The notes under the pieces: model-generated | Seen by the model: only the letters and a program-made list of their open reading frames with translations | Database searches by the model: none | What the model was told of the DNA's origin: nothing | Source of the DNA: Rhizobium tropici CIAT 899 | Lineage (GTDB): Bacteria; Pseudomonadota; Alphaproteobacteria; Rhizobiales; Rhizobiaceae | NCBI RefSeq assembly: GCF_000330885.1 | Contig: NC_020062.1 | Location: 1,682,374-1,746,373 of the forward strand | Direction: 5' to 3' | DNA length: 64,000 bases | Made by a program: the position numbers and the translations under genes | In this document: piece after piece, positions 1 to 64,000 of the stretch | Position numbering within the stretch: position 1 is the stretch's first letter | How the letters are laid out: each line of letters starts with the position of its first letter

Positions 1-1
1 C

Positions 2-202
2 AAGACAGGTGCCGCCGCGCTTGAAAATGCCCTGACGGTCCTCGACTGCAAGCTCGAAACCGCATTCCATCACCATTCCCATGCCATTCTGATCGGGCAT
101 ATCTGTGCGATGGAAATCCGGCAGGACATCGGACCGCTGCTCTACTGGCGAGGCGGCTATCATGACCTTCCGGCGGAGGTTGATGAGCGCTGTCTAGCGT
201 AG
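2..202 (+). CDS. Flavin reductase domain protein, C-terminal fragment
   Basis: The frame is open from the window edge to a TAG at 200-202, giving about 66 residues. The C-terminal motifs HSHAILIGHI and PLLYWRGGYHDL match the end of the FMN-binding split-barrel flavin reductase family (HpaC/RutF-like), which supplies reduced flavin to a partner monooxygenase. The N-terminus lies outside the window. Its last 9 bases overlap the stop of the convergent aminotransferase gene. The partner oxygenase, if any, would lie further left. The family call rests on the short RGGYHDL-type tail, so the substrate cannot be judged. Confidence 0.75.
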   Translation, partial: KTGAAALENALTVLDCKLETAFHHHSHAILIGHICAMEIRQDIGPLLYWRGGYHDLPAEVDERCLA

Positions 203-1357
203 ACGATCCGGCAATAACCTGATCGAGGCAACATCGACATTGGCAAAGGCAAATCTAAGGTAGCGCTCCTGCCCCTCCCCGAAATATGCCCCGGGAATGC
301 AGACCACGCCGCGTTCCCTCGCAAGTTCTTCGGCCACCTCGGACGACGATCGGCCCTCGAAAGGATGGCGAACAAAGGCGAAATAGGCGCCGATCGCTGC
401 AATCTCCCAGCCAGCCAGCTCGGAAAACGTTCCCCTCATGGCATCGGCCCGGCGAGCAATTTCCAGCCGGTTGCCGGCACGCCAGTCGGCAAGGATAGGC
501 AGAGCCGCCGCGACTGCGATCTGAGCCGAACGCGGGGCGCAGATCTGCATATTGTCCATGACCTTCGCGATCTCTGCGATGAGCCCAGGACCTGCCGTGA
601 CGGCACCGAGGCGATGACCGGGGATGCAGAAGGATTTCGAGAAACTGTAGAGAAGAACGAGCGTATCCTCCCAACCCGGCTCCGACAGCAGTGAGTGCGG
701 CCGGCCGTAATCTTCGGCCAGGAAATCGCGGTAGGTTTCGTCAACGACCAGCCAGGCGCCATATTTTCGGCAGAGCCTGAAAAGCGCGTGAAGCAGCTCG
801 GGCGGATAGACTGCTCCGGTGGGATTGTTGGGCGTAACGACGGCAAGCATCTTCACGCCGGCGGAAAGCGCGGCCTCTGCTGAACCAAGATCCGGAAGAA
901 AGCCGGCTGCGGGATCGCAGTCGACCAGCATCCGCTCGATTCCCAGCATCGATAGCGTCGTGTCATGATTGAAATAAAAGGGATTGGTGAGCGCGACCGT
1001 ATCGCCGGCGCCAGCAAGAGCAATCGCCGTGCACATGAACGCCTGATTGCAGCCGGCCGTGATATGGATATTGCCGGCAGATATCTCCGCGCCGTAGATT
1101 TCTACGACATGGGCGGCATAGGCCTGCCGCAGCAAAGGCTCGCCCTCGATCGGGCCGTATCCCGTCATCGCCTGTTGTGCAGCCGTCTCGCCAAGCAGAC
1201 GCAGCATTTCAGGATGCGCTGGATAGCCGGGAACTGCCTGCGACAGATCAATGAGCGGACCCTTCAATCCCTTGTATTCGCGGCCCCAGGCAACGACGGA
1301 AGGGATGGGTGGAGGGGAGAGGCGGGCAACGAGCGAATTGGATTTTGCAGCGGTCAT
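194..1357 (-). CDS. PLP-dependent aminotransferase, class I/II fold
   Basis: 387 residues, the usual length for fold-type I class I/II aminotransferases. Visible landmarks are the N-terminal LSQAVPGYP segment, the TPNNPTGAVYPP motif (Asn/Pro contacts to PLP), DETYRDF (Asp pairing with the pyridine nitrogen) and SFSKSFCIPGHRLG, which carries the Schiff-base lysine and the arginine-side turn. It probably transfers an amino group from an amino acid to a 2-oxo acid in the cytoplasm. It is divergent from an agmatinase-like gene across a 90 bp intergenic region with repeats, suggesting joint control and perhaps shared nitrogen catabolism. The amino-acid substrate cannot be read from the sequence. 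Confidence 0.88.
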   Translation of the reverse strand: MTAAKSNSLVARLSPPPIPSVVAWGREYKGLKGPLIDLSQAVPGYPAHPEMLRLLGETAAQQAMTGYGPIEGEPLLRQAYAAHVVEIYGAEISAGNIHITAGCNQAFMCTAIALAGAGDTVALTNPFYFNHDTTLSMLGIERMLVDCDPAAGFLPDLGSAEAALSAGVKMLAVVTPNNPTGAVYPPELLHALFRLCRKYGAWLVVDETYRDFLAEDYGRPHSLLSEPGWEDTLVLLYSFSKSFCIPGHRLGAVTAGPGLIAEIAKVMDNMQICAPRSAQIAVAAALPILADWRAGNRLEIARRADAMRGTFSELAGWEIAAIGAYFAFVRHPFEGRSSSEVAEELARERGVVCIPGAYFGEGQERYLRFAFANVDVASIRLLPDRLR

Positions 1358-1371
1358 ATCGATTTCTCTTT

Positions 1372-1434
1372 GATACCGATTGCTACAACGATACCAATTG
1401 CTTTCTCAACCTCTTTGTTGAGTGATACGGATCT
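1372..1434. promoter_or_regulatory. Direct repeats and dyad in divergent promoter region
   Basis: Between the divergent aminotransferase and agmatinase-like genes there are two near-identical direct repeats, GATACCGATTGCT (1372-1384) and GATACCAATTGCT (1390-1402), 18 bp apart. A partial third copy GATACGGAT lies at 1424-1432. Between the second and third copies is a perfect dyad CTCAAC-N6-GTTGAG (1405-1422). The arrangement resembles a regulator binding region for both genes. The regulator is not adjacent and is unknown. Confidence 0.5.
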
Positions 1435-1447
1435 CAAGCGGAGACGC

Positions 1448-2509
1448 ATGCGCATGGTGTGGGACAAGATGCGGCTCGAACAGCTGCGCGCGGAATTTGC
1501 AGACAGCAAAGGCGGCGAGATATTCGACGAGAAGTTTCGCAAAGTCGCCGAGAAGATCATCTCCAAGAGCGGCACGAGACTGGCACCCTATGCCGGTGTG
1601 CCGACTTTCCTTAGCGCGCCCTACATGCAGGTCGCAGCCGACGAGCCTGATTTCGGCAATCTCCAGGTCGCGATCACGGGAATTCCGATGGATCTCGGCG
1701 TCACCAACCGCCCCGGCTCCCGCTTCGGACCGCGTGCCCTTCGCGCCATCGAAAGGATCGGTCCTTACAACCACGTTCTGGGAACAGCGCCCGTCTTCGA
1801 TCTTCGCGTCGCCGACATTGGCGACGTGCCGTTCCAGAGCCGCTATAGGCTGGAGCTCAGTCACGACGACATCGAAAAGCGTATCGGCCAGATCGTCGAC
1901 GCCGGCGTCGTGCCTCTCTCGGTCGGGGGTGACCACTCCATCACGCATCCCATCTTGAAGGCGGTCGGTCGGAAGGAACCGGTAGGCCTCATTCATATCG
2001 ATGCTCACTGCGATACCAGCGGCGCCTTCGATCAGACGAAGTTTCATCATGGCGGACCGTTTCGCAACGCCGTGCTGGATGGCGTGCTTGATCCGACAAG
2101 GACGATCCAGATCGGCATCCGCGGTTCGGCGGAATATCTGTGGGAATTCTCCTATAAGTCGGGAATGACCGTGATCCACGCCGAGGACCTCAGCGGAATG
2201 GGGATGGAAGCCGTCATCGCCAAGGCCAAATCCATCGTCGGCGACGGCCCGACCTATCTCTCCTTCGACATCGACAGCCTCGATCCGAGCTTCGCCCCCG
2301 GCACGGGGACGCCGGAAGTCGGCGGATTGACGACGCGCGAAGTTCTTGAACTGATACGCGGACTGAAGGGCATCAATCTGATAGGTGGCGACGTCGTCGA
2401 AGTCGCTCCCCAATATGACGCGACGACCAACACCGCACATGCCGGAGCTCAAGTGCTCTTCGAGATACTGAGCCTCATGGTGTTCAGTCCGTCGATCGGC
2501 AACCGCTGA
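1448..2509 (+). CDS. Agmatinase-family ureohydrolase
   Basis: 353 residues from the ATG at 1448. The frame is open much further upstream, but that part is antisense to the aminotransferase. GGAG lies just before 1448; ATGs at 1454 and 1469 are alternatives. Binuclear manganese motifs of the arginase/agmatinase/formiminoglutamase family are present: GGDHSITHPI, HIDAHCDT and SFDIDSLDPSFAPGTGTPE. It would hydrolyse a guanidino or related C-N bond, releasing urea or an analogue. The N-terminus GGEIFDEKFRKVAEKI is typical of the rhizobial SpeB-like branch, whose true substrate is often not agmatine. Divergent from the aminotransferase, it fits an amine or amino-acid catabolic role. Confidence 0.88.
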   Translation: MRMVWDKMRLEQLRAEFADSKGGEIFDEKFRKVAEKIISKSGTRLAPYAGVPTFLSAPYMQVAADEPDFGNLQVAITGIPMDLGVTNRPGSRFGPRALRAIERIGPYNHVLGTAPVFDLRVADIGDVPFQSRYRLELSHDDIEKRIGQIVDAGVVPLSVGGDHSITHPILKAVGRKEPVGLIHIDAHCDTSGAFDQTKFHHGGPFRNAVLDGVLDPTRTIQIGIRGSAEYLWEFSYKSGMTVIHAEDLSGMGMEAVIAKAKSIVGDGPTYLSFDIDSLDPSFAPGTGTPEVGGLTTREVLELIRGLKGINLIGGDVVEVAPQYDATTNTAHAGAQVLFEILSLMVFSPSIGNR

Positions 2510-2662
2510 GCATTGTGTTCAGCGAAAGACAATTTCGCTGCATAGGCTGGGTTTTCATGGCGATACGGAACAGACAACAGTGTGCCGGCATCGATCTTCT
2601 TGGAACGCATGTCGAATTCTGTTGTCGCACGTCTTTGAGCCAGTGGACATTGGGGTGACGCA

Positions 2663-2959
2663 ATGAGTGATACGTTGGTCTGCACCTCATGCGGATTGGA
2701 CAAGACCGAATCGATCGTCCACGGAGGCTCATACATACTTCGATGCGCCGCTTGCGGCGAAGCAATGGTCGCAACGTCGTTCATGGCGATGCTCGATTCC
2801 GAACACGACTGGGCCGCCTTTGTCGATGCGGGTCCTGGAAAAGTCCCCCAACCGGAGGCGCTCGTCGCGCGTGGACCGCTTCGTGAGATATCGACGGCGA
2901 TCAAGGTCTCGGCACGTGAGGGAACTCAGATACGCCTGATACTCGAAAGAAAGAATTGA
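2663..2959 (+). CDS. Small zinc-ribbon-like hypothetical protein
   Basis: 98 residues beginning MSDTLVCTSCGLDK, with GGGG upstream of the ATG. Two CxxC pairs (CTSC near residue 7 and CAAC near 28) can form one treble-clef or rubredoxin-like zinc knuckle in the N-terminal third. The rest has no recognisable domain. No signal peptide or membrane segment is evident, so it is probably cytoplasmic. It stands alone between the agmatinase-like gene and the convergent VOC gene. A frame on the opposite strand overlaps it but shows no recognisable motif. The function is unknown; zinc-ribbon proteins of this size often bind nucleic acid or a protein partner. Confidence 0.65.
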   Translation: MSDTLVCTSCGLDKTESIVHGGSYILRCAACGEAMVATSFMAMLDSEHDWAAFVDAGPGKVPQPEALVARGPLREISTAIKVSAREGTQIRLILERKN

Positions 2960-2991
2960 CCGTTATTGGGCCTACGCGGCCGTGACGGATT

Positions 2992-3366
2992 TCATTTCGT
3001 CGGCTGCGACCGCGCGGACAATTTATTGCCGTCAGGATCGCGAAGATATGCGACGAATGCTCCGTTCGGGCGCTCGGAGGGCGGACTTTCGATCGCCATG
3101 CCACCATGCGCGACACCGGCGGCATGCCACGCCAGAACATGGCCTGGGCTCGCGGCGGCTATACCGATAGTCCCGCCGTTAGCCGCGGTCGCAGGCTTGC
3201 CATCGATCGGTTTCGTGATCATCAGCCGACCACCCTCGTGGATATAGACCAGCCTGCCTCGCTCATCCATCTCGCCCGGATTACCACCCAATGCAGCGAA
3301 TGTGGCGTCGTAGAAGCTTCTGGCTCGTTCCAAATCGTTGCTTCCGATCATGACATGAGTGAACAT
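2992..3366 (-). CDS. VOC superfamily (glyoxalase/dioxygenase-like) protein
   Basis: 124 residues, the size of a single-domain vicinal oxygen chelate protein. It starts MFTHVMIGSNDLERARSFYD, the classical first beta-alpha-beta unit, and ends with FVAYLRDPDGNKL, the paired second unit with the DPDGN turn. GGAG precedes the ATG by 8 bases. VOC proteins include glyoxalase I, fosfomycin and bleomycin resistance proteins and extradiol dioxygenases. The single-module size fits a lyase or binding protein rather than a dioxygenase. There is no operon partner, as it is convergent with the zinc-ribbon gene. Substrate unknown. Confidence 0.85.
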   Translation of the reverse strand: MFTHVMIGSNDLERARSFYDATFAALGGNPGEMDERGRLVYIHEGGRLMITKPIDGKPATAANGGTIGIAAASPGHVLAWHAAGVAHGGMAIESPPSERPNGAFVAYLRDPDGNKLSARSQPTK

Positions 3367-3473
3367 GCTTCATCTCCGGTAAATACCCAGTAAGTCTCAT
3401 CCAATGCCACCCCAACCTCGCTACGGGCCAGCCGCAAAGTTCCCGATGGAGAGCGATCTCCTACTCATTCTGC

Positions 3474-4394
3474 TCATCTCGGCGATGAAGTCGAGGCCTT
3501 ATCCGCAAATCGAGGATGCGTTTGGATGTAGTGCCAGAGCCGGTTGGCGACGGGTCCGTGCGGGCGGTCGCGGCGACGTGCCGCCACAAGGTCGATATCC
3601 ATGCCCGGGAAATGCTGTCCCGTGATGGAGAGCAGACGTCCGTCACGCAACTCCTCCTCGATCATGAAGCGGGGCAGATGCCCCCAGGCCATGCCGCGAA
3701 GGACGATCTCCTTCTTCATCGTGTGATCGGCAACCGTGCATTGCGGTGCACCCTCGACCACGTAGAAACTGGGTTTTGCAATATCGCGCGCCGTGTCCCG
3801 GATGATACATTGGGTCAACCCACGCATTTGTTCGGGAGTGATCGATCGCGAGGGGGCGAATGGCAGGAATCCGGGAGCAACCACCGGCACGAAGGAGATC
3901 GCGCCGAGATCGATCCATTCGAGCCGCGGATCGGACTTATCGATCCAATGGAGGATCAGGTCGGCTTCGTCTTCTAAAAGCCGCTCGGATGGTCCGCCGA
4001 TCGTCTCGAAATGCAGATCGAGCCGCGTGTTCGCACAGCCGGCGAAGAAGCCGCCGAGCAATTGCAGGCCATCATGCAGCGGGCAGGTGTCGCCAAGGAT
4101 CACGCGCAGGTGCGTCTCCTCTCCCATCGTGAGCTGACGGGCATGCACCCTTAGCGCTTCCATTTCGCCGAGCAGGGCCTGCGCCTTGCGATGAAAGGAG
4201 CGACCAGCTTCGGTGAGATCTACCCGATAGCCGGTACGATCGAGGAGGGCGACGCCGAGATTGGCCTCAAGCTTGGCGATCGCTGCAAACACGGCCGTAT
4301 GCGACCGGTTCAACACGGAGGCCGCCGCTTGAAAGCCGCCTTCGCGGACCACCGCGTCGAAACATTGAATTTCCTGGAGCGTGAATGGCTGCAT
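3474..4394 (-). CDS. LysR-family transcriptional regulator
   Basis: 306 residues. The N-terminal winged helix-turn-helix (residues 1-62) reads TLQEIQCFDAVVREGGFQAAASVL, followed by the LLDRTGYRVDLTEAG hinge typical of LysR proteins. The rest is the effector-binding domain. It is divergent from the PcaD-like hydrolase 154 bp away, the usual layout for a LysR regulator that controls its neighbour and itself. A 7-bp-arm dyad covers its own start codon (see 4392-4414). The effector is unknown; the neighbour suggests an aromatic-acid intermediate or another ester or lactone. Confidence 0.9.
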   Translation of the reverse strand: MQPFTLQEIQCFDAVVREGGFQAAASVLNRSHTAVFAAIAKLEANLGVALLDRTGYRVDLTEAGRSFHRKAQALLGEMEALRVHARQLTMGEETHLRVILGDTCPLHDGLQLLGGFFAGCANTRLDLHFETIGGPSERLLEDEADLILHWIDKSDPRLEWIDLGAISFVPVVAPGFLPFAPSRSITPEQMRGLTQCIIRDTARDIAKPSFYVVEGAPQCTVADHTMKKEIVLRGMAWGHLPRFMIEEELRDGRLLSITGQHFPGMDIDLVAARRRDRPHGPVANRLWHYIQTHPRFADKASTSSPR

Positions 4395-4414
4395 TGTAGA
4401 TTCTATTTACAATG
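4392..4414. promoter_or_regulatory. LysR-type dyad over the regulator start codon
   Basis: CATTGTA (4392-4398), nine bases, then TACAATG (4408-4414) form a perfect 7-bp-arm palindrome. The first three bases are the complement of the LysR start codon. LysR operators contain T-N11-A dyads, and placement at the regulator's own start suggests autorepression. The hydrolase start is 134 bp further on, so a second activation site may lie between. Confidence 0.55.
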
Positions 4415-4548
4415 ACTTTCCAATCTTTTCAATTTTTTTGGAATGAAGAGAGAATTAGCGTCGAACTGTTCTCGACCCCGCCCCGCTTTCCGGAACCAGA
4501 TTCTGGGGCAATGCGGCAGGTGCCAACAACAAGAGAAGGAGCATATCG

Positions 4549-5397
4549 ATGACGATCAATTCCGCAGAACTCGCCACGCTCAATCCCGAAGAGCCGGCCG
4601 CCCTGTCGTTCTTCACCACCGGCGATGGCGTCCGGATCGCCTACAGGATCGATGGGCGGAACGACCGCCCAGCATTAATCCTTGCCAATTCCATTGCGAC
4701 CACCCTACAGATGTGGGATCTCCAGATTCCCAAATTCGCCGAACACTTTCGGGTCATCCGCTATGATTACCGCGGCCATGGCGGCTCGGACGTGCCGGCT
4801 GGCGCCTATTCGGACGGAAGGCTCGGCCGCGACGTGCTGGAGCTGATGGACCGGCTCGGGATTGAGAGAGCGCATTTTCTTGGCCTGTCCCTTGGCGGCT
4901 GGGTTGGCCAATGGCTTGCCATCCACACACCGGAACGGATCGACCGTCTGATCCTCAGCAATACCTCTTCCTACCTCGGCCCCGCCGAAACCTTCGACAG
5001 GTCGATAGCCGCAACGCTTGCTGCGCCGGACATGAGGGAAGCCGCGGAGACCTTCCTCGGCAACTGGTTTCCGAAAGCGATGATCGCGGCGAACGGAGCG
5101 GTTGTTCGCCAGTTCCGAGAGATGTTACTGAACATATCGCGCAAGGGACTCGCCGGCCTGTTTGCCGCCGTGCGCGATGCCGACATGCGCCGTACCAGCG
5201 CCCTCATCCAGAGCCCGACGCTCGTAATCGCCGGCGAGTTCGACACGGTCACATCGCACGCCATGGGTGAAGCAATCGCCAGCACGATCCCAGGAGCAAG
5301 GCTGAAAACCTTTCCGGCCGTGCACTTCTCCAATATCGAGTTTGCGCAAGCCTTCAGCGAAGAGGTTGTGGCGTTTCTCAACCGGAAATCCGCTTGA
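4549..5397 (+). CDS. Alpha/beta hydrolase, 3-oxoadipate enol-lactonase-like
   Basis: 282 residues with AAGGAG upstream of the ATG. The fold landmarks are YDYRGHGGSD (oxyanion side), GLSLGGWVG (nucleophile elbow, serine near residue 115) and IAGEFDTVT (acid strand). A late histidine in AVHFSNIEFA completes the triad. The pattern and spacing match the PcaD/enol-lactonase group, which opens 3-oxoadipate enol-lactone in the beta-ketoadipate pathway. No other pca gene is adjacent, so a different ester or lactone substrate is possible. It is divergent from a LysR regulator that probably controls it. Confidence 0.82.
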   Translation: MTINSAELATLNPEEPAALSFFTTGDGVRIAYRIDGRNDRPALILANSIATTLQMWDLQIPKFAEHFRVIRYDYRGHGGSDVPAGAYSDGRLGRDVLELMDRLGIERAHFLGLSLGGWVGQWLAIHTPERIDRLILSNTSSYLGPAETFDRSIAATLAAPDMREAAETFLGNWFPKAMIAANGAVVRQFREMLLNISRKGLAGLFAAVRDADMRRTSALIQSPTLVIAGEFDTVTSHAMGEAIASTIPGARLKTFPAVHFSNIEFAQAFSEEVVAFLNRKSA

Positions 5398-5422
5398 AAT
5401 ACTGGTCGAGTCTGCACAGGCA

Positions 5423-5447
5423 CCGCCTGCGAAACCTAGGCAGGCGG
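5423..5447 (+). terminator. Possible hairpin terminator after the hydrolase
   Basis: CCGCCTGC (5423-5430) and GCAGGCGG (5440-5447) give an 8 bp GC-rich stem with a 9-base loop, 26 bases after the hydrolase stop. There is no clear U-tract, so termination efficiency is uncertain. Confidence 0.35.
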
Positions 5448-5606
5448 CGCTTGTCCAGGCCGAAAACTGCAGGCGAAGGACAAGGCGTCGCGGGTTGACA
5501 CTCGCTCGATAGTGGCCTTCTTGTTCCGACTTTCGGTTGAGTGTAAGGATGGTGAAGCTTAGGATTGTCTTTACCACGGGGCTCGCCGAATGACTTGGAC
5601 GTCGCT

Positions 5607-6716
5607 ATGACGCAGGTGCCACATGTCACTTCCGCAGAGCGGATCGGCGTACTCGATGAACTCAGGTTCCTGGCTGCACTTGCGGTGGCGCTCTTTCACT
5701 TCGGGTTCCGAGGCAAAACGCTTGGTTTTACCGAGATGAATCTTCCAGACTGGATATCCGTGTTGAAATACGGATATCTGGGCGTGCAGATGTTCTTCGT
5801 GATAAGCGGTTTCGTCATCGCCTACTCGGCGGAAGGGCGGACACCGGGGCAATTTGCTATCGCGCGCTTTGCGCGAATTTATCCGATGTTCGTATTATGC
5901 ATGACATTGACGTTCCTGATCGTCGCCATTTATGGCGCGCCGCAGATCGACGCGACCGTTACGCAATGGGCCGCCAATCTGCTCCTCCAGCCCGGACTGC
6001 TGGGGCAAGAGATCATGGACGGCTCCTATTGGTCGATCTCTTACGAGGTCGTGTTTTACGGCTGGGTTTTCGTTCTGATAAAACTGGGCGGTTTCAAGCC
6101 CCGGCTGTATCCGGCCATTGTTGTCGGCTGGCTGCTTGTTTCAATAATAGATCGTGCTTTCTTTGCCAATCCTTTGATGCGCCATCTCGCGCTGACCGAC
6201 GAAAGCGGCTTTTTCTGTATCGGCTTGGTTTTTTATGCCGCGTTTCGCGAAGGCTACACGCTTCGCAATTTCGTTTTGCTTGTCTTATCCGCTGCGGTTG
6301 CCCTGTACCAATCCTTGGAAATGACCCAATGGAATCGCGAAAATTACGGTGTGGACTATAGCGATCTGGTTGCTGTCAGTTCCTGTCTTGCCATTGTGGC
6401 AATTGTCGCCTTGGCAATAAAGCGACAGCGTTCGCTTTTGCCTGGAGGCATGATGCTCGCGCTTGGCGGCATCAGCTATCCCTTTTATCTACTGCATCAG
6501 CACATCGGTTACGTAATCTTCAATAAGGTCGGAGCGACGGCTTCGCCGGAAACCGTTGTGACCATGACCGTACTGCTTCTGATATGCATTTCATACCTGC
6601 TTTGGCGCTTCTTCGATGAGCCGTCCCGACGGCTGACCAGGTCAGTTTTGACGCGGCTATTTGAGAATGGATTTTATCTACCTCGGCCGAAGAAAGATAT
6701 TTCCGGAGCGGAATGA
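5607..6716 (+). CDS. Membrane acyltransferase, acyltransferase-3 family
   Basis: 369 residues from the ATG at 5607. A TTG at 5565 would add 14 residues, but its AGGA is too close to serve as a binding site. The N-terminus IGVLDELRFLAALAVALFHF has the conserved Arg and His of the acyltransferase-3 (OafA/NodX/ExoZ) family. About ten hydrophobic segments follow, with GVQMFFVISGFVI as the signature second segment. Such proteins O-acetylate or otherwise acylate surface polysaccharide or lipid sugars at the inner membrane. It stands alone, convergent with the response regulator. The AT content is a little higher than that of neighbours, as is common in surface-modification genes. Confidence 0.87.
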   Translation: MTQVPHVTSAERIGVLDELRFLAALAVALFHFGFRGKTLGFTEMNLPDWISVLKYGYLGVQMFFVISGFVIAYSAEGRTPGQFAIARFARIYPMFVLCMTLTFLIVAIYGAPQIDATVTQWAANLLLQPGLLGQEIMDGSYWSISYEVVFYGWVFVLIKLGGFKPRLYPAIVVGWLLVSIIDRAFFANPLMRHLALTDESGFFCIGLVFYAAFREGYTLRNFVLLVLSAAVALYQSLEMTQWNRENYGVDYSDLVAVSSCLAIVAIVALAIKRQRSLLPGGMMLALGGISYPFYLLHQHIGYVIFNKVGATASPETVVTMTVLLLICISYLLWRFFDEPSRRLTRSVLTRLFENGFYLPRPKKDISGAE

Positions 6717-6841
6717 AGATTCGCCGTGCAACGAGACTGTCATGGCAGTCTCCTTCAAAGGGAACTTTCCGCGCTCGTCGGTTCCGCTGGGCGGCCCCTC
6801 AGAGCGCACAAAGCAATGCCCATCAACCTTACGGAAAGGCT

Positions 6842-7216
6842 TCAAAGCGATCGAACGACCTCCACAAGACGCGTCATATCGGTGGGTTTCCCGAGATTGG
6901 GCACCTTGGCGAAAACATCATGCCGGGCAAGTTCCGCCGGATCGCTCGCACTGGCGAGAACGAACGGCACGCCCCACGACCTTAAAAGGAGAGCGACGGG
7001 CGTGACCTTCTCGCCATTGAGATTGACATCCAGAACAGCAGCGTCCGGACGTTGGCTCTTCAACAATTCAAGGGCCTGATGGACGGAGTTTGCCGGACCC
7101 AAGACTTCAAATCCCCCTCTTGTCAAAACACTTTCCAGCTCCATCGCGATAAAGAACTCGTCTTCGACCACAAGAATGATCCTGCGCACGACCTTGCCTT
7201 TTTCAGGTTCACTCAT
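6842..7216 (-). CDS. Receiver-only response regulator
   Basis: 124 residues, a single CheY-like receiver domain with no output domain. The acidic pocket VVEDEFFIA, the phospho-acceptor in AAVLDVNLNG, the Ser/Thr switch in FVLASAS and the lysine in LGKPTDM are all present. Its start overlaps the end of the upstream kinase gene by 4 bases (7213-7216), so translation is coupled and the kinase is the likely partner. Receiver-only proteins with HWE or HisKA_2 kinases usually act as phosphosinks or phosphorelay shuttles. Confidence 0.92.
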   Translation of the reverse strand: MSEPEKGKVVRRIILVVEDEFFIAMELESVLTRGGFEVLGPANSVHQALELLKSQRPDAAVLDVNLNGEKVTPVALLLRSWGVPFVLASASDPAELARHDVFAKVPNLGKPTDMTRLVEVVRSL

Positions 7217-8199
7217 AAGCGTTTCCAGGGGAGCTTGATAATGGCTGCCAAACCTTTTGGATCGAAGTTAAGTTCCACAGTTCCTCCAAGATGCCGGGAG
7301 GTACCTTCGATCAACTCGGTGCCGTACCCTCTTCGCTTCGGCGGCACGACCTCAGGGCCACCGGTTTCACGCCAATGGCATACCAAGTACAGCCGGCTCC
7401 TGGGTCCATCCTCCAATGACCATTGAACGTGCAATTTGCCGTCCGGAACGGATAATGCACCATATTTCAACGCGTTCGTTGCCAGCTCGTGGAACATCAT
7501 GCTGACTGGCACGATCTCGGAACCCGGCACCTGCACCACCGGACCTTCGCATAGGAGACGATCCATGCCAGGCTCGCCGACCGATTGCCTCATCAGGGTT
7601 TTAAAATCGCTTGCTTCGTTAATGGCGGCGATCTCCTGGGCATGAAGCGTGACTTCGAGCCGCCCCAGGAAACGATCACGGTAATCAATGCCTGTGAGAT
7701 CTTCAGCATCCATGTGCATCGCAAGCGACCGCACGATCGCGAACAGATTCCTCATACGGTGGCGGGTTTCGGAAACGATGAAATCCTTCTCGGCATCGTG
7801 GCGCTGCCTTTCCGTCACATCGTCGAAGAGAACAAGGATATGGGTGCTGTTGTCATCCGGATGCACGAGACGGCGCGCATCGACGAGGAAGGTGCGCCGG
7901 CCGATGGTTGGGAAGTCGTGGACCACTTCGTAGCCAATGACGGCTGCCGCTTTTGGTATAACCGCCGCGATCAGCTGTCGGAGTTCGGCAATATCCCACT
8001 GACCATTGCCGAGATCAAAGAAACTCTCCCCCAGAATATCATCGCGCTCGAGGCTGAAGGTTTTCAAGAATGCATTGTTTGCGGTTGAGACGCACAGGTT
8101 CTGATCAAGGACGATGATTGCCTGCGTCATCGTATCGACCACGCCTTGCGCCTGGACGTGCCCGCTCCTCAATAGACGGTACAGGTCTTCCAGCATCAT
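7213..8199 (-). CDS. PAS-HWE family sensor histidine kinase
   Basis: 328 residues with no membrane segment, so a soluble sensor. A PAS domain covers residues 10-130 (VVDTMTQAIIVLDQNLCVSTANNAF). The HWE-type dimerisation helix has the phospho-histidine in SETRHRMRNLFAIV (near residue 147), followed by HELATNALKYGALS, the N box. A GYGTELIEG-type G box and a W-E-containing strand occur near the end. HWE kinases are most common in Rhizobiales and often feed single-receiver proteins, as the 4-base overlap with the next gene implies here. The ligand or light cofactor is unknown; the PAS lacks the flavin-binding GRNCRFLQ motif of LOV domains. Confidence 0.92.
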   Translation of the reverse strand: MMLEDLYRLLRSGHVQAQGVVDTMTQAIIVLDQNLCVSTANNAFLKTFSLERDDILGESFFDLGNGQWDIAELRQLIAAVIPKAAAVIGYEVVHDFPTIGRRTFLVDARRLVHPDDNSTHILVLFDDVTERQRHDAEKDFIVSETRHRMRNLFAIVRSLAMHMDAEDLTGIDYRDRFLGRLEVTLHAQEIAAINEASDFKTLMRQSVGEPGMDRLLCEGPVVQVPGSEIVPVSMMFHELATNALKYGALSVPDGKLHVQWSLEDGPRSRLYLVCHWRETGGPEVVPPKRRGYGTELIEGTSRHLGGTVELNFDPKGLAAIIKLPWKRL

Positions 8200-8491
8200 T
8201 CCCGGCTCCTCTCCGCAGCATCCGAAGGACTTCCCAGGTTTCCTAATAGAAGTAATGGCGTGCTGAGCGCCGGCAAGGCGCGGGATCAGAGAATATTGTC
8301 AAAGCAATGAGCTGTCGTTCAGGGCCTTATCTCAGCAAGGGCGTCAATGAATGAGTAAAGATGCAGCTCTTTTCGCTAAGCTGCACTTTCGTCAACACAT
8401 CAGGATTGAAGCCGAACACGACCTCACGGACATGGAACTATGCGTCCGCCGGCATTGGGGACACGGCGCTGTAGAAGAATACTGAGCACGA
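8200..8491. other. Gene-free stretch upstream of the kinase
   Basis: No convincing coding frame was seen. It should contain the promoter for the kinase/response regulator pair near 8200. The right part may be the undetectable upstream portion of the decayed ETF-QO remnant that starts near 8492. Confidence 0.4.
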
Positions 8492-8684
8492 GGTCCTTGT
8501 CGGACCTTCGACACCCGCTGTCCGCCATGTCTCTATGAATGGGTGGGGAAGGATGGCAAGGCGACTTACGTCGCCAACGCCCAGAACCACGTCCGCTGCG
8601 AGACCTGCGATATCGAGGATACGAACCGGCACGTCAACCGGCTCCCCGCCGGATGGCGAAGGACAAGTTTTTGGGAGTATGTGA
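8492..8684 (+). pseudogene. Decayed 3' end of electron-transfer-flavoprotein:ubiquinone oxidoreductase
   Basis: Reading codons from 8492 gives TRCPPCLYEWVGKDGKATYV, then ANAQNHVRCETCDIEDTNRH. This is the iron-sulfur tail of ETF-QO, whose intact form has CPAGVYE, INAQNCVHCKTCDIKDP and WVPPEG. One iron-sulfur ligand cysteine has become His (ANAQNHVRC), and an upstream TGA lies in the same frame at 8483. Near 8641 the homology shifts frame to PPDGEGQVFGSM and a stop at 8684, matching the family's C-terminal PNM-stop. It cannot encode a functional enzyme. The rest of the gene is missing, so this is a relic of duplication, deletion or transfer. Confidence 0.78.
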
Positions 8685-8722
8685 TACCGACGATCCGCCT
8701 CTCGGCATATGTATGGACCGAT

Positions 8723-9718
8723 CTACAGGCCGGCCAACGCTTGATCGATCGCCGCCATCACATCTGCTCGCAAGGGTCCCTTTGCCAGGGCACCGGCGTT
8801 TTCCTCGACTTGAGCAACTGTACGGAAGCCGGGAATTGGTAGCGTGCGGGGCGAACGCGCCAATAACCAGGCAAGCGCACCCTGCGTAAGCGTGCGTCCG
8901 TCCTCGGTCAGCAGATTACGGACCGCCTCCAGGCGAGCAGCAAATTCAGGCGCGATCCTGCCGTCTTTGAAGTAGACCATCCAGTCGAGGCTCGCACCGC
9001 GCACATCCTTCTCGCCGATAGCCTTGTCAGGCGTGAACTTGCCGCTAAGCAGCCCCATGGCAAGCGGACCGCGATTGATGGAAATCAAGCCGTTGCGCTC
9101 GATGACATCGATCATCGCCGGAACCGGCTCGAAGACATTCATCGTATGTTGAACCGAGACGAACCCTGCGCGATGCACATGACATGCCGCACGATCCGGG
9201 TGGTCAGTGCTCCAGCCGAAGGCATCAATCTTGCCTTCAGCCTTGAGCGTTTCGAGTGTCTCAAATACTTCGTCAGACGCTTCAAGCGGAAAATCGTTGA
9301 GATGGAACTGCAGCAGATCCAGACGATCGCGGCGCAGACGGCGCAACGATGTCTCGGCGGACCGCCGGATAAAGGCGGGATCGGAGAAAGCGCCTGTCGC
9401 TTGCTTGGTCTTCTCGTCCGTCGCGAAGCCGAATTTGGTGGCGATGATGATATCGTCTCGATTGCCGAGCGCCCTGCCGACCACCTCTTCAGAATGCCCA
9501 GCCCCGTAATTCGAGGCAGTGTCGAAGAAGCGAATGCCGAGATCCACCGCCCGGTCGATAGCACGGATCGATTCATCGTCATCGACTTCGCCCCAGCCGA
9601 GAGGCACGTCACCAGCGTAAAATGGTCCGCCGATTGCCCAGCATCCCATGCCAAGTCGTGGAATTTCCCGGTCATTCCAGAGCGTTATTGTGGTCACGCT
9701 ATCGGCTTTGGTCAACAT
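8723..9718 (-). CDS. Aldo/keto reductase
   Basis: 331 residues from the ATG at 9718, which has GGAGG five bases upstream. The open frame runs to 9895, but the extra 59 residues are not family-like. (Beta/alpha)8 aldo/keto reductase features are FFDTASNYGAGHSEEVVG (catalytic Asp and Tyr), IIATKFG (catalytic Lys) and LDLLQFHLND (catalytic His). The C-terminal RSPRTLPIPGFRTVAQVEEN contacts NADPH. It probably reduces an aldose or keto group, or oxidises the reverse, in the cytoplasm. It is the last gene of the GntR-led sugar importer operon, 180 bp after the permease, so a role on the imported sugar is inferred. Confidence 0.88.
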   Translation of the reverse strand: MLTKADSVTTITLWNDREIPRLGMGCWAIGGPFYAGDVPLGWGEVDDDESIRAIDRAVDLGIRFFDTASNYGAGHSEEVVGRALGNRDDIIIATKFGFATDEKTKQATGAFSDPAFIRRSAETSLRRLRRDRLDLLQFHLNDFPLEASDEVFETLETLKAEGKIDAFGWSTDHPDRAACHVHRAGFVSVQHTMNVFEPVPAMIDVIERNGLISINRGPLAMGLLSGKFTPDKAIGEKDVRGASLDWMVYFKDGRIAPEFAARLEAVRNLLTEDGRTLTQGALAWLLARSPRTLPIPGFRTVAQVEENAGALAKGPLRADVMAAIDQALAGL

Positions 9719-9898
9719 GTCATCCTCCACGATCATCCACCGTTGCAGGCAGACATAAGCAGAGATGCCTGAGTGATAAACAGCCAAATCTGCAGGGTGT
9801 TTTTCAGACATGAAAAGCAATTGGCTCGATCGGTCCGAGGGACGACACAACCAAGACGGAGTTGAAGCCAGAGAGCCCCGCGGCAGCCGTCGCATTCA

Positions 9899-10798
9899 TC
9901 ATTCTTTCACAGCACCGGTCATCGACGAAACGTAGTAGTCGACGAAGAAGGAGTAGAGAATGACGACCGGCAATGAACCGAATAATGCGCCGGCCATGAG
10001 CGACCCCCACTCGAAAACATCGCCGCGAACCAATTCCGTCAGAACACCGACCGGGATTGTTTTGTTTTCCGACGATTGAATGAAAGTGAGCGCGTAGATG
10101 AATTCGTTCCAGGACAGCGTAAAGGCGAAGATGCCGGCCGAGATCAGTCCGGGTACCGCCAGCGGCAGAATGATTTTGACAAGGATCTGCCAGCGGCTGG
10201 CGCCATCGACCAGCGCGCTTTCTTCCAGCTCGAAGGGTATCGACCTGAAATAGCCCATCAACAGCCAAGTGCAGAATGGAATGAGGAAGGTTGGATAGGT
10301 GAAGATGAGAGCAAGTCTGGAATCGTAAATTCCCAGCTTGAAGACGATGAAAGCCAAAGGAATAAACAGGATCGAAGGCGGAACGAGGTAGGCCAGAAAA
10401 ATCAGCAGCCCGATCGAACGAGAGCCGGTAAAGCGCACGCGCTCGATTGCGTAGGCGCCAAAAATCGACGCCAGCAGCGACAGCGCCGTCGATCCCACCG
10501 CCACCAATATCGTATTCCAGAGCCAGCCCGGATAGGACGTCTCCAAGAACAGGTACTTGATGTGATCAAGCGTCGGCTCCACGACCCAGAAGGGGCTGTA
10601 GTTATTGTAGTCGGTCAGCTGCGCGTTCGGCTTGATGGCCGTTATGGCCATCCAGTAGAAGGGAAACAGAAGAACGAAGACAAAGACTGCCATCGGCAGA
10701 TAGAGCATGACGATACGGCGAGGCAGGCGGTTCAGATAGCCCATGCCTTGGATGTCGTCGGTCAGAACGGCATTGGCCGTTTCGGTTTTGATGGTCAT
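9899..10798 (-). CDS. Carbohydrate ABC transporter permease, MalG type
   Basis: 299 residues with about six membrane spans (first near residues 30-50). The cytoplasmic EAA loop FELEESALVDGASRWQIL couples to the ATPase. The length and the C-terminal FFVDYYVSSMTGAVKE are typical of the second permease of CUT1 family importers. GGGAG lies 7 bases before the ATG. It follows the first permease by 15 bp in the same operon and would form the inner-membrane channel with it. The imported sugar is unknown. Confidence 0.92.
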   Translation of the reverse strand: MTIKTETANAVLTDDIQGMGYLNRLPRRIVMLYLPMAVFVFVLLFPFYWMAITAIKPNAQLTDYNNYSPFWVVEPTLDHIKYLFLETSYPGWLWNTILVAVGSTALSLLASIFGAYAIERVRFTGSRSIGLLIFLAYLVPPSILFIPLAFIVFKLGIYDSRLALIFTYPTFLIPFCTWLLMGYFRSIPFELEESALVDGASRWQILVKIILPLAVPGLISAGIFAFTLSWNEFIYALTFIQSSENKTIPVGVLTELVRGDVFEWGSLMAGALFGSLPVVILYSFFVDYYVSSMTGAVKE

Positions 10799-10813
10799 CG
10801 CGTTCTCCCAATC

Positions 10814-11749
10814 TCAGTCCTGTCCGCCCTGCTGCCATTTGCGGCGCTGCAGACCGAAGAAGCTGAACATGATGGCGGCAAGCAGGAAGGGGATCATTGC
10901 CACCGCGATTGCCGCACCCTCGCCGAGCTGACCGCCCGGGATGCCGCGCTGAAAGGAAAGTGTCGCCATCAGATGTGTCGCGTTGACCGGCCCGCCCTTG
11001 GTCAGCACATAGATCAACTGGAAATCCGTGAATGTGAACAGCACGGAGAACGTCATCACAACGGCGATGATCGGCGTCAACATCGGCAGCGTTACATACC
11101 GGAAGCGCTGCCAACTTGTGGCGCCATCAAGGGACGCCGCCTCCTGAAGCGAAGCGGGAATCGTCTGCAGGCCGGCAAGCAGCGAGATCGCGACGAAGGG
11201 AATGCCGCGCCAGACATTGGCGATGATCACCGAGATCCGTGCATTGGTCGGATCGCCAAGGAAATTGATCGGACTATGGATCAGGCCAATTTTCATCAGG
11301 GACCACGAGATAATGGAAAACTGGGAGTCGTAGATCCACCAGAATGCCAATCCCGAAAGTACCGTCGGCACGACCCAGGGCAGGAGCACGATTGCCCGGA
11401 AGAATGATTTGAACGGGAGGTGCTGATTGAGAAGCAGAGCCAACCAAAGGCCCAGCACGAATTTCAGGACGGAAGCTACGAAAGTGTAGAGCAAGGTATT
11501 GAAGACCGACAGCCAGAAGACGGAATCATTGGCCAGGTATTGATAATTCTCCAAGCCGATGAAACTGCCGGCGCGCCCGATCCGCGTGTCCGTGAAGCCA
11601 AGCCAGACCCCAAGTCCCAGTGGGTAGGTGAGAAAGCAAACCAGAAAGATGGCTGCCGGCAACATGAAGAGGAAGCCGAGCATATTGTTGTTCTGCATGA
11701 GCGATCTGATCGGGCCGCGCGTCGTATCGCCGGATGTCACGGTCGACAT
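10814..11749 (-). CDS. Carbohydrate ABC transporter permease, MalF/UgpA type
   Basis: 311 residues from the ATG at 11749, which has AGGAG eight bases upstream; the frame opens 15 codons earlier without a good site. Six spans are visible, the first in MLGFLFMLPAAIFLVCFL. The EAA loop is IPASLQEAASLDGATSWQRF. It pairs with the MalG-type permease just downstream and receives substrate from the binding protein encoded upstream. This is a CUT1 sugar or polyol importer; specificity cannot be inferred. Confidence 0.92.
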   Translation of the reverse strand: MSTVTSGDTTRGPIRSLMQNNNMLGFLFMLPAAIFLVCFLTYPLGLGVWLGFTDTRIGRAGSFIGLENYQYLANDSVFWLSVFNTLLYTFVASVLKFVLGLWLALLLNQHLPFKSFFRAIVLLPWVVPTVLSGLAFWWIYDSQFSIISWSLMKIGLIHSPINFLGDPTNARISVIIANVWRGIPFVAISLLAGLQTIPASLQEAASLDGATSWQRFRYVTLPMLTPIIAVVMTFSVLFTFTDFQLIYVLTKGGPVNATHLMATLSFQRGIPGGQLGEGAAIAVAMIPFLLAAIMFSFFGLQRRKWQQGGQD

Positions 11750-11815
11750 GGCATTATCTCCTGATGAACGGTCGCAGCATGCCGGCGCCGGCATGCTGCA
11801 GATCTTCTTGGGGGA

Positions 11816-13129
11816 TCAAACCTTGTAGTAGCGGTTTGCCCGGCGCTCAGCTTCCTTCATCGCATCCTCCGGCGTCATCTGGGCGGTTACGGCGGCCGCG
11901 AACATGTCGACGAGCACGTAATCGGCCATCACACCTGCCGAAGCATAGCCGAGTGGGCCGGCATAGCCGTTCGGGCGCAGCGTTTCCGAGGCGCGTGCAT
12001 AGGGTGCGTGAACGGGATCGGCGGTCCAGACGGGATTGTTGGCAAAGGCCTTCAACGGTTGGCAGCAATAGGCGCTCGATCCTTGGATCCAGGCGTTCAT
12101 CTGGTCGCCTTCCATCATGAACTTGATATAGGCCTTGGCTGCTTCCGGATATTTGGTATGGCTGAAGAGAACCAGCGAGCTCGTCTGGTGCAGTTCGACA
12201 CTCTTGCCGACCGGGCCGATCGGAAAGTTTGTGGTTCTGATATCGGCCGCGATTTCGGCAAGCTTCGGATCTTTTTTAGCTGCGTAATAGACCGAAACAC
12301 CGTTTGCGATCAGCGATACCTGCCCGGCAAGGAAGGCCCGGTTGTTGTTGATGTCCTGCCAGCTCTCCGTGCCGGGGATGAAGGTTGCATAGAGGGCTTG
12401 CGCATAGTGGATAGCCGCCAGCGTTTCAGGGCTGTTGATGGTCACCTTGCCGCTTTCGTCCACCATCTTGCCGCCATGGCTCCAGAGCAGCCAATGGGCA
12501 TAATTGTTGCCGTCACCGACCGCCTTGCCATGCGGGAAGCCGGCGGGCGTACCTTTGGCTTTCATCGCCTTGCAAAGCTCGAGGAATCCCGCGGTATCCT
12601 TGGGGAATTCGCTGAAACCGGCGGCCTTGACATGGCTGTCGCGATAAACGACGGCATTACCGATCGCCGTCAGCGGCATGGCGATGAACTTGTCGCCGCG
12701 AGTTGCATAACCGCGCACGCCGTCATACCAGCCGCCGTATTTGTTACCGAGATAGGTGGCGAGCTCCGTCAGGTCGATGAGTTTGTCAGGATATTGATGA
12801 GCATCGTCGAACCAGCACATCACCATGTCGGGACCGGAGCCGACATTGGCGGCGACGGCAGCCTTCGGTCGGATATCTTCCCAGCTTTCCTTGTCAACAC
12901 GAACCTCGACGCCCGTCGCTTCGGTGAATTTCTTGGTATTGGCAAGCCAGGCATCCTCGTCTCCCTTGACGAAGGGTGTCCAGCGAAGCAGCCGGAGACT
13001 TGCGCCCTTTTCGGGCGTGTAGCCGGGTTCGGCTTGGGCGAAAGATGGGCGTATACCGAGTGGCCCAAGGCCGGCGATACCGGCGGCCGCCGCCGATGCG
13101 GCAAGAAAGTCACGTCTCTTGAATGGCAT
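11816..13129 (-). CDS. Sugar ABC transporter substrate-binding protein
   Basis: 437 residues from the ATG at 13129 (AAGGAGGAG upstream); an earlier in-frame start at 13174 lacks a site. The N-terminus KRRDFLAASAAAAGIAGLG is a twin-arginine-like signal ending near SFAQA, so export to the periplasm through Tat is likely. The body matches family 1 extracellular solute-binding proteins, with WTPFVKGDEDAWLANTKKF near the start. It delivers substrate to the two permeases encoded downstream. Tat export is unusual but known among rhizobial sugar-binding proteins. Confidence 0.9.
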   Translation of the reverse strand: MPFKRRDFLAASAAAAGIAGLGPLGIRPSFAQAEPGYTPEKGASLRLLRWTPFVKGDEDAWLANTKKFTEATGVEVRVDKESWEDIRPKAAVAANVGSGPDMVMCWFDDAHQYPDKLIDLTELATYLGNKYGGWYDGVRGYATRGDKFIAMPLTAIGNAVVYRDSHVKAAGFSEFPKDTAGFLELCKAMKAKGTPAGFPHGKAVGDGNNYAHWLLWSHGGKMVDESGKVTINSPETLAAIHYAQALYATFIPGTESWQDINNNRAFLAGQVSLIANGVSVYYAAKKDPKLAEIAADIRTTNFPIGPVGKSVELHQTSSLVLFSHTKYPEAAKAYIKFMMEGDQMNAWIQGSSAYCCQPLKAFANNPVWTADPVHAPYARASETLRPNGYAGPLGYASAGVMADYVLVDMFAAAVTAQMTPEDAMKEAERRANRYYKV

Positions 13130-13282
13130 GATACTCCTCCTTTGAAAACGGGAGCAAATTCCCCCGGCGCCCACCTTCCCGTTTGGTGAACGACGACTAT
13201 CGCATTCGAACCGGCCGAATGCTTCCGCATCGATGGGTGAGCAGGAAGACTCCTCTTCTTCCGGCTCCGCACCGAAGCGGCA

Positions 13283-14350
13283 TCAAATCGTCAATCTCTG
13301 ACCGCTTTCGGCGTCGAAGAGATGGACATGCGGCACATCGATGGAAATGCGCAGCGTATCGCCGGGTTTGGCATTGATCCTCTCCCGGAAGATGCAGTTG
13401 ACATCGCTGCCGCCGAACCGGACCGTCATCTGCGTTTCATAGCCCGTCGGTTCGATCACGATGATTTCCGCGGGCAGCCCCTCGGCATCGAGCGTGATGT
13501 ATTCCGGACGCAGCCCATAGACGAGGTCGCGCGCCCTGGCGCCAGCAGGCGGATTTGCGATGGGCAGGACAGTTCCGTCCGACGCGATGAACCGGCCATC
13601 GCTCTCCGCATCGAGGCGGCCTTTGATCATGTTCATTGCCGGCGAGCCGATAAAGCCCGCGACGAAAAGATTGGCAGGCGTGTCGTAGAGATCCAGCGGC
13701 TTTCCCACCTGCTCCACGACGCCATCATGCATGACCACGATCTTGTCGGCCATCGTCATAGCCTCGATCTGATCATGTGTGACGTAGACGGTCGTGGTGC
13801 CGAGACGTTGGTGCAACTCCTTGATTTCGGCGCGCATGGCGACCCTGAGCTTGGCGTCAAGATTGGAAAGCGGTTCGTCGAAGAGGAAGACCTGGGGATC
13901 GCGCACGATCGCGCGGCCCATGGCGACACGCTGGCGCTGACCGCCGGAAAGCTGGCGGGGATAGCGGTCGAGAAGTTTGGCCAGACCCAGGATTTCAGCC
14001 GCCTTCTTGACACGCTGATCCATGTCCGCTTTCGGCGCGCGTTTGAGCATCAGCGAGAAAGCCATGTTCTGGGCCACCGACATGTGCGGATAGAGCGCAT
14101 AATTCTGAAACACCATGGCTATGTCGCGGTCGCCCGGCGCCATTCCATTGACCACGCGATTGCCGATACGGATCTCGCCGGCGGAAATATTCTCGAGCCC
14201 GGCAAGCATTCTGAGAAGCGTGGACTTTCCGCATCCGGACGGTCCGACGAGGATCACGAATTCCCCGTCCGCAATATCGATATTCACACCCTTGATAACC
14301 GGGAACGCCCCGAATGATTTCCTGACATCGACAAACTCGACACCTGCCAT
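13283..14350 (-). CDS. Sugar ABC transporter ATPase, UgpC/MalK type
   Basis: 355 residues. Walker A is GPSGCGKST, the signature is [14 protein letters not shown] and Walker B is [13 protein letters not shown]. The switch histidine lies in [15 protein letters not shown]-terminal TOBE/MalK regulatory domain occupies roughly residues 235-355 (VYGLRPEYITL). GGGAGGGG precedes the ATG. It energises the importer whose other subunits are encoded downstream and is the second gene after the GntR regulator in the operon. Confidence 0.93.
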   Translation of the reverse strand: MAGVEFVDVRKSFGAFPVIKGVNIDIADGEFVILVGPSGCGKSTLLRMLAGLENISAGEIRIGNRVVNGMAPGDRDIAMVFQNYALYPHMSVAQNMAFSLMLKRAPKADMDQRVKKAAEILGLAKLLDRYPRQLSGGQRQRVAMGRAIVRDPQVFLFDEPLSNLDAKLRVAMRAEIKELHQRLGTTTVYVTHDQIEAMTMADKIVVMHDGVVEQVGKPLDLYDTPANLFVAGFIGSPAMNMIKGRLDAESDGRFIASDGTVLPIANPPAGARARDLVYGLRPEYITLDAEGLPAEIIVIEPTGYETQMTVRFGGSDVNCIFRERINAKPGDTLRISIDVPHVHLFDAESGQRLTI

Positions 14351-14518
14351 AAAAGCCCCTCCCAGAACCTTTCACTTGCTGACTTGCGGTCAGCCCTCCT
14401 CCGAGGCACGAACCGCCAGAATGCATTAATCCGACTTCGACGTCCTATCCCCCGCCGCCGACCGGCATCTTTATCTCTCTCACGTGCATCTCAGCCATAT
14501 CTCCTCATACTGGCCAGA

Positions 14519-15262
14519 TCAGACCGGATTGCCGCTCGCCAGTTGAACCTTGGTCGTGTCGTAAATACGTGTCAGATGATGCTCGAACGCCGCAACGACG
14601 GCGTCTTGGTCGTGGCGAGCGAGCGCCTCAAAGATCGCCAGATGATCGCTGTAGCTCGCCTCGACGGCACCCGGCTTGGCCATGGCATGGCGGCGGTAAT
14701 TCATCATGTAAGTGTATAAATCGGTGACGAAGGCAGCGAGGAGCGGATTTCCGCAGGCCCGATAGATGGCCACGTGGAATTCACGGTCACAGATCAGGAA
14801 ACGCATCGCATCGTCGCCCCCGAGACGCTGGGCCTCCAGCAGGGCCTGCAGCTTTGCCAGGGTAACGTCATCGATGCGATCGGCGGCGTCGCGAACAACC
14901 TTGAGTTCGATGTGAAGACGGGCAGCGTGGACGGATTCCAGATCGTAGCCGTCGATTGCATTGGGAGAGGCGATCGTCACCGTAATATGGCTGAGATCGA
15001 CCTCGCAGACGCGGCTGCGGCTGCCATGCGAAACTTCGATGATCCCCTGAGCGGCGAGCGCCTGAATAGCGCCACGCACCGTTTCGCGGCTGACATGAAG
15101 AACGTTGGCCAATTCACGCTCTCCCGGCAGCTCGTCGCCCGGTCGCAACATGTTGGTGGCGATCAGGACCATCAGCTTCTCGGCGATGACATCACGCGCC
15201 GTTCGGCGGGCAAGACTCCGCGCGATATTCGGCACCTCGGTCAAGATCGGACTTTCGTCCAT
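14519..15262 (-). CDS. GntR/FadR-family transcriptional regulator
   Basis: 247 residues. The N-terminal winged helix (residues 20-90) contains LRPGDELPGERELANVLHVS and RETVRGAIQALAAQGI. A C-terminal all-helical FCD ligand domain (residues 100-235) has the metal-binding histidines and Asp typical of FadR subgroup members (DREFHVAIYRACGNPLL and HLAIFEALARHD). It heads the sugar importer operon and probably represses it until the sugar or a derivative binds. A repeat-rich element lies just upstream of its start. Confidence 0.92.
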   Translation of the reverse strand: MDESPILTEVPNIARSLARRTARDVIAEKLMVLIATNMLRPGDELPGERELANVLHVSRETVRGAIQALAAQGIIEVSHGSRSRVCEVDLSHITVTIASPNAIDGYDLESVHAARLHIELKVVRDAADRIDDVTLAKLQALLEAQRLGGDDAMRFLICDREFHVAIYRACGNPLLAAFVTDLYTYMMNYRRHAMAKPGAVEASYSDHLAIFEALARHDQDAVVAAFEHHLTRIYDTTKVQLASGNPV

Positions 15263-15272
15263 TGCGCCCCCC

Positions 15273-15291
15273 GGTCCACTGGTTGGTCCAG
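15273..15291. promoter_or_regulatory. Candidate GntR operator upstream of the importer operon
   Basis: Eleven bases upstream of the regulator start codon, GGTCCA occurs twice as a direct repeat (15273-15278 and 15285-15290). The stretch also contains the dyad CTGG-ttggt-CCAG (15279-15291). FadR-group proteins bind short TGGT/ACCA-type dyads. A site so close to the ribosome binding site would suit autorepression. Confidence 0.4.
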
Positions 15292-15423
15292 CAGATCAGT
15301 TAATTAAAGATCGTTGAGGAAATCCGTCAAGACAATTTCGTTGCCGCAACCGACAGCGCAGAGCGCTAGGTCTTGATTCCACAATTAACCCGATCAAAAA
15401 AGCGCTGCCACCTCGGTCTCGCG

Positions 15424-16587
15424 TTAAGCCAATCGTAGACGGCTTTGCGGAACTGCGTCGAGGTCAGCGTCGCATATGCGATTTCGTCCCGCAGCTTTTG
15501 CCAGATACAGTGCTCGGTCAGCCTCCCGACAAAGGCTCGCAAGTTCAGTCCCGTGGAAAGCTCTTGCAACCCCGCCACTTATCGTCACCGTAATCTCGGG
15601 ACCAAGTGTAGGAAAGCGGAGTTCGGCCACGGTCTTGCGGATCCGCTCCGCATAAAATAGCGCGTCCCCCGCCTTTGCCGGAAGGAAGACGATAAACTCT
15701 TCACCCCCTTGGCGCGCTAGCAACGCCCCTTTCGGTAAGGTTGACTGCACCGCCTGCGCCATCGTTGAAAGAACCTCGTCGCCCGCTGCATGCCCCCAGC
15801 GATCGTTCAATTGCTTAAAATGATCTATGTCCAGAAAAAGAACCGCGTCTCCGGGATGTGGCTGGCTAGGCGCGTTTGCGTTAAAAAAGCGACGATTGTA
15901 GAGACCTGTGAGATGATCGCGGTCAGCAAGGTTTTTAATCTTGGCATGTTGACGCTCGCTGATGAAGATCACGATTGCAATCGCAAGCACGAACTTGGAA
16001 ATGATCATCAGGAGGAAGCCGTTAGCCACATCGAGCACAGGAAAGGACCTGGTGGAGAATTCCAGCGCCATAACTAAAGAAAGCAGACTGGCGGCGGCAA
16101 GCAGTCCTACAATCAACCTGCGGATCGGCAGCGGCTCACGAAATGCATCCCGAAACACGACAACAGCAGTGGCAGCCATCGTCAAACAACCGAGAACCGT
16201 GAAAGTTGTCGCCCGGTAGGTGTTAGTCAGATGGAATGCTGTAATCAATCCAGCAGCCAAAGTTCCGATTGCCGGCAGGAATACAAGCCATGGGTTGATT
16301 TTACGATCGGGATCGCTGATCAGGACAAAGGCTGAGGCAAGAAGGCAATACCCCAGAACCGCAAGCACGATATTGACGAGACTTAGAAGGCCGTAAAGTG
16401 CTGGATAAAGCTCTGCATACCCCGCCAGTGTCGATCCCGCTGCAAGGACTATAAAGCTCGCTGCGAGAAGCCCAACCCCACGGCTTTCCGCCGAGGTGAG
16501 CCGCAAATAGCCCAAAGTCAAAGCGCCAGCAATATAGGACGTTTTCTGCAAGAAGAGGACAGTCGGAAGATCAAGTTCGTTGGTCAT
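15424..16587 (-). CDS. Membrane diguanylate cyclase (GGDEF)
   Basis: 387 residues. Residues 1-215 hold about six or seven hydrophobic spans with no recognised sensor signature. Residues 225-380 form a GGDEF domain: DHLTGLYNRRFF, FLDIDHFKQLNDRWGHAAGDEVL and the active-site RQGGEEFIVFL, in which GGEEF is an active variant. No allosteric RxxD was seen immediately upstream. It should make cyclic di-GMP at the inner membrane in response to an unknown signal. It is monocistronic, with a weak ribosome binding site. Confidence 0.93.
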   Translation of the reverse strand: MTNELDLPTVLFLQKTSYIAGALTLGYLRLTSAESRGVGLLAASFIVLAAGSTLAGYAELYPALYGLLSLVNIVLAVLGYCLLASAFVLISDPDRKINPWLVFLPAIGTLAAGLITAFHLTNTYRATTFTVLGCLTMAATAVVVFRDAFREPLPIRRLIVGLLAAASLLSLVMALEFSTRSFPVLDVANGFLLMIISKFVLAIAIVIFISERQHAKIKNLADRDHLTGLYNRRFFNANAPSQPHPGDAVLFLDIDHFKQLNDRWGHAAGDEVLSTMAQAVQSTLPKGALLARQGGEEFIVFLPAKAGDALFYAERIRKTVAELRFPTLGPEITVTISGGVARAFHGTELASLCREADRALYLAKAAGRNRICDADLDAVPQSRLRLA

Positions 16588-16783
16588 TCAGCACCAAAGG
16601 GTCATTCGTCAGCACCGCAATATCCAGTATTCTTGAATTTTTTGCGAATATCCCAAGAAGAGTGGAATCTTGTTCTATTTCTGAGAGCTCTCTCGAATTA
16701 CAATTGATGTGACGCGCGATCTCGCGTCGGCCCTCGTCGGTTAGGCAGGGCGATCGCATATGAACTGACGCAGGTTCACTGGC
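16588..16783. other. Gene-free stretch upstream of the diguanylate cyclase
   Basis: No coding frame is convincing here. The AT-rich part near 16620-16700 is the likely promoter region of the diguanylate cyclase. A small dyad lies in CGCGATCTCGCG near 16713. The stretch leads into the broken binding-protein remnant. Confidence 0.35.
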
Positions 16784-16940
16784 CAGGAATTTTCCACCCT
16801 GCTGCCGTCGGTTGCCAATCGGCGCTTCGACATTGCTGTGGCGGTGATCGGAGCGACCGAGGCACGCAAGAGAAGGTCGATTTCTCTGATGGCTATCTCA
16901 CTTACACGCCTTTTGCGGCGAGGAGCTTTTATGGAACAGC
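16784..16940 (+). pseudogene. Frameshifted fragment of an amino-acid-type substrate-binding protein
   Basis: Codons from 16784 read QEFSTLLPSVANRRFDIAVA then VIGATEARKR. This matches the periplasmic binding protein (family 3) segment where intact members have LLPGLQSGRFD and TPERKK. After about 16872 the homology continues only in another frame as KVDFSDGYLTYTPFAARSFYG. Both the start and most of the C-terminus are missing. It is therefore a decayed relic, antisense to nothing and not expressed as a whole protein. It lies directly beside an operon encoding an intact family 3 importer, so it may derive from an older copy of such a system. Confidence 0.72.
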
Positions 16941-16974
16941 TATGCGTTTTCTCGCCGCTTGCCTTCACTGCTGG

Positions 16975-18009
16975 CTAGAGGACGATGCGTCCTCCCATAG
17001 CGGCCGAGCGCTTGACGGCCTCAATGACTTTCAATGTCTCCAAGCCTTCCCGGCCGCTGACAAAAGGAGCTTCCTCGCCCCGGATGACGCTGCAGAACTG
17101 ACGGATCTGCATGACAAGCGGGTCCTCGTTTTCGAATGCGGCCCTGTCTTGCTCAAATGCCTCGGTCCAGCTTCGCTTCTCGGCATTGCTCCATATTTCC
17201 AGCGACGGCACGGCCAGCGATCCGTGTGTTCCGCCGATCATGTAGCAAATCTCCTGAGTTTTCGGATAAGCGGGATTTTCTCCCGTCGTCATCTCCCAAC
17301 TCCATGGCGCGACAACGGAATCGGACACGGAAGCAGTACCGAGAACACCGCTTTTGAACTCGATGAGGATAACAGCGGTTTCCTCGACGGCATTGCCTCG
17401 CACAGCGTTGGATTCACGGGCCTGCACGGCGTTTATATCGCCGCAAAGGAAGCGGAGGTTGTCGATGTCGTGAATTAGGTTGAGGAAGACCGGCCCCGCT
17501 CCACGCTCTCGCCGCCAGGGGATGTCAAAGTATTCGTCCGGCTTGAACAGCCAGAACATCGCATTCACGATCAGGATCCGACCGAGCGTCCCGCTGTCGA
17601 TAATCTCCTTCGCTTTCTGCATCATCGGATTATGCCGGCGGTGATGTCCCGTCAGCAGCGCCACGCCTTTGGCCTCGGCCATTTGCACAAGCTTCTCTCC
17701 GGCAGCGATATCGTCCGCGATCGGCTTTTCGATCAGCGCCGGGACGCCCGCCTCCACGGCTTCCAACCCATTTTGAACATGCACCTGGTTCGGCGTCGCG
17801 ATGATGACTCCGTCGGGGCGCCCGGAAATCATCATGTCGGCAAAACTGGGGAACCATCTGACACCAGCCTCACTCGCGATCGCCTGGCCGACTGGCGTGG
17901 GATCCACAACTGCCACCAGCTCTGCGGCGGGCTCTTCCATCACGTGCTTGATGTGACGCTTGCCGATCAGCCCCGCCCCAAGGACTGCCAGCTTGACCCG
18001 GGTCGCCAT
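16975..18009 (-). CDS. Gfo/Idh/MocA-family NAD(P)-dependent oxidoreductase
   Basis: 344 residues. The Rossmann motif is LAVLGAGLIGKRH at the N-terminus, and the conserved EKPIADD loop near residue 93 contacts the nicotinamide. The catalytic region is HNPMM with FLNLIHDIDNLRFL (His/Asp). Enzymes of this family oxidise or reduce cyclitols, sugars and other polyhydroxy compounds. It is the last gene of the minus-strand hydroaromatic operon, 5 bp after aroQ. A role as a dehydrogenase for quinate or a related cyclitol-like acid is an inference from that setting. Confidence 0.9.
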   Translation of the reverse strand: MATRVKLAVLGAGLIGKRHIKHVMEEPAAELVAVVDPTPVGQAIASEAGVRWFPSFADMMISGRPDGVIIATPNQVHVQNGLEAVEAGVPALIEKPIADDIAAGEKLVQMAEAKGVALLTGHHRRHNPMMQKAKEIIDSGTLGRILIVNAMFWLFKPDEYFDIPWRRERGAGPVFLNLIHDIDNLRFLCGDINAVQARESNAVRGNAVEETAVILIEFKSGVLGTASVSDSVVAPWSWEMTTGENPAYPKTQEICYMIGGTHGSLAVPSLEIWSNAEKRSWTEAFEQDRAAFENEDPLVMQIRQFCSVIRGEEAPFVSGREGLETLKVIEAVKRSAAMGGRIVL

Positions 18010-18014
18010 CGCTA

Positions 18015-18464
18015 TCAGTCCTTCTTCTCGGTCTTGAGCATGGTCGCAACTCTGCGGATGCCGAGTTGATAGCCTTCGGTACCGAGACCAGCGATGACGC
18101 CGTCGGCCCGGTGGGATACGAAGGAATGGTGGCGAAAACTCTCGCGCTTGTGGACGTTGGAGATGTGGATCTCGATGACGGGGCCTTCAAAAGTGTTCAG
18201 TGCGTCAAGGATAGCGAGCGAAGTGTGCGTGAACGCGGCCGGGTTGATGACAATGCCGGCGCCGTCCTCGCGTGCCTGGTGGATCCAGTCGATAATCTCG
18301 TATTCGCGGTTGCTTTGATGGAAACGGATCTCGTGCCCCAGCTCTGATGCCAACTTTCGGCAGTCCGCCTCGACGTCAGCCAATGTCTCGTGCCCGTAGA
18401 TATGTGGTTGGCGCTTGCCGAGGAGGTTTAGGTTTGGTCCGTTGAGAACGTAGATGATGCTCAT
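18015..18464 (-). CDS. aroQ: 3-dehydroquinate dehydratase, type II
   Basis: 149 residues, the usual length for the dodecameric type II enzyme. It starts with [20 protein letters not shown], carrying the catalytic Arg and Tyr. It continues with NPAAFTHTS (Asn and the general-acid His) and [17 protein letters not shown] (substrate contacts). It interconverts 3-dehydroquinate and 3-dehydroshikimate. Its place in an importer operon with a shikimate dehydrogenase homologue and a TIM-barrel enzyme points to catabolic use (quinate to 3-dehydroshikimate) rather than biosynthesis. AAGGA precedes the ATG. Confidence 0.94.
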
Positions 18465-18494
18465 TGCATTTATCCTTGTTGGGCGTTGCCGGAA

Positions 18495-18863
18495 TCAGGT
18501 GAAGGCTATGTCCTGAAACGCGAAGTTTGGGTCGGATTCGTAGAGATCTGCGCGAAGCCCGAGCCGGCCGGTTTCCAGTGCAGAAGCCGCGACGTCACGC
18601 GCGGCTTCGAGCACCGATTTCAGCAGCTCTCGTTTGACCTCTGCGGGGCGGCCTGGGGCCATGCGTACAATTATCTGCACGAAATGGTTGTCGGGATGCT
18701 CGTCCCCGACGCAGGAGACGGTGGCTTCTCTTGCAAACGTGCGCACCACGGTTGGCTTGACCAGCCCTCCGTCGCGGACCCGGCGATGAACAGCGCGGGT
18801 CAGCTCTTCGATGGCGACGCGTTCCGCTGCACCGCGGCTGTAGTCGATGATAATATGCGGCAT
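18495..18863 (-). CDS. 5-carboxymethyl-2-hydroxymuconate isomerase-like tautomerase
   Basis: 122 residues starting MPHIIIDYSRG, so a catalytic N-terminal proline is exposed after removal of methionine, as in the tautomerase superfamily. The length and the pattern DNHFVQIIVRMAPGR with KRELLKSVLEAARD match CHMI (HpaF-type) proteins. CHMI isomerises the oxidised product of extradiol homoprotocatechuate cleavage. No extradiol dioxygenase is present, but HpaH- and HpaI-like genes lie on the opposite strand of this cluster, so it probably tautomerises a related unsaturated diacid. Its gene sits between aroE-like and aroQ. Confidence 0.83.
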   Translation of the reverse strand: MPHIIIDYSRGAAERVAIEELTRAVHRRVRDGGLVKPTVVRTFAREATVSCVGDEHPDNHFVQIIVRMAPGRPAEVKRELLKSVLEAARDVAASALETGRLGLRADLYESDPNFAFQDIAFT

Positions 18864-18878
18864 GGAGTAGTCCCCCGA

Positions 18879-19739
18879 TCAGGCTGTCACTCGGCACAGC
18901 TCGTCGAAATGGCGCGACATTCGTTCCGTGTCGGGCGACAGGCCTGTGAACAGCTCGAAGGCTGCGGCCGCCTGAAACACGGTCATTCCTCCGCCTGGGA
19001 GTGTTCGGCACCCCTGCTGCTTTGCCAACGCAAGGAGCTCGGTCACCAACGGCATATAGACAATATCCGCCACCCAGTGACGGTGCTGTATCCAATCGGG
19101 ATCTATCGGAAGCCCCGGATGGCTCGGCATACCGGTCGGCGTGGCGTGGATCAGGCCATCTGCGCTGGCGAGCGCAGCACCGACGTCCCGCACCGACCTT
19201 GCAACCTCTCCTGAAAATCTCTCGTTGAGCTGGTCGGCGAGCGTGGAGGCGCGGCGCTCGTCCTGATCAAAGATCGAGAGCTTTTCTATGCCGAGTTTCA
19301 CGGCAGCGTGCGCGACGGCCACCCCAGCGCCGCCAGCGCCAAGCAGAACAGCATGAGCCTTCGCGACGTCGGGCAAGCCGCGCTCGAAATTCCTGTAGAA
19401 GCCATACCAGTCGGTGTTGTGTCCGATCCGCTCGCCGTTGCGAAGCACGACCGTGTTTACGGCCCCAAGCATCTTAGCGTCCTCGGACAGGCGGGTCAGG
19501 TGAGGCAGCACGGTCTGTTTGCATGGATGGGTGATGTTGGTTCCGGCAAAGCCGCGACTTTCCAGTTCGCTCAAGAGATCTGGCAGCGCGGAAGCGGGCA
19601 ATCCGCGCTCCGCCAGGTCCACGAGCTCGTACTCGTAATCAAGTCCCAGGTGGCGCCCTTCCGTTTCATGGAGCGCCGGCGACTTTGACATCTGGATGTC
19701 GGCGCCGATGAGGCCGACCAGAAATTTGTTGTTGTCCAT
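18879..19739 (-). CDS. Shikimate/quinate dehydrogenase-like protein
   Basis: 286 residues. The substrate site is QMSKSPALHETEGR, then GTNITHPCKQ with the catalytic Lys near residue 74, and GAVNTVV with GHNTDWYGF (Asn and Asp). The NAD(P) motif is LLGAGGAGVAVAHA. The NITHP form and the SPALHE-EG start resemble the catabolic quinate/shikimate dehydrogenases of actinobacteria (QsuD-like) more than housekeeping AroE, whose motif is usually NVTIPYK. It would oxidise quinate or shikimate to the dehydro acid. It lies in the same operon as the importer and aroQ. Confidence 0.87.
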   Translation of the reverse strand: MDNNKFLVGLIGADIQMSKSPALHETEGRHLGLDYEYELVDLAERGLPASALPDLLSELESRGFAGTNITHPCKQTVLPHLTRLSEDAKMLGAVNTVVLRNGERIGHNTDWYGFYRNFERGLPDVAKAHAVLLGAGGAGVAVAHAAVKLGIEKLSIFDQDERRASTLADQLNERFSGEVARSVRDVGAALASADGLIHATPTGMPSHPGLPIDPDWIQHRHWVADIVYMPLVTELLALAKQQGCRTLPGGGMTVFQAAAAFELFTGLSPDTERMSRHFDELCRVTA

Positions 19740-19751
19740 GTCTCTGCCCGA

Positions 19752-20525
19752 TCAGTGATGCGCAAGGATTTCGCCGAGAAATGCCTTCGTCCGTTCATGC
19801 GTGGGATTCTTGAAGAAGGTTTCTGGCTCCGCCTCCTCGATGATCTCTCCGGAAGCCATGAAGATGACCCTGTCAGCGACTTGCCGGGCGAAGCCCATTT
19901 CATGGGTCACGCAGATCATGGTCATGCCGTCTCTTGCGAGGCCGATCATGGTGTCGAGAACCTCTTTGACCATTTCAGGATCCAAGGCGGATGTGGGCTC
20001 GTCGAAAAGCATCGCTTTCGGCTCCATGCACAGGGCACGCGCGATGGCGACGCGCTGCTGCTGTCCGCCGCTGAGCTGTGCCGGATACTTTTCCGCCTGA
20101 TCGAGGATACGGACGCGTTCGAGATATTTTCGCGCCAACTTCTCCGCGTCGGCACGGCTTGCCCCCCGCACTCTCATGGGTGCAAGCGCGCAGTTTTGCA
20201 GAACGGTCATGTGCGGGAACAGATTGAAGTTCTGGAAAACCATTCCGACTTCACGTCGAATGGCGTCGACCGCCTTGGCGGAGCCATCAAGCAGTTGACC
20301 TTCCACCACGATCTTGCCGCCCTGAATCAGTTCAAGAGCGTTGATACAGCGGATCAGGGTGGACTTGCCGGAACCGGACGGTCCACAAAGGACGATCTTC
20401 TCTCCCTTGCGAACCGACAGATTGATGTTCTTCAGGGCATGGAAGGCGCCGTACCATTTCTCCACTTTATCAAGGGATATCAAGGTCGACTGATCGTTGG
20501 GGGAATTGAGCACGGCGCCCTCCAT
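19752..20525 (-). CDS. Polar-amino-acid-type ABC transporter ATPase
   Basis: 257 residues. Walker A is GPSGSGKST, the signature [14 protein letters not shown] and Walker [17 protein letters not shown], followed by the [15 protein letters not shown] switch region. This is the GlnQ/HisP class without a C-terminal regulatory domain. The ATG at 20525 is right after the stop of the binding-protein gene; a GTG at 20513 has GGAGG in front and may be the true start. It powers the importer of the hydroaromatic operon. Confidence 0.92.
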
Positions 20526-20532
20526 TTATGCT

Positions 20533-21357
20533 TTACTTGACCGTAAACGGGATGTTGGGGATGGATTCAGGGAACTTGGGAAGATCGATTGCCATCCACT
20601 TCTTGGTGATGGCTGCGAGTTCACCATTGCCCTTGATCTTGTCGAGGAAGGCGTTGACGGTCTCGTTCCAGTCCTTCTCGCCAAGTCGCGTTCCCACGCC
20701 GTTGTAAGTCGTCAGGAAGTCGATCTTTCGTTCATATGTGCCCGCACTGGCTGCATCGAGCCTCTGCCCGTAGAACTGATTGCCGCCCACTGCCTTTACC
20801 TGTCCGGAGATCAGGGCCTGGATAGTGGCCGCGTCATCGTCGAAGCGGCGGACGGTGGCCTTCGATCCGACCGCGTCGGTTACGGCCTTGTCCTGCGAGC
20901 TGGACTTCGGCACGCCTATTTCCCAACCAGCCAAATCGGCCGGCGATTTCACGGCGTCGGCTTTGGCGGCATAAAGCGAAATCGTGTTGGCCGCATAAGG
21001 TTTGCTGTACTGGATCGCCTTGGCGCGCTCTTCCGTCATCGCCATCGTGGCGAAGAGAATATCGACCTTACCGGTCGTCAATGCGGGAATACGGTTCGCT
21101 ACCGCGAGCGGTTGGAACTGAACTTTCACGCCGAGCTCCTTGGCGAACAGCGTCGCCACATCGGCATCGAAGCCGTCCTGTTTGCCGCTCGAGTTCACAA
21201 AGCCCCAAGGCGCGTTGTCGCCCTGAATGCCCACGACGAGCGTTCCCTTCGACTTGATCTCCTCAACAGATGCCGCAGTGGCTGCCGCAGCGCCAACGGC
21301 GGCGAAGGTAGCGGTCGCCAGCGCTAGACCGAGAAATTTCCGACGATTGGTATTCAT
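20533..21357 (-). CDS. Family 3 substrate-binding protein of the hydroaromatic operon
   Basis: 274 residues with a signal peptide (RRKFLGLALATATFAAVGAA, Tat-like RRKFLG) ending near residue 27. The mature protein carries GTLVVGIQGDNAPWGF, KQDGFDADVATLFAKEL and the family strand MAMTEERAKAIQYSKPY. GAGGAGG precedes the ATG. Family 3 proteins usually bind amino acids or opines. Here the operon content suggests a carboxylated ring such as quinate, shikimate or an aromatic acid, which would be an unusual ligand; this is inference only. Confidence 0.92.
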   Translation of the reverse strand: MNTNRRKFLGLALATATFAAVGAAAATAASVEEIKSKGTLVVGIQGDNAPWGFVNSSGKQDGFDADVATLFAKELGVKVQFQPLAVANRIPALTTGKVDILFATMAMTEERAKAIQYSKPYAANTISLYAAKADAVKSPADLAGWEIGVPKSSSQDKAVTDAVGSKATVRRFDDDAATIQALISGQVKAVGGNQFYGQRLDAASAGTYERKIDFLTTYNGVGTRLGEKDWNETVNAFLDKIKGNGELAAITKKWMAIDLPKFPESIPNIPFTVK

Positions 21358-21401
21358 TGCACTTTCCTCCTCTTGTGCTGTTTACTTCTCCCGAAGCAGG
21401 T

Positions 21402-22052
21402 TTAGCGGGCGGCTTTTGCCATCCGTTTCTCAAGGCCGCTTCCGACGTGGGAAAGAGGCCAGCAAATCATGAAGTAGATTATTCCGACGATCCCGAAGAC
21501 GAGCAGCGGGCGGTAGGTCTGGTTCGATATGATCTGGCCAGCCCGGGTCAGCTCGATGAAGCCCACGATCGCAGCAAGCGACGTCCCCTTGATGAGCTGC
21601 ACGAGAAAGCCGATGGTCGCAGGCATCGAAATCTTCAAAGCCTGTGGCAAAACCACGTCCTTCATTCGGGAGACGTAATGCAGGCCGAGAGCGTTCGCGG
21701 CTTCGGTCTGCCCTTTGGGAACGGCTTCAATCGAACCGCGCCATATCTCGCCGAGGAAGGCGCTTGCGTGGAGAGTGAACGCGATCGCGACAGCGACCCA
21801 GGCGTTGACGTCGATGCCAAGCAAGGCAACGCCGTAGTAGACGACAAAGAGCTGCATCAGGAGCGGCGTGCCCTGGAAGAGCGCGATATAGCCGGATGAT
21901 GCAAGCCGGGCGAACTGATGCTTGGACGTGCGCGCAAGCGCGATCAAAATGCCGAACACGCCTCCGCCGATGAAACCGATAACCGCCAGCAATACGGTCC
22001 ATTTTAGACCTTGCAGGATGAAGAACAGCTCATTTTCGCCGATGGGACCCAT
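21402..22052 (-). CDS. Polar-amino-acid-type ABC permease
   Basis: 216 residues with about five spans. The HisMQ-type core is ARLASSGYIALFQGTPLLMQLF and the ATPase contact loop is SIEAVPKGQTEAANALGL. TAGGAGG lies upstream. It is the second permease subunit, 9 bp after its partner gene. Confidence 0.92.
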   Translation of the reverse strand: MGPIGENELFFILQGLKWTVLLAVIGFIGGGVFGILIALARTSKHQFARLASSGYIALFQGTPLLMQLFVVYYGVALLGIDVNAWVAVAIAFTLHASAFLGEIWRGSIEAVPKGQTEAANALGLHYVSRMKDVVLPQALKISMPATIGFLVQLIKGTSLAAIVGFIELTRAGQIISNQTYRPLLVFGIVGIIYFMICWPLSHVGSGLEKRMAKAAR

Positions 22053-22061
22053 GAGCGCCTC

Positions 22062-22730
22062 CTATCGAGTCGGATAGTTGAAGTAAGAACGGGAGATCAG
22101 GGCGAAGATTCCCATCATCAGGCTTGAGATGACCAGGTAGATTGCGGTCACGGTGAAGTAGACTTCGAAGCTTCGGAACGTATCCGACTCGATGCGCTGT
22201 GCCGCGGAAGTCAGCTCATATGCGGCGATCGAGGTGCACACTGACGTGGTCAAGGTCAGCATCACGAACTGGCTCGTCAAAGAGGGGTAGATCGCTCGCA
22301 GTGCCGGCTTCAGAACGACGAGCCGGAAGACGTCGGCCTTGTGCAGCCCGAGCGCAAAACCGGCTTCGATCTGCCCCTTGCTGATGCTCTCAACGCCGCC
22401 GCGGATGATCTCGATAGCGTAGGCGCCTCCGTTGATCCCCAGCGCGATGATTGCGGTGACCGTCGGGTTCAGGCGGATGCCCATAAGCGGGAGGGCGAAG
22501 TAGATGAAGAAGATCTGCACCAGGAACGGCGTGTTGCGGACGACTTCGACGAACGCGATCACCGGAGCGCGAACCCACCTGGTCTTCGACGTTCTTGCTG
22601 CAACGCCCAGGATTCCGATCACGAGAGCGAGCAGCATCCCGGCGAAGGCGAGACCCAACGTTCCGAGCGAACCCCAAAACAATTCCGGGGCGCGGTCGAA
22701 GACCGCGCCGAAATCAAACCTGTAACCCAT
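22062..22730 (-). CDS. Polar-amino-acid-type ABC permease
   Basis: 222 residues. The core VIAFVEVVRNTPFLVQIFF and the loop GVESISKGQIEAGFALGL are diagnostic of the HisMQ family. AAGGGAGGA lies upstream. It pairs with the neighbouring permease to form the heterodimeric channel. It follows the TIM-barrel gene by 49 bp in the same operon. Confidence 0.92.
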   Translation of the reverse strand: MGYRFDFGAVFDRAPELFWGSLGTLGLAFAGMLLALVIGILGVAARTSKTRWVRAPVIAFVEVVRNTPFLVQIFFIYFALPLMGIRLNPTVTAIIALGINGGAYAIEIIRGGVESISKGQIEAGFALGLHKADVFRLVVLKPALRAIYPSLTSQFVMLTLTTSVCTSIAAYELTSAAQRIESDTFRSFEVYFTVTAIYLVISSLMMGIFALISRSYFNYPTR

Positions 22731-22779
22731 CTGCTGGCTTCCTCCCTTCGGCGCGGCTCTCGCCTCGCCGCCGCCGCGA

Positions 22780-23604
22780 TCACTGACCCGGCTTAAATAT
22801 TCGTAAGGCCCCTTCGAACAGGCGTTTCAAATGCTCCTCCGCGTCTGCCGAGCCTGAAAGAGGTACTTCGACCGAGACCGATGCTGCCCCGTTGACCATT
22901 GCGACCAGTTCGCCCAAGGGCAATTCGCCCTCGCCAGGGGCAAGACGCTTGCCTCGGGCCTCAGCGATCATGGCCTCCGCCGTGCTCGGAGCGGGTCCGA
23001 TGACGTCGCACAACTGGACATGCTTGACCCTGTCGATCTCGTCGCGCAGCGACGTCAACGTTCCGCCGTTCCTGAAGAAATGAACTCCGTCAACGAGTGC
23101 GCCGGCATTGGACGCGCCACTCGATTTCAGGAGATCGACGCTGTCAGCGAAGGTTCTGACCGTCCGCCAACCCATGTTCTCGATATCGACTGCCAATCCG
23201 TAGCCGCTTGCAAGATCGCAGAATTCGGTGAAGTTCGACTGCAGCCTGTTCTGTTCCGGATCGTCGCCGCACACGCTTAGACGCTGGGCCCCGATATTGG
23301 CAGCCGCGGCCACTACGGGCTCCAGAGACGAGGCGTTGAAGGATGGGTCGATGACAAAGAACTCGATATCGAAAACCTCGAGCGCTTCGCCGCGCAATAC
23401 GGCTTTCAGTTCTTCCGCTGCGCGGCGGCCTACCGGCAGTTCGTAGTACGGCGCTCCAGGAAATGCCGGATTCAGCCTCAGCCCAATTCTGGAAAAGCCC
23501 GCCCCCGCTGCAGCCTTCGCAAAATCGCTCGGCGTCAGGGTGATGGCAGAAAAGTGCGCTACGCCAATCTGTTGCTCTGATTTCGATCCAGGCGTCACCA
23601 TCAC
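22780..23604 (-). CDS. Sugar-phosphate isomerase/epimerase-like TIM-barrel protein, possible 3-dehydroshikimate dehydratase
   Basis: 274 residues, the AP-endonuclease-2/xylose-isomerase-like barrel. Metal-site strands are visible as AVDIENMGWRTVRTF (Glu), NAGALVDGVHFF (Asp and His), HVQLCDVIGP (His and Asp) and a late Glu in APGEGELPLGELV. The same fold includes inosose dehydratase, hydroxypyruvate isomerase and the AsbF/QuiC-type 3-dehydroshikimate dehydratases. The operon also encodes AroQ and a quinate/shikimate dehydrogenase homologue, both making 3-dehydroshikimate. Its dehydration to protocatechuate is therefore the most attractive role, but it is inferred from context. Its start overlaps the GntR stop by 4 bases. 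Confidence 0.8.
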   Translation of the reverse strand: MMVTPGSKSEQQIGVAHFSAITLTPSDFAKAAAGAGFSRIGLRLNPAFPGAPYYELPVGRRAAEELKAVLRGEALEVFDIEFFVIDPSFNASSLEPVVAAAANIGAQRLSVCGDDPEQNRLQSNFTEFCDLASGYGLAVDIENMGWRTVRTFADSVDLLKSSGASNAGALVDGVHFFRNGGTLTSLRDEIDRVKHVQLCDVIGPAPSTAEAMIAEARGKRLAPGEGELPLGELVAMVNGAASVSVEVPLSGSADAEEHLKRLFEGALRIFKPGQ

Positions 23605-24338
23605 ACGATCCCTTTCGTCGCGAGATGATTTCGAAGGTTCGTCCCGGTGCGGTGGATGTGCTGTCGCAGTTTCTCGGTAGCGTATTCGATATCCCGCGCG
23701 ACCGCTCCTTGCGCAATCTCGCTGTGCTCCTGCCCGACGTTCCGGTCGCCGGAAGTCCTGATGAGGAAGACCCTGCGGTATCGGTCATTCAAGTTCAGCA
23801 AGAGGCCGCAGAAATGCAGCAGAAGCGGTTTGCCGCAACCGGAAATGAGCGTGAGATGGAATTCCCGGTGAAGAGTCTCCCATTGCTCGAGCGTCTCGGG
23901 CCGCGAGGCATCTCGATCCGTGCGGTTCAGGCGATGGAGCGAGCGCATTATATTGCTCTCCCACTCGACATCGCCGATGCGCATGGATTCCCGCAGCGCG
24001 AAGACTTCGAGCTCTTCGCGGAGCGTCGTGATTTCTTCCAGATTCGCCAGCGAGATCGGAGCTACGCGATAGCCGCGATTGTCCTGAAATTCCACCAGGC
24101 CGTCGGAGATCAAACGGGCAAGCCCCTCCCTCAGAGGGCTTAAGCTGACGTTGAACGTGCGGCGCGCCTTGTCGAGATTGATCTTGCTGCCGGCCTCCAG
24201 CTCACCGGAAATGATCGCCTCGCGCAGACGCGACGCCAACTGGCTTCCGATGGTGTTCTTGCCATCATCGGAAAAACCCGCGGACGCCGTCTCCTCGTCT
24301 GTCATTGGCGCAGAGGCGCTGTCGTCGGCCGAGCTCAT
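23601..24338 (-). CDS. GntR/FadR-family regulator of the hydroaromatic operon
   Basis: 245 residues from the ATG at 24338 (GGGAG upstream); the frame continues to 24437 without a good start. After about 25 polar residues comes a winged helix (SQLASRLREAIISGELEAGS, RRTFNVSLSPLREGLARL). An FCD domain follows with metal-ligand histidines (LHREFHLTLISGCGKPLL). It is the first gene of the minus operon and is translationally coupled to the TIM-barrel gene. It probably represses both this operon and the divergent dioxygenase operon through the shared AT-rich element (24382-24397 and 24544-24559). Confidence 0.9.
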   Translation of the reverse strand: MSSADDSASAPMTDEETASAGFSDDGKNTIGSQLASRLREAIISGELEAGSKINLDKARRTFNVSLSPLREGLARLISDGLVEFQDNRGYRVAPISLANLEEITTLREELEVFALRESMRIGDVEWESNIMRSLHRLNRTDRDASRPETLEQWETLHREFHLTLISGCGKPLLLHFCGLLLNLNDRYRRVFLIRTSGDRNVGQEHSEIAQGAVARDIEYATEKLRQHIHRTGTNLRNHLATKGIV

Positions 24339-24381
24339 CCCCACTCCCTGACAATTCTGATCAACTGTCGATGATCGATAT

Positions 24382-24403
24382 GATAAACGATTATTTATGT
24401 CAA
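24382..24403 (-). promoter_or_regulatory. Promoter of the GntR-led operon with internal operator half-match
   Basis: On the minus strand TTGACA (complement of 24398-24403) is followed by TAAATAATCGTTTATC. A TATCGAT-like -10 lies about 17 bases on, near 24377. The spacer holds a degenerate copy of the AATAATCGATTATT palindrome seen in the divergent promoter, so one repressor could cover both. Confidence 0.5.
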
Positions 24404-24538
24404 CGAGAAAGCGAAGAAGAGCCCATTTTGTAGCCAAAACTCGATCGCCACTAGGATTTAATATAATAAATTCAGTACTTTAATACAATATTGAGCAAAT
24501 TTTCTTCCCGCCAACCGAAAAAGTCGTCGCAACATTCA

Positions 24539-24566
24539 TTGACAAATAATCGATTATTTTTAATAG
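24539..24566 (+). promoter_or_regulatory. Dioxygenase promoter containing a 16 bp palindrome
   Basis: TTGACA (24539-24544) and TAATAG (24561-24566) form a sigma-70 promoter with a 16 bp spacer. The spacer is almost entirely the perfect palindrome AAATAATCGATTATTT (24544-24559). An operator in the spacer is a classical repressor position. The start codon follows 25 bp after the -10. Confidence 0.6.
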
Positions 24567-24590
24567 TCGGCGCCAGTGGGAGGTACCCTT

Positions 24591-25484
24591 ATGGCCATAA
24601 AGACCGAAAGCGAGTTGACGCCTGCCGTTCTCGCGGTGATGAACAAAACCGAGGATCCACGTCTGCGAGAAATCCTCGTGGCGATGGTGAAGCATCTTCA
24701 TGCATTCGTGCGGGAGGTGAGATTGTCCGAAGTCGAGTTCCGCGAGGCTACGGCGATACTCAACGAGATCGGACAACTGCAGACGGACAGCCACAACGAG
24801 TTTGTTCTCATGGCCGGATCTCTCGGCGTGTCCGCGCTGGTTTGCCTTTTGAACAACGGCGACGGTGGCCAGACGGAGACGTCGCAGTCTCTTCTCGGCC
24901 CGTTCTGGCGCCTGAACTCTCCCCGTGTCGAAAACGGCGGTACGATCATCCGCTCCGACACGCCAGGCACGCCGCTCTATGTCCGCGCCAGGGTGGTAGA
25001 CCGGGACGGCAGGCCGATCGCGGGTGCCGAGGTCGATGTTTGGCATGCTTCTCCTGTTGGGCTCTATGAAAATCAGGACCCCGATCAGGCTGAGATGAAC
25101 CTTCGGGGCAAGTTCACCACGGACGCCGACGGCCGCTTCTGGTTCAGTACCGTGAAGATGGTCGGATACCCGATCCCGGTCGATGGCGTCGCCGGCCGAC
25201 TGCTAAAAGCGCAGGGACGTCACCCGTACCGACCAGCGCATCTTCACGCCCTGATCTTCAAGCAGGGATACAAGACGCTGATTTCCCAGGTCTTCGATCC
25301 AAGCGATCCCAATATCGATTCCGACGTTCAGTTTGGAGTGACGGCAGCCCTGACCGGCGACTTCGTCCGCCATGACGAACCGCATCCGTCCGAACCCGGC
25401 ATTGAGAGGCCCTGGTTCTCGCTCGACTACACCTACGTCATGGAGCCCGGCGAGGCCGTGCTGCCGCGCCCGCCAATCAAATAA
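24591..25484 (+). CDS. Intradiol ring-cleavage dioxygenase, hydroxyquinol/catechol type
   Basis: 297 residues from the ATG at 24591 with GGGAGG upstream. The N-terminal helical dimerisation domain (residues 1-100) is followed by ETSQSLLGPFWR and a beta-sandwich catalytic domain. The expected ferric-iron ligands are Tyr159 (GLYE), Tyr193 (VGYPIP), His217 and His219 (YRPAHLHALI). It cleaves between two adjacent ring hydroxyls. The N-terminal domain places it with catechol and hydroxyquinol 1,2-dioxygenases rather than protocatechuate 3,4-dioxygenase. No maleylacetate reductase or muconate cycloisomerase is nearby. It is first in a three- or four-gene operon with hpaH- and hpaI-like genes. Confidence 0.9.
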   Translation: MAIKTESELTPAVLAVMNKTEDPRLREILVAMVKHLHAFVREVRLSEVEFREATAILNEIGQLQTDSHNEFVLMAGSLGVSALVCLLNNGDGGQTETSQSLLGPFWRLNSPRVENGGTIIRSDTPGTPLYVRARVVDRDGRPIAGAEVDVWHASPVGLYENQDPDQAEMNLRGKFTTDADGRFWFSTVKMVGYPIPVDGVAGRLLKAQGRHPYRPAHLHALIFKQGYKTLISQVFDPSDPNIDSDVQFGVTAALTGDFVRHDEPHPSEPGIERPWFSLDYTYVMEPGEAVLPRPPIK

Positions 25485-25504
25485 CCAACGACAGAGCCGA
25501 ACCG

Positions 25505-26287
25505 ATGATCACAGAACAGGAACGCCGAGAGGCGGCCAACGCCCTTCTGAAGGCAGAAACCGACCGCAAGCCAATCGTTCAACCGAGCAGGACCTATCCC
25601 GGTCTGGAGCTTGAAGACGCCTACAAAATTCAAGCGCTCTGGGCGGAGGCTCGGACTGCTAGGGGTGCTCGGGTCGTAGGTCACAAGATCGGCCTTACGT
25701 CGCGCGCGATGCAGATGGCATCCAAGATGACCGAGCCCGACTATGGTGTCATCCTCGACGACGCCCTCTACAATGACGGAGCGCAGATCAAGGCCGACCT
25801 CTTTATCAAGCCCCGCCTCGAAGTCGAGCTCGCCTTCGTGATGGGCGAGGATCTCGAGGGGCCTGGTACCCGGATCTACGACGTGATGAGGGCGACTGAA
25901 TTCGTAGTCCCGGCTCTCGAGATCATCGACTATCGCACCGAGGTTCCAAGAGCGATCACCGACACGATCGCCGACAATGCCGCTTTCGGGGCGATCGTTG
26001 TTGGCGGGCGCATCATTCGCCCAATGGACATCGACATCCGCTGGGTGGGCGCCACTCTCTCGAAGAACGGCATTATCGAGGAATCCGGTGTTTCTGCAGC
26101 GATCATGGGCCATCCGGCAGCCGGGATCGCCTGGTTGGTAAACAAGCTCCATGCGGTGGGCGGCGGTTTGAAAAAGGGGCAGATCGTGCTGGCCGGCTCT
26201 TTCACCCGCCCTGTGGACATAGCCCAGGGCGACGTGATCCAGGCAGACTACGGCCCCGTCGGCTCAATCGGCGTCTCATTCGCGTGA
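25505..26287 (+). CDS. 2-oxo-hept-3-ene-1,7-dioate hydratase-like protein (HpaH family)
   Basis: 260 residues matching the MhpD/HpaH hydratase family. Characteristic segments are [34 protein letters not shown] (metal-ligand glutamates) and [15 protein letters not shown] near the C-terminus. The family adds water to 2-hydroxy-dienoates or 2-oxo-enedioates after meta (extradiol) cleavage. Here it follows an intradiol dioxygenase by 20 bp, which is unexpected. Its substrate may be a tautomer made by the CHMI-like protein of the facing operon. The precise diacid is unknown. Confidence 0.88.
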
Positions 26288-26294
26288 GGATCTA

Positions 26295-27059
26295 ATGGAA
26301 CTCCCCGTCAACAGCTTCAAGCGAAAACTCCAGGCCGGTCAAAGTCAGATCGGATTGTGGTGCGGCCTTCCGGGCAGCTATACAGCGGAAATCGTCGCAC
26401 CGTCCGGTTTCGACTGGCTGCTTTTCGATACCGAACATTCTCCCAGCGACGTTCTTACTGTGCTTCCACAGTTGCAGGCGGTCGCGCCGTACGACGTCGC
26501 CGCCGTGGTTCGCCCGGCCTTTAACGACCCCGTATTGATCAAGCGTTTTCTGGATATCGGCGTCCAGACGCTTCTCATTCCATATGTGCAGAATGAACAG
26601 GAGGCGAAGGCGGCCGTGGCGGCGGCGCGTTACGCACCGCGAGGTATCCGCGGCGTATCCGCCCTCACCCGCGCCACCCGCTTCGGGCGCGTGCCGAACT
26701 ACGCGCAGACCGCCGAACAGGAAATCTGCCTCTTGCTGCAGATCGAGACACGAGAGGCGCTCGATCGGCTTGAAGCCATTGCAGGGGTCGATGGAGTCGA
26801 CGGGATCTTCATCGGTCCGGCAGACCTTGCAGCCAGCCTCGGTTATCCCGGCCAACCGGGACATCCCGAGGTAGTATCGGCAATCGAGAATGCGATCGAA
26901 CGCTTGAAAGCCGTGGGTAAGCCTTCGGGCATCTTGACGCCTGACGAGAAGTTTGCGGCGCGCTGCATTGGGCAGGGAACGCTGTTTACCGCAGTTGGTG
27001 TCGATGTTGCTCTCCTTGCCAGAGGATCGGAAGCACTTGCGTCCATGTTTTCGCACTAG
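26295..27059 (+). CDS. 4-hydroxy-2-oxoheptanedioate aldolase-like protein (HpaI family)
   Basis: 254 residues, a class II metal-dependent aldolase of the HpcH/HpaI family. Visible active-site elements are FDTEHSPSD (Asp and His), VVRPAFND (Arg that orients the carboxylate), [10 protein letters not shown] (metal Glu) and [14 protein letters not shown] (metal Asp). It would split a 4-hydroxy-2-oxo diacid to pyruvate plus a semialdehyde. GAGG precedes the ATG by 5 bases, and the gene follows the hydratase by 7 bp. Confidence 0.9.
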
Positions 27060-27120
27060 GGCCGGATGTCGTTCGAAAACCGCCTGCACTTTTCGGCATC
27101 ACGCTCTAGGGAGACGTAGT

Positions 27121-27819
27121 ATGTTCACTTTGGAGCAGGTCCGGTCGGAAATAGCGTCGGCTGGAACCATCAGGGCCGCCGTCAATATGTCGAACGCAGC
27201 ATTGATCCGCTGGGACGAAACCGCAGGCGCCTTAGTGGGACTGAGCGCGGAAATTGCGGATAGGATCGCCCGCGAACTTGATCGGGGGCTTTCCCTCATA
27301 CGATACGGATCCGCGGCGGATATTCTTTCCGCTGCGGACGGCGGCGAGTGGGACATCGCCTTCATCGCGTCAGACCCATCAAGAACCGATCGCTTCAGCT
27401 TCTCGCCCCCCTATATCTCAGTCGAAGCCACCTACCTGGTTCCGGTAACTTCACCCTACCGGACGGCGGACGAGCTGGATACCAATGGAATTCGCATCGC
27501 TTCCGCGCGTAGCGCCGCCTATACAAAACAGCTTGAGCGAACACTCAAGCGAGCGACGGTGCTGCATGTCGACAACCCGGCGGCGGCCGTCGGCTTTCTC
27601 GTCGACCAAGAATGCGACGCGGCGGCTGGACTGACCGAATTCCTCTTCAACGCCTCGGAGCGGATGGAAGGCTTCCGGGTGGTAGATGGAGTGTTTTCGC
27701 GAATTCCTCAGACGATCGCGGTGCACAAACGGGCCACCAATGCCTCGCTCTTCTTCGCGGACTTCGTGCGGCGGCTCGGTGGCGCGGATGCTGGGGAAGA
27801 AAAAAACGGAGTTCCGTGA
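27121..27819 (+). CDS. Leaderless family 3 solute-binding-like protein
   Basis: 232 residues from the ATG at 27121 (AGGGAG upstream). It resembles the periplasmic amino-acid-binding fold: GTIRAAVNMSNAAL, GALVGLSAEIADRIAREL, GEWDIAFIASDPSRTDRFSFSPPYI and AAGLTEFLF. There is no signal peptide; the fold starts almost at the first residue. The longer upstream frame overlaps the aldolase gene and adds no signal either. It may be a cytoplasmic ligand sensor or chaperone for the pathway, or a binding protein exported by another route. It is 61 bp after the aldolase gene and probably cotranscribed. Confidence 0.8.
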   Translation: MFTLEQVRSEIASAGTIRAAVNMSNAALIRWDETAGALVGLSAEIADRIARELDRGLSLIRYGSAADILSAADGGEWDIAFIASDPSRTDRFSFSPPYISVEATYLVPVTSPYRTADELDTNGIRIASARSAAYTKQLERTLKRATVLHVDNPAAAVGFLVDQECDAAAGLTEFLFNASERMEGFRVVDGVFSRIPQTIAVHKRATNASLFFADFVRRLGGADAGEEKNGVP

Positions 27820-27861
27820 AACCCGCCCTATGCATAAACCCTGCGCGGGCAGAGTTTACCT

Positions 27862-28887
27862 CTAGATCAGCCGAACGCGCCGTGCCGCCGCAACCCGATA
27901 AAGTGGATCACCCCAGACCAGTTGCTCCTGCAATGCCGAAAAGACCAGGCTAATATCGTGTTCGTCGTTGGAGGCCACGGCCGCGGCCCTTATCTCTGGC
28001 CAGTCCGGTACCTGCATCTCACGCATCGCCCGAAGCGTTTCGGCGGTCGGAAGCGCTGGGAAGCCGATTTTCGGAACGAGCGTGGCAATCACCTGCCAGA
28101 AGGCACGGTAAAGCGGCAGCGGCTCATCCAGATGCGCCGCGACCAACCGAGCCCAATGCAAGCCGGTAACGGCGTGAAGCGCCGAGAAATCCATGGTCGA
28201 GGCGAATAGGGCGAGCGCCGTCTCCGCCATGCGCTTCGGCGTCGCTTCATCAATGCGCAAACGATCGATCACCGGCGGAAAGTCCGGTAAGGCGGCGACT
28301 TCGCGTATATTATGCCAGAGAAGATCGGTCTCAGGCACATAGTCATGTACGCCGGCAACATTATTCATGGCAGCGAGAATGGCTGCCGGATCGTCAGTGT
28401 CGGGCTTTATTCCAGTCGGATCCGGCAAGGGCAGATAACAGGTCGCCCAGTATCCGAGCGCCGTTCCCGCTTCCTTCGTGTCGGCATTGAGCACCGCATA
28501 AGCCAGCCGCATCAGCGGGTGCAGCGCACTGCCGGCCACACCCTGGATCAACCGAGGCAAATAATGGCGGATCGCGGCATCGGTTCCGAGCCGTTCGACT
28601 TCGGCGATGAAATAGGCGCGATAATCGGATTCCCGCGTCCGGTCACCCAGCGCCGCATCCCAACGCGCACGCTCGATCGGAGCCACGAGCGGCGGCGCGG
28701 GAACAAGCTGGTTTGCCACGCGGTAAATCTCATACCATTCGTCGAGACGCTCAGGGGTCGCGCCCATGCGATCGAGTGCCACGAGGACCATCGGAGCGTG
28801 ATTGGCCAACAGATAGGGAAATTCCACACTCTCACACCGGGTCTTCTCCAGAACTCGGCCAAGCGGAAACGCTGGTATGATTGTCAT
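27862..28887 (-). CDS. Questin-oxidase-family (DUF4243) protein
   Basis: 341 residues, mainly helical, with motifs HAPMVLVALDRMGA near the N-terminus, GVAGSALHPLMRLAYAV in the middle and AALQEQLVWGDPL-like text at the end. These match the questin oxidase family, known in fungi for Baeyer-Villiger-type ring opening of anthraquinones. Bacterial members are largely uncharacterised. Its start overlaps the end of the upstream flavoprotein gene by 4 bases, so the two are translationally coupled and likely act on one substrate. No cofactor motif is visible in this protein. Confidence 0.78.
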   Translation of the reverse strand: MTIIPAFPLGRVLEKTRCESVEFPYLLANHAPMVLVALDRMGATPERLDEWYEIYRVANQLVPAPPLVAPIERARWDAALGDRTRESDYRAYFIAEVERLGTDAAIRHYLPRLIQGVAGSALHPLMRLAYAVLNADTKEAGTALGYWATCYLPLPDPTGIKPDTDDPAAILAAMNNVAGVHDYVPETDLLWHNIREVAALPDFPPVIDRLRIDEATPKRMAETALALFASTMDFSALHAVTGLHWARLVAAHLDEPLPLYRAFWQVIATLVPKIGFPALPTAETLRAMREMQVPDWPEIRAAAVASNDEHDISLVFSALQEQLVWGDPLYRVAAARRVRLI

Positions 28888-30347
28888 GATGACACTTCCT
28901 TCATGCCTTCAAGGTCTCCACCGTGGCCGCGCGGATCGAAATGATGCTCCCGATAGGCCGCAAGGTCACGGAGAAAATCGTCGGCCGCCTCGTGAAAGAG
29001 ACTGCCCACGACCGCATCGACGATGCGCGGCAGGCCGTATTTCATGCCAGTCACACCGTTACTGATCGGGCCGAGGCTGGCAAGGGCCGAGCAGTTGAAC
29101 AAATGGATTTGCGACAGCCATCCATGGGTCGCGGGATTCTTCGGCGTCAGTTCGAAGCCGCGCGCGAGATAGGGATGGGCCGCGATCTCGGGCGATGCCC
29201 CGCCAACCGGCGGCGCGAAGCGATCGGACCAGAAAGCCACATGCGGCGCGATGCTCTTCAATTCCGCGCGTTGGGTAAAATCGATCGTATAACCGGTACC
29301 AAGCAGAAGATGATCGGCGCTGAAAATGCCGCTGTCGCTTTCGATCACAACCCGCCCGGCATCCAATGTCACGGACCGCACCTTATGGCCCAGCGCCATG
29401 GCGAAACGCGGATTGGACACTGCACGATCGAACTGATCCTGTGTCGGCGGGATCTTGAAGCCATTGTAGAGCCGGATATAGCGCCATTTCTGTAGGTCCG
29501 ACAGGTCACCGAAATGACCAAGGAAGCCCGGAAAATTGGTCCAGGCCAAGACTTCCGTCCGGCCGAAATTGCGCGAGCGGCCGATCATAACAACGCTTTT
29601 TGCGCCCTTTTCCAAAGCCGTTGCCGCCCAGTCGAAGCTGGAAGTCGCCGAACCCAGAATGGCGACATCCCGATCCTTGAGATGGTTATCGTCTGCAATC
29701 TCGGCACTATGGGTCCAATATTGCTTGGGCAAGCTACGAACGAAATCGGGGATCATAGGCGCGCCGCCGCCATCGATACCGGTGGCCAGCACAAGCCGCC
29801 GGCATTCGATCTGTTGCGTTTCACCATCCGCTTCAAGCACAAGCCGCAACCAGCCGTCGACTTGCGAGATCCCGGCAAGGCTCGTGCCGTTGGAGACATT
29901 CGGCTCCGTCATCGTGCGATACCAGCCAAGATAGGCCATCCAGTCTTGCCGCGACATCTTGTCGAGGCTTTCATAGGCGTCTGTGCCATGGACGGCTTCG
30001 TACCAGGCGCGCGGCGTCAGCGACGGCAGGCCATAATCCGGCCCGGCGAGATGTTTCGGCGAGCGCAGCGTCTTCATGCGCGCACAGCCAATCCAAGGCC
30101 CTTCCCGCCCCTCCCCGGCCCTGTCGATCACCTGAACGCCCACAACCCCGCGTCGTTTCAGGCCAAAGGCGATAGCAAGCCCCGACATGCCGGCCCCGCA
30201 GATCACGACATTATAGCGCGCCATAAAAGCAGGCCCCGGCTCCGGTGCCGGAGCCCATACCCGTCCGAGCGCCTCAGTCGTCTCCATTTCGCCGACGAGC
30301 CGCTTTTCAAGCGCTTCAAGTCGCGATGTGCTGAGGCCGCCGTTCAT
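28884..30347 (-). CDS. FAD-dependent oxidoreductase, flavin monooxygenase-like
   Basis: 487 residues from the ATG at 30347 (AGGA six bases upstream); an upstream TTG at 30374 is weaker. The FAD Rossmann motif VVICGAGMSGLAIAFGLKRRG begins about residue 56 after an N-terminal extension. A second nucleotide site is DVAILGSATSSFDWAATAL near residue 230, where the expected GxGxxG is GSATSS. LLLGTGYTIDF is the typical third FAD contact. The overall pattern is that of lysine/ornithine or Baeyer-Villiger type class B monooxygenases. Coupled to the questin-oxidase-like gene, it may supply flavin hydroperoxide chemistry for one oxidation. Substrate unknown. Confidence 0.82.
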   Translation of the reverse strand: MNGGLSTSRLEALEKRLVGEMETTEALGRVWAPAPEPGPAFMARYNVVICGAGMSGLAIAFGLKRRGVVGVQVIDRAGEGREGPWIGCARMKTLRSPKHLAGPDYGLPSLTPRAWYEAVHGTDAYESLDKMSRQDWMAYLGWYRTMTEPNVSNGTSLAGISQVDGWLRLVLEADGETQQIECRRLVLATGIDGGGAPMIPDFVRSLPKQYWTHSAEIADDNHLKDRDVAILGSATSSFDWAATALEKGAKSVVMIGRSRNFGRTEVLAWTNFPGFLGHFGDLSDLQKWRYIRLYNGFKIPPTQDQFDRAVSNPRFAMALGHKVRSVTLDAGRVVIESDSGIFSADHLLLGTGYTIDFTQRAELKSIAPHVAFWSDRFAPPVGGASPEIAAHPYLARGFELTPKNPATHGWLSQIHLFNCSALASLGPISNGVTGMKYGLPRIVDAVVGSLFHEAADDFLRDLAAYREHHFDPRGHGGDLEGMKEVSS

Positions 30348-30521
30348 GTTCGATCCTGACACTTCTTTCTTCAACGCCGCCTCGGACTAAGCCCGGCACA
30401 AGTGCAAGCCTTTTAAGCAACCCGACGAATGCGCAAAAACGAGGCATACTGCACAGTGATCAAGCAAAATGTGCGCGATATTGTTCAATTTTGTTATATT
30501 CAGGCCATTGTTGCATTTTTG

Positions 30522-30535
30522 TCAAGTGCACTTGA
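30522..30535. promoter_or_regulatory. Perfect 14 bp palindrome upstream of the sugar-binding-protein gene
   Basis: TCAAGTGCACTTGA is self-complementary and lies 54 bp before the binding-protein start, inside an AT-rich promoter region. The T-rich element GTTTTTGTTTG follows at 30540-30550, and GTTTTTGTT recurs in the DeoR/SDR intergenic region. It is a plausible regulator site for the importer. Confidence 0.5.
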
Positions 30536-30588
30536 GTGCGTTTTTGTTTGATGTATAGTGGCGATCAATCATGAAAAGGAGAACACTA

Positions 30589-31872
30589 ATGACATTCATG
30601 AAGGGGAATTTTCAGAAGTTTACTACCGTTTGCATTATTGCCCTGACAGGGGGCATGGCGCAGGCTGCCGACAAGCCACTGGCCGGCGTCACTCTCAGTC
30701 TGGCATCCATGAACGACCAGTATTCGGCCGTGCTGGCGCAGATCGCGCCTGAGTTCAAGGAAGCGACCGGCGCAGAACTCAAGGTCGACATCATGGACTA
30801 CGGCTCTCTGCTGACGAAGACCACCGCCGATTTCGTGGGGCACACCGCCGGTTATGATCTGATCACCATGGACATCGTCTGGGCAGGGCAGTTCGCCGCC
30901 AATGGCTATACGATCGATCTCAACGACCTGATGAAGCGCGACGCCAAGGAGCTGGATACCGCCGACATCTATCCCAAGCTCACGGAAGCGCTCGGCAATT
31001 ACAAAGGCAAGCAGGTCGCCTATCCCTTTGCCGGCTATGCCAACGTCCTCGCCTATCGCAAGGATCTCTTCGACGCCGCCGGCTTGAAGGCGCCGGAAAC
31101 GATGGAAGACCTGGTCGCGGCCGCCTATAAGCTGAGCGACCCGGCCAAGAAGCAGTATGGCTTTGTCGCCAACGGCCAGAAAGGCCCGGCGGTCGCCCAG
31201 GACTGGATGCAATATAACGCCGAAATGGGCGGCGCCATCCTCGACAAGGACGGCAAGCCGGCGCTCAATTCCGAAGCCAATATCAAGAGCCTGACTGTTT
31301 ATCGCGACCTCTTCAAGAAGGCAGCCCCTCCCGGTGCCGCCGACTATGACTGGGGCGGCCGCGAGGAAAGCTTCCGCCAGGGCATCGCCGCCACGATGCA
31401 GACTTGGTCCGTCGGCGCGCCCGGCTATTACGATCCGAAGACATCCAAGATAGTCGGCAAGGTCGATGTCGCGCTCGCCCCGCGCGGCAAGGGTTTACCG
31501 AAGATCTACGGAATCGGCGGCTGGGGCATGGCCATCAATGCCGATGCGAAGGACAAGCAGAAAGAAGCCGCCTGGACCTTCATCAAGTGGGTCACCAGTC
31601 CGAAGATCCAGAAGGAGATGAACATGCTCGGCGCTGGCAGCTATATCCGCAAGAGCACGGTCGCGGACAAGGAACTGAACGCCAAGTATCCGTTCCTGCC
31701 CGTTCTCAACGAAGTCTTCGAGAACGGCGACGGCGACTACCGCCCACGCATTCCGGAATATCCGGAAATCCAGGACATGCTAGGCACGGCAGTCAACTCC
31801 GTCCTCGTCGGTACGGCCGAGCCCAAAGCCGCGCTTGATGCGGCGCAGGAAGCAGCCGCCAAGCTGTTCTAA
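30589..31872 (+). CDS. Carbohydrate ABC transporter substrate-binding protein
   Basis: 427 residues. The ATG at 30589 has AAGGAG seven bases upstream; the ATG at 30571 would place that site inside the gene. A signal peptide (KFTTVCIIALTGGMAQA) ends before ADKPL. The body is family 1: ITMDIVWAGQFAANGYTIDL, YAGYANVLAYRKDLFDAAG-like text, and a long C-terminal lobe. It should capture a sugar or polyol for the two permeases that follow. A strong hairpin separates it from them, which would keep the binding protein in excess. Confidence 0.92.
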   Translation: MTFMKGNFQKFTTVCIIALTGGMAQAADKPLAGVTLSLASMNDQYSAVLAQIAPEFKEATGAELKVDIMDYGSLLTKTTADFVGHTAGYDLITMDIVWAGQFAANGYTIDLNDLMKRDAKELDTADIYPKLTEALGNYKGKQVAYPFAGYANVLAYRKDLFDAAGLKAPETMEDLVAAAYKLSDPAKKQYGFVANGQKGPAVAQDWMQYNAEMGGAILDKDGKPALNSEANIKSLTVYRDLFKKAAPPGAADYDWGGREESFRQGIAATMQTWSVGAPGYYDPKTSKIVGKVDVALAPRGKGLPKIYGIGGWGMAINADAKDKQKEAAWTFIKWVTSPKIQKEMNMLGAGSYIRKSTVADKELNAKYPFLPVLNEVFENGDGDYRPRIPEYPEIQDMLGTAVNSVLVGTAEPKAALDAAQEAAAKLF

Positions 31873-31876
31873 GAAC

Positions 31877-31910
31877 AGGCCCGCTTCACGAAAGACCGTG
31901 AAGCGGGCCT
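31877..31910 (+). terminator. Strong intergenic hairpin after the binding-protein gene
   Basis: AGGCCCGCTTCACG (31877-31890) and CGTGAAGCGGGCCT (31897-31910) are perfect complements with a 6-base loop, followed by TTCATTT. It lies 4 bases after the binding-protein stop and 117 bases before the permease start. It can act as a partial terminator or a 3' stabiliser that raises binding-protein expression over permeases. Confidence 0.8.
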
Positions 31911-32027
31911 TTCATTTCGAGGGCGATGGTCGGGCCGGCTTTAGCGGCACGCTGAAGGCAAGATTCCGTTTGCGCACCGGCCCGTTTTCCTCTCAGATCG
32001 AAACGCGAAGCAATTGGCCATTCGGTG

Positions 32028-32987
32028 ATGACGAATTACGCGATGAACCTGACCAGTTCCGTTGACAGCAAGGCGGCCACGCGCCTCCCCTCGGTCTCTT
32101 TCGCCATGCGACGAAAATTCTTCCTGTTTGCCATGGCGCTCCCCGCCGTCGCCTACGTGATTGCGCTCGGCGTCTTCCCGCTCGTAAAGGGCATCTGGTA
32201 CAGCCTCTACGAATACAATCTCCTGAAGCCGGCGCGGACCCATTTCGTCGGCATCGACAATTACGTCAACCTGCTGGCAGACGCCGATTTTCGCGGCGCT
32301 ATTGCCAATACGGTCATCTTCACCGTTTTTTCTGTCGCCATCGAACTCGTCTTCGGCTTTGTCATCGCGCTGGCGCTCTGGCGTGACGACCGGTTCAATC
32401 GCGCCTGCCTGACGTTGATCCTCGTTCCCGTCACCATTACGCCGCTGGTCGTCGGCCTCATCTTCAAGGGCTTGCTCCTCGCCGACTACGGCATGGTCGG
32501 CTACTATCTTGCCCAGTGGGGCATCACCGATCCGCGCGGCCTCTTCGCCACACCATCGACTGCGCTAGCCACGCTCATCTTCATCGACATCTGGGAATGG
32601 ACGCCGCTCGTGGCGCTCATCCTACTGGCCGGCCTAAAGGCGCTGCCCGGCGATCTCCTGGAGGCCGCCGCCGTCGACGGAGCAACCGCCTGGCGCACTT
32701 TCCGCTCCATCACCTTGCCGCTCATGCTCCCCGCCGTCATGCTGGCGCTGACGCTACGCACCATCGACGCCTTCCGCGTCTTTGACAGCGTGTTCGTGAC
32801 GACCGGCGGCGGACCGGGCAATTCCACCAACACGCTCATGGTCTATGCGGTAAAGGAGGGCCTGAGCTTCTTCAATATCGGCAAGGCATCGGCGATTTCC
32901 AACATCGCGCTTCTCTGCGTAGCGATCATCGCCGCCTGCTTCATCCTCATGATCCGCCATTTCGACAAGAAGGCCAACGGCCGATGA
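32028..32987 (+). CDS. Carbohydrate ABC permease, MalF type
   Basis: 319 residues from the ATG at 32028; GTG at 32025 and ATG at 32043 are alternatives and none has a strong site. Six spans are seen, the first in FFLFAMALPAVAYVIALGVF. The EAA loop is LPGDLLEAAAVDGATAWRTF. Its end overlaps the next permease start by 4 bases. It forms the channel of an importer with the preceding binding protein, the next permease and the distant UgpC-like ATPase at 36039-37202. Confidence 0.91.
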   Translation: MTNYAMNLTSSVDSKAATRLPSVSFAMRRKFFLFAMALPAVAYVIALGVFPLVKGIWYSLYEYNLLKPARTHFVGIDNYVNLLADADFRGAIANTVIFTVFSVAIELVFGFVIALALWRDDRFNRACLTLILVPVTITPLVVGLIFKGLLLADYGMVGYYLAQWGITDPRGLFATPSTALATLIFIDIWEWTPLVALILLAGLKALPGDLLEAAAVDGATAWRTFRSITLPLMLPAVMLALTLRTIDAFRVFDSVFVTTGGGPGNSTNTLMVYAVKEGLSFFNIGKASAISNIALLCVAIIAACFILMIRHFDKKANGR

Positions 32988-33805
32988 CGACACGCTCCAT
33001 GGTCTTTGATACGGCGCGCCGCGGTTTCCTGCTGCTTACTCTCGCCTTCTTCCTGCTGCCCTTCCTGTGGCTTGCGATGACCGCCTACAAACCGTCGAAC
33101 GCAATCTTCTCCATTCCACCGCATCTCTTCTTCACGCCGACGCTGGACCAGTTCCGCAACGCGCTGCGTATCTTCGATGTCGGCAGCCTCGTCATTTCCA
33201 GTCTCCTGATTGCTGGCGGCTCGATGCTGCTTTCGCTAATACTCGGCGTTCCGGCCGGCTATGCGCTCGCCCGCTCGACACATCCTGCCGCCATGGGCGT
33301 TGCCTATTTCTTCATGACGATCCGCATGGTCCCCGCTGTCGCGGCGCTCATCCCGTTCTACCTGCTCATGCGCGATATCGGCCTCATCGGCAGCTGGTTC
33401 AGCGTCGTCCTGATCAATTGCGTGCTCAATACCGCCTTCGTGAGTTGGATGATGTTTTCCTACTTCCGTGGCCTGCCGAAGGAACTGGAAGAAGCGGCGC
33501 TGACGGATGGCTGCCGGCAGTTCGGTGCGTTCTGGAAAGTATCGCTGCCAGCGGTGCGCTCCGGCATCATCGCCTCTGCGCTTTTCTGCGTGCTCTTCTC
33601 GTGGAACGACTTCCTCTTCGCCATGTTCCTGACGCGGCTCGATTCCAAGCCGATCTCGGTGGCGTTGCTGTCGGCCTACGGCACAAAGGACATCACCTGG
33701 GGCACGCTCGGGGCGTTGGCGCATTTCTCGACCGTGCCGATCGTGCTCATCGTGCTCGTCCTCAACCGCTATTTCGTGCAGGGACTGACCAAAGGCATCA
33801 ACTGA
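32984..33805 (+). CDS. Carbohydrate ABC permease, MalG type
   Basis: 273 residues, six spans, with the EAA loop LPKELEEAALTDGCRQFGAF and the terminal LVLNRYFVQGLTKGIN. Translationally coupled by ATGA overlap to the first permease. The operon ends at a convergent terminator at 33828-33855. Confidence 0.92.
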   Translation: MTTRSMVFDTARRGFLLLTLAFFLLPFLWLAMTAYKPSNAIFSIPPHLFFTPTLDQFRNALRIFDVGSLVISSLLIAGGSMLLSLILGVPAGYALARSTHPAAMGVAYFFMTIRMVPAVAALIPFYLLMRDIGLIGSWFSVVLINCVLNTAFVSWMMFSYFRGLPKELEEAALTDGCRQFGAFWKVSLPAVRSGIIASALFCVLFSWNDFLFAMFLTRLDSKPISVALLSAYGTKDITWGTLGALAHFSTVPIVLIVLVLNRYFVQGLTKGIN

Positions 33806-33827
33806 GCGGACAGACACCCGCGATTGA

Positions 33828-33855
33828 AAAGGCGGCACCTCGCGGAGCCGCCTTT
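33828..33855 (+). terminator. Terminator after the permease operon
   Basis: AAAGGCGGC (33828-33836) and GCCGCCTTT (33847-33855) form a 9 bp stem with a 10-base loop. The flanking A and T runs make it usable in both directions between the permease and the convergent HAD gene. Confidence 0.7.
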
Positions 33856-33925
33856 CGTCATTTCGAACAAGTCAAACAAAACGAGCGGAGCGCTTCAGGC
33901 GATTTCGTTTTCACCGGAAACGCTC

Positions 33926-34540
33926 TTACGATGCACGAAGCCTACGCTCTTCAACGAGGTCGAGGATTGTCGAGAAGTCTGTGAAATCCGCGCCATAGCG
34001 AAGCACCAGCATGCCCGCCGCCCGCGCCGACGCCGCGCCCACGACGCTATCCTCGACAGCCAGCACGTGCGAAGCATCAAGGCCAAGACGCTCGCAGGCA
34101 AGCCGATAAGGCTCGGGATCAGGCTTGCCATGCACCACATCCTCGCGCCCAATCGCAAAGGCCATCGCACTGTCGAGCCCCATAGCCTTGAGATTGGCCT
34201 CGACGATGCGGCGAGACGAGTTGGAAACCGCGCATTGAACAAGCCCCGCCTCGGCGAGCGCAAGCACCGTCTCCGGCGCGCCCGCTATCGGCTGCAACTC
34301 GGCGGCCCGCTCAATATAGGCCTCGACAATCTCGGAGATCCAAGTATCGGGGCCAAGTCCGGGCGGATAGAGCGGTGCGAGCACCGTCCAGACATCACTC
34401 ATTGCCACCCCGATGAAACGCGTATCATCGGCGGCAATGTTGACGCCATAGCGCTCCGAAATGGCCATCAGCGCCTTGTGGTGAACCGGTTCGCTGTCGA
34501 TCAGCGTCCCGTCGACATCCCAGGCGATTGCCTTGATCAT
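33926..34540 (-). CDS. HAD-superfamily phosphatase
   Basis: 204 residues from the ATG at 34540 (GGAGG six bases upstream); the longer frame to 34684 is antisense-like and overlaps the kinase. Motif I is WDVDGTLIDS, motif II CAVSNSSR, motif III lysine in HGKPDPEPY and motif IV VLAVEDSVVGAASA. The alpha-helical cap of the beta-phosphoglucomutase/phosphatase group sits between motifs I and II. The start overlaps the kinase stop (ATGA). With a kinase in the same operon, it may remove phosphate from a sugar phosphate or act as a phosphomutase. Confidence 0.9.
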   Translation of the reverse strand: MIKAIAWDVDGTLIDSEPVHHKALMAISERYGVNIAADDTRFIGVAMSDVWTVLAPLYPPGLGPDTWISEIVEAYIERAAELQPIAGAPETVLALAEAGLVQCAVSNSSRRIVEANLKAMGLDSAMAFAIGREDVVHGKPDPEPYRLACERLGLDASHVLAVEDSVVGAASARAAGMLVLRYGADFTDFSTILDLVEERRLRAS

Positions 34541-36024
34541 GGCTGGCCTCCACGCGCGAAGAAGGGTTTCAGCGACCGATAGAGATCGCAGTAGTCGGCA
34601 TAGATCCGGTCGCCGGCGGCAACACCTTCGGGCGAAGGCTGAAGTACCGCGCCAAAACGCACGGAAGCCGCGGCATCGTCCCACACCGCAATACCGGAGC
34701 CTGCCGCCGCCACCCAGGCCGCGCCAATCGACGAGCCGAAAGCGTCGGACAAGACGTGGATCGGCTGGCCGCAGATATCGGCGACGATCTGCATCCAGAC
34801 ACGGCTTCGGCTTCCCCCGTCGGATGCGATCAGCCGCGTTGCGGGGCGCCCCGTTTCCGAAAGCACATCAAGATGATGGCGGAAGCCGCAGGCAATCGCC
34901 TCCAGCGCCGCGCGCCACATATGGCCGCGCGTGTGACCGAGACTGAGGCCTGTGATCGTACCGCGCGCCAACGGGTCATGAATCGGTGTCTTCTCGCCGA
35001 GAAAATAGGGCAGCGCGCGCACGCCGTCCGCGCCGGCAGGCACGGTCGCCGCTTCCTGGTCGAGCTGCTTTAAAACATCGTCGCCTTCCGAGCCGCCGAT
35101 GAGGCCGGCAAGCCATCTGAGAAGCGAGCCTGAGGAAGCCATGCAGCCGTTCGGCGCATAAAGGCCGGGAACGAGATGGTAATCGAGGAAAAGCCGGCGG
35201 TCGGGCTCCGGCCGGCCGGCAATGGCGATGATGTCGCCTGCCCCACCAAATTTGAGGAGGACATCACCGGCCTGCGTCAGGCCGGCCGCTAGCGCAGAGG
35301 CGATATGGTCGGCGGCTCCACCGAAGACAGGCAGGCCTTCCGGCAGGCCAGTCAGTTCCGCCGCCTCCGCCGTCACCGCGCCGATGACCTCATGCGAGGC
35401 GACCAGCTCCGGCAGGACGCCGGAGCGAAGTCCCGACAGCGCCACGAGGTCGTCCGCAATCCGGTGATCGTCAAGATCGATGAAGCCCGCTTCAAGCGCC
35501 CAGTTGCGCTCGACCGTCAGGCGGCCGGTCAGGTGCATATTGATGAAATCATAGGAGCCGAAGACATGAGCGACCCGGCGATAGACATCCGGCTCATGCG
35601 CCCTCAGCCATTGCAGTTTCGGGGCAACCAATTGCTGGGTCAGGCCCTGGCCTGTGCGGCTGAGGAAACGCTCCTCGTTCAATGCCGCTTTCATGGCTTC
35701 GACTTCCGTCCCGCAACGCGCATCGCTTTGCTGGATGCTCGGGCGAAGCACGCGGCGTTCGTGATCGAGCAGCACCACAGCCGGCAGCATGCCGGTGACG
35801 CAGACACCGGCGAGTTCGCATTCCTCAGGCAAGCGCGTGATCATCTCCCGCACCACGACCTGCGTGTTCGCCCACCATTGCCCGGGATCGGCCTCGGCAA
35901 AGCCGGGATGCGGCGAGGACAAGCGCGAGGGGCGCGAGGCCGAGGCCAGCGGTTCGCCGGCCTCCGACATCGCTACCGCGATCGTCGAGGTTGTACCGAT
36001 ATCGATGCCGATGAACACTGGCAT
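34537..36024 (-). CDS. FGGY-family carbohydrate kinase
   Basis: 495 residues. The N-terminal ATP/sugar fold starts IGIDIGTTSTIAVA. The central acid is in GGAADHIASALAAG, and the C-terminal FGGY signature appears as LEAIACGFRHHLDVL with ASDGGSRSRVWMQIVADI. It resembles xylulokinase or gluconate kinase relatives but not closely enough to name the sugar. It phosphorylates the imported polyol or ketose in the cytoplasm. It is third in an operon with SDR, ATPase and HAD genes. Confidence 0.9.
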   Translation of the reverse strand: MPVFIGIDIGTTSTIAVAMSEAGEPLASASRPSRLSSPHPGFAEADPGQWWANTQVVVREMITRLPEECELAGVCVTGMLPAVVLLDHERRVLRPSIQQSDARCGTEVEAMKAALNEERFLSRTGQGLTQQLVAPKLQWLRAHEPDVYRRVAHVFGSYDFINMHLTGRLTVERNWALEAGFIDLDDHRIADDLVALSGLRSGVLPELVASHEVIGAVTAEAAELTGLPEGLPVFGGAADHIASALAAGLTQAGDVLLKFGGAGDIIAIAGRPEPDRRLFLDYHLVPGLYAPNGCMASSGSLLRWLAGLIGGSEGDDVLKQLDQEAATVPAGADGVRALPYFLGEKTPIHDPLARGTITGLSLGHTRGHMWRAALEAIACGFRHHLDVLSETGRPATRLIASDGGSRSRVWMQIVADICGQPIHVLSDAFGSSIGAAWVAAAGSGIAVWDDAAASVRFGAVLQPSPEGVAAGDRIYADYCDLYRSLKPFFARGGQP

Positions 36025-36038
36025 GGCGGAAGAACCTT

Positions 36039-37202
36039 TCAGTCGCGGATCGCGTTTTCGGTCTCGGCGTCGAAGAAATGCAGTTCTGCGGGATTGACCG
36101 ACAGGGATAGCGTCTCGCCGAGGCGAAGCGCATACGTCGCCGGAACAGAGGCACGCAATCGAGGTCCGGAAAGCGAAACCTCGTCGGCTTCCGCCGTCAC
36201 CTCCTCCAGCTTGCCAGCCCCGCCGATATCGAGATGGACAAGTTTCGTAGCACCGAAATCCTCAATGAAGGCGATCGTTCCTTCAATGCGCCCGAAACAG
36301 GGGGCAACGGCGTCTGTGGCGCTCAACGCTTCGGCACGCACGCCGACAATGATCTCCTTGCCGACATGACGCAAAAGCGCCGGACGCGCGGCAACGACAG
36401 GCTCGGGCACCGGCAGGCTGAACCCGCCGGCGGCAGCAGCCAGACCGCCCTCGCTGCGCACCAGGGTGGCTTTCAGGAAGTTCATCGACGGCGTACCGAT
36501 GAAACCGGCAACGAAGAGATTGGCGGGCGTGTCGTAAAGCGCACGCGGCGTGCCGAGCTGCTGCAAAGCACCGGCGCGCATCACGGCGACGCGATCACCC
36601 ATGGTCATGGCCTCGATCTGATCATGCGTGACGTAGACGGTGGTAATGCCGCTCAACTTCTGCAGCCGGGCGATTTCGGCCCGCATCTGGCCTCGCAGCC
36701 GCGCGTCGAGATTGCTTAAAGGTTCATCCATCAAAAACGCCTTCGGCGCGCGCACCAATGCACGGCCCATCGCCACGCGCTGTCGCTGACCGCCGGAAAG
36801 CTGCCCCGGCTTGCGGCCGAGATAGGCATCGAGTTCGAGAAGCTTGGCCGTTTCCCTGACCTTGCGGTCGATCTCGGTCTTGTCGACGCCGCGCACGGAC
36901 AGGCCGAAGCCGATATTCTCGGCGACCGTCATATGCGGATAAAGCGCGTAAGACTGGAAGACCATTGCAATGTCGCGGTCGCGGGGCGCAAGGCCGTTGG
37001 CGACGGTATCGCCAACCAACAGGCGGCCGCCAGTGATATCCTCAAGACCCGCAATCATTCGGAGAGCGGTCGACTTACCGCAGCCGCTCGGGCCAACTAG
37101 AACCAGAAACTCACCATCCTCGATGGTGAGATCGAGGTGCTGGATTGCCGCATATCCGTCCGGATAACGTTTTTCCACTCCCTCAAAGACGATGGATGCC
37201 AT
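36039..37202 (-). CDS. Carbohydrate ABC transporter ATPase, UgpC type
   Basis: 387 residues. Walker [10 protein letters not shown], signature [14 protein letters not shown], Walker [14 protein letters not shown] and switch [13 protein letters not shown]. The C-terminal TOBE domain is longer than average and ends in [16 protein letters not shown]. It is separated from its likely partner permeases (32028-33805), which are on the opposite strand, so the importer is encoded by two convergent operons. Confidence 0.92.
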
Positions 37203-37244
37203 GATCTCTCCGATATGATGCGGCTTGGGCGGCCGGCTAGCCCG

Positions 37245-38024
37245 TCAGGTCATATAGACGCCGCCAGTGACGTTGACGCCCTGACCGGTCATGAAACGGG
37301 CGGAATCCGAGCAGAGGAAAACAACGACATCGGCGACGTCCTCGGGCGTCTCCAGCCGACCGAGCGGCGTCTGGGCGATGTAGTCTTCAACGACACGTTC
37401 AGGACTGACGCCGCGCAGTTTGGCTTCCCAATCGATCTCGCGCTCCTGCATGCCGGTCTTGACGAAACCCGGGCAGACGGCATTGACGCGGATGCCTTTC
37501 GAGGCCAATTCGCGGGCAAGCGCCTGTGTCCAGCCGAGAACGGCGAACTTGCTGGCGGAGTAATGGGCCAGAAGCGGCGCGCCGACCTTTGCGGCAAGCG
37601 AGGCCGTGTTGACAATCACCCCCTGGCCCTGCGCCACGAAGCGGCGCGCAGCGATCTGGTTCGTCAGAAAGATGCCGCGTGTATTGATGTCGAAGTTGAA
37701 GTCCCACTCCTCGTCGGTGATCTCCAGCGCATGCTGCATGGTGGAGACACCGGCATTGGCAATCAGTATATCGTAGCCGCCCATGATATCGGCTGCTTGC
37801 GCGAATGTCTTTTCTACGGAGGAACGTGAACGGACATCGATCTCCAGAGCGTGGCCCGAAATCGATTGTGCGGCTGTGTTCGCCGCGTCCAGATTGATGT
37901 CGCAAATGGTGATCTTGACGCCTTGTTTCGCCAGCGCCTGCGCGATTGCGCGGCCTATTCCACTGCCTCCGCCGGTGACGATCGCCTTTAATCCCTCGAG
38001 CTCCGCGAATTTAGGATGTCCCAC
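37245..38024 (-). CDS. Short-chain dehydrogenase/reductase of the carbohydrate cluster
   Basis: 259 residues from a GTG at 38024 with GGAG nine bases upstream. ATGs at 38051 and 38060 lie in the AT-rich promoter without sites. The cofactor motif is IVTGGGSGIGRAIA, and the ANAGVS loop and the catalytic YSASK (with the serine in NTASLAAKV) are intact. Classical SDRs oxidise polyols or reduce ketoses. It is first in the operon SDR-ATPase-kinase-HAD and divergent from the DeoR regulator. An initial oxidation of the imported polyol, then phosphorylation by the FGGY kinase, is a reasonable order. Confidence 0.88.
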   Translation of the reverse strand: MGHPKFAELEGLKAIVTGGGSGIGRAIAQALAKQGVKITICDINLDAANTAAQSISGHALEIDVRSRSSVEKTFAQAADIMGGYDILIANAGVSTMQHALEITDEEWDFNFDINTRGIFLTNQIAARRFVAQGQGVIVNTASLAAKVGAPLLAHYSASKFAVLGWTQALARELASKGIRVNAVCPGFVKTGMQEREIDWEAKLRGVSPERVVEDYIAQTPLGRLETPEDVADVVVFLCSDSARFMTGQGVNVTGGVYMT

Positions 38025-38194
38025 GAACCATATCTCCGACCTAAACAACATCGCGATCATATAGCAACAAAAACTTACAAATCAATCGAAATTTATGTTT
38101 GAATTTGTTCACTTTCTGAGTTAATCACTAATTATGTAATGGGAGGCCGGGCTTCGGAGGTATGCGCATGCAAACACCAACCGACCTTATCTAA

Positions 38195-39064
38195 ATGAAA
38201 GACAGACCAATGATCACAGGCCATGACGCTGAAACGCTGACAATCGAAAAGACGAAAGTTCTTGCGCGCACGCGCCGGGCCTTCATCTTGGATGCGCTGG
38301 CCGAAACGGGCGCTGTATCCGTCTCGGAAATCGCTGCGCAGCTCGGCGTGTCCGAAATGACTGTGCGGCGCGACCTGACCGAACTGGAAAAGGAAGGCCG
38401 GCTTGCCCGCACCCATGGCGGAGCGGTGAGCACCGATCTTACCGCAATTGCCGAACCCGGCCTGTCCGCAACCATCTCGCGTCTCAACGAGCCGACCTTT
38501 CAGGCTCGTCTTGCCAAGAACGCATTGCCGAAGCGGTTGATTGCGGAAGCGGCGGCACAAGTCGCTGCTGGGCTTCGCACCATTGCGCTCGATGTCGGCA
38601 CAACAACATTCCTGCTTGCCCGGTTGCTCGCCGGCCAGCAGCATGTGAAATTCTTCACCAACAGCGTGCGCAACGCCACCCAGCTTGGGGAAGGCCTGGC
38701 GGAAGTCTACCTGCCGGGTGGACGCATGAGAAACGATGAGTTGTCGATCTCCAATGCGACGGCGATTTCCCAGTTCGAAGCACTTTGGTTTGACATCGTC
38801 TTTGTCGGTGTTTCCGGGCTGACGTCGGATGGTATTTACGACTATTCCTTCGATGATACGGAGATGAAGCGCGTCTATCTCCGCCGCTCGACAAAAAAGG
38901 TCGTTCTCTGCGACGCATCGAAATTCGATTGCATGTCGCTCGTCCACATCGCGCCGCTTTCACAATTCGACATGCTGATCACCAATGCATCGCCGCCGCC
39001 CGAACTGGCCGAAGCGCTTGAGGCTGCCAAGGTCGAAGTGATGGTCGCCGGCTCGCCCTCCTGA
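38195..39064 (+). CDS. DeoR/GlpR-family transcriptional regulator
   Basis: 289 residues with an N-terminal extension of about 25. The winged helix is RRAFILDALAETGAVSVSEI, AAQLGVSEMTVRRDLTELEK then RTHGGAV, diagnostic of DeoR. The C-terminal DeoR sensor domain holds IALDVGTTTFLLARLL and LSISNATAISQF. It is a phosphosugar-responsive repressor by family rule. It is divergent from the SDR operon and probably controls it and the importer. Confidence 0.92.
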   Translation: MKDRPMITGHDAETLTIEKTKVLARTRRAFILDALAETGAVSVSEIAAQLGVSEMTVRRDLTELEKEGRLARTHGGAVSTDLTAIAEPGLSATISRLNEPTFQARLAKNALPKRLIAEAAAQVAAGLRTIALDVGTTTFLLARLLAGQQHVKFFTNSVRNATQLGEGLAEVYLPGGRMRNDELSISNATAISQFEALWFDIVFVGVSGLTSDGIYDYSFDDTEMKRVYLRRSTKKVVLCDASKFDCMSLVHIAPLSQFDMLITNASPPPELAEALEAAKVEVMVAGSPS

Positions 39065-39118
39065 AACGTCCGGTTTGTGAAAACCCGCTTTCTCTAACGC
39101 CCAATTTCGGAGCTTTCG

Positions 39119-39919
39119 ATGGTTTTTGATTTTTTTGGTGACAAGAAGAAGGTCATCATTGCCATGGCGCATATCGGCGCCCTGCCGGGTTCGCCGAATT
39201 ATGATCCGAAAGGCGGCCTCTCGAAGCTCATCGACGACGTGATGGAAGATATTCGCGCGCTGCAGGAAGGCGGCGTCGATGCCATCATGTTTGGCAACGA
39301 GAATGACCGGCCTTACGAGTTGAAAGCACCTCCGGAAGGTATTGCTGCGATGACGGCGATCGTCCAGGCTGCAAAGGCAGAACTCAGGATTCCCTTCGGC
39401 GTCAACTATCTCTGGGATCCGACAGCCAGCGTCGCCATCGGTGCCGCCACCGGCGCAAGCTTCGTGCGTGAGATCTTCACCGGCGTCTTCGCCTCCGACA
39501 TGGGTATCTGGGCGCCGGATTGCGCGACGCCGGCGCGGCTACGCGCCAAGCTCGGCCGCACCGACATGAAGATGCTGTTCAACATCAATGCGGAATTCGC
39601 CCATTCGCTCGACCAGCGTCCGATCGAACTCCGCGCAAAGAGCGCCGTCTTTTCCTCGCTGGCCGATGCCATCCTTGTATCCGGCCCGCTGACCGGTCAG
39701 CCGGTCGACCAGTCCGGCCTGCGCAAGGTCTGTGAAGCCGTGACGGATGTTCCCGTTTTCGCCAATACGGGCGTCAACAAGGATAATGTCACCGGCATCC
39801 TCTCCTGCGCCAGCGGCGTCGTCATCGGCACGCATTTCAAATACGAGGGCAATACCTGGAACAAGGTCGAGCCCGCCCGCGTCAAGCGCTTCATGGACGT
39901 CGTCGGCACTATTCGCTGA
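39119..39919 (+). CDS. BtpA/SgcQ-family TIM-barrel protein
   Basis: 266 residues. Segments IIAMAHIGALPGSPNYDP, GGVDAIMFGNENDRPYELK and FANTGVNKDNVTGILSCASGVVIGTHFK place it in the BtpA/SgcQ family, a TIM barrel of uncertain reaction. One member is needed for photosystem I accumulation in cyanobacteria and another sits in the E. coli sgc sugar cluster. It is 54 bp after the DeoR gene, so cotranscribed with it. An aldolase, lyase or nucleosidase-like step in this pathway is a guess. Confidence 0.88.
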   Translation: MVFDFFGDKKKVIIAMAHIGALPGSPNYDPKGGLSKLIDDVMEDIRALQEGGVDAIMFGNENDRPYELKAPPEGIAAMTAIVQAAKAELRIPFGVNYLWDPTASVAIGAATGASFVREIFTGVFASDMGIWAPDCATPARLRAKLGRTDMKMLFNINAEFAHSLDQRPIELRAKSAVFSSLADAILVSGPLTGQPVDQSGLRKVCEAVTDVPVFANTGVNKDNVTGILSCASGVVIGTHFKYEGNTWNKVEPARVKRFMDVVGTIR

Positions 39920-40305
39920 CGACGCCCTGGCTCAAAAGCCTCCATCTTATAAAGTCATGAGTGGAGTGACGATGTGGACGCCTCCACACCAGCGACGGAG
40001 TCCACATAGGGAGTACCCGAGGAGGAAGCTTGGAAAATCATCATAGTTCCAATCTCTTCGTGGGCTCGGCGGTTTCTGAGAGGGGGCGTCCGCGCGGATA
40101 CACGGCCGACCCTATTTATCATCATGACGCAATCCCGATTTCCACCAGAGCCTGCCTCTTATTCGCCATGACCTGCTCGATCGCCGCCTCCAGCGAACAG
40201 GCCGACAATCTCTCCCACCAGCCTGCAGCCGTGCGGTCGCTGGCCGCGGCGGGTATCGAACGTCATTTCCTCCTGCCGAAATACAAGCTCGCATGATCAA
40301 GGGTA
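39920..40305. other. Intergenic region with inverted repeat, no certain gene
   Basis: ATGTGGAC (39972-39979) and GTCCACAT (40000-40007) form an 8 bp inverted repeat. After GAGGAGG (40019-40025) a TTG at 40030 opens an 88-codon frame to 40296, ending LPKYKLA. It has no recognised motif and may be random or a decayed gene tail, so it is not called as a gene. Confidence 0.35.
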
Positions 40306-41154
40306 TCATCTTTGAAACTCAGGAAAATCGGCGCTGCGAGTCACATCGCTCCACTCGTCGAAATTCTTCCGAAGTGTTTCAAGGCGCTTGTAGGCCAGAT
40401 CCAGAGCAGAGCCTCCCAAGAGGAGCCGCAGGGGAGGCGCTTTCGATTCAACCGCCATCTGGATAGCCGCCGCGGCGCGGGCGGGATCGCCCGGCTGATT
40501 GCCGGAAACCGCCTTCGTCGATATCCGACGCTTTCCTGCCGTCTCGGCATAATCATCAATGACGATGGGAGATTCCGCCATCGAGCTTCCAGCCCAGTTG
40601 GTGCGAAATGCGCCGGGTTCGACAATGGTTACCTTGATGCCGAGCGGCGCGACCTCTTGGGCGAGAGCCTCTGAAACGGCCTCGACTGCAAATTTTGTGG
40701 CGTGGTAGTAACCGGTCGCCGCGAATGCCATGAGCCCGCCAAGCGAAGAAACGTTTACAATATGACCGCTTCTGCGCGCCCGCATGGCAGGCAAGGCTTC
40801 TTTCGTAACATCGATGAGCCCGAAGAGGTTGGTGTTGAACTGGCTGCGAACACCTTCCTCGTCTCCCTCTTCGATCGCTGCGAGATAGCCGTAGCCGGCA
40901 TTGTTGACGAGAACATCGATCTGACCGAACGTCGAGAGCGTTTCGGCAACAGCGCTCCTGATCGTCGAGCGATCGGTGACATCGACTTTCAGCGCGAGCG
41001 CTTGCCCCTTGAACTGGTTGGCGAGCCCGGCCAGTTGCGCGGGGTTCCTTGCCGTCAGGACCACCCGGTAACCGAGACCGAGCACGTGTTTTGCGATCTC
41101 GAAGCCGAGGCCATTCGAGGCGCCGGTAATGAACCATACGGGTTTATTCGTCAT
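40306..41154 (-). CDS. Short-chain dehydrogenase/reductase
   Basis: 282 residues. Cofactor motif ITGASNGLGFEIA, NNAGYG loop, catalytic serine in NVSSLGGL and YYHATK. The long C-terminal extension after IVEPGAFRTNWAG is typical of the classical SDR group often labelled oxidoreductase/3-oxoacyl-ACP-reductase-like with unknown natural substrate. It is divergent from an AraC regulator with 192 bp between starts, which suggests control by that protein. Confidence 0.9.
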   Translation of the reverse strand: MTNKPVWFITGASNGLGFEIAKHVLGLGYRVVLTARNPAQLAGLANQFKGQALALKVDVTDRSTIRSAVAETLSTFGQIDVLVNNAGYGYLAAIEEGDEEGVRSQFNTNLFGLIDVTKEALPAMRARRSGHIVNVSSLGGLMAFAATGYYHATKFAVEAVSEALAQEVAPLGIKVTIVEPGAFRTNWAGSSMAESPIVIDDYAETAGKRRISTKAVSGNQPGDPARAAAAIQMAVESKAPPLRLLLGGSALDLAYKRLETLRKNFDEWSDVTRSADFPEFQR

Positions 41155-41346
41155 TTTCGATCATCCTTCTGATTTGCTAACGACCATGGCTGCAGAGCCG
41201 GTGTCAGGACCGGTTGCCATTGACGAAAGATACAAACCGAAGAACGGGCGCGTTATGGCGAAACACCCAATCTTTCGTACGATCCTACCAAATCTCCTGA
41301 CACCGCCTATATTGGAGGCTCTGCCGGTAGATCGTGGAGAAACGGG

Positions 41347-42285
41347 TTGAGTATCAAGGAAGAGCTTGCCGCCATCATTGATCGACACGCTGCCGCGCCG
41401 AAACAAAAAACCCCAATCGCTGGTCTTTCGATCTTTAAGGTCGAAGCGCCGACCCTTCCTGTTGAGAGCATTTACACTCCCCGCCTCTGCGTTGTGATCC
41501 AGGGCCGAAAGGAAATTTTGCTGGGCGGTCGTGCGTTCGAAGTTGATGACACGCAATACTTCATCGCTTCAGTGAATTTGCCGGTTTCGGCCCGGATAAC
41601 CGCTGCTTCCAGCGACCACCCGCATTATGCGCTCTCATTTGAACTTAACCGGCAGGACCTGGCCGAACTGCTTCCGAATGTCGCGGTCCGCCCTGCTGCA
41701 GCGCACAGAGAGGGTCTGTCGCTAGGGCGGCAGACAGAAGACATCTTGGGCGCACTTCATCGCCTCATACTGCTTCTCAACCGCCCGGAGGATCTGCCCG
41801 CGCTTCTCAAGCCAGCAACGACTGAACTCTATTACCGGCTTCTCCGGAGTGAGCATGGTGCAACATTAAGAGACTACGCCACAATGGACACGAAGATCGC
41901 CCAGATTGGGAGGGTCACCTCGTGGATAAAGGAGCATTACAATAAGCCTATGACGATCGGCCTGCTTGCCGACCTTGCAGGCATGAGTGCGACATCACTT
42001 CATCGCCATTTCAAGGCGACAACACTGATGACTCCGCTTGAATATCGCACGCATGTCAGGCTTCAGGAGGCGCGCAAACGCTTGCTGACTGGCGGATCGA
42101 GTGCCCGAACAGTCGGCTTCGAGGTCGGCTATGACAGCCAGACGCAGTTCACGCGCGAGTACAGACGCTTGTTCGGCCGGCCACCCGTCCGGGACGCCGC
42201 CTATCTGAAGGGCATCGGGCCGTCTAATCCTGCCCGACAAGTTGGCGTGGCGGAAGCGTCAGCGGAGCGCCCGTTAAAGATCTGA
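41347..42285 (+). CDS. AraC-family transcriptional regulator
   Basis: 312 residues starting at a TTG (41347) with GGAG seven bases upstream. The N-terminal cupin-like effector part (residues 10-150) has VESIYTPRLCVVIQGRKEILLGG. The C-terminal double helix-turn-helix reads MTIGLLADLAGMSATSLHRHF and ARTVGFEVGYDSQTQFTREYRRLFG. This layout is that of the AraC_N group, which often regulates an adjacent SDR or aldo/keto reductase. The divergent SDR is the probable target. Confidence 0.92.
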   Translation: MSIKEELAAIIDRHAAAPKQKTPIAGLSIFKVEAPTLPVESIYTPRLCVVIQGRKEILLGGRAFEVDDTQYFIASVNLPVSARITAASSDHPHYALSFELNRQDLAELLPNVAVRPAAAHREGLSLGRQTEDILGALHRLILLLNRPEDLPALLKPATTELYYRLLRSEHGATLRDYATMDTKIAQIGRVTSWIKEHYNKPMTIGLLADLAGMSATSLHRHFKATTLMTPLEYRTHVRLQEARKRLLTGGSSARTVGFEVGYDSQTQFTREYRRLFGRPPVRDAAYLKGIGPSNPARQVGVAEASAERPLKI

Positions 42286-42305
42286 GCGAGTGGAGTCTTT
42301 CAACG

Positions 42306-43427
42306 ATGAGATCTGAGCTTCAATTGACCCGTTCTGCAGCTGGACTGACGCTTGACCGATGCTCCTCCGTTGGAATGGGCGGCGCGGCGCTGGCAAGCCG
42401 TGCATGGGCGTTGCCCCGCTCGCCTCTGAATCCGCGCACTCTGATCACGCCTCGTCAGACAACCCGCTTCGTCGAATGCGGACCTACGGAGGGTCCGCTG
42501 ATGATCTTCCTCCACGGCTGGCCGAGCATCGGTTTGATGTGGCGCGCCCAGATGGAGGCCTTCGCCGCCGAGGGATGGCACTGTGTTGCCCCTGACCTGC
42601 GCGGCTACGGCGGTTCTTTCGCACCCGCAGCCAACGACGCTTACACAATCAAGCAAGTCGCTTTGGACATGGCGGAACTCCATGACCATCTGGGCGGCAG
42701 GCCGGCGATCTGGGTTGGCCACGACTGGGGCAGCGTCGTGGCCGGCGCGTTGGTCGCCCATGAGCCCAATCGCAGTCGTGGCGTCGTGCTGACCTCACTT
42801 GCCTATCAACCGGGCGGCCACGCCCTGCACACGATCGTTCCATTGGTCGACAGGACAATTTACCCCGCCGACCAATATCCGGATGGCCAATGGGATTACC
42901 ACCGCTACTACACGACTCATTTCGACGTCGCGATCGCCGACCTCGATGCCGACAAACGGGCATCGCTGGCATCGATCTTTCGCTCAGGCAGCCCAGAAGG
43001 CATCGGCAAGGTTTCGCCGAACGCGATGGTCACCCGAAACGGTGGCCGTTTCGGTGCTGCTCGCAGGGCTCCGCCGGCCCAACCCGATCCCGCTTTGTGG
43101 CCCGCCGCGGATTTCGAGGTCTTGGTGAGTGCGTTCAAGACTCACGGCTTCCGCCCCGCCTGCGCCCGGTACATGAACGATGACGCCAACATAGCTTACG
43201 CTCGCGAGGCCCCCGATGGCGGCCGCCTGTCGCAGCCGGTCCTGTTCATCAACGGTGACTTCGATCAGATCTGCACCATCAACGGAAATCACCAGGGCGA
43301 TCCGATGCGCCGCGCTTGCCCAGACCTCACCGTGACGAGCGTGGCCGGCGGCCATTGGCTGCCACTGGAGCGCAAGACTGAACTCGTCGAGATCATCAGT
43401 ACATGGCTTCATAACGAAAACCTTTGA
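42306..43427 (+). CDS. Alpha/beta hydrolase, epoxide hydrolase-like
   Basis: 373 residues. FLHGWPSIGLMWRAQM gives the HGxP oxyanion motif. VGHDWGSVVAGALVA is the nucleophile elbow, with Asp as nucleophile, the mark of epoxide hydrolases and haloalkane dehalogenases. INGDFDQICT and a late histidine in VAGGHWLPLE complete the triad. The first 40 residues carry no clear signal. It is 20 bp downstream of the AraC gene and probably cotranscribed. Confidence 0.86.
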   Translation: MRSELQLTRSAAGLTLDRCSSVGMGGAALASRAWALPRSPLNPRTLITPRQTTRFVECGPTEGPLMIFLHGWPSIGLMWRAQMEAFAAEGWHCVAPDLRGYGGSFAPAANDAYTIKQVALDMAELHDHLGGRPAIWVGHDWGSVVAGALVAHEPNRSRGVVLTSLAYQPGGHALHTIVPLVDRTIYPADQYPDGQWDYHRYYTTHFDVAIADLDADKRASLASIFRSGSPEGIGKVSPNAMVTRNGGRFGAARRAPPAQPDPALWPAADFEVLVSAFKTHGFRPACARYMNDDANIAYAREAPDGGRLSQPVLFINGDFDQICTINGNHQGDPMRRACPDLTVTSVAGGHWLPLERKTELVEIISTWLHNENL

Positions 43428-43557
43428 TGGCGAGGGGACGAGCATGAGAACGGATTTGAAAGGCATGAGCAGCAAAGTGCATAACACGCTCGTCGATGCG
43501 CCAAAGCAGTCCGTTACCAAAGGCCCCGCCTTTCAAACCGGCAGGGCGCAAGAGCAT

Positions 43558-44712
43558 TTACCGAGGCAAGGCGCGAAAATGTGACCTGATATCCGCGACC
43601 AGCTCGCCGGGCTTTTCCATCGCCGCGAAATGGCCGCCCGCTGCATGCTCGCTCCAGCGGACAACGTTGTAGACCCGTTCAACCCAAGAGCGAGGCGGCT
43701 GCGGCAGTTCCTTGGCAAAGTGCGAGATGGCGACAGGGGGAAGAATCCGCTGTCCTTTTTCGAATGACAGCGGATGCGCACGGCTCTCCTTGTAGAGCCT
43801 GAATGAGGCGTCGAGCGAGCCGCTGAACCAATAGAGGCTGATTTCGGTCAGCAGAGTATCCATGCTGAAGACGTCGAGGACATTGCCATCGCAATCGCTC
43901 CACGACCGGAATTTCTCAACGATCCAGGCAGCCAATCCGACGGGTGAATCGGACAATCCATAGGCCAGCGTCTGCGGCTTGGTGCCTTGGACATGTGCAT
44001 AGGCGCCCTCTTTGTCCGCCCATTCCGCTGCAACTTTCTTAAACTCCGCTTCCTGAGGGGTAAGAGGCGGCAGACCATCGCCGATGGGTGGGCGGAAGCT
44101 GCCAGGAATGTAGTTCAGGTGAATGCCGACCACGTCCTTTGGAAACCGGAAGGCAAGCCAGCTGGAAACCGCCGCGCCGATATCGCCGCCCTGCGCACCG
44201 AAATTTGTGTACCCTAATCCAAGCATGAGCTTACGCCAGAGACCTGCGATCTCAAATGGGCCGATGCCCGCTTTGGCTGGCGCCGACGAAAAGGCGTAGC
44301 CGGGAAGTGCAGGAACAATGAGGTCGAATGTATCCTCGGGATCGCCGCCATGTGCGCCAGGATCCGTCAATAACGGGATGACGCGCTCCATCTCCAGGAA
44401 AGACCCCGGCCAGCCATGTGTCATGATCAGTGGGGTTGGTGACGGTCCCCGGCCTTTGACATGGATGTAGTGGATTTTGAAACCATCGATCTCGGCAACG
44501 AAGTGCGGTAACAGGTTCAGGCGAGTTTCTTGAGCCCGCCAATCGAATTCGCACTGCCAATAGTCGATAAGCTCACGCATGAACCGCAGGCTGCTTCCGT
44601 CATCCCAACCCTCTGGGTCGATGGCGGCAGGCCATTTGGTTTGAGTGACACGACGCCGCAAATCGTCAAGGGCATCATCGCCAATATCGATTTGAAACTC
44701 TATGGTTTGCAT
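43558..44712 (-). CDS. Epoxide hydrolase with N-terminal EHN domain
   Basis: 384 residues from the ATG at 44712 (GGAGG upstream). Residues 1-110 form the epoxide hydrolase N-terminal domain (DDALDDLRRRVTQTKWP, ETRLNLLPHFVAEIDGFKIH). Then come LIMTHGWPGSFLEM (oxyanion) and FGAQGGDIGAAVSSWLA, where the nucleophile Asp is in GGDIG. A late HAAGGHFAAMEKP supplies the histidine. This is the microsomal-type epoxide hydrolase family, soluble in bacteria. It is convergent with the other epoxide-hydrolase-like gene. Substrate unknown. Confidence 0.9.
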   Translation of the reverse strand: MQTIEFQIDIGDDALDDLRRRVTQTKWPAAIDPEGWDDGSSLRFMRELIDYWQCEFDWRAQETRLNLLPHFVAEIDGFKIHYIHVKGRGPSPTPLIMTHGWPGSFLEMERVIPLLTDPGAHGGDPEDTFDLIVPALPGYAFSSAPAKAGIGPFEIAGLWRKLMLGLGYTNFGAQGGDIGAAVSSWLAFRFPKDVVGIHLNYIPGSFRPPIGDGLPPLTPQEAEFKKVAAEWADKEGAYAHVQGTKPQTLAYGLSDSPVGLAAWIVEKFRSWSDCDGNVLDVFSMDTLLTEISLYWFSGSLDASFRLYKESRAHPLSFEKGQRILPPVAISHFAKELPQPPRSWVERVYNVVRWSEHAAGGHFAAMEKPGELVADIRSHFRALPR

Positions 44713-45380
44713 TCGGGCCTCCAAAATGCCGTCAGGCAATTAGGTTTGCAGTGGAAAGGATATGGGCCCCGGAATAGTCACAGACAACTTTTTAAGGTCT
44801 TGGAGCAATCTCCTTTTTGACCTGACACTCGAAGCTGATGAAGAAGGCGCGACCTGCAAGGATCCGTTGCGCATACGCTGGGGCGGCTGATCGGTCGTCC
44901 GACCACACCGATGCAGAGACTCGTCACGACGGCTTTACGCGGCCAACGACATCGGGACGTTGCTCGGTCACCTTGATTGGCCTCGGACCGATTGATCCAC
45001 AAGTTGCCAAGGTGATCGAATCGGCCGCCGAGTCACCACGAGTTTCAGGCCTCTGATCCAGTTGGTCCGCATCCCCAGCTGGAGAGACCCTTTGAAAGCG
45101 ACGATAAAGCAGCCTTCGCGGAGAAGGCAAGCCAATCCCGGGTCAGTTTTCAGCGCAAATCGACAGCGGCGGCTCGACAAGCATCGCGGCCTGCCGAAAA
45201 CCTTCTCTTCCGCAGCCTCTGTTGCCAATATTTCAATTCAACCTATATAAGGTCCATCGACCATTGCTTGCGACGTCGTCGAGGAGCCTCTGCGCCCTCG
45301 CCGGATTTCCTCTCAAATAATCGATCTAATCCCGCAAGGTATCGCGGGGCAAACAACGATTGCTATGAAAGGAAATCGTT
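44713..45380. other. Gene-free region with a possible oxidoreductase tail relic
   Basis: No intact gene was found in these 668 bases. Codons 44875-44949 read TLGRLIGRPTTPMQRLVTTA, which resembles the C-terminal tail of NmrA/SDR-like NAD(P)-binding proteins. Surrounding frames are broken by stops. The last 100 bases include the likely promoter and long leader of the cold-shock gene. Confidence 0.35.
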
Positions 45381-45590
45381 ATGAACACTGGTACAGTTAA
45401 GTGGTTTAACTCCACCAAGGGCTTCGGCTTCATTCAGCCTGATGATGGCAGCACGGACGTTTTCGTCCATATCTCCGCGGTAGAGCGCGCCGGCATGCGT
45501 TCGCTCAACGATGGTCAGAAGATCACTTACGACATCGTGCAGGATCGCAGATCCGGCAAGAGCTCGGCTGACAATCTTCGGGCCGTATAA
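45381..45590 (+). CDS. cspA: Cold-shock domain protein
   Basis: 69 residues, one cold-shock domain. RNP1 is KGFGFIQ and RNP2 is VFVHISAV, and it starts [15 protein letters not shown]. It binds single-stranded RNA and opens structures, acting as RNA chaperone and antiterminator. AAAGGAAA precedes the ATG, with a long leader before it, as is usual for csp mRNAs. A strong terminator follows at 45648. The downstream rpsU-type gene is the customary alphaproteobacterial neighbour. Confidence 0.96.
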
Positions 45591-45647
45591 TTTGTCACGG
45601 CTTCGCGCGACCACGGATGTACTGGCGCGCTGAAACCATGACCGAGG

Positions 45648-45680
45648 AAGGTCGGGATACGTCCCGGCCTTTTGTTTTTC
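45648..45680 (+). terminator. Rho-independent terminator after cspA
   Basis: AAGGTCGGGA (45648-45657), loop TACG, TCCCGGCCTT (45662-45671) then TTGTTTTTC. The 10 bp stem has one G-U pair and a stable UACG-type tetraloop, followed by a T-rich tract. Confidence 0.85.
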
Positions 45681-45700
45681 ATTTCGAAACGGAGAACGAC

Positions 45701-45982
45701 ATGGCAAATGGTCGTTACCGGCCGGGCGACAGCATCGTCCTGAAGCCTGGAATTTTCGGAAACGCCCAGCCGGCTGGGCGCATCGTGTCTGTGCTGCCTG
45801 TGTCACAGGGCGTTGTCCATTATCGCGTCCGCTTCCAAAATGAGAGTTTCGAGCGGAGCGTCCGTCAGGACGATATCGATGCCGCGGCGTCACCATCGTC
45901 GCTTTCACCGGTGCAAGCCGAGATATCGCAAACATCGAAATCGAGCTGGATCAACTCGAATTCAATCCGCACCAAGAAATAA
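45701..45982 (+). CDS. Conserved hypothetical protein of the csp-rpsU locus
   Basis: 93 residues from the ATG at 45701 (GGAG six bases upstream). An earlier in-frame ATG at 45617 would place the cspA terminator inside the gene. The N-terminal part RYRPGDSIVLKPGIFGN, AGRIVSVLPVSQG and HYRVRFQNESFERSV looks like a small beta-barrel. The C-terminal 30 residues are Ser/Thr-rich. No named domain can be assigned. The placement between cspA and rpsU suggests a role in RNA or translation during stress. Confidence 0.75.
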   Translation: MANGRYRPGDSIVLKPGIFGNAQPAGRIVSVLPVSQGVVHYRVRFQNESFERSVRQDDIDAAASPSSLSPVQAEISQTSKSSWINSNSIRTKK

Positions 45983-46010
45983 ACCCAGCGCGAGCTGAGA
46001 AGGAGAAGTT

Positions 46011-46253
46011 TTGCAGGTTCTGGTAAGAGACAACAACGTCGATCAGGCGCTCCGCGTTCTGAAAAAGAAATTGCAGCGCGAAGGCGTATTTCGGGAAATG
46101 AAGGCACGCAGCGCCTATGAAAAGCCGTCCGAAAAGCGCGCTCGCGAAAAGGGCGAGGCGGTCCGCCGCGCGCGGAAGCTTGCCCGTAAGCAGGCACAGC
46201 GCGAAGGCTTGCTGCCGGCGCCGAAGAAGAAAGTCATGGCGCGAGCTCGCTGA
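46011..46253 (+). CDS. rpsU: 30S ribosomal protein S21
   Basis: 80 residues from a TTG at 46011 with AAGGAG five bases upstream. [20 protein letters not shown] and the strongly basic helix [20 protein letters not shown] identify S21. The tail [15 protein letters not shown] is an alphaproteobacterial extension. S21 helps position the mRNA 5' region in initiation. Rhizobia commonly carry more than one copy, and this one sits with cspA, so it is likely the stress-linked paralogue rather than the main housekeeping copy. Confidence 0.93.
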
Positions 46254-46296
46254 CGTCCAGCGTCCTTTGGAACGCACCTGCTGAAATGGAGGAAGC

Positions 46297-46500
46297 ATGA
46301 CAAAGACGAAAGACACCCTGTTCAAGGCTGAAAAGCTGTCAGCGCAAACCAAGTCCGAACAGACGACGTCGATTGCCAAGGATATCCTGGCCGATGAGGC
46401 CTCTGCTCGACAGAAGAAGACGGACAGGCTTCGCGCGCTTCGTTTGGCGCAGGAGCCTGCGCCTGCGCCGAAAGCAAAAAAGAAAGACAGGAAGGGATAG
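46297..46500 (+). CDS. Small basic hypothetical protein downstream of rpsU
   Basis: 67 residues, Lys/Ala/Gln-rich (MTKTKDTLFKAEKLSAQT, AKDILADEASARQKKTDRLR, PAPKAKKKDRKG). GGAGGA precedes the ATG. It has one predicted long helix and a basic tail, no known domain and no signal. The context suggests nucleic-acid or ribosome association. It is followed immediately by a 12 bp hairpin that probably ends the operon. Confidence 0.72.
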   Translation: MTKTKDTLFKAEKLSAQTKSEQTTSIAKDILADEASARQKKTDRLRALRLAQEPAPAPKAKKKDRKG

Positions 46501-46502
46501 CG

Positions 46503-46532
46503 GATTGTCTGGCGGTTCTTCGCCAGACAATC
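46503..46532 (+). terminator. Hairpin ending the csp-rpsU locus
   Basis: GATTGTCTGGCG (46503-46514) and CGCCAGACAATC (46521-46532) are perfect complements with a 6-base loop, starting 3 bases after the last stop. There is no strong U-tract, so it may stabilise the 3' end as well as terminate. Confidence 0.7.
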
Positions 46533-47138
46533 GCTCGCTTTCCCGCGGCGGAGCACTCTCTGAGGATTGGGAGGCAATGTCGTCGTCCGGCGACACGAGA
46601 CCCAACAGTTGGGCCGGCCTCATCAGGTCCAGTCAATCGTCGCGCTCGTACGAACCGCGCGACAACACTTAAGCAATGCCTCCATTTCCTCCAGGCATCA
46701 TCACCTTTTAGACGGCGCACTTCGCTCGCACTGAGGCTGCGGTCACGAGCGCCCTGCCGGCCTGCTTCGATGTCGACTCCAGGTCCATCGTGCTTTTGTC
46801 ATCAAAGGCAAGATGCACAGTCATACCTTTCGACATTAGGATTTGGACCCGGTCTTACAAACGCCTCGACAGCCCGAACAGCCATGTTCGATTCCCGGGG
46901 ATGGACCCATTCCCGGGCTGATGCGCCGGATTTCGCGAAGTCTTCGCTAACCTGCGGCATTGCCTCAACTGTCGCGGTGCAAAATTCTTCTCTCCATCTC
47001 TTCAATATTTTCATCATTGCATCGTGCACGGGAACAAAGCAGCGTATTATTCCCTGGTGCAGCAGACCAATAGATTTTTGTATTTCTTCGAACCGTTACT
47101 TATTGCCGGAGATGCAGGGCAAAGGGGCTGACACCATA
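46533..47138. other. Gene-free leader region before the cyclase
   Basis: The cyclase frame is open through part of this stretch, but its translation lacks family features before 47139. A GTG-started 75-codon frame on the minus strand (46802-47029) has no recognisable motif. It probably holds the cyclase promoter and leader. No repeat or RNA gene was identified. Confidence 0.4.
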
Positions 47139-49313
47139 ATGGTGACGCGTGCGCAGCAAATTGGCGTCGTTATCGGCCTGGCTTTCGTCACGGTATTGAC
47201 GACCCTGCGGGCAAGCGATCCTCCGTTGCTAAGGCTCGCCCGCGATTTGACATTCGACCAATATCAGCGCCTGGTGCCCCGGACGTTCGAGAACCAGCCT
47301 GTCCGGGTCATCGACATAGACGAGGCGTCGCTGCGGGAGTTCGGTCAATGGCCCTGGCCAAGAAACCGGATTGCCGCGCTTGTCGACAGGCTTTCCGATC
47401 TGGGCGCGGCCGCCATCGCTTTCGATATCCTCTTCGCCGAGCCGGACCGTCTGTCGCCGCGCAGCGTCGTTCGCGATGTCATTGGCATCGATCCGTCACT
47501 GCTTGGCAAACTGCCGGATAATGATGAGATTTTTTCGCAATCGCTGTCGGGAAGGCCGGTGGTTCTGGGCTTCGGCCTCTCCAACGAGGGAAACTATCTG
47601 CCGCCGGTCAAGGCAGGGTTTGCCTATACCGGCGAAACTCCCTTCGGTGCGCCGCCGGCGATCAAGGCCGCGACGCCGTTGCAGCCGCAATTGGAAACCA
47701 ATGCCGCAGGCCTTGGGCATATCAGCCTCAATCCGGGCGCCTCATCGGCGGTGGTGCGCGCGGTTCCGCTTTTCCTCAGCGACGGCAAGCAGCTTTATCC
47801 CAATCTCGCGCTTGAGGCGCTTCGCGTCGCACAGGGAGCCTCCACCTACGTGCTTGACGCTGCGCCGCACACGCCCAATACACTCACCCGGGTCAAGATC
47901 GGCAATTTCGTCGTGCCGGTAACGGCAGCGGGCGAACTTTGGCTCTATGTCAGCCGCGATACCGCGGAGCGATATATTTCGGCAAGCAAGATACTCGCGA
48001 CCGAAGGCGCCTCCGCTGATGAGAGAGCCGCCATCGAAGGCAGTATCGTTTTCGTCGGAACCTCCGCTTCTGGCCTCCAGGATGTCCGCACGACGGCCCT
48101 TGACGAGAATGTGCCGGGTGTCTCCATCCACGCGCAGATCGTCGAGCAGATCCTGTCAGGCCGCTTCCTTTCCCGACCGGATTGGGCAGACGGACTGGAA
48201 ATCCTGTCCATCGCCGTCCTGGGCAGCCTCTTGGTGATCGTCACCACCTTCGTCAATCCGGCCGCGGCCCTCGCCTGCGGCCTGCTGATTACCTTTTTTG
48301 CCCTTGTGGCCTCCTGGGTTGCCTTTCTTTATGGGGGGCTTCTCTTCGACCCGCTGGCACCGATCGTCTCGGGATCGATCACGCACTTCGCTGCAACGGC
48401 ATTCCGCTTTCTCGTGACGGATCGGGAGCGGCGCGACGTGCGGCGGGCTTTCGGCCATTACCTCTCGCCATCGCTGCTCCATCGCATCGAGCATACACCC
48501 AATGCACTACGTCTCGGGGGAGATGAACGCGAGCTGACGGTCATGTTCGTCGACGTGCGAAACTTTACCCAGATTAGCGAGGAGATGAGCCCGAGCGCCG
48601 TCGTCGCGTTTTTGAACACGCTGCTCGATGCGCTCAGCCACCATGTCATCGCCAATGAAGGCACGCTCGACAAGTTCATCGGAGACTCGATCATGGCCTT
48701 CTGGAACGCTCCCGTCGATGTCTCCGATCATGCCGGCAAGGCCGTGCTGGCAGCTCTCGGCATGCGCGAAACACTCGCCCGCCTCAATGGCGACGATGCC
48801 TTCGGTTTCGGGGACGCGCGACGGGTCGGAATAGGAATCGGCATCCATAGGGGGCTCGCATGCGTCGGCAATATGGGGGCCGAGACCCGCTTCAATTACA
48901 CGGCAGTTGGCGATGCCGTCAACATTGCCGCGCGTATCGAATCCGCCTGCAAGGATGTCAATTTCGACATTCTGGTATCCGAGCCGACGGCGGACTTGCT
49001 GCCCGATTGCGCTCTTCTCGAAGCGGGAGCGCTGACGCTGAAGGGTAAGAGTATGCGAACCAAGCTCTTTGCGGTGGTCGGCGACGAACGCGTGGCGAGA
49101 TCCGCCGGATTTGTCGAATTGCAGGCTACGCACAGGCAGCTTGTTAATGCCCTGCGAACTCGGTCAGCGAGCAGCCGCAAACTCATCAGCGCCGCCAAAC
49201 TTAAGGCGCAAGCCGCGGCAACAGGACTATTGCAGGACTTTTACAGCCACATTTCGCGACGAGGCGGACACTTCGTCGACGAGGCTGCGGAGGACAAGGC
49301 AGCCGACATCTAA
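47139..49313 (+). CDS. CHASE2-domain class III adenylate/guanylate cyclase
   Basis: 724 residues from the ATG at 47139. The N-terminal span is IGVVIGLAFVTVLTTL. CHASE2 sensor domain occupies residues 30-330 (RVIDIDEASLREFGQWPWPR, AAAIAFDILFAEPDR). Two or three more spans lie near 348-430. The catalytic domain starts at about 465: VMFVDVRNF and LDKFIGDSIMAF carry the two metal Asp residues, and YTAVGDAVNIAARIE carries the transition-state Asn and Arg. All catalytic residues are present, so it should be active, most likely making cAMP. CHASE2 senses an unknown periplasmic signal. It is convergent with the FecR gene. Confidence 0.93.
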   Translation: MVTRAQQIGVVIGLAFVTVLTTLRASDPPLLRLARDLTFDQYQRLVPRTFENQPVRVIDIDEASLREFGQWPWPRNRIAALVDRLSDLGAAAIAFDILFAEPDRLSPRSVVRDVIGIDPSLLGKLPDNDEIFSQSLSGRPVVLGFGLSNEGNYLPPVKAGFAYTGETPFGAPPAIKAATPLQPQLETNAAGLGHISLNPGASSAVVRAVPLFLSDGKQLYPNLALEALRVAQGASTYVLDAAPHTPNTLTRVKIGNFVVPVTAAGELWLYVSRDTAERYISASKILATEGASADERAAIEGSIVFVGTSASGLQDVRTTALDENVPGVSIHAQIVEQILSGRFLSRPDWADGLEILSIAVLGSLLVIVTTFVNPAAALACGLLITFFALVASWVAFLYGGLLFDPLAPIVSGSITHFAATAFRFLVTDRERRDVRRAFGHYLSPSLLHRIEHTPNALRLGGDERELTVMFVDVRNFTQISEEMSPSAVVAFLNTLLDALSHHVIANEGTLDKFIGDSIMAFWNAPVDVSDHAGKAVLAALGMRETLARLNGDDAFGFGDARRVGIGIGIHRGLACVGNMGAETRFNYTAVGDAVNIAARIESACKDVNFDILVSEPTADLLPDCALLEAGALTLKGKSMRTKLFAVVGDERVARSAGFVELQATHRQLVNALRTRSASSRKLISAAKLKAQAAATGLLQDFYSHISRRGGHFVDEAAEDKAADI

Positions 49314-49412
49314 AGCAGTTCCAGCAAAAGTGTCGAGCGGTTTTGCGTCCGGAACTGCGTAAAAACAAGAAGATAGAGCGTTTTCGCGATTCGAAGAAAA
49401 GCGGAAATGCTC
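49314..49412 (+). repeat. Rhizobial intergenic repeat, copy 1
   Basis: About 100 bp starting AGCAGTTCCAGCAAAAGTG and ending AGCGGAAATGCTC. It has two internal dyads, GCAGTTCC with GGAACTGC and a GAGC-TTTC/GAAA-GCTC arm. It matches the repeat at 52627-52728 in inverted orientation at all but about seven positions. The size and two-palindrome form resemble RIME-type elements of Rhizobiaceae. Confidence 0.85.
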
Positions 49413-49449
49413 AAGCTGATTTGGAAGCCATCCTGCGCAACTCACGGCG

Positions 49450-50487
49450 CTATCGCTGGTGATGCCCACCACCGTGATCGCTATGGTTGCCTTGATCGCC
49501 CTGGCTATCCCGGTCCTCTCCTTGATGATCACCCGATCCGTGATCGCCTCTGCCATGATGGTCGTGATGTTCATGGTGATCGTGATGCTCGCCTTCGTCG
49601 CCATCATGCTCGTGCGGTTTGCCTGATTTGTCGGGCGGACTTGGCGGATTCGAGACATCCGGCGTACTGGGAGTTTCGTGTGGTGCGGCAGGCGCCTCGG
49701 CGTGCGGCGACCCCTGGGGGCTGGGTGCGCTCGGCGTATCGTGCGGTGCCGGTGCAGGACTATTCGCCGGAGCGCTGCGCGGAGAGATCCCGTTAGGCTG
49801 GCCCCTCATCGCCGTCGACAGACCGCATCCACCGCCAGCAAAACCCATTCGTCCTGAAAGTTGCTGATCCCCGGACAGAAAAGGCAGAGCCCGCTGATTG
49901 CCCAGCGTTTTGAGAACGTCGCGATTGACCCGGCGAGGTTCGCTGACCTGACCGTTGCGCTTCGCAACGACGCAATCACATTGCTGTTTCAGCTGCCTGC
50001 AGCCGCCAGCGCCGCAGAATTGCGCGGCGCCGTTCAACAGCACGACCGCCGTCGTGCCGTTCGCCCCGACATAAAAATCAAACGCGGTTCCGCGCACGCC
50101 GATCGTTCCGGCGGGCGTCACGATCTGATAGGCTGAGTGGTTCGAATTTCCGCTCATCCAGCGAAAGCTGCCCTTTGCCGCATTTATGGTCAGCTTTTTC
50201 ACTGCGCCCGAGTCATCGAACACGAACTTGTCGATGGTAACGGACGATCCGGCCCCGACAGCGAGTCTCGTGCCGTCCCGAAATGTGAACTGTCCGAGAC
50301 CCGAAATCGAGGTGCGAATTTGCTCGTCCCGATGAACGGGATCATCGACCGCGAGCGGACCACCAGCACCCGTAACTTCGGTTTTAATCAGCACCGCCTG
50401 GCCGACCTTCTCGGCGGCTTTCGAAGACAATGGTACGAGCAGCATGGCGCTCAACACAACGGTCACGGCGTGACGCAAACAAAACAC
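49450..50487 (-). CDS. FecR-domain protein with His/Asp-rich C-terminal tail
   Basis: 345 residues with a signal peptide (AVTVVLSAMLLVPLSSKAAE). The FecR domain (residues 55-160) shows QIRTSISGLGQFTFRDGTRL, the SSVTIDKFVFD strand and the IVTPAGTIGVRGTAFDF motif. A Pro/Ser/Ala linker (220-285) leads to a tail of about 60 residues made mostly of His, Asp, Gly and Glu (HDHHEHHDHHGRGDHG). The tail looks metal-binding. Export to the periplasm is likely. Such FecR proteins often occur beside CHASE2 cyclases, as here, but no ECF sigma factor is adjacent. Not the iron-citrate FecR itself. Confidence 0.87.
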   Translation of the reverse strand: MFCLRHAVTVVLSAMLLVPLSSKAAEKVGQAVLIKTEVTGAGGPLAVDDPVHRDEQIRTSISGLGQFTFRDGTRLAVGAGSSVTIDKFVFDDSGAVKKLTINAAKGSFRWMSGNSNHSAYQIVTPAGTIGVRGTAFDFYVGANGTTAVVLLNGAAQFCGAGGCRQLKQQCDCVVAKRNGQVSEPRRVNRDVLKTLGNQRALPFLSGDQQLSGRMGFAGGGCGLSTAMRGQPNGISPRSAPANSPAPAPHDTPSAPSPQGSPHAEAPAAPHETPSTPDVSNPPSPPDKSGKPHEHDGDEGEHHDHHEHHDHHGRGDHGSGDHQGEDRDSQGDQGNHSDHGGGHHQR

Positions 50488-50877
50488 CGCACCCTCCCAA
50501 TATTATTTATATATTATCATAATATTTTTATAAATACAAATTGTAATTTATGATTGCAAATGCGTATACTTTTATACTTGCGAATTAAAATTGGCCAAAA
50601 ATGTGTATATTCAACTTAATATGTTTTCACATATATTCTGAAAGATACAGTAATTACAATAATATGCCCCGCACCAACTCTTGCGGAAATCTCGAAAAAT
50701 TAGTGACTATTCAAGATTGTCGAGCTCAAAAATTTGAGGCAGGTTCCTTGAACAACGCGTATGAATATCGGCTGGCAAGAACCCCTCGAAAGGGTTGGCT
50801 TTGGTCGCGCGCAATGTAGACTGGCGAACTGTTCCGGATGTTGTCACACAAGTATAGGCCGATACGGAGTTCACATC
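50488..50877. other. AT-rich divergent promoter region
   Basis: These 390 bases contain a very AT-rich block (about 50495-50700) rich in TATA, AATATT and ATAAAT runs, in sharp contrast with the GC-rich genes around. No gene is supported. It should hold the promoters of the FecR gene and of the flavoprotein gene and is a candidate site for an H-NS-like (MucR/Ros) or IHF protein. Confidence 0.5.
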
Positions 50878-52557
50878 ATGGCGATCAGCGATGCTCGGTG
50901 GGAGCAAACATACCCAACACTTTCAGCTCTTCAAATCGGTGCGGCGCGACGCTTCGCGAGCGGTGAGCCGCGCCGTTTCGGCCCAGGCGATGTGCTCTAC
51001 GAGATTGGCACACGCAACGTCCCTGCCTGGCTAGTTCTGGAAGGCTCGGCCGATGCAATTCAGCGCGGCGCGACTGGGAGATCATCCGTGATCGGCACCT
51101 ACGGTCCCGGCCAGTTCACCGGCGAGACCAATCAATTGTCTGGTCACGCAACCCTCGCATCGGTCGTCGCGGGCGATAAGGGCGTATTGGCTATACCTTT
51201 CGATGCGCCGCATCTGCGTGCACTGGTGATCGGGTCGGCGGATATGGGTGAAGCAATCATGCGCGCCTTCATACTCCGTCGCGTTGCACTGATCGAAGAA
51301 GGGCGGATCGGAGGTGCTGGTTCGGTTCTGGTCGGACGCCGGGACGCTCCCGACATCGTGAGATTATCTGGATTTCTCACCCGGAATGGCTATCCCCACG
51401 CCCTTATCGCAGCATGCGAGGTCGAGGGGCGCGAGCTGGTCGAACGGCTCGGCATCGCACCGGAAGATCTGCCATTGATGATCTGTCCAAACGGGACGCT
51501 GCTCAGAAATCCGAGCGACGCGGATGCGGCGTCTTGTCTCGGCATTATGCCGGATCTCGATCCGAAGAATGTCTATGACGTGGCAGTTGTCGGTGCAGGA
51601 CCGGCTGGGCTGGCCACCGCCGTCTATGGGGCATCTGAGGGGCTGTCTGTTCTCGTTGTCGATTCGCGGGCCTTCGGCGGTCAGGCGGGTGCATCCGCCC
51701 GGATCGAAAATTATCTTGGCTTTCCGACCGGTATCTCAGGACAGGCTCTTGCAGGTCGGGCTTTTAATCAGGCAGCGAAATTCGGCGCCGAGCTTGCGAT
51801 CCCGCTGACCGTCGGAAAGCTTTGCTGTCATGGAACCGATTCGGCGGCTCCATTCTCCCTTGAACTTAGCAACGGATATACTGCACGGGCGCGTTCCATC
51901 GTGATCGCGTCAGGAGCGCGCTACCGTCGGCCCGATATTGCCAATGTCGAAGAACTGGAGGGCGCCGGCGTCTCCTACTGGGCATCCCCGATTGAGGCTC
52001 GCCTTTGCGCCGGCGAGGAAATCACTCTGGTCGGCGGCGGAAACTCAGCCGGCCAGGCCGTTGCTTACCTCGCACCGCAGGTAAGCCGCCTGCACCTCGT
52101 GGTCCGGCGGCCGCTCGAGCAAACCATGTCCCAATATCTGATCGACCGGATAGCGGCATTGCCCAATGTCGAACTCCATGTGGGTATCGAGATTACGGAC
52201 TTGCATGGTGATCGAGAGACAGGTCTGACCGGCGCCACTTTCCGTAATGTTCGAACCGGAGAGACCGAGGAATGTGCCTCGCGCCACCTCTTTCTGTTTA
52301 TCGGCGCCGATCCCTACACCGGCTGGCTCGATGGCTGTGTCGCGACTGATGGAAAGGGCTTCGTTCTCACAGGAGACCACATCAGTGATGGCGAGCGACT
52401 GCCGCTGGAGACGAGTTGCCCTGGCATTTTTGCCGTCGGGGACGTGCGCGCTGGCTCCACCAAGCGGGTCGCCGCCGCCGTCGGTGAGGGTGCGGCTGTC
52501 ATCGCTCAGATCCATTCCTTTCTGGCGCGAAATGTCGGAGGTCAAAATAGCCACTAG
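50878..52557 (+). CDS. cNMP-binding-domain thioredoxin-reductase-like flavoprotein
   Basis: 559 residues from the ATG at 50878 (GGAG eight bases upstream); the frame opens at 50761 with non-family text. Residues 30-140 are a cyclic-nucleotide-binding fold, 145-225 a thioredoxin/glutaredoxin-like middle. From 232 a thioredoxin reductase core follows: VVGAGPAGLATAVYGASEG, GGQAGASARIENYLGFP, VGGGNSAGQAVAYLAPQ and GIFAVGDVRAGSTKRV. The redox CxxC is absent; the segment reads SYWASPIEAR. The phosphate cassette GETNQLSGHATLAS also lacks the usual Arg. It probably uses FAD and NADPH without dithiol relay. Neighbour of a cyclase, so a signalling-linked redox enzyme is plausible. Confidence 0.9.
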   Translation: MAISDARWEQTYPTLSALQIGAARRFASGEPRRFGPGDVLYEIGTRNVPAWLVLEGSADAIQRGATGRSSVIGTYGPGQFTGETNQLSGHATLASVVAGDKGVLAIPFDAPHLRALVIGSADMGEAIMRAFILRRVALIEEGRIGGAGSVLVGRRDAPDIVRLSGFLTRNGYPHALIAACEVEGRELVERLGIAPEDLPLMICPNGTLLRNPSDADAASCLGIMPDLDPKNVYDVAVVGAGPAGLATAVYGASEGLSVLVVDSRAFGGQAGASARIENYLGFPTGISGQALAGRAFNQAAKFGAELAIPLTVGKLCCHGTDSAAPFSLELSNGYTARARSIVIASGARYRRPDIANVEELEGAGVSYWASPIEARLCAGEEITLVGGGNSAGQAVAYLAPQVSRLHLVVRRPLEQTMSQYLIDRIAALPNVELHVGIEITDLHGDRETGLTGATFRNVRTGETEECASRHLFLFIGADPYTGWLDGCVATDGKGFVLTGDHISDGERLPLETSCPGIFAVGDVRAGSTKRVAAAVGEGAAVIAQIHSFLARNVGGQNSH

Positions 52558-52626
52558 CCGACCACCCGTCATCATCGGTTGGCTATTGTCGGCATCCCTA
52601 CCTTTTCACGCTTGGCTGCATGCCTG

Positions 52627-52728
52627 GAGCATTTCCGCTTTTCTTCGAATCGCGAAAATGCTCTATCTCCTTGTTTTTACGCAGCTCCGGACGCAAAACC
52701 GCTTCGCACTTTTGCTGGAACTGCTCTA
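52627..52728 (-). repeat. Rhizobial intergenic repeat, copy 2
   Basis: The inverted copy of 49314-49412; on the minus strand it reads AGCAGTTCCAGCAAAAGTG at its start and CGGAAATGCTCC at its end. It keeps both internal dyads, with one arm changed (GGAGCTGC). The pair encloses the FecR and flavoprotein genes. Confidence 0.85.
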
Positions 52729-52836
52729 GGATCATTTTCTGAGGAGAACACGTAATGGACTCTATTGCCATCTGCCTTTAGACGCGCATGAGGATGCGGC
52801 CTGACGCACAACGGATGACACATAAGCAGCTTTCTT

Positions 52837-53331
52837 ATGAGACTTGATGCAATTGATCTTCGGATACTGGATGCGATTCAACGGGATGGTCGCATTACCA
52901 AGCTCGCGCTTGCCGAGAAAGTTGGTCTGTCGCCGACGCCGTGCTGGTTACGCCTTCGCAAGCTTGAAAAGGCCGGGATCATCACGGGCTATCACGCCCG
53001 TCTGGCGCTGCGTCGTCTCGCGCCGGTCGCAAGCGTGATGGTGGAACTGACACTGGCAAATCATCGGCAGAGCGACTTCGATCGTTTCGAGCGGGCGGTG
53101 GCGGCCATTCCCGAAATCGTGGCCTGCTGGGCTGTCGGCGGCGGCATCGATTATATCCTGAAGATCATGGCGGCCAATATCGATGCCTATCAGCGCCTGA
53201 TCGACAATCTCCTCAATCGCGATCTCGGCATCGAACGCTATTTCACCTACATCGTCACCAAGACCGTGAAGGAGGAGCCGGTGCTTCCCGTCATCGACCT
53301 GCTCTCTCCTGACGCGCCAGGCGGTGAATAG
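52837..53331 (+). CDS. Lrp/AsnC-family regulator, DoeX-like
   Basis: 164 residues. HTH DLRILDAIQRDGRITKLAL and AEKVGLSPTPCWLRLRKLEK, then the RAM effector domain with VMVELTLANHR and VVACWAVGGGIDYILKIMA-like text. It lies 119 bp upstream of the doeC-like gene. In Halomonas elongata an AsnC-type regulator (DoeX) belongs to the doeABXCD ectoine-degradation genes, and the same genes are all in this region. It probably acts as activator of ectoine catabolism, together with EnuR. Confidence 0.88.
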   Translation: MRLDAIDLRILDAIQRDGRITKLALAEKVGLSPTPCWLRLRKLEKAGIITGYHARLALRRLAPVASVMVELTLANHRQSDFDRFERAVAAIPEIVACWAVGGGIDYILKIMAANIDAYQRLIDNLLNRDLGIERYFTYIVTKTVKEEPVLPVIDLLSPDAPGGE

Positions 53332-53450
53332 AGAGTCTCTCTAGCGAGGCTAGTCACTTTAGATCCTTTCTCTCTTCCAACTGCCGGCAATGGACAATCT
53401 CTCGCGGCGTTCCGTGAGAGCATCGGCTATCTGGAAAGAGAGGCCCGACC

Positions 53451-54947
53451 ATGACCGCGCTCCACGCCCGCGCCACCTATCATGAAGCCCTTTCACGGCT
53501 GACCGACCGCCATCTGCTGCGAAACCTCTCCTATGTCGCCGGCCGTTGGGTCGCCGGCAAAGCCAATCAAAGCTTCGAGGTCACCGATCCCGCATCGTCT
53601 GCGACGCTTGCCTGGGTTACCAGCCTCGACCAGCGAGAAGCCTTCGAGGCTATCGACGCTGCATCTGGCGCCTTTACCGCCTGGCGTTCGCTGCTGCCGC
53701 AGCAGCGGTCATCGATCCTGCGCAGGTGGCATGATTTGATGATCGAGGCGCGCGAGGATCTGGCGCTGATCATGACGCTGGAACAAGGTAAGCCCTTGGC
53801 CGAATCCCGTGGCGAGATCGATTATGCCGCAGGCTTCATCGAGTGGTATGCTGAGGAATCAAAGCGCATCAATGCGGAGAGCGTGACCAGCCATCTGCCG
53901 GATGCCGAAATGATCGTGCGCAGGGAAGCGCTTGGCGTTGTCGGCATCGTCACGCCCTGGAACTTTCCTTCCGCCATGATTACGCGCAAGGCCGCTGCCG
54001 CACTTGCCGCCGGCTGCACCGTCGTTGCCCACCCCTCGTCCGAAACACCGCTATCGGCACTGGCGCTTGCCGAACTCGGCGAACGCGCCGGGCTCCCCGC
54101 CGGTGTCTTCAACGTCCTGACCGGCGATGCCGCAACCATCGTCGGCGCCTTCTGCGACGATCCGCGGATCAGAGCATTGAGCTTCACCGGCTCGACGGAG
54201 ATCGGCAAGCTGATCGCCGGCCAGTGTGCGGGAACAATGAAGCGTCTTGTGATGGAACTTGGCGGCCACGCGCCCTTGATCGTCTTCGACGATGCCGACC
54301 TCCATCGCGCCGTCGATATCGCCATCAATGCCAAATTCGCGACCTCCGGCCAGGATTGCCTCGCCGCCAACCGCATCTTCGTCCAGCGCCCGATCATGGA
54401 CGCTTTCGTTGCGGCGTTCGCCAAGCGCATAGAAGCCCTCAAGGTCGGAAATGGACTGGACGGTGCCGTCGATATCGGACCTCTCATGCACGAACGCGCC
54501 ATTGCGAAGGTCGAGGAACAGGTCGCCGACGCGTTGAAGCATGGCGCACGGCTTGTCACCGGTGGCAAGCGCCATGCGGCCGGCTCTCTCTTCTACCAGC
54601 CGACCCTACTCGTCGAGCTCTCGCCGGACGCATTGATCATGCACGAGGAAACCTTCGGTCCGGTCGCAGCCGTCAGCGTCTTCGACAGCGAGGACGAAGT
54701 CGTAGCCCGGGCCAACGACACGGAATATGGCCTTGTCGCCTACGTTGTCACGGCCAACGGCGCGCGCCAGATGCGGCTCGGCCGGGCGCTCGAATACGGC
54801 ATGGTCGCCATCAATCGCGCGAAGATAACCGGCGGCCCGATCCCGTTTGGCGGCTGGAAGCAATCCGGTCTCGGCCGCGAAGGCTCCCGCCACGGCATCG
54901 AGGCTTTCACCGAGCTCAAATATCTCTGCGTCGACACGACAGCCTGA
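53451..54947 (+). CDS. doeC: Aldehyde dehydrogenase, DoeC-like (aspartate/succinate semialdehyde)
   Basis: 498 residues, an NAD(P)-dependent ALDH of the GabD group. FTGSTEIGKLIAGQ binds cofactor, MELGGHAPLIVF carries the general-base Glu, and ATSGQDCLAANRIFVQ carries the catalytic Cys. The usual annotation would be succinate-semialdehyde dehydrogenase. Here it is between a DoeX-like regulator and a DoeD-like aminotransferase, opposite the ectoine operon, so oxidation of aspartate semialdehyde to aspartate (DoeC) is the better reading. Biochemistry cannot be resolved from sequence. GAGAGG lies before the ATG. Confidence 0.83.
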   Translation: MTALHARATYHEALSRLTDRHLLRNLSYVAGRWVAGKANQSFEVTDPASSATLAWVTSLDQREAFEAIDAASGAFTAWRSLLPQQRSSILRRWHDLMIEAREDLALIMTLEQGKPLAESRGEIDYAAGFIEWYAEESKRINAESVTSHLPDAEMIVRREALGVVGIVTPWNFPSAMITRKAAAALAAGCTVVAHPSSETPLSALALAELGERAGLPAGVFNVLTGDAATIVGAFCDDPRIRALSFTGSTEIGKLIAGQCAGTMKRLVMELGGHAPLIVFDDADLHRAVDIAINAKFATSGQDCLAANRIFVQRPIMDAFVAAFAKRIEALKVGNGLDGAVDIGPLMHERAIAKVEEQVADALKHGARLVTGGKRHAAGSLFYQPTLLVELSPDALIMHEETFGPVAAVSVFDSEDEVVARANDTEYGLVAYVVTANGARQMRLGRALEYGMVAINRAKITGGPIPFGGWKQSGLGREGSRHGIEAFTELKYLCVDTTA

Positions 54948-54978
54948 CGCGCCCGACACGAAAGGAAGGAAGCATAAC

Positions 54979-56358
54979 ATGTTGGACAAGCGCAACGAAC
55001 TGAACGCCTGGGATAGGGATCACCTTTTCCATCCTTCGACGCATATGGGCATGCACGCCCGCGGCGAGACGCCGACCCGCGTGATTGCCGGTGCCGAAGG
55101 CGTCTACATCACGGATACCAATGGCAAGAAGAGCCTCGATGCCTTTGCCGGCCTTTACTGCGTCAATGTCGGCTATGGCAGGCAGAAGATCGCCGATGCG
55201 ATCGCCGAGCAGGCAAAGAACCTCGCCTATTATCACGCCTATGTCGGCCACGGCACGGAAGCCTCGATCACGCTTTCGAAGATGATCATCGATCGCGCGC
55301 CGGAAGGCATGAGCCGCGTCTATTTCGGCCTTTCCGGCTCTGATGCCAATGAGACCAACATCAAGCTCATCTGGTATTTCAACAATATTCTCGGCCGGCC
55401 GGAAAAGAAGAAGATCATCTCTCGCTGGCGCGGCTATCATGGCTCCGGCGTCATGACAGGTAGCGTCACCGGCCTCGAACTGTTCCACAAGGCCTTCGAC
55501 CTGCCGCGCGCGCCGATCCTTCATACCGAGGCGCCCTATTTCTTCCGCCGAGCCGACCGTTCGATGAACGAGGAACAGTTCGCGCAGCATTGCGCCGACA
55601 AGCTGGAGGAAATGATCCTGGCGGAAGGTCCGGAAACGGTTGCAGCCTTTATCGGCGAACCCATCCTCGGCACTGGCGGCATCGTGCCGCCGCCGAAGAC
55701 CTATTGGCAGAAGATTCAGGCCGTTCTCGACAAATATGACGTCCTGCTCGTGGCCGACGAGGTCGTCACCGGCTTCGGCCGTCTCGGCACGATGTTCGGT
55801 TCCGATCATTACGGCATGAAGCCGGATCTGATCACCATCGCCAAGGGCCTGACGTCTGCCTATGCGCCGCTTTCGGGCAGCATCGTCTCCGACAAAATGT
55901 GGCAGGTGCTCGTGCAAGGGTCCGACCAGCTCGGCGCCATCGGCCATGGCTGGACCTATTCCGCCCATCCGATCTGCGCGGCCGCCGGCATCGCCAATCT
56001 CGAGCTGGTCGATGAACTCGGCATCGTTGAAAATGCGGGCTCGACCGGCGCCTATTTCCGCTCCGAACTTGCGAAAGCCGTCGGCGGCCACAGGCATGTC
56101 GGCGAGGTTCGTGGCGATGGGCTGATGGCTGCCATCGAATTCGTCGAGGACAAGGACGACCGCAAATTCTTCGATCCCGCGCAGAAGATCGGTCCGCAGG
56201 TGGCGGCTGCACTGCTCGAGCGCGGCGTCATCGGCCGCGCCATGCCGCAGGGAGATATCCTCGGCTTCGCACCGCCGCTGTGCCTGACGCGCGAGGAAGC
56301 CGATATCGTCGTCAAGGCGGCTGCCAGCGCCATCGAAAGCGTGCTTTCGAACCGCTGA
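54979..56358 (+). CDS. doeD: Class III aminotransferase, DoeD-like (diaminobutyrate)
   Basis: 459 residues from the ATG at 54979 (GGAAGGAAG upstream), 31 bp after the dehydrogenase gene. Omega-aminotransferase features are FGLSGSDANETNIKL, SRWRGYHGSGVMTGS, LVADEVVTGFGRLG (Asp pairing with PLP) and TIAKGLTSAYAPLSG (Schiff-base Lys). In ectoine degradation DoeD converts 2,4-diaminobutyrate to aspartate semialdehyde. Gene order supports that role, although putrescine and beta-alanine aminotransferases share the fold. Confidence 0.85.
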   Translation: MLDKRNELNAWDRDHLFHPSTHMGMHARGETPTRVIAGAEGVYITDTNGKKSLDAFAGLYCVNVGYGRQKIADAIAEQAKNLAYYHAYVGHGTEASITLSKMIIDRAPEGMSRVYFGLSGSDANETNIKLIWYFNNILGRPEKKKIISRWRGYHGSGVMTGSVTGLELFHKAFDLPRAPILHTEAPYFFRRADRSMNEEQFAQHCADKLEEMILAEGPETVAAFIGEPILGTGGIVPPPKTYWQKIQAVLDKYDVLLVADEVVTGFGRLGTMFGSDHYGMKPDLITIAKGLTSAYAPLSGSIVSDKMWQVLVQGSDQLGAIGHGWTYSAHPICAAAGIANLELVDELGIVENAGSTGAYFRSELAKAVGGHRHVGEVRGDGLMAAIEFVEDKDDRKFFDPAQKIGPQVAAALLERGVIGRAMPQGDILGFAPPLCLTREEADIVVKAAASAIESVLSNR

Positions 56359-56470
56359 TCTGGCACCTGACGGGAAAAAATTCACTCCACTTTGCGGATA
56401 ATCACCCGGCCCGTCGTGAACAATGGGCCGGTCAACCTCATTCGCTCATCGCCATCGAGCATTGGATGGT

Positions 56471-56500
56471 GTACATGGATCTCAATAATTGTACCGGATC
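56471..56500 (+). promoter_or_regulatory. Direct repeats just upstream of enuR
   Basis: GTACATGGATC (56471-56481) and GTACCGGATC (56491-56500) are similar direct repeats 20 bp apart, two helical turns. MocR/GabR regulators bind direct repeats with such spacing. The second copy ends 5 bases before the enuR start, which fits autorepression. Confidence 0.5.
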
Positions 56501-56505
56501 AATCC

Positions 56506-57936
56506 ATGTATCGTCATGATTCCAAAGACCAGGACAATGGCGCCTGGAAGCCCGTCCTCCAGCATCGCAAGGGTGCGACCAAGCACAAGCTGCTCACCGA
56601 CAAGATTATATCCGACATCGATGACGGTATCCTGCCGGTGCACGCGCAGATGCCAACCCATCGCGATCTCGCCCATGCGCTGGGCATTTCGGTCCAGACC
56701 GTGAGCCTGAGCTACAAGGAGGCGGAGCGCCGCGGCTATCTGCGGGGCGAGGTCGGGCGGGGCACCTTCGTGCGCAGCCGCGTCACCGAACGCGCGGACA
56801 GCTTCATGCTCGATCGCGATCCGAGCGGCAGCGCCGATCTTTCCATCATCCGTGCTGTTTATACCGAGGCGCATGAGCGATCGGCCCGTGAACTCATGCA
56901 GGCGCTTGCCGAAAGCGACAATAGCAGCTTCATGCGGCCCTGCCGTCCGATCGCCGGCCTCGACGCCCATCGCGCGGCAGCACGGGTCTGGCTCGCCGGC
57001 TTGTCGGTCACAACCGATCCGGATCGGATCCTCATCACAAATGGCGCCGCTCACGGCCTCTTTCTTGCCGTCGCTTCGGTCGTTCGTCCGGGCGAAGTGG
57101 TCCTGACCGAGAACCTGACCGATCACGGCATCATCGGCCTTGCCAACGTCCTAGGCTTCACACTGCGCGGCCTTGCGACCGATCGCGAGGGTATCCTGCC
57201 CGACGCCTTCGAGGCGGCCTGCGCCATCGGCGATGTGTCGGCGCTTGTGATCGTTTCCTCGCTCGGCAATCCCACCAGTCACGTAATGGGGGCCGAGCGC
57301 CGGCGCGCAATCGCCGACATAGCCCGTCGGCACAATATCTTCGTCATCGAGGATGAGGTCTACAAGCCCATGCTGCGGGATCCCCTTCCCTCAATGGCGG
57401 ATCTCATACCCGAACTCGGCTTCTTCGTGACCAGCTTCACCAAATCCGTGATGACGGGATTGCGTATCGGCTATCTTGTCGTACCGGCGCATTATTCGAT
57501 CCGTGCCGCCTCTATCCTGCGCGTGACCGGATGGAGCGCCACCAACGTCGTTGCCGAAATGGCCTCGCGCTGGGTTTTCGATGGGACGGCGCAAGCCCTG
57601 CTTGCCGTCCAGCGAAGCGAGGCCGAGGCGCGGCAGGCAATCGTCTCCGATGTGCTGGCGCCATTCGTCGGCGGCAGCCATCCCCTGTCACTTTGCGCGT
57701 GGCTTTCTGTTCCCGAGCGCTGGACGGAGGAAGGCCTCGTGCGGGCGCTTGCCCGCAAGGGTGTCGCGGTCACGCCGTCCGATCCGTTTGTCGCGGGTGG
57801 AGAGCGACCGGTCGGTGGCATCCGCATCTGCCTCGGCGGCCGTCTGTCTCATTCCGCCCTTCGCTCGGCGTTGGAAACCGTGCGCGGCACCTTCGAGCAA
57901 TTGCCGCCCGTCTTCGACGTCGGTTCCATCGTCTAG
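56506..57936 (+). CDS. enuR: MocR/GabR-type PLP-dependent regulator, EnuR-like
   Basis: 476 residues from the ATG at 56506; an earlier start at 56392 would include the promoter repeats. The GntR-type winged helix (residues 25-92: THRDLAHALGISVQTVSLSY, RGYLRGEVGRGTFV) is joined to an aminotransferase-like domain. That domain has SLGNPTSHVMG, FVIEDEVYKPML and VTSFTKSVMTGLRIGYLV, where Lys313 is the expected PLP lysine. In Ruegeria pomeroyi EnuR represses ectoine genes until a degradation intermediate (alpha-ADABA or DABA) reacts with PLP. The surrounding genes strongly support the same role here. It is convergent with ehuA, 21 bp apart. Confidence 0.88.
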   Translation: MYRHDSKDQDNGAWKPVLQHRKGATKHKLLTDKIISDIDDGILPVHAQMPTHRDLAHALGISVQTVSLSYKEAERRGYLRGEVGRGTFVRSRVTERADSFMLDRDPSGSADLSIIRAVYTEAHERSARELMQALAESDNSSFMRPCRPIAGLDAHRAAARVWLAGLSVTTDPDRILITNGAAHGLFLAVASVVRPGEVVLTENLTDHGIIGLANVLGFTLRGLATDREGILPDAFEAACAIGDVSALVIVSSLGNPTSHVMGAERRRAIADIARRHNIFVIEDEVYKPMLRDPLPSMADLIPELGFFVTSFTKSVMTGLRIGYLVVPAHYSIRAASILRVTGWSATNVVAEMASRWVFDGTAQALLAVQRSEAEARQAIVSDVLAPFVGGSHPLSLCAWLSVPERWTEEGLVRALARKGVAVTPSDPFVAGGERPVGGIRICLGGRLSHSALRSALETVRGTFEQLPPVFDVGSIV

Positions 57937-57957
57937 CCTTGCCGCAACCCGATCCCG

Positions 57958-58722
57958 TCAAAGGATCGAGCCCAGAAACTCCTTGGTGCGGTCTTCCTTC
58001 GGCGCGCTGAAGATATCTTCCGGCTTGCCTTGCTCGCAGATACGGCCCTTGTCGAAGAAGCAGACACGGTCGGAGACTTCGCGGGCAAAGCGCATTTCGT
58101 GGGTGACAAGCAGCATGGTCAGATCGTGCTCATGAGCAAGGTCACGGATGACGCCGAGCACCTCGCCGACTAGCTGCGGATCGAGCGCCGATGTCGGCTC
58201 GTCGAACAGCAGCACGCGCGGACGCATGGCAAGCGCACGGGCGATCGCCACGCGCTGCTGCTGGCCGCCGGAAAGCTGGCTCGGATAATAATCCTTCTTC
58301 TCCGAAAGTCCGACCATGCGCAAGAGGTCGACCCCGCGGCACTCGGCCTCCGCCCGGCCAAGCCCGAGCACGCGTGTCGGCGCCTCGACGACGTTGCGCA
58401 GCACGGTCATGTGCGGAAACAGGTTGAAGCTCTGGAAGACCATGCCGACATGCGTACGGATCTGGCGCAGATGCGCCTCACTCGCTAGGAATCGGCCACG
58501 GCCATTGTCCTGATGATAGGACATGCCGGCCAGATGCAAAGTTCCCTCCTGGAAAGGCTCGAGCGTCATCAGGATGCGCAGGACTGTCGACTTTCCGGAG
58601 CCGGAAGGGCCGATCAGCGTCACCTTCTCGCCGGGCGTGACGTCGAAGCAGAAATTGTCGAGGACGGTCAGGTGGCCGTAGCGCTTGGTCACATCTTGAA
58701 AGCGGATCAATGGTTGCGTCAT
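57958..58722 (-). CDS. ehuA: Ectoine ABC transporter ATPase
   Basis: 254 residues from the ATG at 58722, which overlaps the ehuD stop (ATGA). Walker [10 protein letters not shown], signature [14 protein letters not shown], Walker [17 protein letters not shown] and [15 protein letters not shown] are complete. It is the last gene of the minus-strand ectoine operon. In Sinorhizobium meliloti the homologous EhuABCD importer takes up ectoine and hydroxyectoine. Confidence 0.9.
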
Positions 58723-59411
58723 TTGAGAGCGATTCCGTTTTTCGGCAACGCCTTTTCGAGCCAATGAATGGCCGCCGAGCAGACGAGCGTGAGGATGAGA
58801 AAGATCAGGCCGACAAGGGAAAGCGGCACCAGATACTCGAACGTCCGATCCCCGATGAGATTGGCGAGGTTGAGCATATCAACCACCGTGACGACCGAAA
58901 GCACCGGCGTCTCCTTCAGCATGGAGACGAGATAATTGCCCATGGCCGGAACGATGCGAGGAATGGCCTGCGGGATGATGATATCCCAATAGGTACGCCC
59001 ATGGCCAAGATTGAGCGCCGTCGCCGCCTCCCATTGCCCACGAGGCACCGCATCGAGGCCGCCGCGATAAACCTCCGACGTATAGGCCGAATATTGCAGC
59101 CCGAGCGCCAAAGCGCCAGTCAGGAAGGCTGGCAATGTGATGCCATAGATCGGCAGAACGTAATAGAGGAAGAAGAGCTGGACGAGCAACGGCGTGTCGC
59201 GCAGGAATTCGATGACAAAGGCCGTCGGCCAGGAGATCGCGACGAAGCGGCTGCGCCTGAGCAAGGCAAAGACGAGGCCGAGGACAAGCGCGATCGCGAA
59301 ACCGGCGGCCGCCGCCTCCAGCGTGACGATCAGGCCGATGCCGAGGATCGGCAGGATCGACAGTGCAAAGGACAGCGTCGTCGTCGTATCCCAGGTGAAG
59401 CCATACATCAT
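58719..59411 (-). CDS. ehuD: Ectoine ABC transporter permease EhuD
   Basis: 230 residues with about five spans and the HisMQ core [20 protein letters not shown]. The ATPase loop is [18 protein letters not shown]. It overlaps both neighbours by 4 bases (ehuC upstream, ehuA downstream). Channel subunit of the ectoine importer. Confidence 0.9.
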
Positions 59412-60073
59412 GCCGGCGCCCTCCCGGGAAAAGCGACGCCACGGCGAAGAACCGCCTCCAGCCAGCGCATGAAGGCAACCAGAATGAGCGCCATGATGAA
59501 ATATCCGACAAGCGTCAGTGAATAGATCGTCACGCTGTCGAGCGTGATGTTGCGCAATTGCTGCGCCTGGAAGGTCAGATCGCTGATGGAGATCAGCGAG
59601 ACCAATGCCGTATCCTTCAGGTTCTGCACGGCAAGGTTGCCGAAGGCCGGCATCATTTCGACCACGGCCTGCGGCAGGACGATATGGAAGAGCGCCTGGC
59701 CCTGCCCGAAATTCAGGGCGCGAGCCGCCTCATGCTGGGTGTCGGGAACCGCCTGCAGCGCGCCGCGCACCACCTCTGCGCCATAGGCGCCGATATTGAG
59801 CGCCAGACCGGCGATGCCTGTCGTGATGGGATCGAAGGAAATCCCTATCAGCGGCAGCGCGTAATAGAGCCAGAAGAGCTGCACCAGAAGCGATGTGCCG
59901 CGAAAGATCTCAATATAGACGATCGCGATTCCGGAGAGCAACCGCCCTCCGGCAAAGCGTGCAAGGCCGGCCGCAAAGGCGAAGATCGCACCAAGAAACA
60001 TGGAGGCGATTGCGATGAGCGCCGTCACCTCGGCGCCCTTCAGCAATGCGGGCAGATAATGTGTCCAACTCAT
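59408..60073 (-). CDS. ehuC: Ectoine ABC transporter permease EhuC
   Basis: 221 residues, HisMQ type, with IVYIEIFRGTSLLVQLFWL and the loop GALQAVPDTQHEAARALNF. AGGTGACC lies upstream of the ATG. It is coupled to ehuD by a 4-base overlap and follows ehuB by 92 bp. Confidence 0.9.
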   Translation of the reverse strand: MSWTHYLPALLKGAEVTALIAIASMFLGAIFAFAAGLARFAGGRLLSGIAIVYIEIFRGTSLLVQLFWLYYALPLIGISFDPITTGIAGLALNIGAYGAEVVRGALQAVPDTQHEAARALNFGQGQALFHIVLPQAVVEMMPAFGNLAVQNLKDTALVSLISISDLTFQAQQLRNITLDSVTIYSLTLVGYFIMALILVAFMRWLEAVLRRGVAFPGRAPA

Positions 60074-60165
60074 TCTTAGGTCACCTCCGTTTCAGGATGG
60101 GAGGGGCCGAACAACCTGGCGATCGTCCACAGACGCCGCCAGATCGTTCCCGATTATCAATAGGC

Positions 60166-61023
60166 TCACTTGCCCGCGCACAGGTCTTCGGTGCTCTTCG
60201 CGCGTGCGGCCTCGACGCTTTCGGCACTCAGACCATAGGACATCAGGATCTTCTTGTAGTCGTCGGTCTTCTTGAAAGCCTCGAGAGCGGTATTGAAGGC
60301 CTTGTAGAGTTCCTTGTCCTCAAGCCGGAAATCGAAGCCGCCATAGCTTCTGACCGACTTTCCGTTGATGACCGGGTCGGTAAACGGCTCGGCGTGCTCG
60401 ACATTCGTGCTGCCCTGAACGAGTTTGGCGACTGTCAGCTCGGTTGCCGCATAAGCGTCGGCGCGGCCGGTCTGGATCGTGGACAGCGCATCCGCATTCG
60501 CCTGGATCATGACGATCTGGGATTCCGGAATGCCGAGACCATGGAAGAAATCGAGCTGATCGGCACCGGACACGATCGCAACTTTCAGCGACGGATCCTT
60601 CTTGATGTCTTCATAGGAATGCAGCTTCTTCGGATTGCCCTTCGGCACCAATAGTCCCTCGCCATAGCTGGAGTTCGGCGTGGTGAACTGAACCTGCTTG
60701 CAGCGTTCGGGCAGGATGTTCTGCTCGGCGGCAACGAAGTCGAAGCGCTTGGCCTTCAGGCCGGGGATCAGCGAGCCGAAAGGCGTCACGGTCCAGTCGA
60801 CTTCCTTGACACCCATCGACTTCAGGACGGCAGCGGCGACATCGGGACCAATGCCCTTGGCGGCCCCGCTCTCGTCCATGTAGCTGTAAGGAACCTCGTT
60901 CGCGCTGGCGCCGCGGATGTAGCCATCCTTCTTGATCTGCTCGAGGCTGGCGGCATGGGCTGAAACGGCGAGACCAATGGTCAGGCCCATGGCGGCGATG
61001 CTGCGGTAAAAATTCGATCTCAT
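60166..61023 (-). CDS. ehuB: Ectoine/hydroxyectoine-binding protein EhuB
   Basis: 285 residues with a signal peptide (FYRSIAAMGLTIGLAVSAHA). The mature part reads LEQIKKDGYIRGASANEVPYS, then YMDESGAAKGIGPDVAAAVL, matching the EhuB family 3 group. VAAEQNILPERCKQVQF replaces the usual TxERxKxVxFS. Ectoine is held by an aromatic cage in the S. meliloti protein; the exact cage residues were not assigned here. GAGGAG precedes the ATG. Confidence 0.9.
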   Translation of the reverse strand: MRSNFYRSIAAMGLTIGLAVSAHAASLEQIKKDGYIRGASANEVPYSYMDESGAAKGIGPDVAAAVLKSMGVKEVDWTVTPFGSLIPGLKAKRFDFVAAEQNILPERCKQVQFTTPNSSYGEGLLVPKGNPKKLHSYEDIKKDPSLKVAIVSGADQLDFFHGLGIPESQIVMIQANADALSTIQTGRADAYAATELTVAKLVQGSTNVEHAEPFTDPVINGKSVRSYGGFDFRLEDKELYKAFNTALEAFKKTDDYKKILMSYGLSAESVEAARAKSTEDLCAGK

Positions 61024-61127
61024 GGTTCACTCCTCTGTGGTTGAAATTCGTCATCGGCTGTCCGGTTTTCCGGATCTTTGCCCATAACGGGGTGGTGACC
61101 CGCGCCGCGCTGTCACGGCACGGGAAT

Positions 61128-62138
61128 TCAAGGCGCCTCCGTCAAAGTTGCGACGACGGCCAGGCAATCCCCAGTCTTGATGAGCCCGGGGAAATGACGT
61201 GCGGCGAGAACACCGTCCAGCGCCGCCCGATAGTCAAAGGGCTCGGATCCGGTGCGGCCGATCGGATGGATGCGGGCGATGATCTCTCCTCGCGCGACCG
61301 TGTCGCCAAGATCCTTCAGCGGCTCGAAAAGACCCTCAGCCTCGGCGAAGACGAAGCAATCGGAGGACGGCATATCGAGCCATTGCGTCGCTTCGACCTC
61401 CGGCGCACCTGGGACAATTCCGGCGTGCTTCAGGACATTCAGAACGCCGCGCTTGGCAATGGAAGCCGTACGCGCCGATATGGTTCCACCGCCGGAAAGC
61501 TCGGTGGTCACAAAGACCTTGCCCATCTCCTCCGCCGCGGTGTCGTACATGCCGACGGCATCGATCTCGATCATCCGCATGGAATAGGGTGCGGAAAACG
61601 CGGCAACGCCATCGAAGCAGGCCTTTTCCTGCCCCTTGTCCGGCAGAGCATGCGCTGCGGCATAGGGCAGGAAATCAAGCGTCCGGCCGCCCGAATGAAA
61701 ATCGAGCACGATATCGGCAAGCGGCAGCAGGTAACGGGTAAAATAGTCGGCGATCTTCTCGGTTACGCTGCCGTCGGGCCGGCCGGGAAAACTCCGATTG
61801 AGATTACCCTTGTCGATCGGCGAGGTACGGGTGGCCGCCCGGAAAGCAGGGTAATTCATCGCAGGGACGATGATGATCCGCCCCTTGATCTCCTCCCGCT
61901 TCAGCGTGCGGGCGAGATCGAAGAGCGCGACGGGCCCTTCATATTCATCGCCGTGATTGGCCCCGGTTAAAAGCGCGGTCGGCCCTTCGCCGTTCCTGAT
62001 GACGCAGATCGGGATCATGATCGAACCCCAGGCGGAATCGTCGCGCGACCACGGAAGGCGTAGATGCCCGTGCTGGATGCCGTCGCAATCGAAATCGACT
62101 GTCGGCGTGATCGGCGATGGTCGTTTGGAAATGCTCAT
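61128..62138 (-). CDS. doeB: N-alpha-acetyl-L-2,4-diaminobutyrate deacetylase
   Basis: 336 residues from the ATG at 62138; ATG at 62147 adds three. The frame extends upstream into doeA in another reading and is not family-like there. The zinc site of the succinylglutamate desuccinylase/aspartoacylase family is visible: LLTGANHGDEYEGPVALF (His and Glu), FRAATRTSPIDKGNLNRSF and VLDFHSGG. It removes acetate from N-alpha-acetyl-diaminobutyrate made by DoeA. It is also called EutE in S. meliloti. It begins 17 bp after doeA. Confidence 0.92.
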   Translation of the reverse strand: MSISKRPSPITPTVDFDCDGIQHGHLRLPWSRDDSAWGSIMIPICVIRNGEGPTALLTGANHGDEYEGPVALFDLARTLKREEIKGRIIIVPAMNYPAFRAATRTSPIDKGNLNRSFPGRPDGSVTEKIADYFTRYLLPLADIVLDFHSGGRTLDFLPYAAAHALPDKGQEKACFDGVAAFSAPYSMRMIEIDAVGMYDTAAEEMGKVFVTTELSGGGTISARTASIAKRGVLNVLKHAGIVPGAPEVEATQWLDMPSSDCFVFAEAEGLFEPLKDLGDTVARGEIIARIHPIGRTGSEPFDYRAALDGVLAARHFPGLIKTGDCLAVVATLTEAP

Positions 62139-62155
62139 GCTGTTCATCTCAGATA

Positions 62156-63334
62156 TCACTTCACGACCAGTCGCCGGGGGACGTTGGAGAGGCACTCGAC
62201 GCCGCTCTCGGTGATGACGATGCTTTCGGTGATTTCCATACCCATGTCCTCCAGCCAGAGACCGGTCATGAAATGAAAGGTCATGCCCGGTAGCAATTCG
62301 GTGCGATCGCCGGGGCGCAGGCTCATGGTCCGCTCGCCCCAATCCGGCGGATAGGAAAGGCCGATCGGATAGCCCGTGCGGTTGTCCTTGACGATCCCGT
62401 ATTTCTTCAAGACCGCGAAGAAGGCGTTGGCAATGTCTTCGCAGACGTTACCTGGCTTGGCGGCGGCCAGGCCGGCCTCCATGCCCTCGAGCGTCGCCTT
62501 CTCCGCGTCGAGAAAGGCCTGCGTCGGCGTGCCGAGAAAGACGGTGCGCGACAGCGGGCAATGATAGCGGCGATAGCAGCCGGCGATCTCGAAGAAGGTA
62601 CCCTCGCCGCTCTTCATCGGCTTGTCGTCCCAGGTCAGATGCGGGGCGGAGGCATCCGCACCCGATGGCAGCAGCGGAACGATTGCGGCATAGTCCCCGC
62701 CGAAGCCGTCGACGCCGCGAATGCCGGCATCGTAGATTTCGGCGACAAGATCGGACTTGCGGATACCCGGCTCGACCTTTTCGACGATCCGCTGGTGCAT
62801 GGCTTCGACGATGCGACCCGCCTTGCGCATATAATCAAGCTCGGTCGGGCTTTTGACGGCGCGCTGCCAGTTCACGAGCCCTCTCGCATCCTTGAAACGG
62901 GCATTCGGCAGGTGTTTGACGAGTGAGGCATAGGCCGCGGCGGTGAACCAGTAATTGTCCATCTCGACGGCGATCGAGGCATTGGCCCAGCCGCGCTCCT
63001 CGATGATCTTCGAGAGCAGATCCATCGGATGGCGCTCGTTCGACTGCACATAGTGATCGGGATAGCCGATGATATTGTCGTCGGAGAGATAGGCCGTGCG
63101 CTTGGCGCCATTGGCATCCTGGCCGCGGCCGTACCAGATCGGCTCGCCGGAGCCTGGCACTAGGACGCATTGATGCACGTAAAAGGACCAGCCGTCATAA
63201 CCGGTAAGCCAGTGCATGTTGGACGGATCCGTCACGATGACGAGATCGACACCGGCTTTTTCCATGGCGCGGCGGGTCTTTTCGAGCCGCGCGGCATATT
63301 CGGCGCGGGTGAAATTGAGGGTCGGTTCGCTCAC
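62156..63334 (-). CDS. doeA: Ectoine hydrolase
   Basis: 392 residues from a GTG at 63334 with AGGAG eight bases upstream. Member of the peptidase M24/creatinase fold: N-terminal creatinase-like domain (RLEKTRRAMEKAGVDLVIV, DPSNMHWLTGYDGWSFYVHQ) and pita-bread catalytic domain (GGDYAAIVPLLPSG, EGTFFEIAGCYRRYHCPLSR, GMTFHFMTGLWLEDMGMEIT). DoeA opens the ectoine ring to N-alpha- (or N-gamma-) acetyl-diaminobutyrate. It is named EutD in S. meliloti. The start overlaps the end of eutC by 4 bases. Confidence 0.92.
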   Translation of the reverse strand: MSEPTLNFTRAEYAARLEKTRRAMEKAGVDLVIVTDPSNMHWLTGYDGWSFYVHQCVLVPGSGEPIWYGRGQDANGAKRTAYLSDDNIIGYPDHYVQSNERHPMDLLSKIIEERGWANASIAVEMDNYWFTAAAYASLVKHLPNARFKDARGLVNWQRAVKSPTELDYMRKAGRIVEAMHQRIVEKVEPGIRKSDLVAEIYDAGIRGVDGFGGDYAAIVPLLPSGADASAPHLTWDDKPMKSGEGTFFEIAGCYRRYHCPLSRTVFLGTPTQAFLDAEKATLEGMEAGLAAAKPGNVCEDIANAFFAVLKKYGIVKDNRTGYPIGLSYPPDWGERTMSLRPGDRTELLPGMTFHFMTGLWLEDMGMEITESIVITESGVECLSNVPRRLVVK

Positions 63335-64000
63335 GCTTGGTCTCCTGATGCTTTGGTCGTTTCGATCGCTTGGCCCACGCCCGCCGAGACGGCACGGCGA
63401 TGGGCAAGCGTGGCAATGGCGGTATCCTGGACGCCGGTCCCGGTGAGATCGCAAAGCGTGATCGCCGCGCGCGACCGGCGGCCGGCAATCTGACCCGAGA
63501 CGATGGCCCCGAGTTCGGGAAAATCGTCGGTCTCGCTCACAAGCCCTGTGGCGATCGCATGATGAAGCTCGCCCAGCCGCCGCGTCTGCTTCAGGCTGTC
63601 GGCGACGTAAGGCGCGGCCTTCGGAATAGTGGCCGGATCGATCTCGTTCTTGTGCTCGGCGTCGGAACCCATTGCGGTGATATGCTGGCCCGGCTGCAGC
63701 CAGCCGGCATCGAGGATCGGCCTGTCCGAAGGCGTCGTCGTCACGATGATATCGGCGCCCCGGCAGGCCTGTTCGGCATCGGCTTCAGCCGTTACCGGAA
63801 GGCCGAATTCGGCCGTCAATTCCGAAGCGAGCCTTTCGGCCTTTGCCAGATCCCGCGCCCAGATCCGGGCCGCCTCGATCGGCCGGACAAGCGTGAGCGC
63901 GCGCAATTGCAGGCGGGCTTGCATGCCAGCTCCCAAAATTGCAGCGATCCGGGCATCCGTCCGGGAAAGATGCCGCGCGGCGACGGCACCTGCCGCGGCG
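63331..64000 (-). CDS. eutC: Ornithine cyclodeaminase-like protein EutC, N-terminus cut by window edge
   Basis: The frame is open from the window edge; about 223 residues of a protein usually near 330 are present. The Rossmann motif AAILGAGMQARLQLRAL, then ARIWARDLAKAERLA, ADIIVTTTPSDRPIL and MGSDAEHKNEID identify the ornithine cyclodeaminase/mu-crystallin family. In ectoine clusters this gene (EutC) lies between eutB and doeA/eutD and probably helps convert hydroxyectoine intermediates to the ectoine route. GTGA overlap with doeA shows coupling. A later internal start is not expected. Confidence 0.88.
   Translation of the reverse strand, partial: AAAGAVAARHLSRTDARIAAILGAGMQARLQLRALTLVRPIEAARIWARDLAKAERLASELTAEFGLPVTAEADAEQACRGADIIVTTTPSDRPILDAGWLQPGQHITAMGSDAEHKNEIDPATIPKAAPYVADSLKQTRRLGELHHAIATGLVSETDDFPELGAIVSGQIAGRRSRAAITLCDLTGTGVQDTAIATLAHRRAVSAGVGQAIETTKASGDQA

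Follow-up and report, generated by a model that had tools for sequence, protein, structure and literature searches.

Two enzyme series are known for the gallate, or 4-oxalomesaconate, pathway (GalA-GalD-GalB-GalC and DesB-LigU-LigJ-LigK), and the homoprotocatechuate meta pathway runs through HpaDEFGHI. Hydroaromatic acids are handled by the QsuABCD system of Corynebacterium glutamicum, in which we take QsuA to be an MFS carrier, and by QuiC-type pathways. We know of no bacterial intradiol-type gallate dioxygenase, and no rhizobial one is described in the mostly non-subscription literature that our search covered. Here we describe a divergently transcribed unit of 14 genes in Rhizobium tropici CIAT 899 that shares parts with each of these systems. 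Judging by sequence comparison, we give roughly even chances to the reading that this unit, under GntR control, would import and process hydroaromatic acids and also open a gallate-like vicinal trihydroxybenzoate.

The window analysed is a stretch of 64,000 nucleotides from contig NC_020062.1. Ten minus-strand genes (16975..24338), separated by short gaps or none, make up the operon recognised in the initial annotation; it is real and had been correctly placed, as coordinates, strand and the families assigned with Pfam and NCBIfam profiles agree. Its extent had been underestimated: the operon is one half of a divergent unit that runs on to 27819, and the plus-strand half at 24576-27819 had been overlooked (Table 1). 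Comparison with relatives makes the ATG at 24591 a likelier start for the dioxygenase than 24576.

Table 1. Genes and candidate regulatory sites of the divergent unit, in window coordinates
Feature	Position	Strand	Basis or remark
Gfo/Idh/MocA oxidoreductase	16975..18009	-	Pfam, NCBIfam and PDB matches; 57% relative in pRL11 cluster
Type II 3-dehydroquinate dehydratase (aroQ)	18015..18464	-	above NCBIfam cut-offs
CHMI-like tautomerase	18495..18863	-	Pfam CHMI, conserved columns
Catabolic-type shikimate/quinate dehydrogenase	18879..19739	-	NCBIfam; 3jyo match; invariant residues
ABC importer ATPase, polar amino acid class	19752..20525	-	Pfam, NCBIfam
Family 3 solute-binding protein (SBP_bac_3)	20533..21357	-	Pfam; residue columns
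ABC importer permease (BPD_transp_1)	21402..22052	-	Pfam, NCBIfam
ABC importer permease (BPD_transp_1)	22062..22730	-	Pfam, NCBIfam
Xylose-isomerase-like TIM barrel (AP_endonuc_2), 3-dehydroshikimate-dehydratase-like	22780..23604	-	Pfam; profile and fold comparison
GntR/FCD regulator, proposed for both operons	23601..24338	-	Pfam, locus conservation
Operator-like palindrome, one mismatch, ATAAACGATTAT	24383..24394	n/a	gntR side
Operator-like palindrome ATAATCGATTAT	24546..24557	n/a	spacer of promoter-like TTGACA (24539) / AATAGT (to 24567)
Intradiol ring-cleavage dioxygenase, separate clade, proposed gallate dioxygenase	24576..25484	+	profiles, tree, residue columns
HpaH-type hydratase, proposed 4-oxalomesaconate hydratase	25505..26287	+	NCBIfam HpaH
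HpaI-type aldolase, proposed 4-carboxy-4-hydroxy-2-oxoadipate aldolase	26295..27059	+	NCBIfam HpaI
Cytosolic family 3 binding-protein-fold protein, proposed ring-cleavage-product isomerase	27121..27819	+	no signal peptide by inspection

A scan seeded with the TIM barrel recovered the same gene content and order at 38 loci of other rhizobial genomes, a recurrence that takes the gene set beyond chance. All fourteen genes are present at 29 of these loci, all four importer genes at 36 and aroQ at 37 (with 92-99% identity), while the Gfo/Idh/MocA gene is the least constant (30/38). A conserved palindrome stands at both divergent promoters, gntR adjoins it in most HpaH-bearing ring-cleavage loci, and the GntR protein would, we infer, control both operons. 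The palindrome occurs as an exact copy in 37 of the 38 loci, and every locus holds at least two sites when up to two mismatches are allowed over the whole stretch; it is also exact in two ring-cleavage clusters that have neither importer nor TIM barrel (L099, L111). In the window alone, three matches with up to two mismatches against 1.34 expected are not clearly above chance, so that the support for the palindrome comes from its conservation among loci. Taken by itself, the promoter scan did no better than chance, with 4 hits against 4.2 expected. Five further one-mismatch places occur in the host genome, and two of the three viewed lie inside reading frames; at L115 and L116 the sole sites, with one and two mismatches, fall inside the HpaH gene. 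For L171-L180 and L182-L186 the stretches fetched contain no palindrome even when one mismatch is allowed, and its absence from L184 and L185, which carry the ring-cleavage module, counts against our reading.

Like the QsuABCD and QuiC-type pathways, the cluster encodes a type II dehydroquinase, a QsuD-like dehydrogenase and a dehydratase-like TIM barrel. The dehydroquinase exceeds the cut-offs of NF003806 (225 bits; cut-off 171) and TIGR01088 (188; 169.85), and is a second genome copy, 47% identical to its paralogue at C1:1481238. The dehydrogenase does contain the NITHP-K motif that had been read from it, reaches 439 bits with the PRK12549 subfamily model (cut-off 235) and 240 bits with the C. 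glutamicum quinate/shikimate dehydrogenase 3jyo, and scores 258 bits, under the cut-off of 515, with the NAD+ quinate/shikimate dehydrogenase equivalog PRK14027. Its S-K-S, Thr, Lys and Asp residues are invariant in 40 of 40 rows, a count in which, as in the binding-protein rows below, two genomes appear twice (L036/L067 and L037/L066). The Gfo/Idh/MocA enzyme probably acts on the hydroaromatic acid as a dehydrogenase; a LigC-type semialdehyde dehydrogenase was considered and set aside, the match to PmdC being distant (53.1 bits, E 2.2e-13) and the gene having no match in clusters L098, L099, L109 and L111. As far as they can be mapped, in part with PMC7442255, the QuiC-type metal and acid/base positions are kept in the TIM barrel. 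Lmo2234 and QuiC1 are its nearest enzymes by profile, and by fold both are level with IolI; the suggested 3-dehydroshikimate dehydratase activity is compatible with the barrel. Arg147 of the barrel was rejected as a marker of the clade tied to gallate: alignment A1 shows it retained in barrels linked to the HpaH-type module but also at L038, L039, L043, L097 and L104. The neighbours of these last genes gave no clue. Compared with QsuABCD and QuiC-type systems, the cluster has an ABC importer instead of an MFS carrier, an extra Gfo/Idh enzyme, a single-domain barrel that, at 19.9 of 1200 bits, stays far under the QuiC cut-off, and, where pca genes would stand, the divergent ring-cleavage module.

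The importer combines a family 3 binding protein (Pfam SBP_bac_3, 120.2 bits; cut-off 26.4) with permeases (HEQRo_perm_3TM, 96.9 and 101.7 bits; cut-off 42.2) and an ATPase from the polar amino acid class, as would be expected if an importer of the usual kind, for amino acids or opines, stood by chance beside unrelated catabolic genes. We regard such an importer as highly improbable. In all 43 binding-protein rows the carboxylate-binding Arg111 is kept but the Asp that binds the alpha-amino group of amino acid ligands is replaced by Asn193, which led us to reject an amino acid or opine as ligand; all four importer genes are also present in 36 of the 38 loci, and on pRL11 and pS11L, where the genes are arranged differently, the same core accompanies aroQ and a shikimate dehydrogenase. 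The pRL11 cluster of R. johnstonii 3841 shares the ABC core (57-77% identical), aroQ (52%) and the Gfo/Idh gene (57%), and has pca genes and a QuiC-like protein of two domains next to them. It differs in having neither the TIM barrel nor the ring-cleavage module, in a shikimate dehydrogenase only 32% identical to that of the cluster, and in showing no palindrome with up to two mismatches. This arrangement upholds the earlier idea of a family 3 ABC importer that serves hydroaromatic catabolism, and because of it and of the Asp-to-Asn replacement the imported ligand is probably a hydroaromatic acid.

The dioxygenase has the Dioxygenase_N and Dioxygenase_C domains of the intradiol family, whereas the known gallate dioxygenase is extradiol; no extradiol gallate dioxygenase occurs in the unit, and the Pfam and NCBIfam families of the 14 genes include no protocatechuate ring-cleavage genes. 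Its best solved relatives are the hydroxyquinol 1,2-dioxygenases 1tmx and 3n9t (191 and 187 bits), with which it shares the family and a conserved RPAHLH region. Both have the conserved Asp of the hydroxyquinol enzymes' LLSDxLG motif, but the window's enzyme has Gly. The same Gly is found in 66 of 71 rows, which form one clade, against Asp in the other five; eight rows (L169, L170, L173, L176, L180, L181, L185, L186) represent the tblastn-matched stretch rather than a whole gene, and in the tree the placement of long rows (L101-L103, L107, L115, L174, L179, L183, L186) is unsure. The HpaH-type and HpaI-type proteins pass their NCBIfam cut-offs (358 bits against 351.5 and 392 against 368.8) and, with the CHMI-family tautomerase, recall the homoprotocatechuate pathway, but the HpaD-type extradiol enzyme, HpaE and HpaG are absent from the 14 genes. 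Where this unit has HpaH- and HpaI-type enzymes, the known gallate pathways have LigJ/GalB and LigK/GalC. The tautomerase keeps the family it had been given (Pfam CHMI, 69.4 bits; cut-off 26.5), with an invariant Pro after the initial Met; with equivalog NF011605 it scores 22.5 bits, under the cut-off of 215, and so does not class as a true CHMI. Its gene stands with the ring-cleavage module alone in A. tumefaciens 186, so that it may belong to the ring-cleavage side and isomerise the cleavage product. The last protein of the divergent operon has the binding-protein fold that cyclohexadienyl-dehydratase-like enzymes also have; its relatives lie beside aconitase and tricarballylate genes.

In the pathway we propose, the importer would take up a quinate/shikimate-type hydroaromatic acid, to be processed by the shikimate/quinate and Gfo/Idh dehydrogenases, the type II dehydroquinase and the dehydratase-like TIM barrel, while the divergent operon and the CHMI-like tautomerase would open a vicinal trihydroxybenzoate, most likely gallate. 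The dioxygenase would convert gallate to 4-oxalomesaconate, which the CHMI-like and binding-protein-like proteins would isomerise; the HpaH-type enzyme would hydrate the product to 4-carboxy-4-hydroxy-2-oxoadipate, and the HpaI-type aldolase would split this into pyruvate and oxaloacetate. Intermediates and end products would then be those of the known gallate pathway, and the balance, gallate + O2 + H2O = pyruvate + oxaloacetate, needs exactly a dioxygenase, an isomerase, a hydratase and an aldolase. We infer all substrates, as well as the feeding of the ring-cleavage branch by the hydroaromatic one. The full proposal, in which quinate/shikimate-type acids are turned into gallate within one regulon, served by a hydroaromatic-specific ABC importer and followed by enzymes all of families new to the gallate route, is tentative and more apt to fail than to hold.

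Gallate is favoured by the Gly-for-Asp clade and by locus L172, where downstream of a clade member 75% identical to the window's enzyme the same strand encodes TctC, LysR, two Amidohydro_2 proteins, a 4-oxalomesaconate tautomerase (531.8 bits; cut-off 440) and a LigK aldolase (412; cut-off 304.5). The host's own best LigK match reaches 63.5 bits, under that cut-off, and its tautomerase match (509 bits, over the cut-off of 440) lies about 1.4 Mb away at C4:284030; this model is not strict, because E. coli and B. subtilis both match it and one of the two passes the cut-off. L172 is moreover a single locus: among the nine loci with the dioxygenase fetched from genus g38 (L171-L173, L175-L178, L180, L183), eight show no match to its tautomerase in the fetched stretch, and six have the dioxygenase beside pcaHG-type genes. 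In this genus dioxygenase relatives are also found next to pcaF. Such neighbours, like the hydroxyquinol enzymes among its solved relatives, would suit a module acting on protocatechuate or hydroxyquinol, which we consider improbable: all 66 clade members have Gly where the hydroxyquinol enzymes have Asp, maleylacetate reductase is missing from the 14 genes and from the annotation tables, themselves incomplete, of ten loci with HpaH, and HpaH and HpaI require 2-oxo acids, which intradiol cleavage of either substrate does not yield. Protocatechuate, whose intradiol product reaches no 2-oxo acid for HpaI, was therefore rejected for the module and kept, given its pcaHG-type neighbours, as a low-ranked rival. 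On pAt2 of A. fabrum Kin001 the module has LigM (822 bits; cut-off 580) on one side and, on the other and past an importer, a DesA-like O-demethylase whose 548 bits fall short of the cut-off of 800, the arrangement that conversion of syringate to gallate would need; this loses weight as proof of gallate, and lends some to protocatechuate, in that LigM of A. fabrum C58 makes protocatechuate from vanillate, as reported in PMC7797058.

Two parallel branches under one regulator, in which the TIM barrel as 3-dehydroshikimate dehydratase leads to protocatechuate, finished by pca genes located elsewhere, and the divergent operon degrades gallate arriving with the hydroaromatic acid, for example from galloylquinate-type plant esters, strike us as somewhat unlikely. 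They would account for the QuiC-type positions of the barrel, the QuiC-like and pca neighbours on pRL11 and the pcaH of the host (C4:1586459, outside the cluster). They also fit the smallest clusters: two oxidations and a single dehydration are needed to get from quinate to gallate, whereas Sagittula L096 and Microvirga L095 have one dehydrogenase and two dehydratase-like genes, a count that fits protocatechuate. Against them, the host's QuiC-like gene already sits in a separate cassette with its own MFS carrier, TetR regulator and shikimate dehydrogenase; the barrel accompanies ring-cleavage genes where aroQ, dehydrogenase and importer have no nearby match (L098, L109), and in L096, L184 and L185 it is collinear with those genes; and no esterase family occurs among the 14 genes. 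The protocatechuate end point of the initial annotation is doubtful, since the host has this separate cassette and pcaH, and the ring-cleavage half, with the L172 neighbourhood, fits gallate better.

Hydrolysable tannins are built from gallate, and plants commonly contain quinate and shikimate, so the proposed pathway, if true, would link legumes to their symbionts through nutrition. It would add a bacterial intradiol-type gallate dioxygenase and a lower gallate pathway drawn from other enzyme families, together with a class of hydroaromatic ABC importers recognisable by Asn193, and would give a family of cytosolic binding-protein-fold proteins a likely enzymatic role.

The operon to which the initial annotation drew attention stands as described, with ten genes in place on the minus strand from the GntR regulator through the Gfo/Idh oxidoreductase. 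It forms half of a larger, divergent unit of fourteen genes, whose plus-strand half that annotation did not include: an intradiol dioxygenase, an HpaH-type and an HpaI-type enzyme (358 and 392 bits, above NCBIfam cut-offs of 351.5 and 368.8), and a gene for a protein with the binding-protein fold. Separate from the unit are a GGDEF-like gene, recognized by sequence alone, and a downstream sugar-type cluster.

Features of the divergent unit and its surroundings
Feature	Position	Strand	Remark
GntR/FCD regulator	24338-23601	-	minus-strand operon
TIM barrel	23604-22780	-	minus-strand operon
Two permeases		-	after TIM barrel
Binding protein	20533-21357	-	starts MNTNRRKFLG, resembling a twin-arginine export signal
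ATPase, shikimate dehydrogenase, CHMI-like, type II dehydroquinase, Gfo/Idh (in this order)		-	after binding protein
Second palindrome site	24383-24394		one mismatch; gntR side
Palindrome ATAATCGATTAT	24546-24557		within spacer of promoter-like pair
Intradiol dioxygenase	24576-25484	+	relatives better fitted by ATG at 24591
Family 3 binding-protein-fold protein	ATG 27121	+	no signal peptide by inspection
GGDEF-like gene	15424-16587		between unit and sugar-type importer cluster
Sugar-type ABC importer, aldo/keto reductase, own GntR regulator	8723-15262		separate cluster

A TIM-barrel-seeded scan of named genomes returned 38 loci from Rhizobium, Ensifer/Sinorhizobium, Mesorhizobium, Shinella and one Rhizobiales record, a sample whose seeding overstates the association of the TIM barrel with the other genes. 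Scoring presence as a single tblastn match over 60% of the query, so that broken genes count as missing, we found the four plus-strand genes, GntR and the TIM barrel in all 38, dehydroquinase and the CHMI-like gene in 37, binding protein, ATPase and shikimate dehydrogenase in 36, Gfo/Idh in 30, and all fourteen genes in 29. Gene order is unchanged across the listed loci. Three reduced loci keep the ring-cleavage genes: in L060 the importer is missing, as is most of the dehydrogenase; in L061 Gfo/Idh is short; and L089 has importer genes in pieces and no dehydroquinase or CHMI-like match. Among whole genomes, the dioxygenase (E up to 1e-110) occurs in 25 of 397 drawn from the order and 5 of 385 drawn from the class; 26 of 297 contain the TIM barrel (E up to 1e-20).

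The exact palindrome ATAATCGATTAT lies between gntR and the dioxygenase gene in 41 of 44 aligned loci. An exact copy is present in 37 of the 38 TIM-seeded loci, and all 38 carry at least two sites when up to two mismatches are allowed over the whole stretch. The module is also accompanied by the exact palindrome in L095, L096, L098, L099, L109, L111 and L181, and by one-mismatch sites in L094, L121, L170 and L100, the last having an exact copy beside a second gntR gene. With two mismatches allowed, the palindrome was still absent from the clusters on pRL11 and pS11L, which have no ring-cleavage module; with one allowed, it was absent from dioxygenase loci without HpaH and from L184 and L185, where the module is present. 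This distribution suggests that regulator, operator-like palindrome and ring-cleavage genes mostly travel together.

Canonical family 3 binding proteins bind the carboxylate through one Arg and the alpha-amino group through one Asp. Compared with the ancestral protein AncQR, the unit's binding protein keeps the Arg and has Asn for the Asp, as do all 43 binding-protein rows, including pRL11, pS11L and L170. On pRL11 of R. johnstonii 3841, a binding protein 57% identical to ours shares its cluster with aroQ and with counterparts of our permeases (73 and 68% identity), ATPase (77%), Gfo/Idh (57%) and shikimate dehydrogenase (32%). Divergent from this core is the gene of a protein whose annotation, sugar phosphate isomerase plus 4-hydroxyphenylpyruvate domain, corresponds to the QuiC layout; pca genes follow, and these are also described in PMC4495286. 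B. japonicum pS11L combines the importer core with two shikimate dehydrogenases, aroQ and Gfo/Idh. Together, the Asn substitution and these contexts support, short of proof, an ABC importer for hydroaromatic acids. Shikimate uptake in R. leguminosarum has been assigned to an MFS carrier (PMC3333776).

Hydroaromatic catabolism with its own importer, as initially proposed, remains likely, but the protocatechuate end point of that proposal is doubtful. At about C4:1127600-1132700 the host carries a separate cassette that includes an MFS carrier (304.5 bits against the shikimate transporter model, whose cut-off is 538), a two-domain QuiC-like gene (682 bits against 1200), TetR and a shikimate dehydrogenase 54% identical to the unit's; pcaH is present at C4:1586459 (363 bits over 296.4). 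Since a second textbook route through protocatechuate would be redundant, a different product is favoured for the unit, though not proved. On the other side, aroQ and the TIM barrel are accompanied in L095 and L096 by a single dehydrogenase, a step count that fits protocatechuate rather than gallate; since some plant shikimate dehydrogenases participate in gallate formation (PMC4892741, PMC7752791), one dehydrogenase could by analogy serve both oxidations toward gallate. The host genome has no LigK or LigM over cut-off; at C4:284030 there is a gene resembling oxalomesaconate tautomerase, and the 15 kb around it match neither the amidohydrolases of L172 nor the unit's ring-cleavage genes.

Among proteins of known structure, the dioxygenase is closest to hydroxyquinol 1,2-dioxygenases. 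In a midpoint-rooted tree of 71 rows, which has long branches, the 66 rows in which Gly replaces the Asp of the hydroxyquinol enzymes, ours included, form one clade (support 100/97), and the five Asp rows fall outside. A clade member in L172, from the same order and 75% identical to ours, directly follows a pcaF gene. Downstream of it, in the same orientation, come genes for a TctC receptor, LysR and two Amidohydro_2 proteins, then for 4-oxalomesaconate tautomerase (531.8 bits against a cut-off of 440) and LigK aldolase (412 against 304.5); L172 has no HpaH or HpaI match and, among the genes tested, no extradiol enzyme. On pAt2 of A. fabrum Kin001, the module is flanked on one side by LigM (822 bits against a cut-off of 580) and then metF, and on the other, past an importer of five genes, by a DesA-like O-demethylase (548 bits, below its cut-off of 800); in A. 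tumefaciens 186, LigM (854 bits), metF and purU come after the module. In SYK-6, DesA and LigM convert syringate to gallate (PMC6888825). LigM of A. fabrum C58, however, converts vanillate to protocatechuate (PMC7797058), which counts against the gallate reading, as does the restriction of the oxalomesaconate context to L172 alone among 18 dioxygenase-seeded stretches. Five of these have HpaH (L169, L170, L181, L184, L185); six, all of one genus (L171, L173, L175, L176, L178, L180), have the clade dioxygenase adjoining pcaF and pcaHG-type genes by tblastn, confirmed by the family model only in L178, and no HpaH or HpaI match; L186, with an Asp-type enzyme, has an SDR and BKACE set; and in L174, L177, L179, L182 and L183 none of these sets occurs.

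Related dioxygenases that retain the Asp go together with an SDR and a BKACE (3-keto-5-aminohexanoate cleavage) protein in L101 (11013-17929), L102 (11010-14622) and L186 (around 9048-10744), which we read as another ring-cleavage set. Distant TIM-barrel relatives accompany an intradiol dioxygenase and maleylacetate reductase in L107 (S. meliloti Rm41 pRM41A, 2995-10645) and L103 (Caballeronia sp. NK8, 6008-8807), perhaps a hydroaromatic-to-hydroxyquinol route; Rm41 adds aroQ and an FAD enzyme matching 4-oxocyclohexanecarboxylate-type dehydrogenase models below cut-off.

Under the gallate reading, intradiol opening of gallate would give 4-oxalomesaconate, the same acid as in the known extradiol route, and hydration and aldol cleavage would then yield pyruvate and oxaloacetate, so that no decarboxylase would be needed; none is found among the fourteen genes. 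Profile matches of the protein at 27121 include many amino acid binding proteins, and the best of them are to cyclohexadienyl dehydratases, AncCDT-1 included, and their ancestors. Some relatives lie beside aconitase or tricarballylate genes and others do not. The aconitate-like, tricarboxylate nature of oxalomesaconate makes an isomerase role a fair guess for this protein. The relatives of this cytosolic protein near aconitase in Pantoea (L112, 7998-8708) and near tricarballylate genes in Paracoccus (L113, 8001-8720) are perhaps a family of tricarboxylate isomerases with the binding-protein fold; L095, L098 and L170 have no match to it. Most likely, the unit is a combined hydroaromatic and gallate regulon, in which the gallate pathway is built from other enzyme families.
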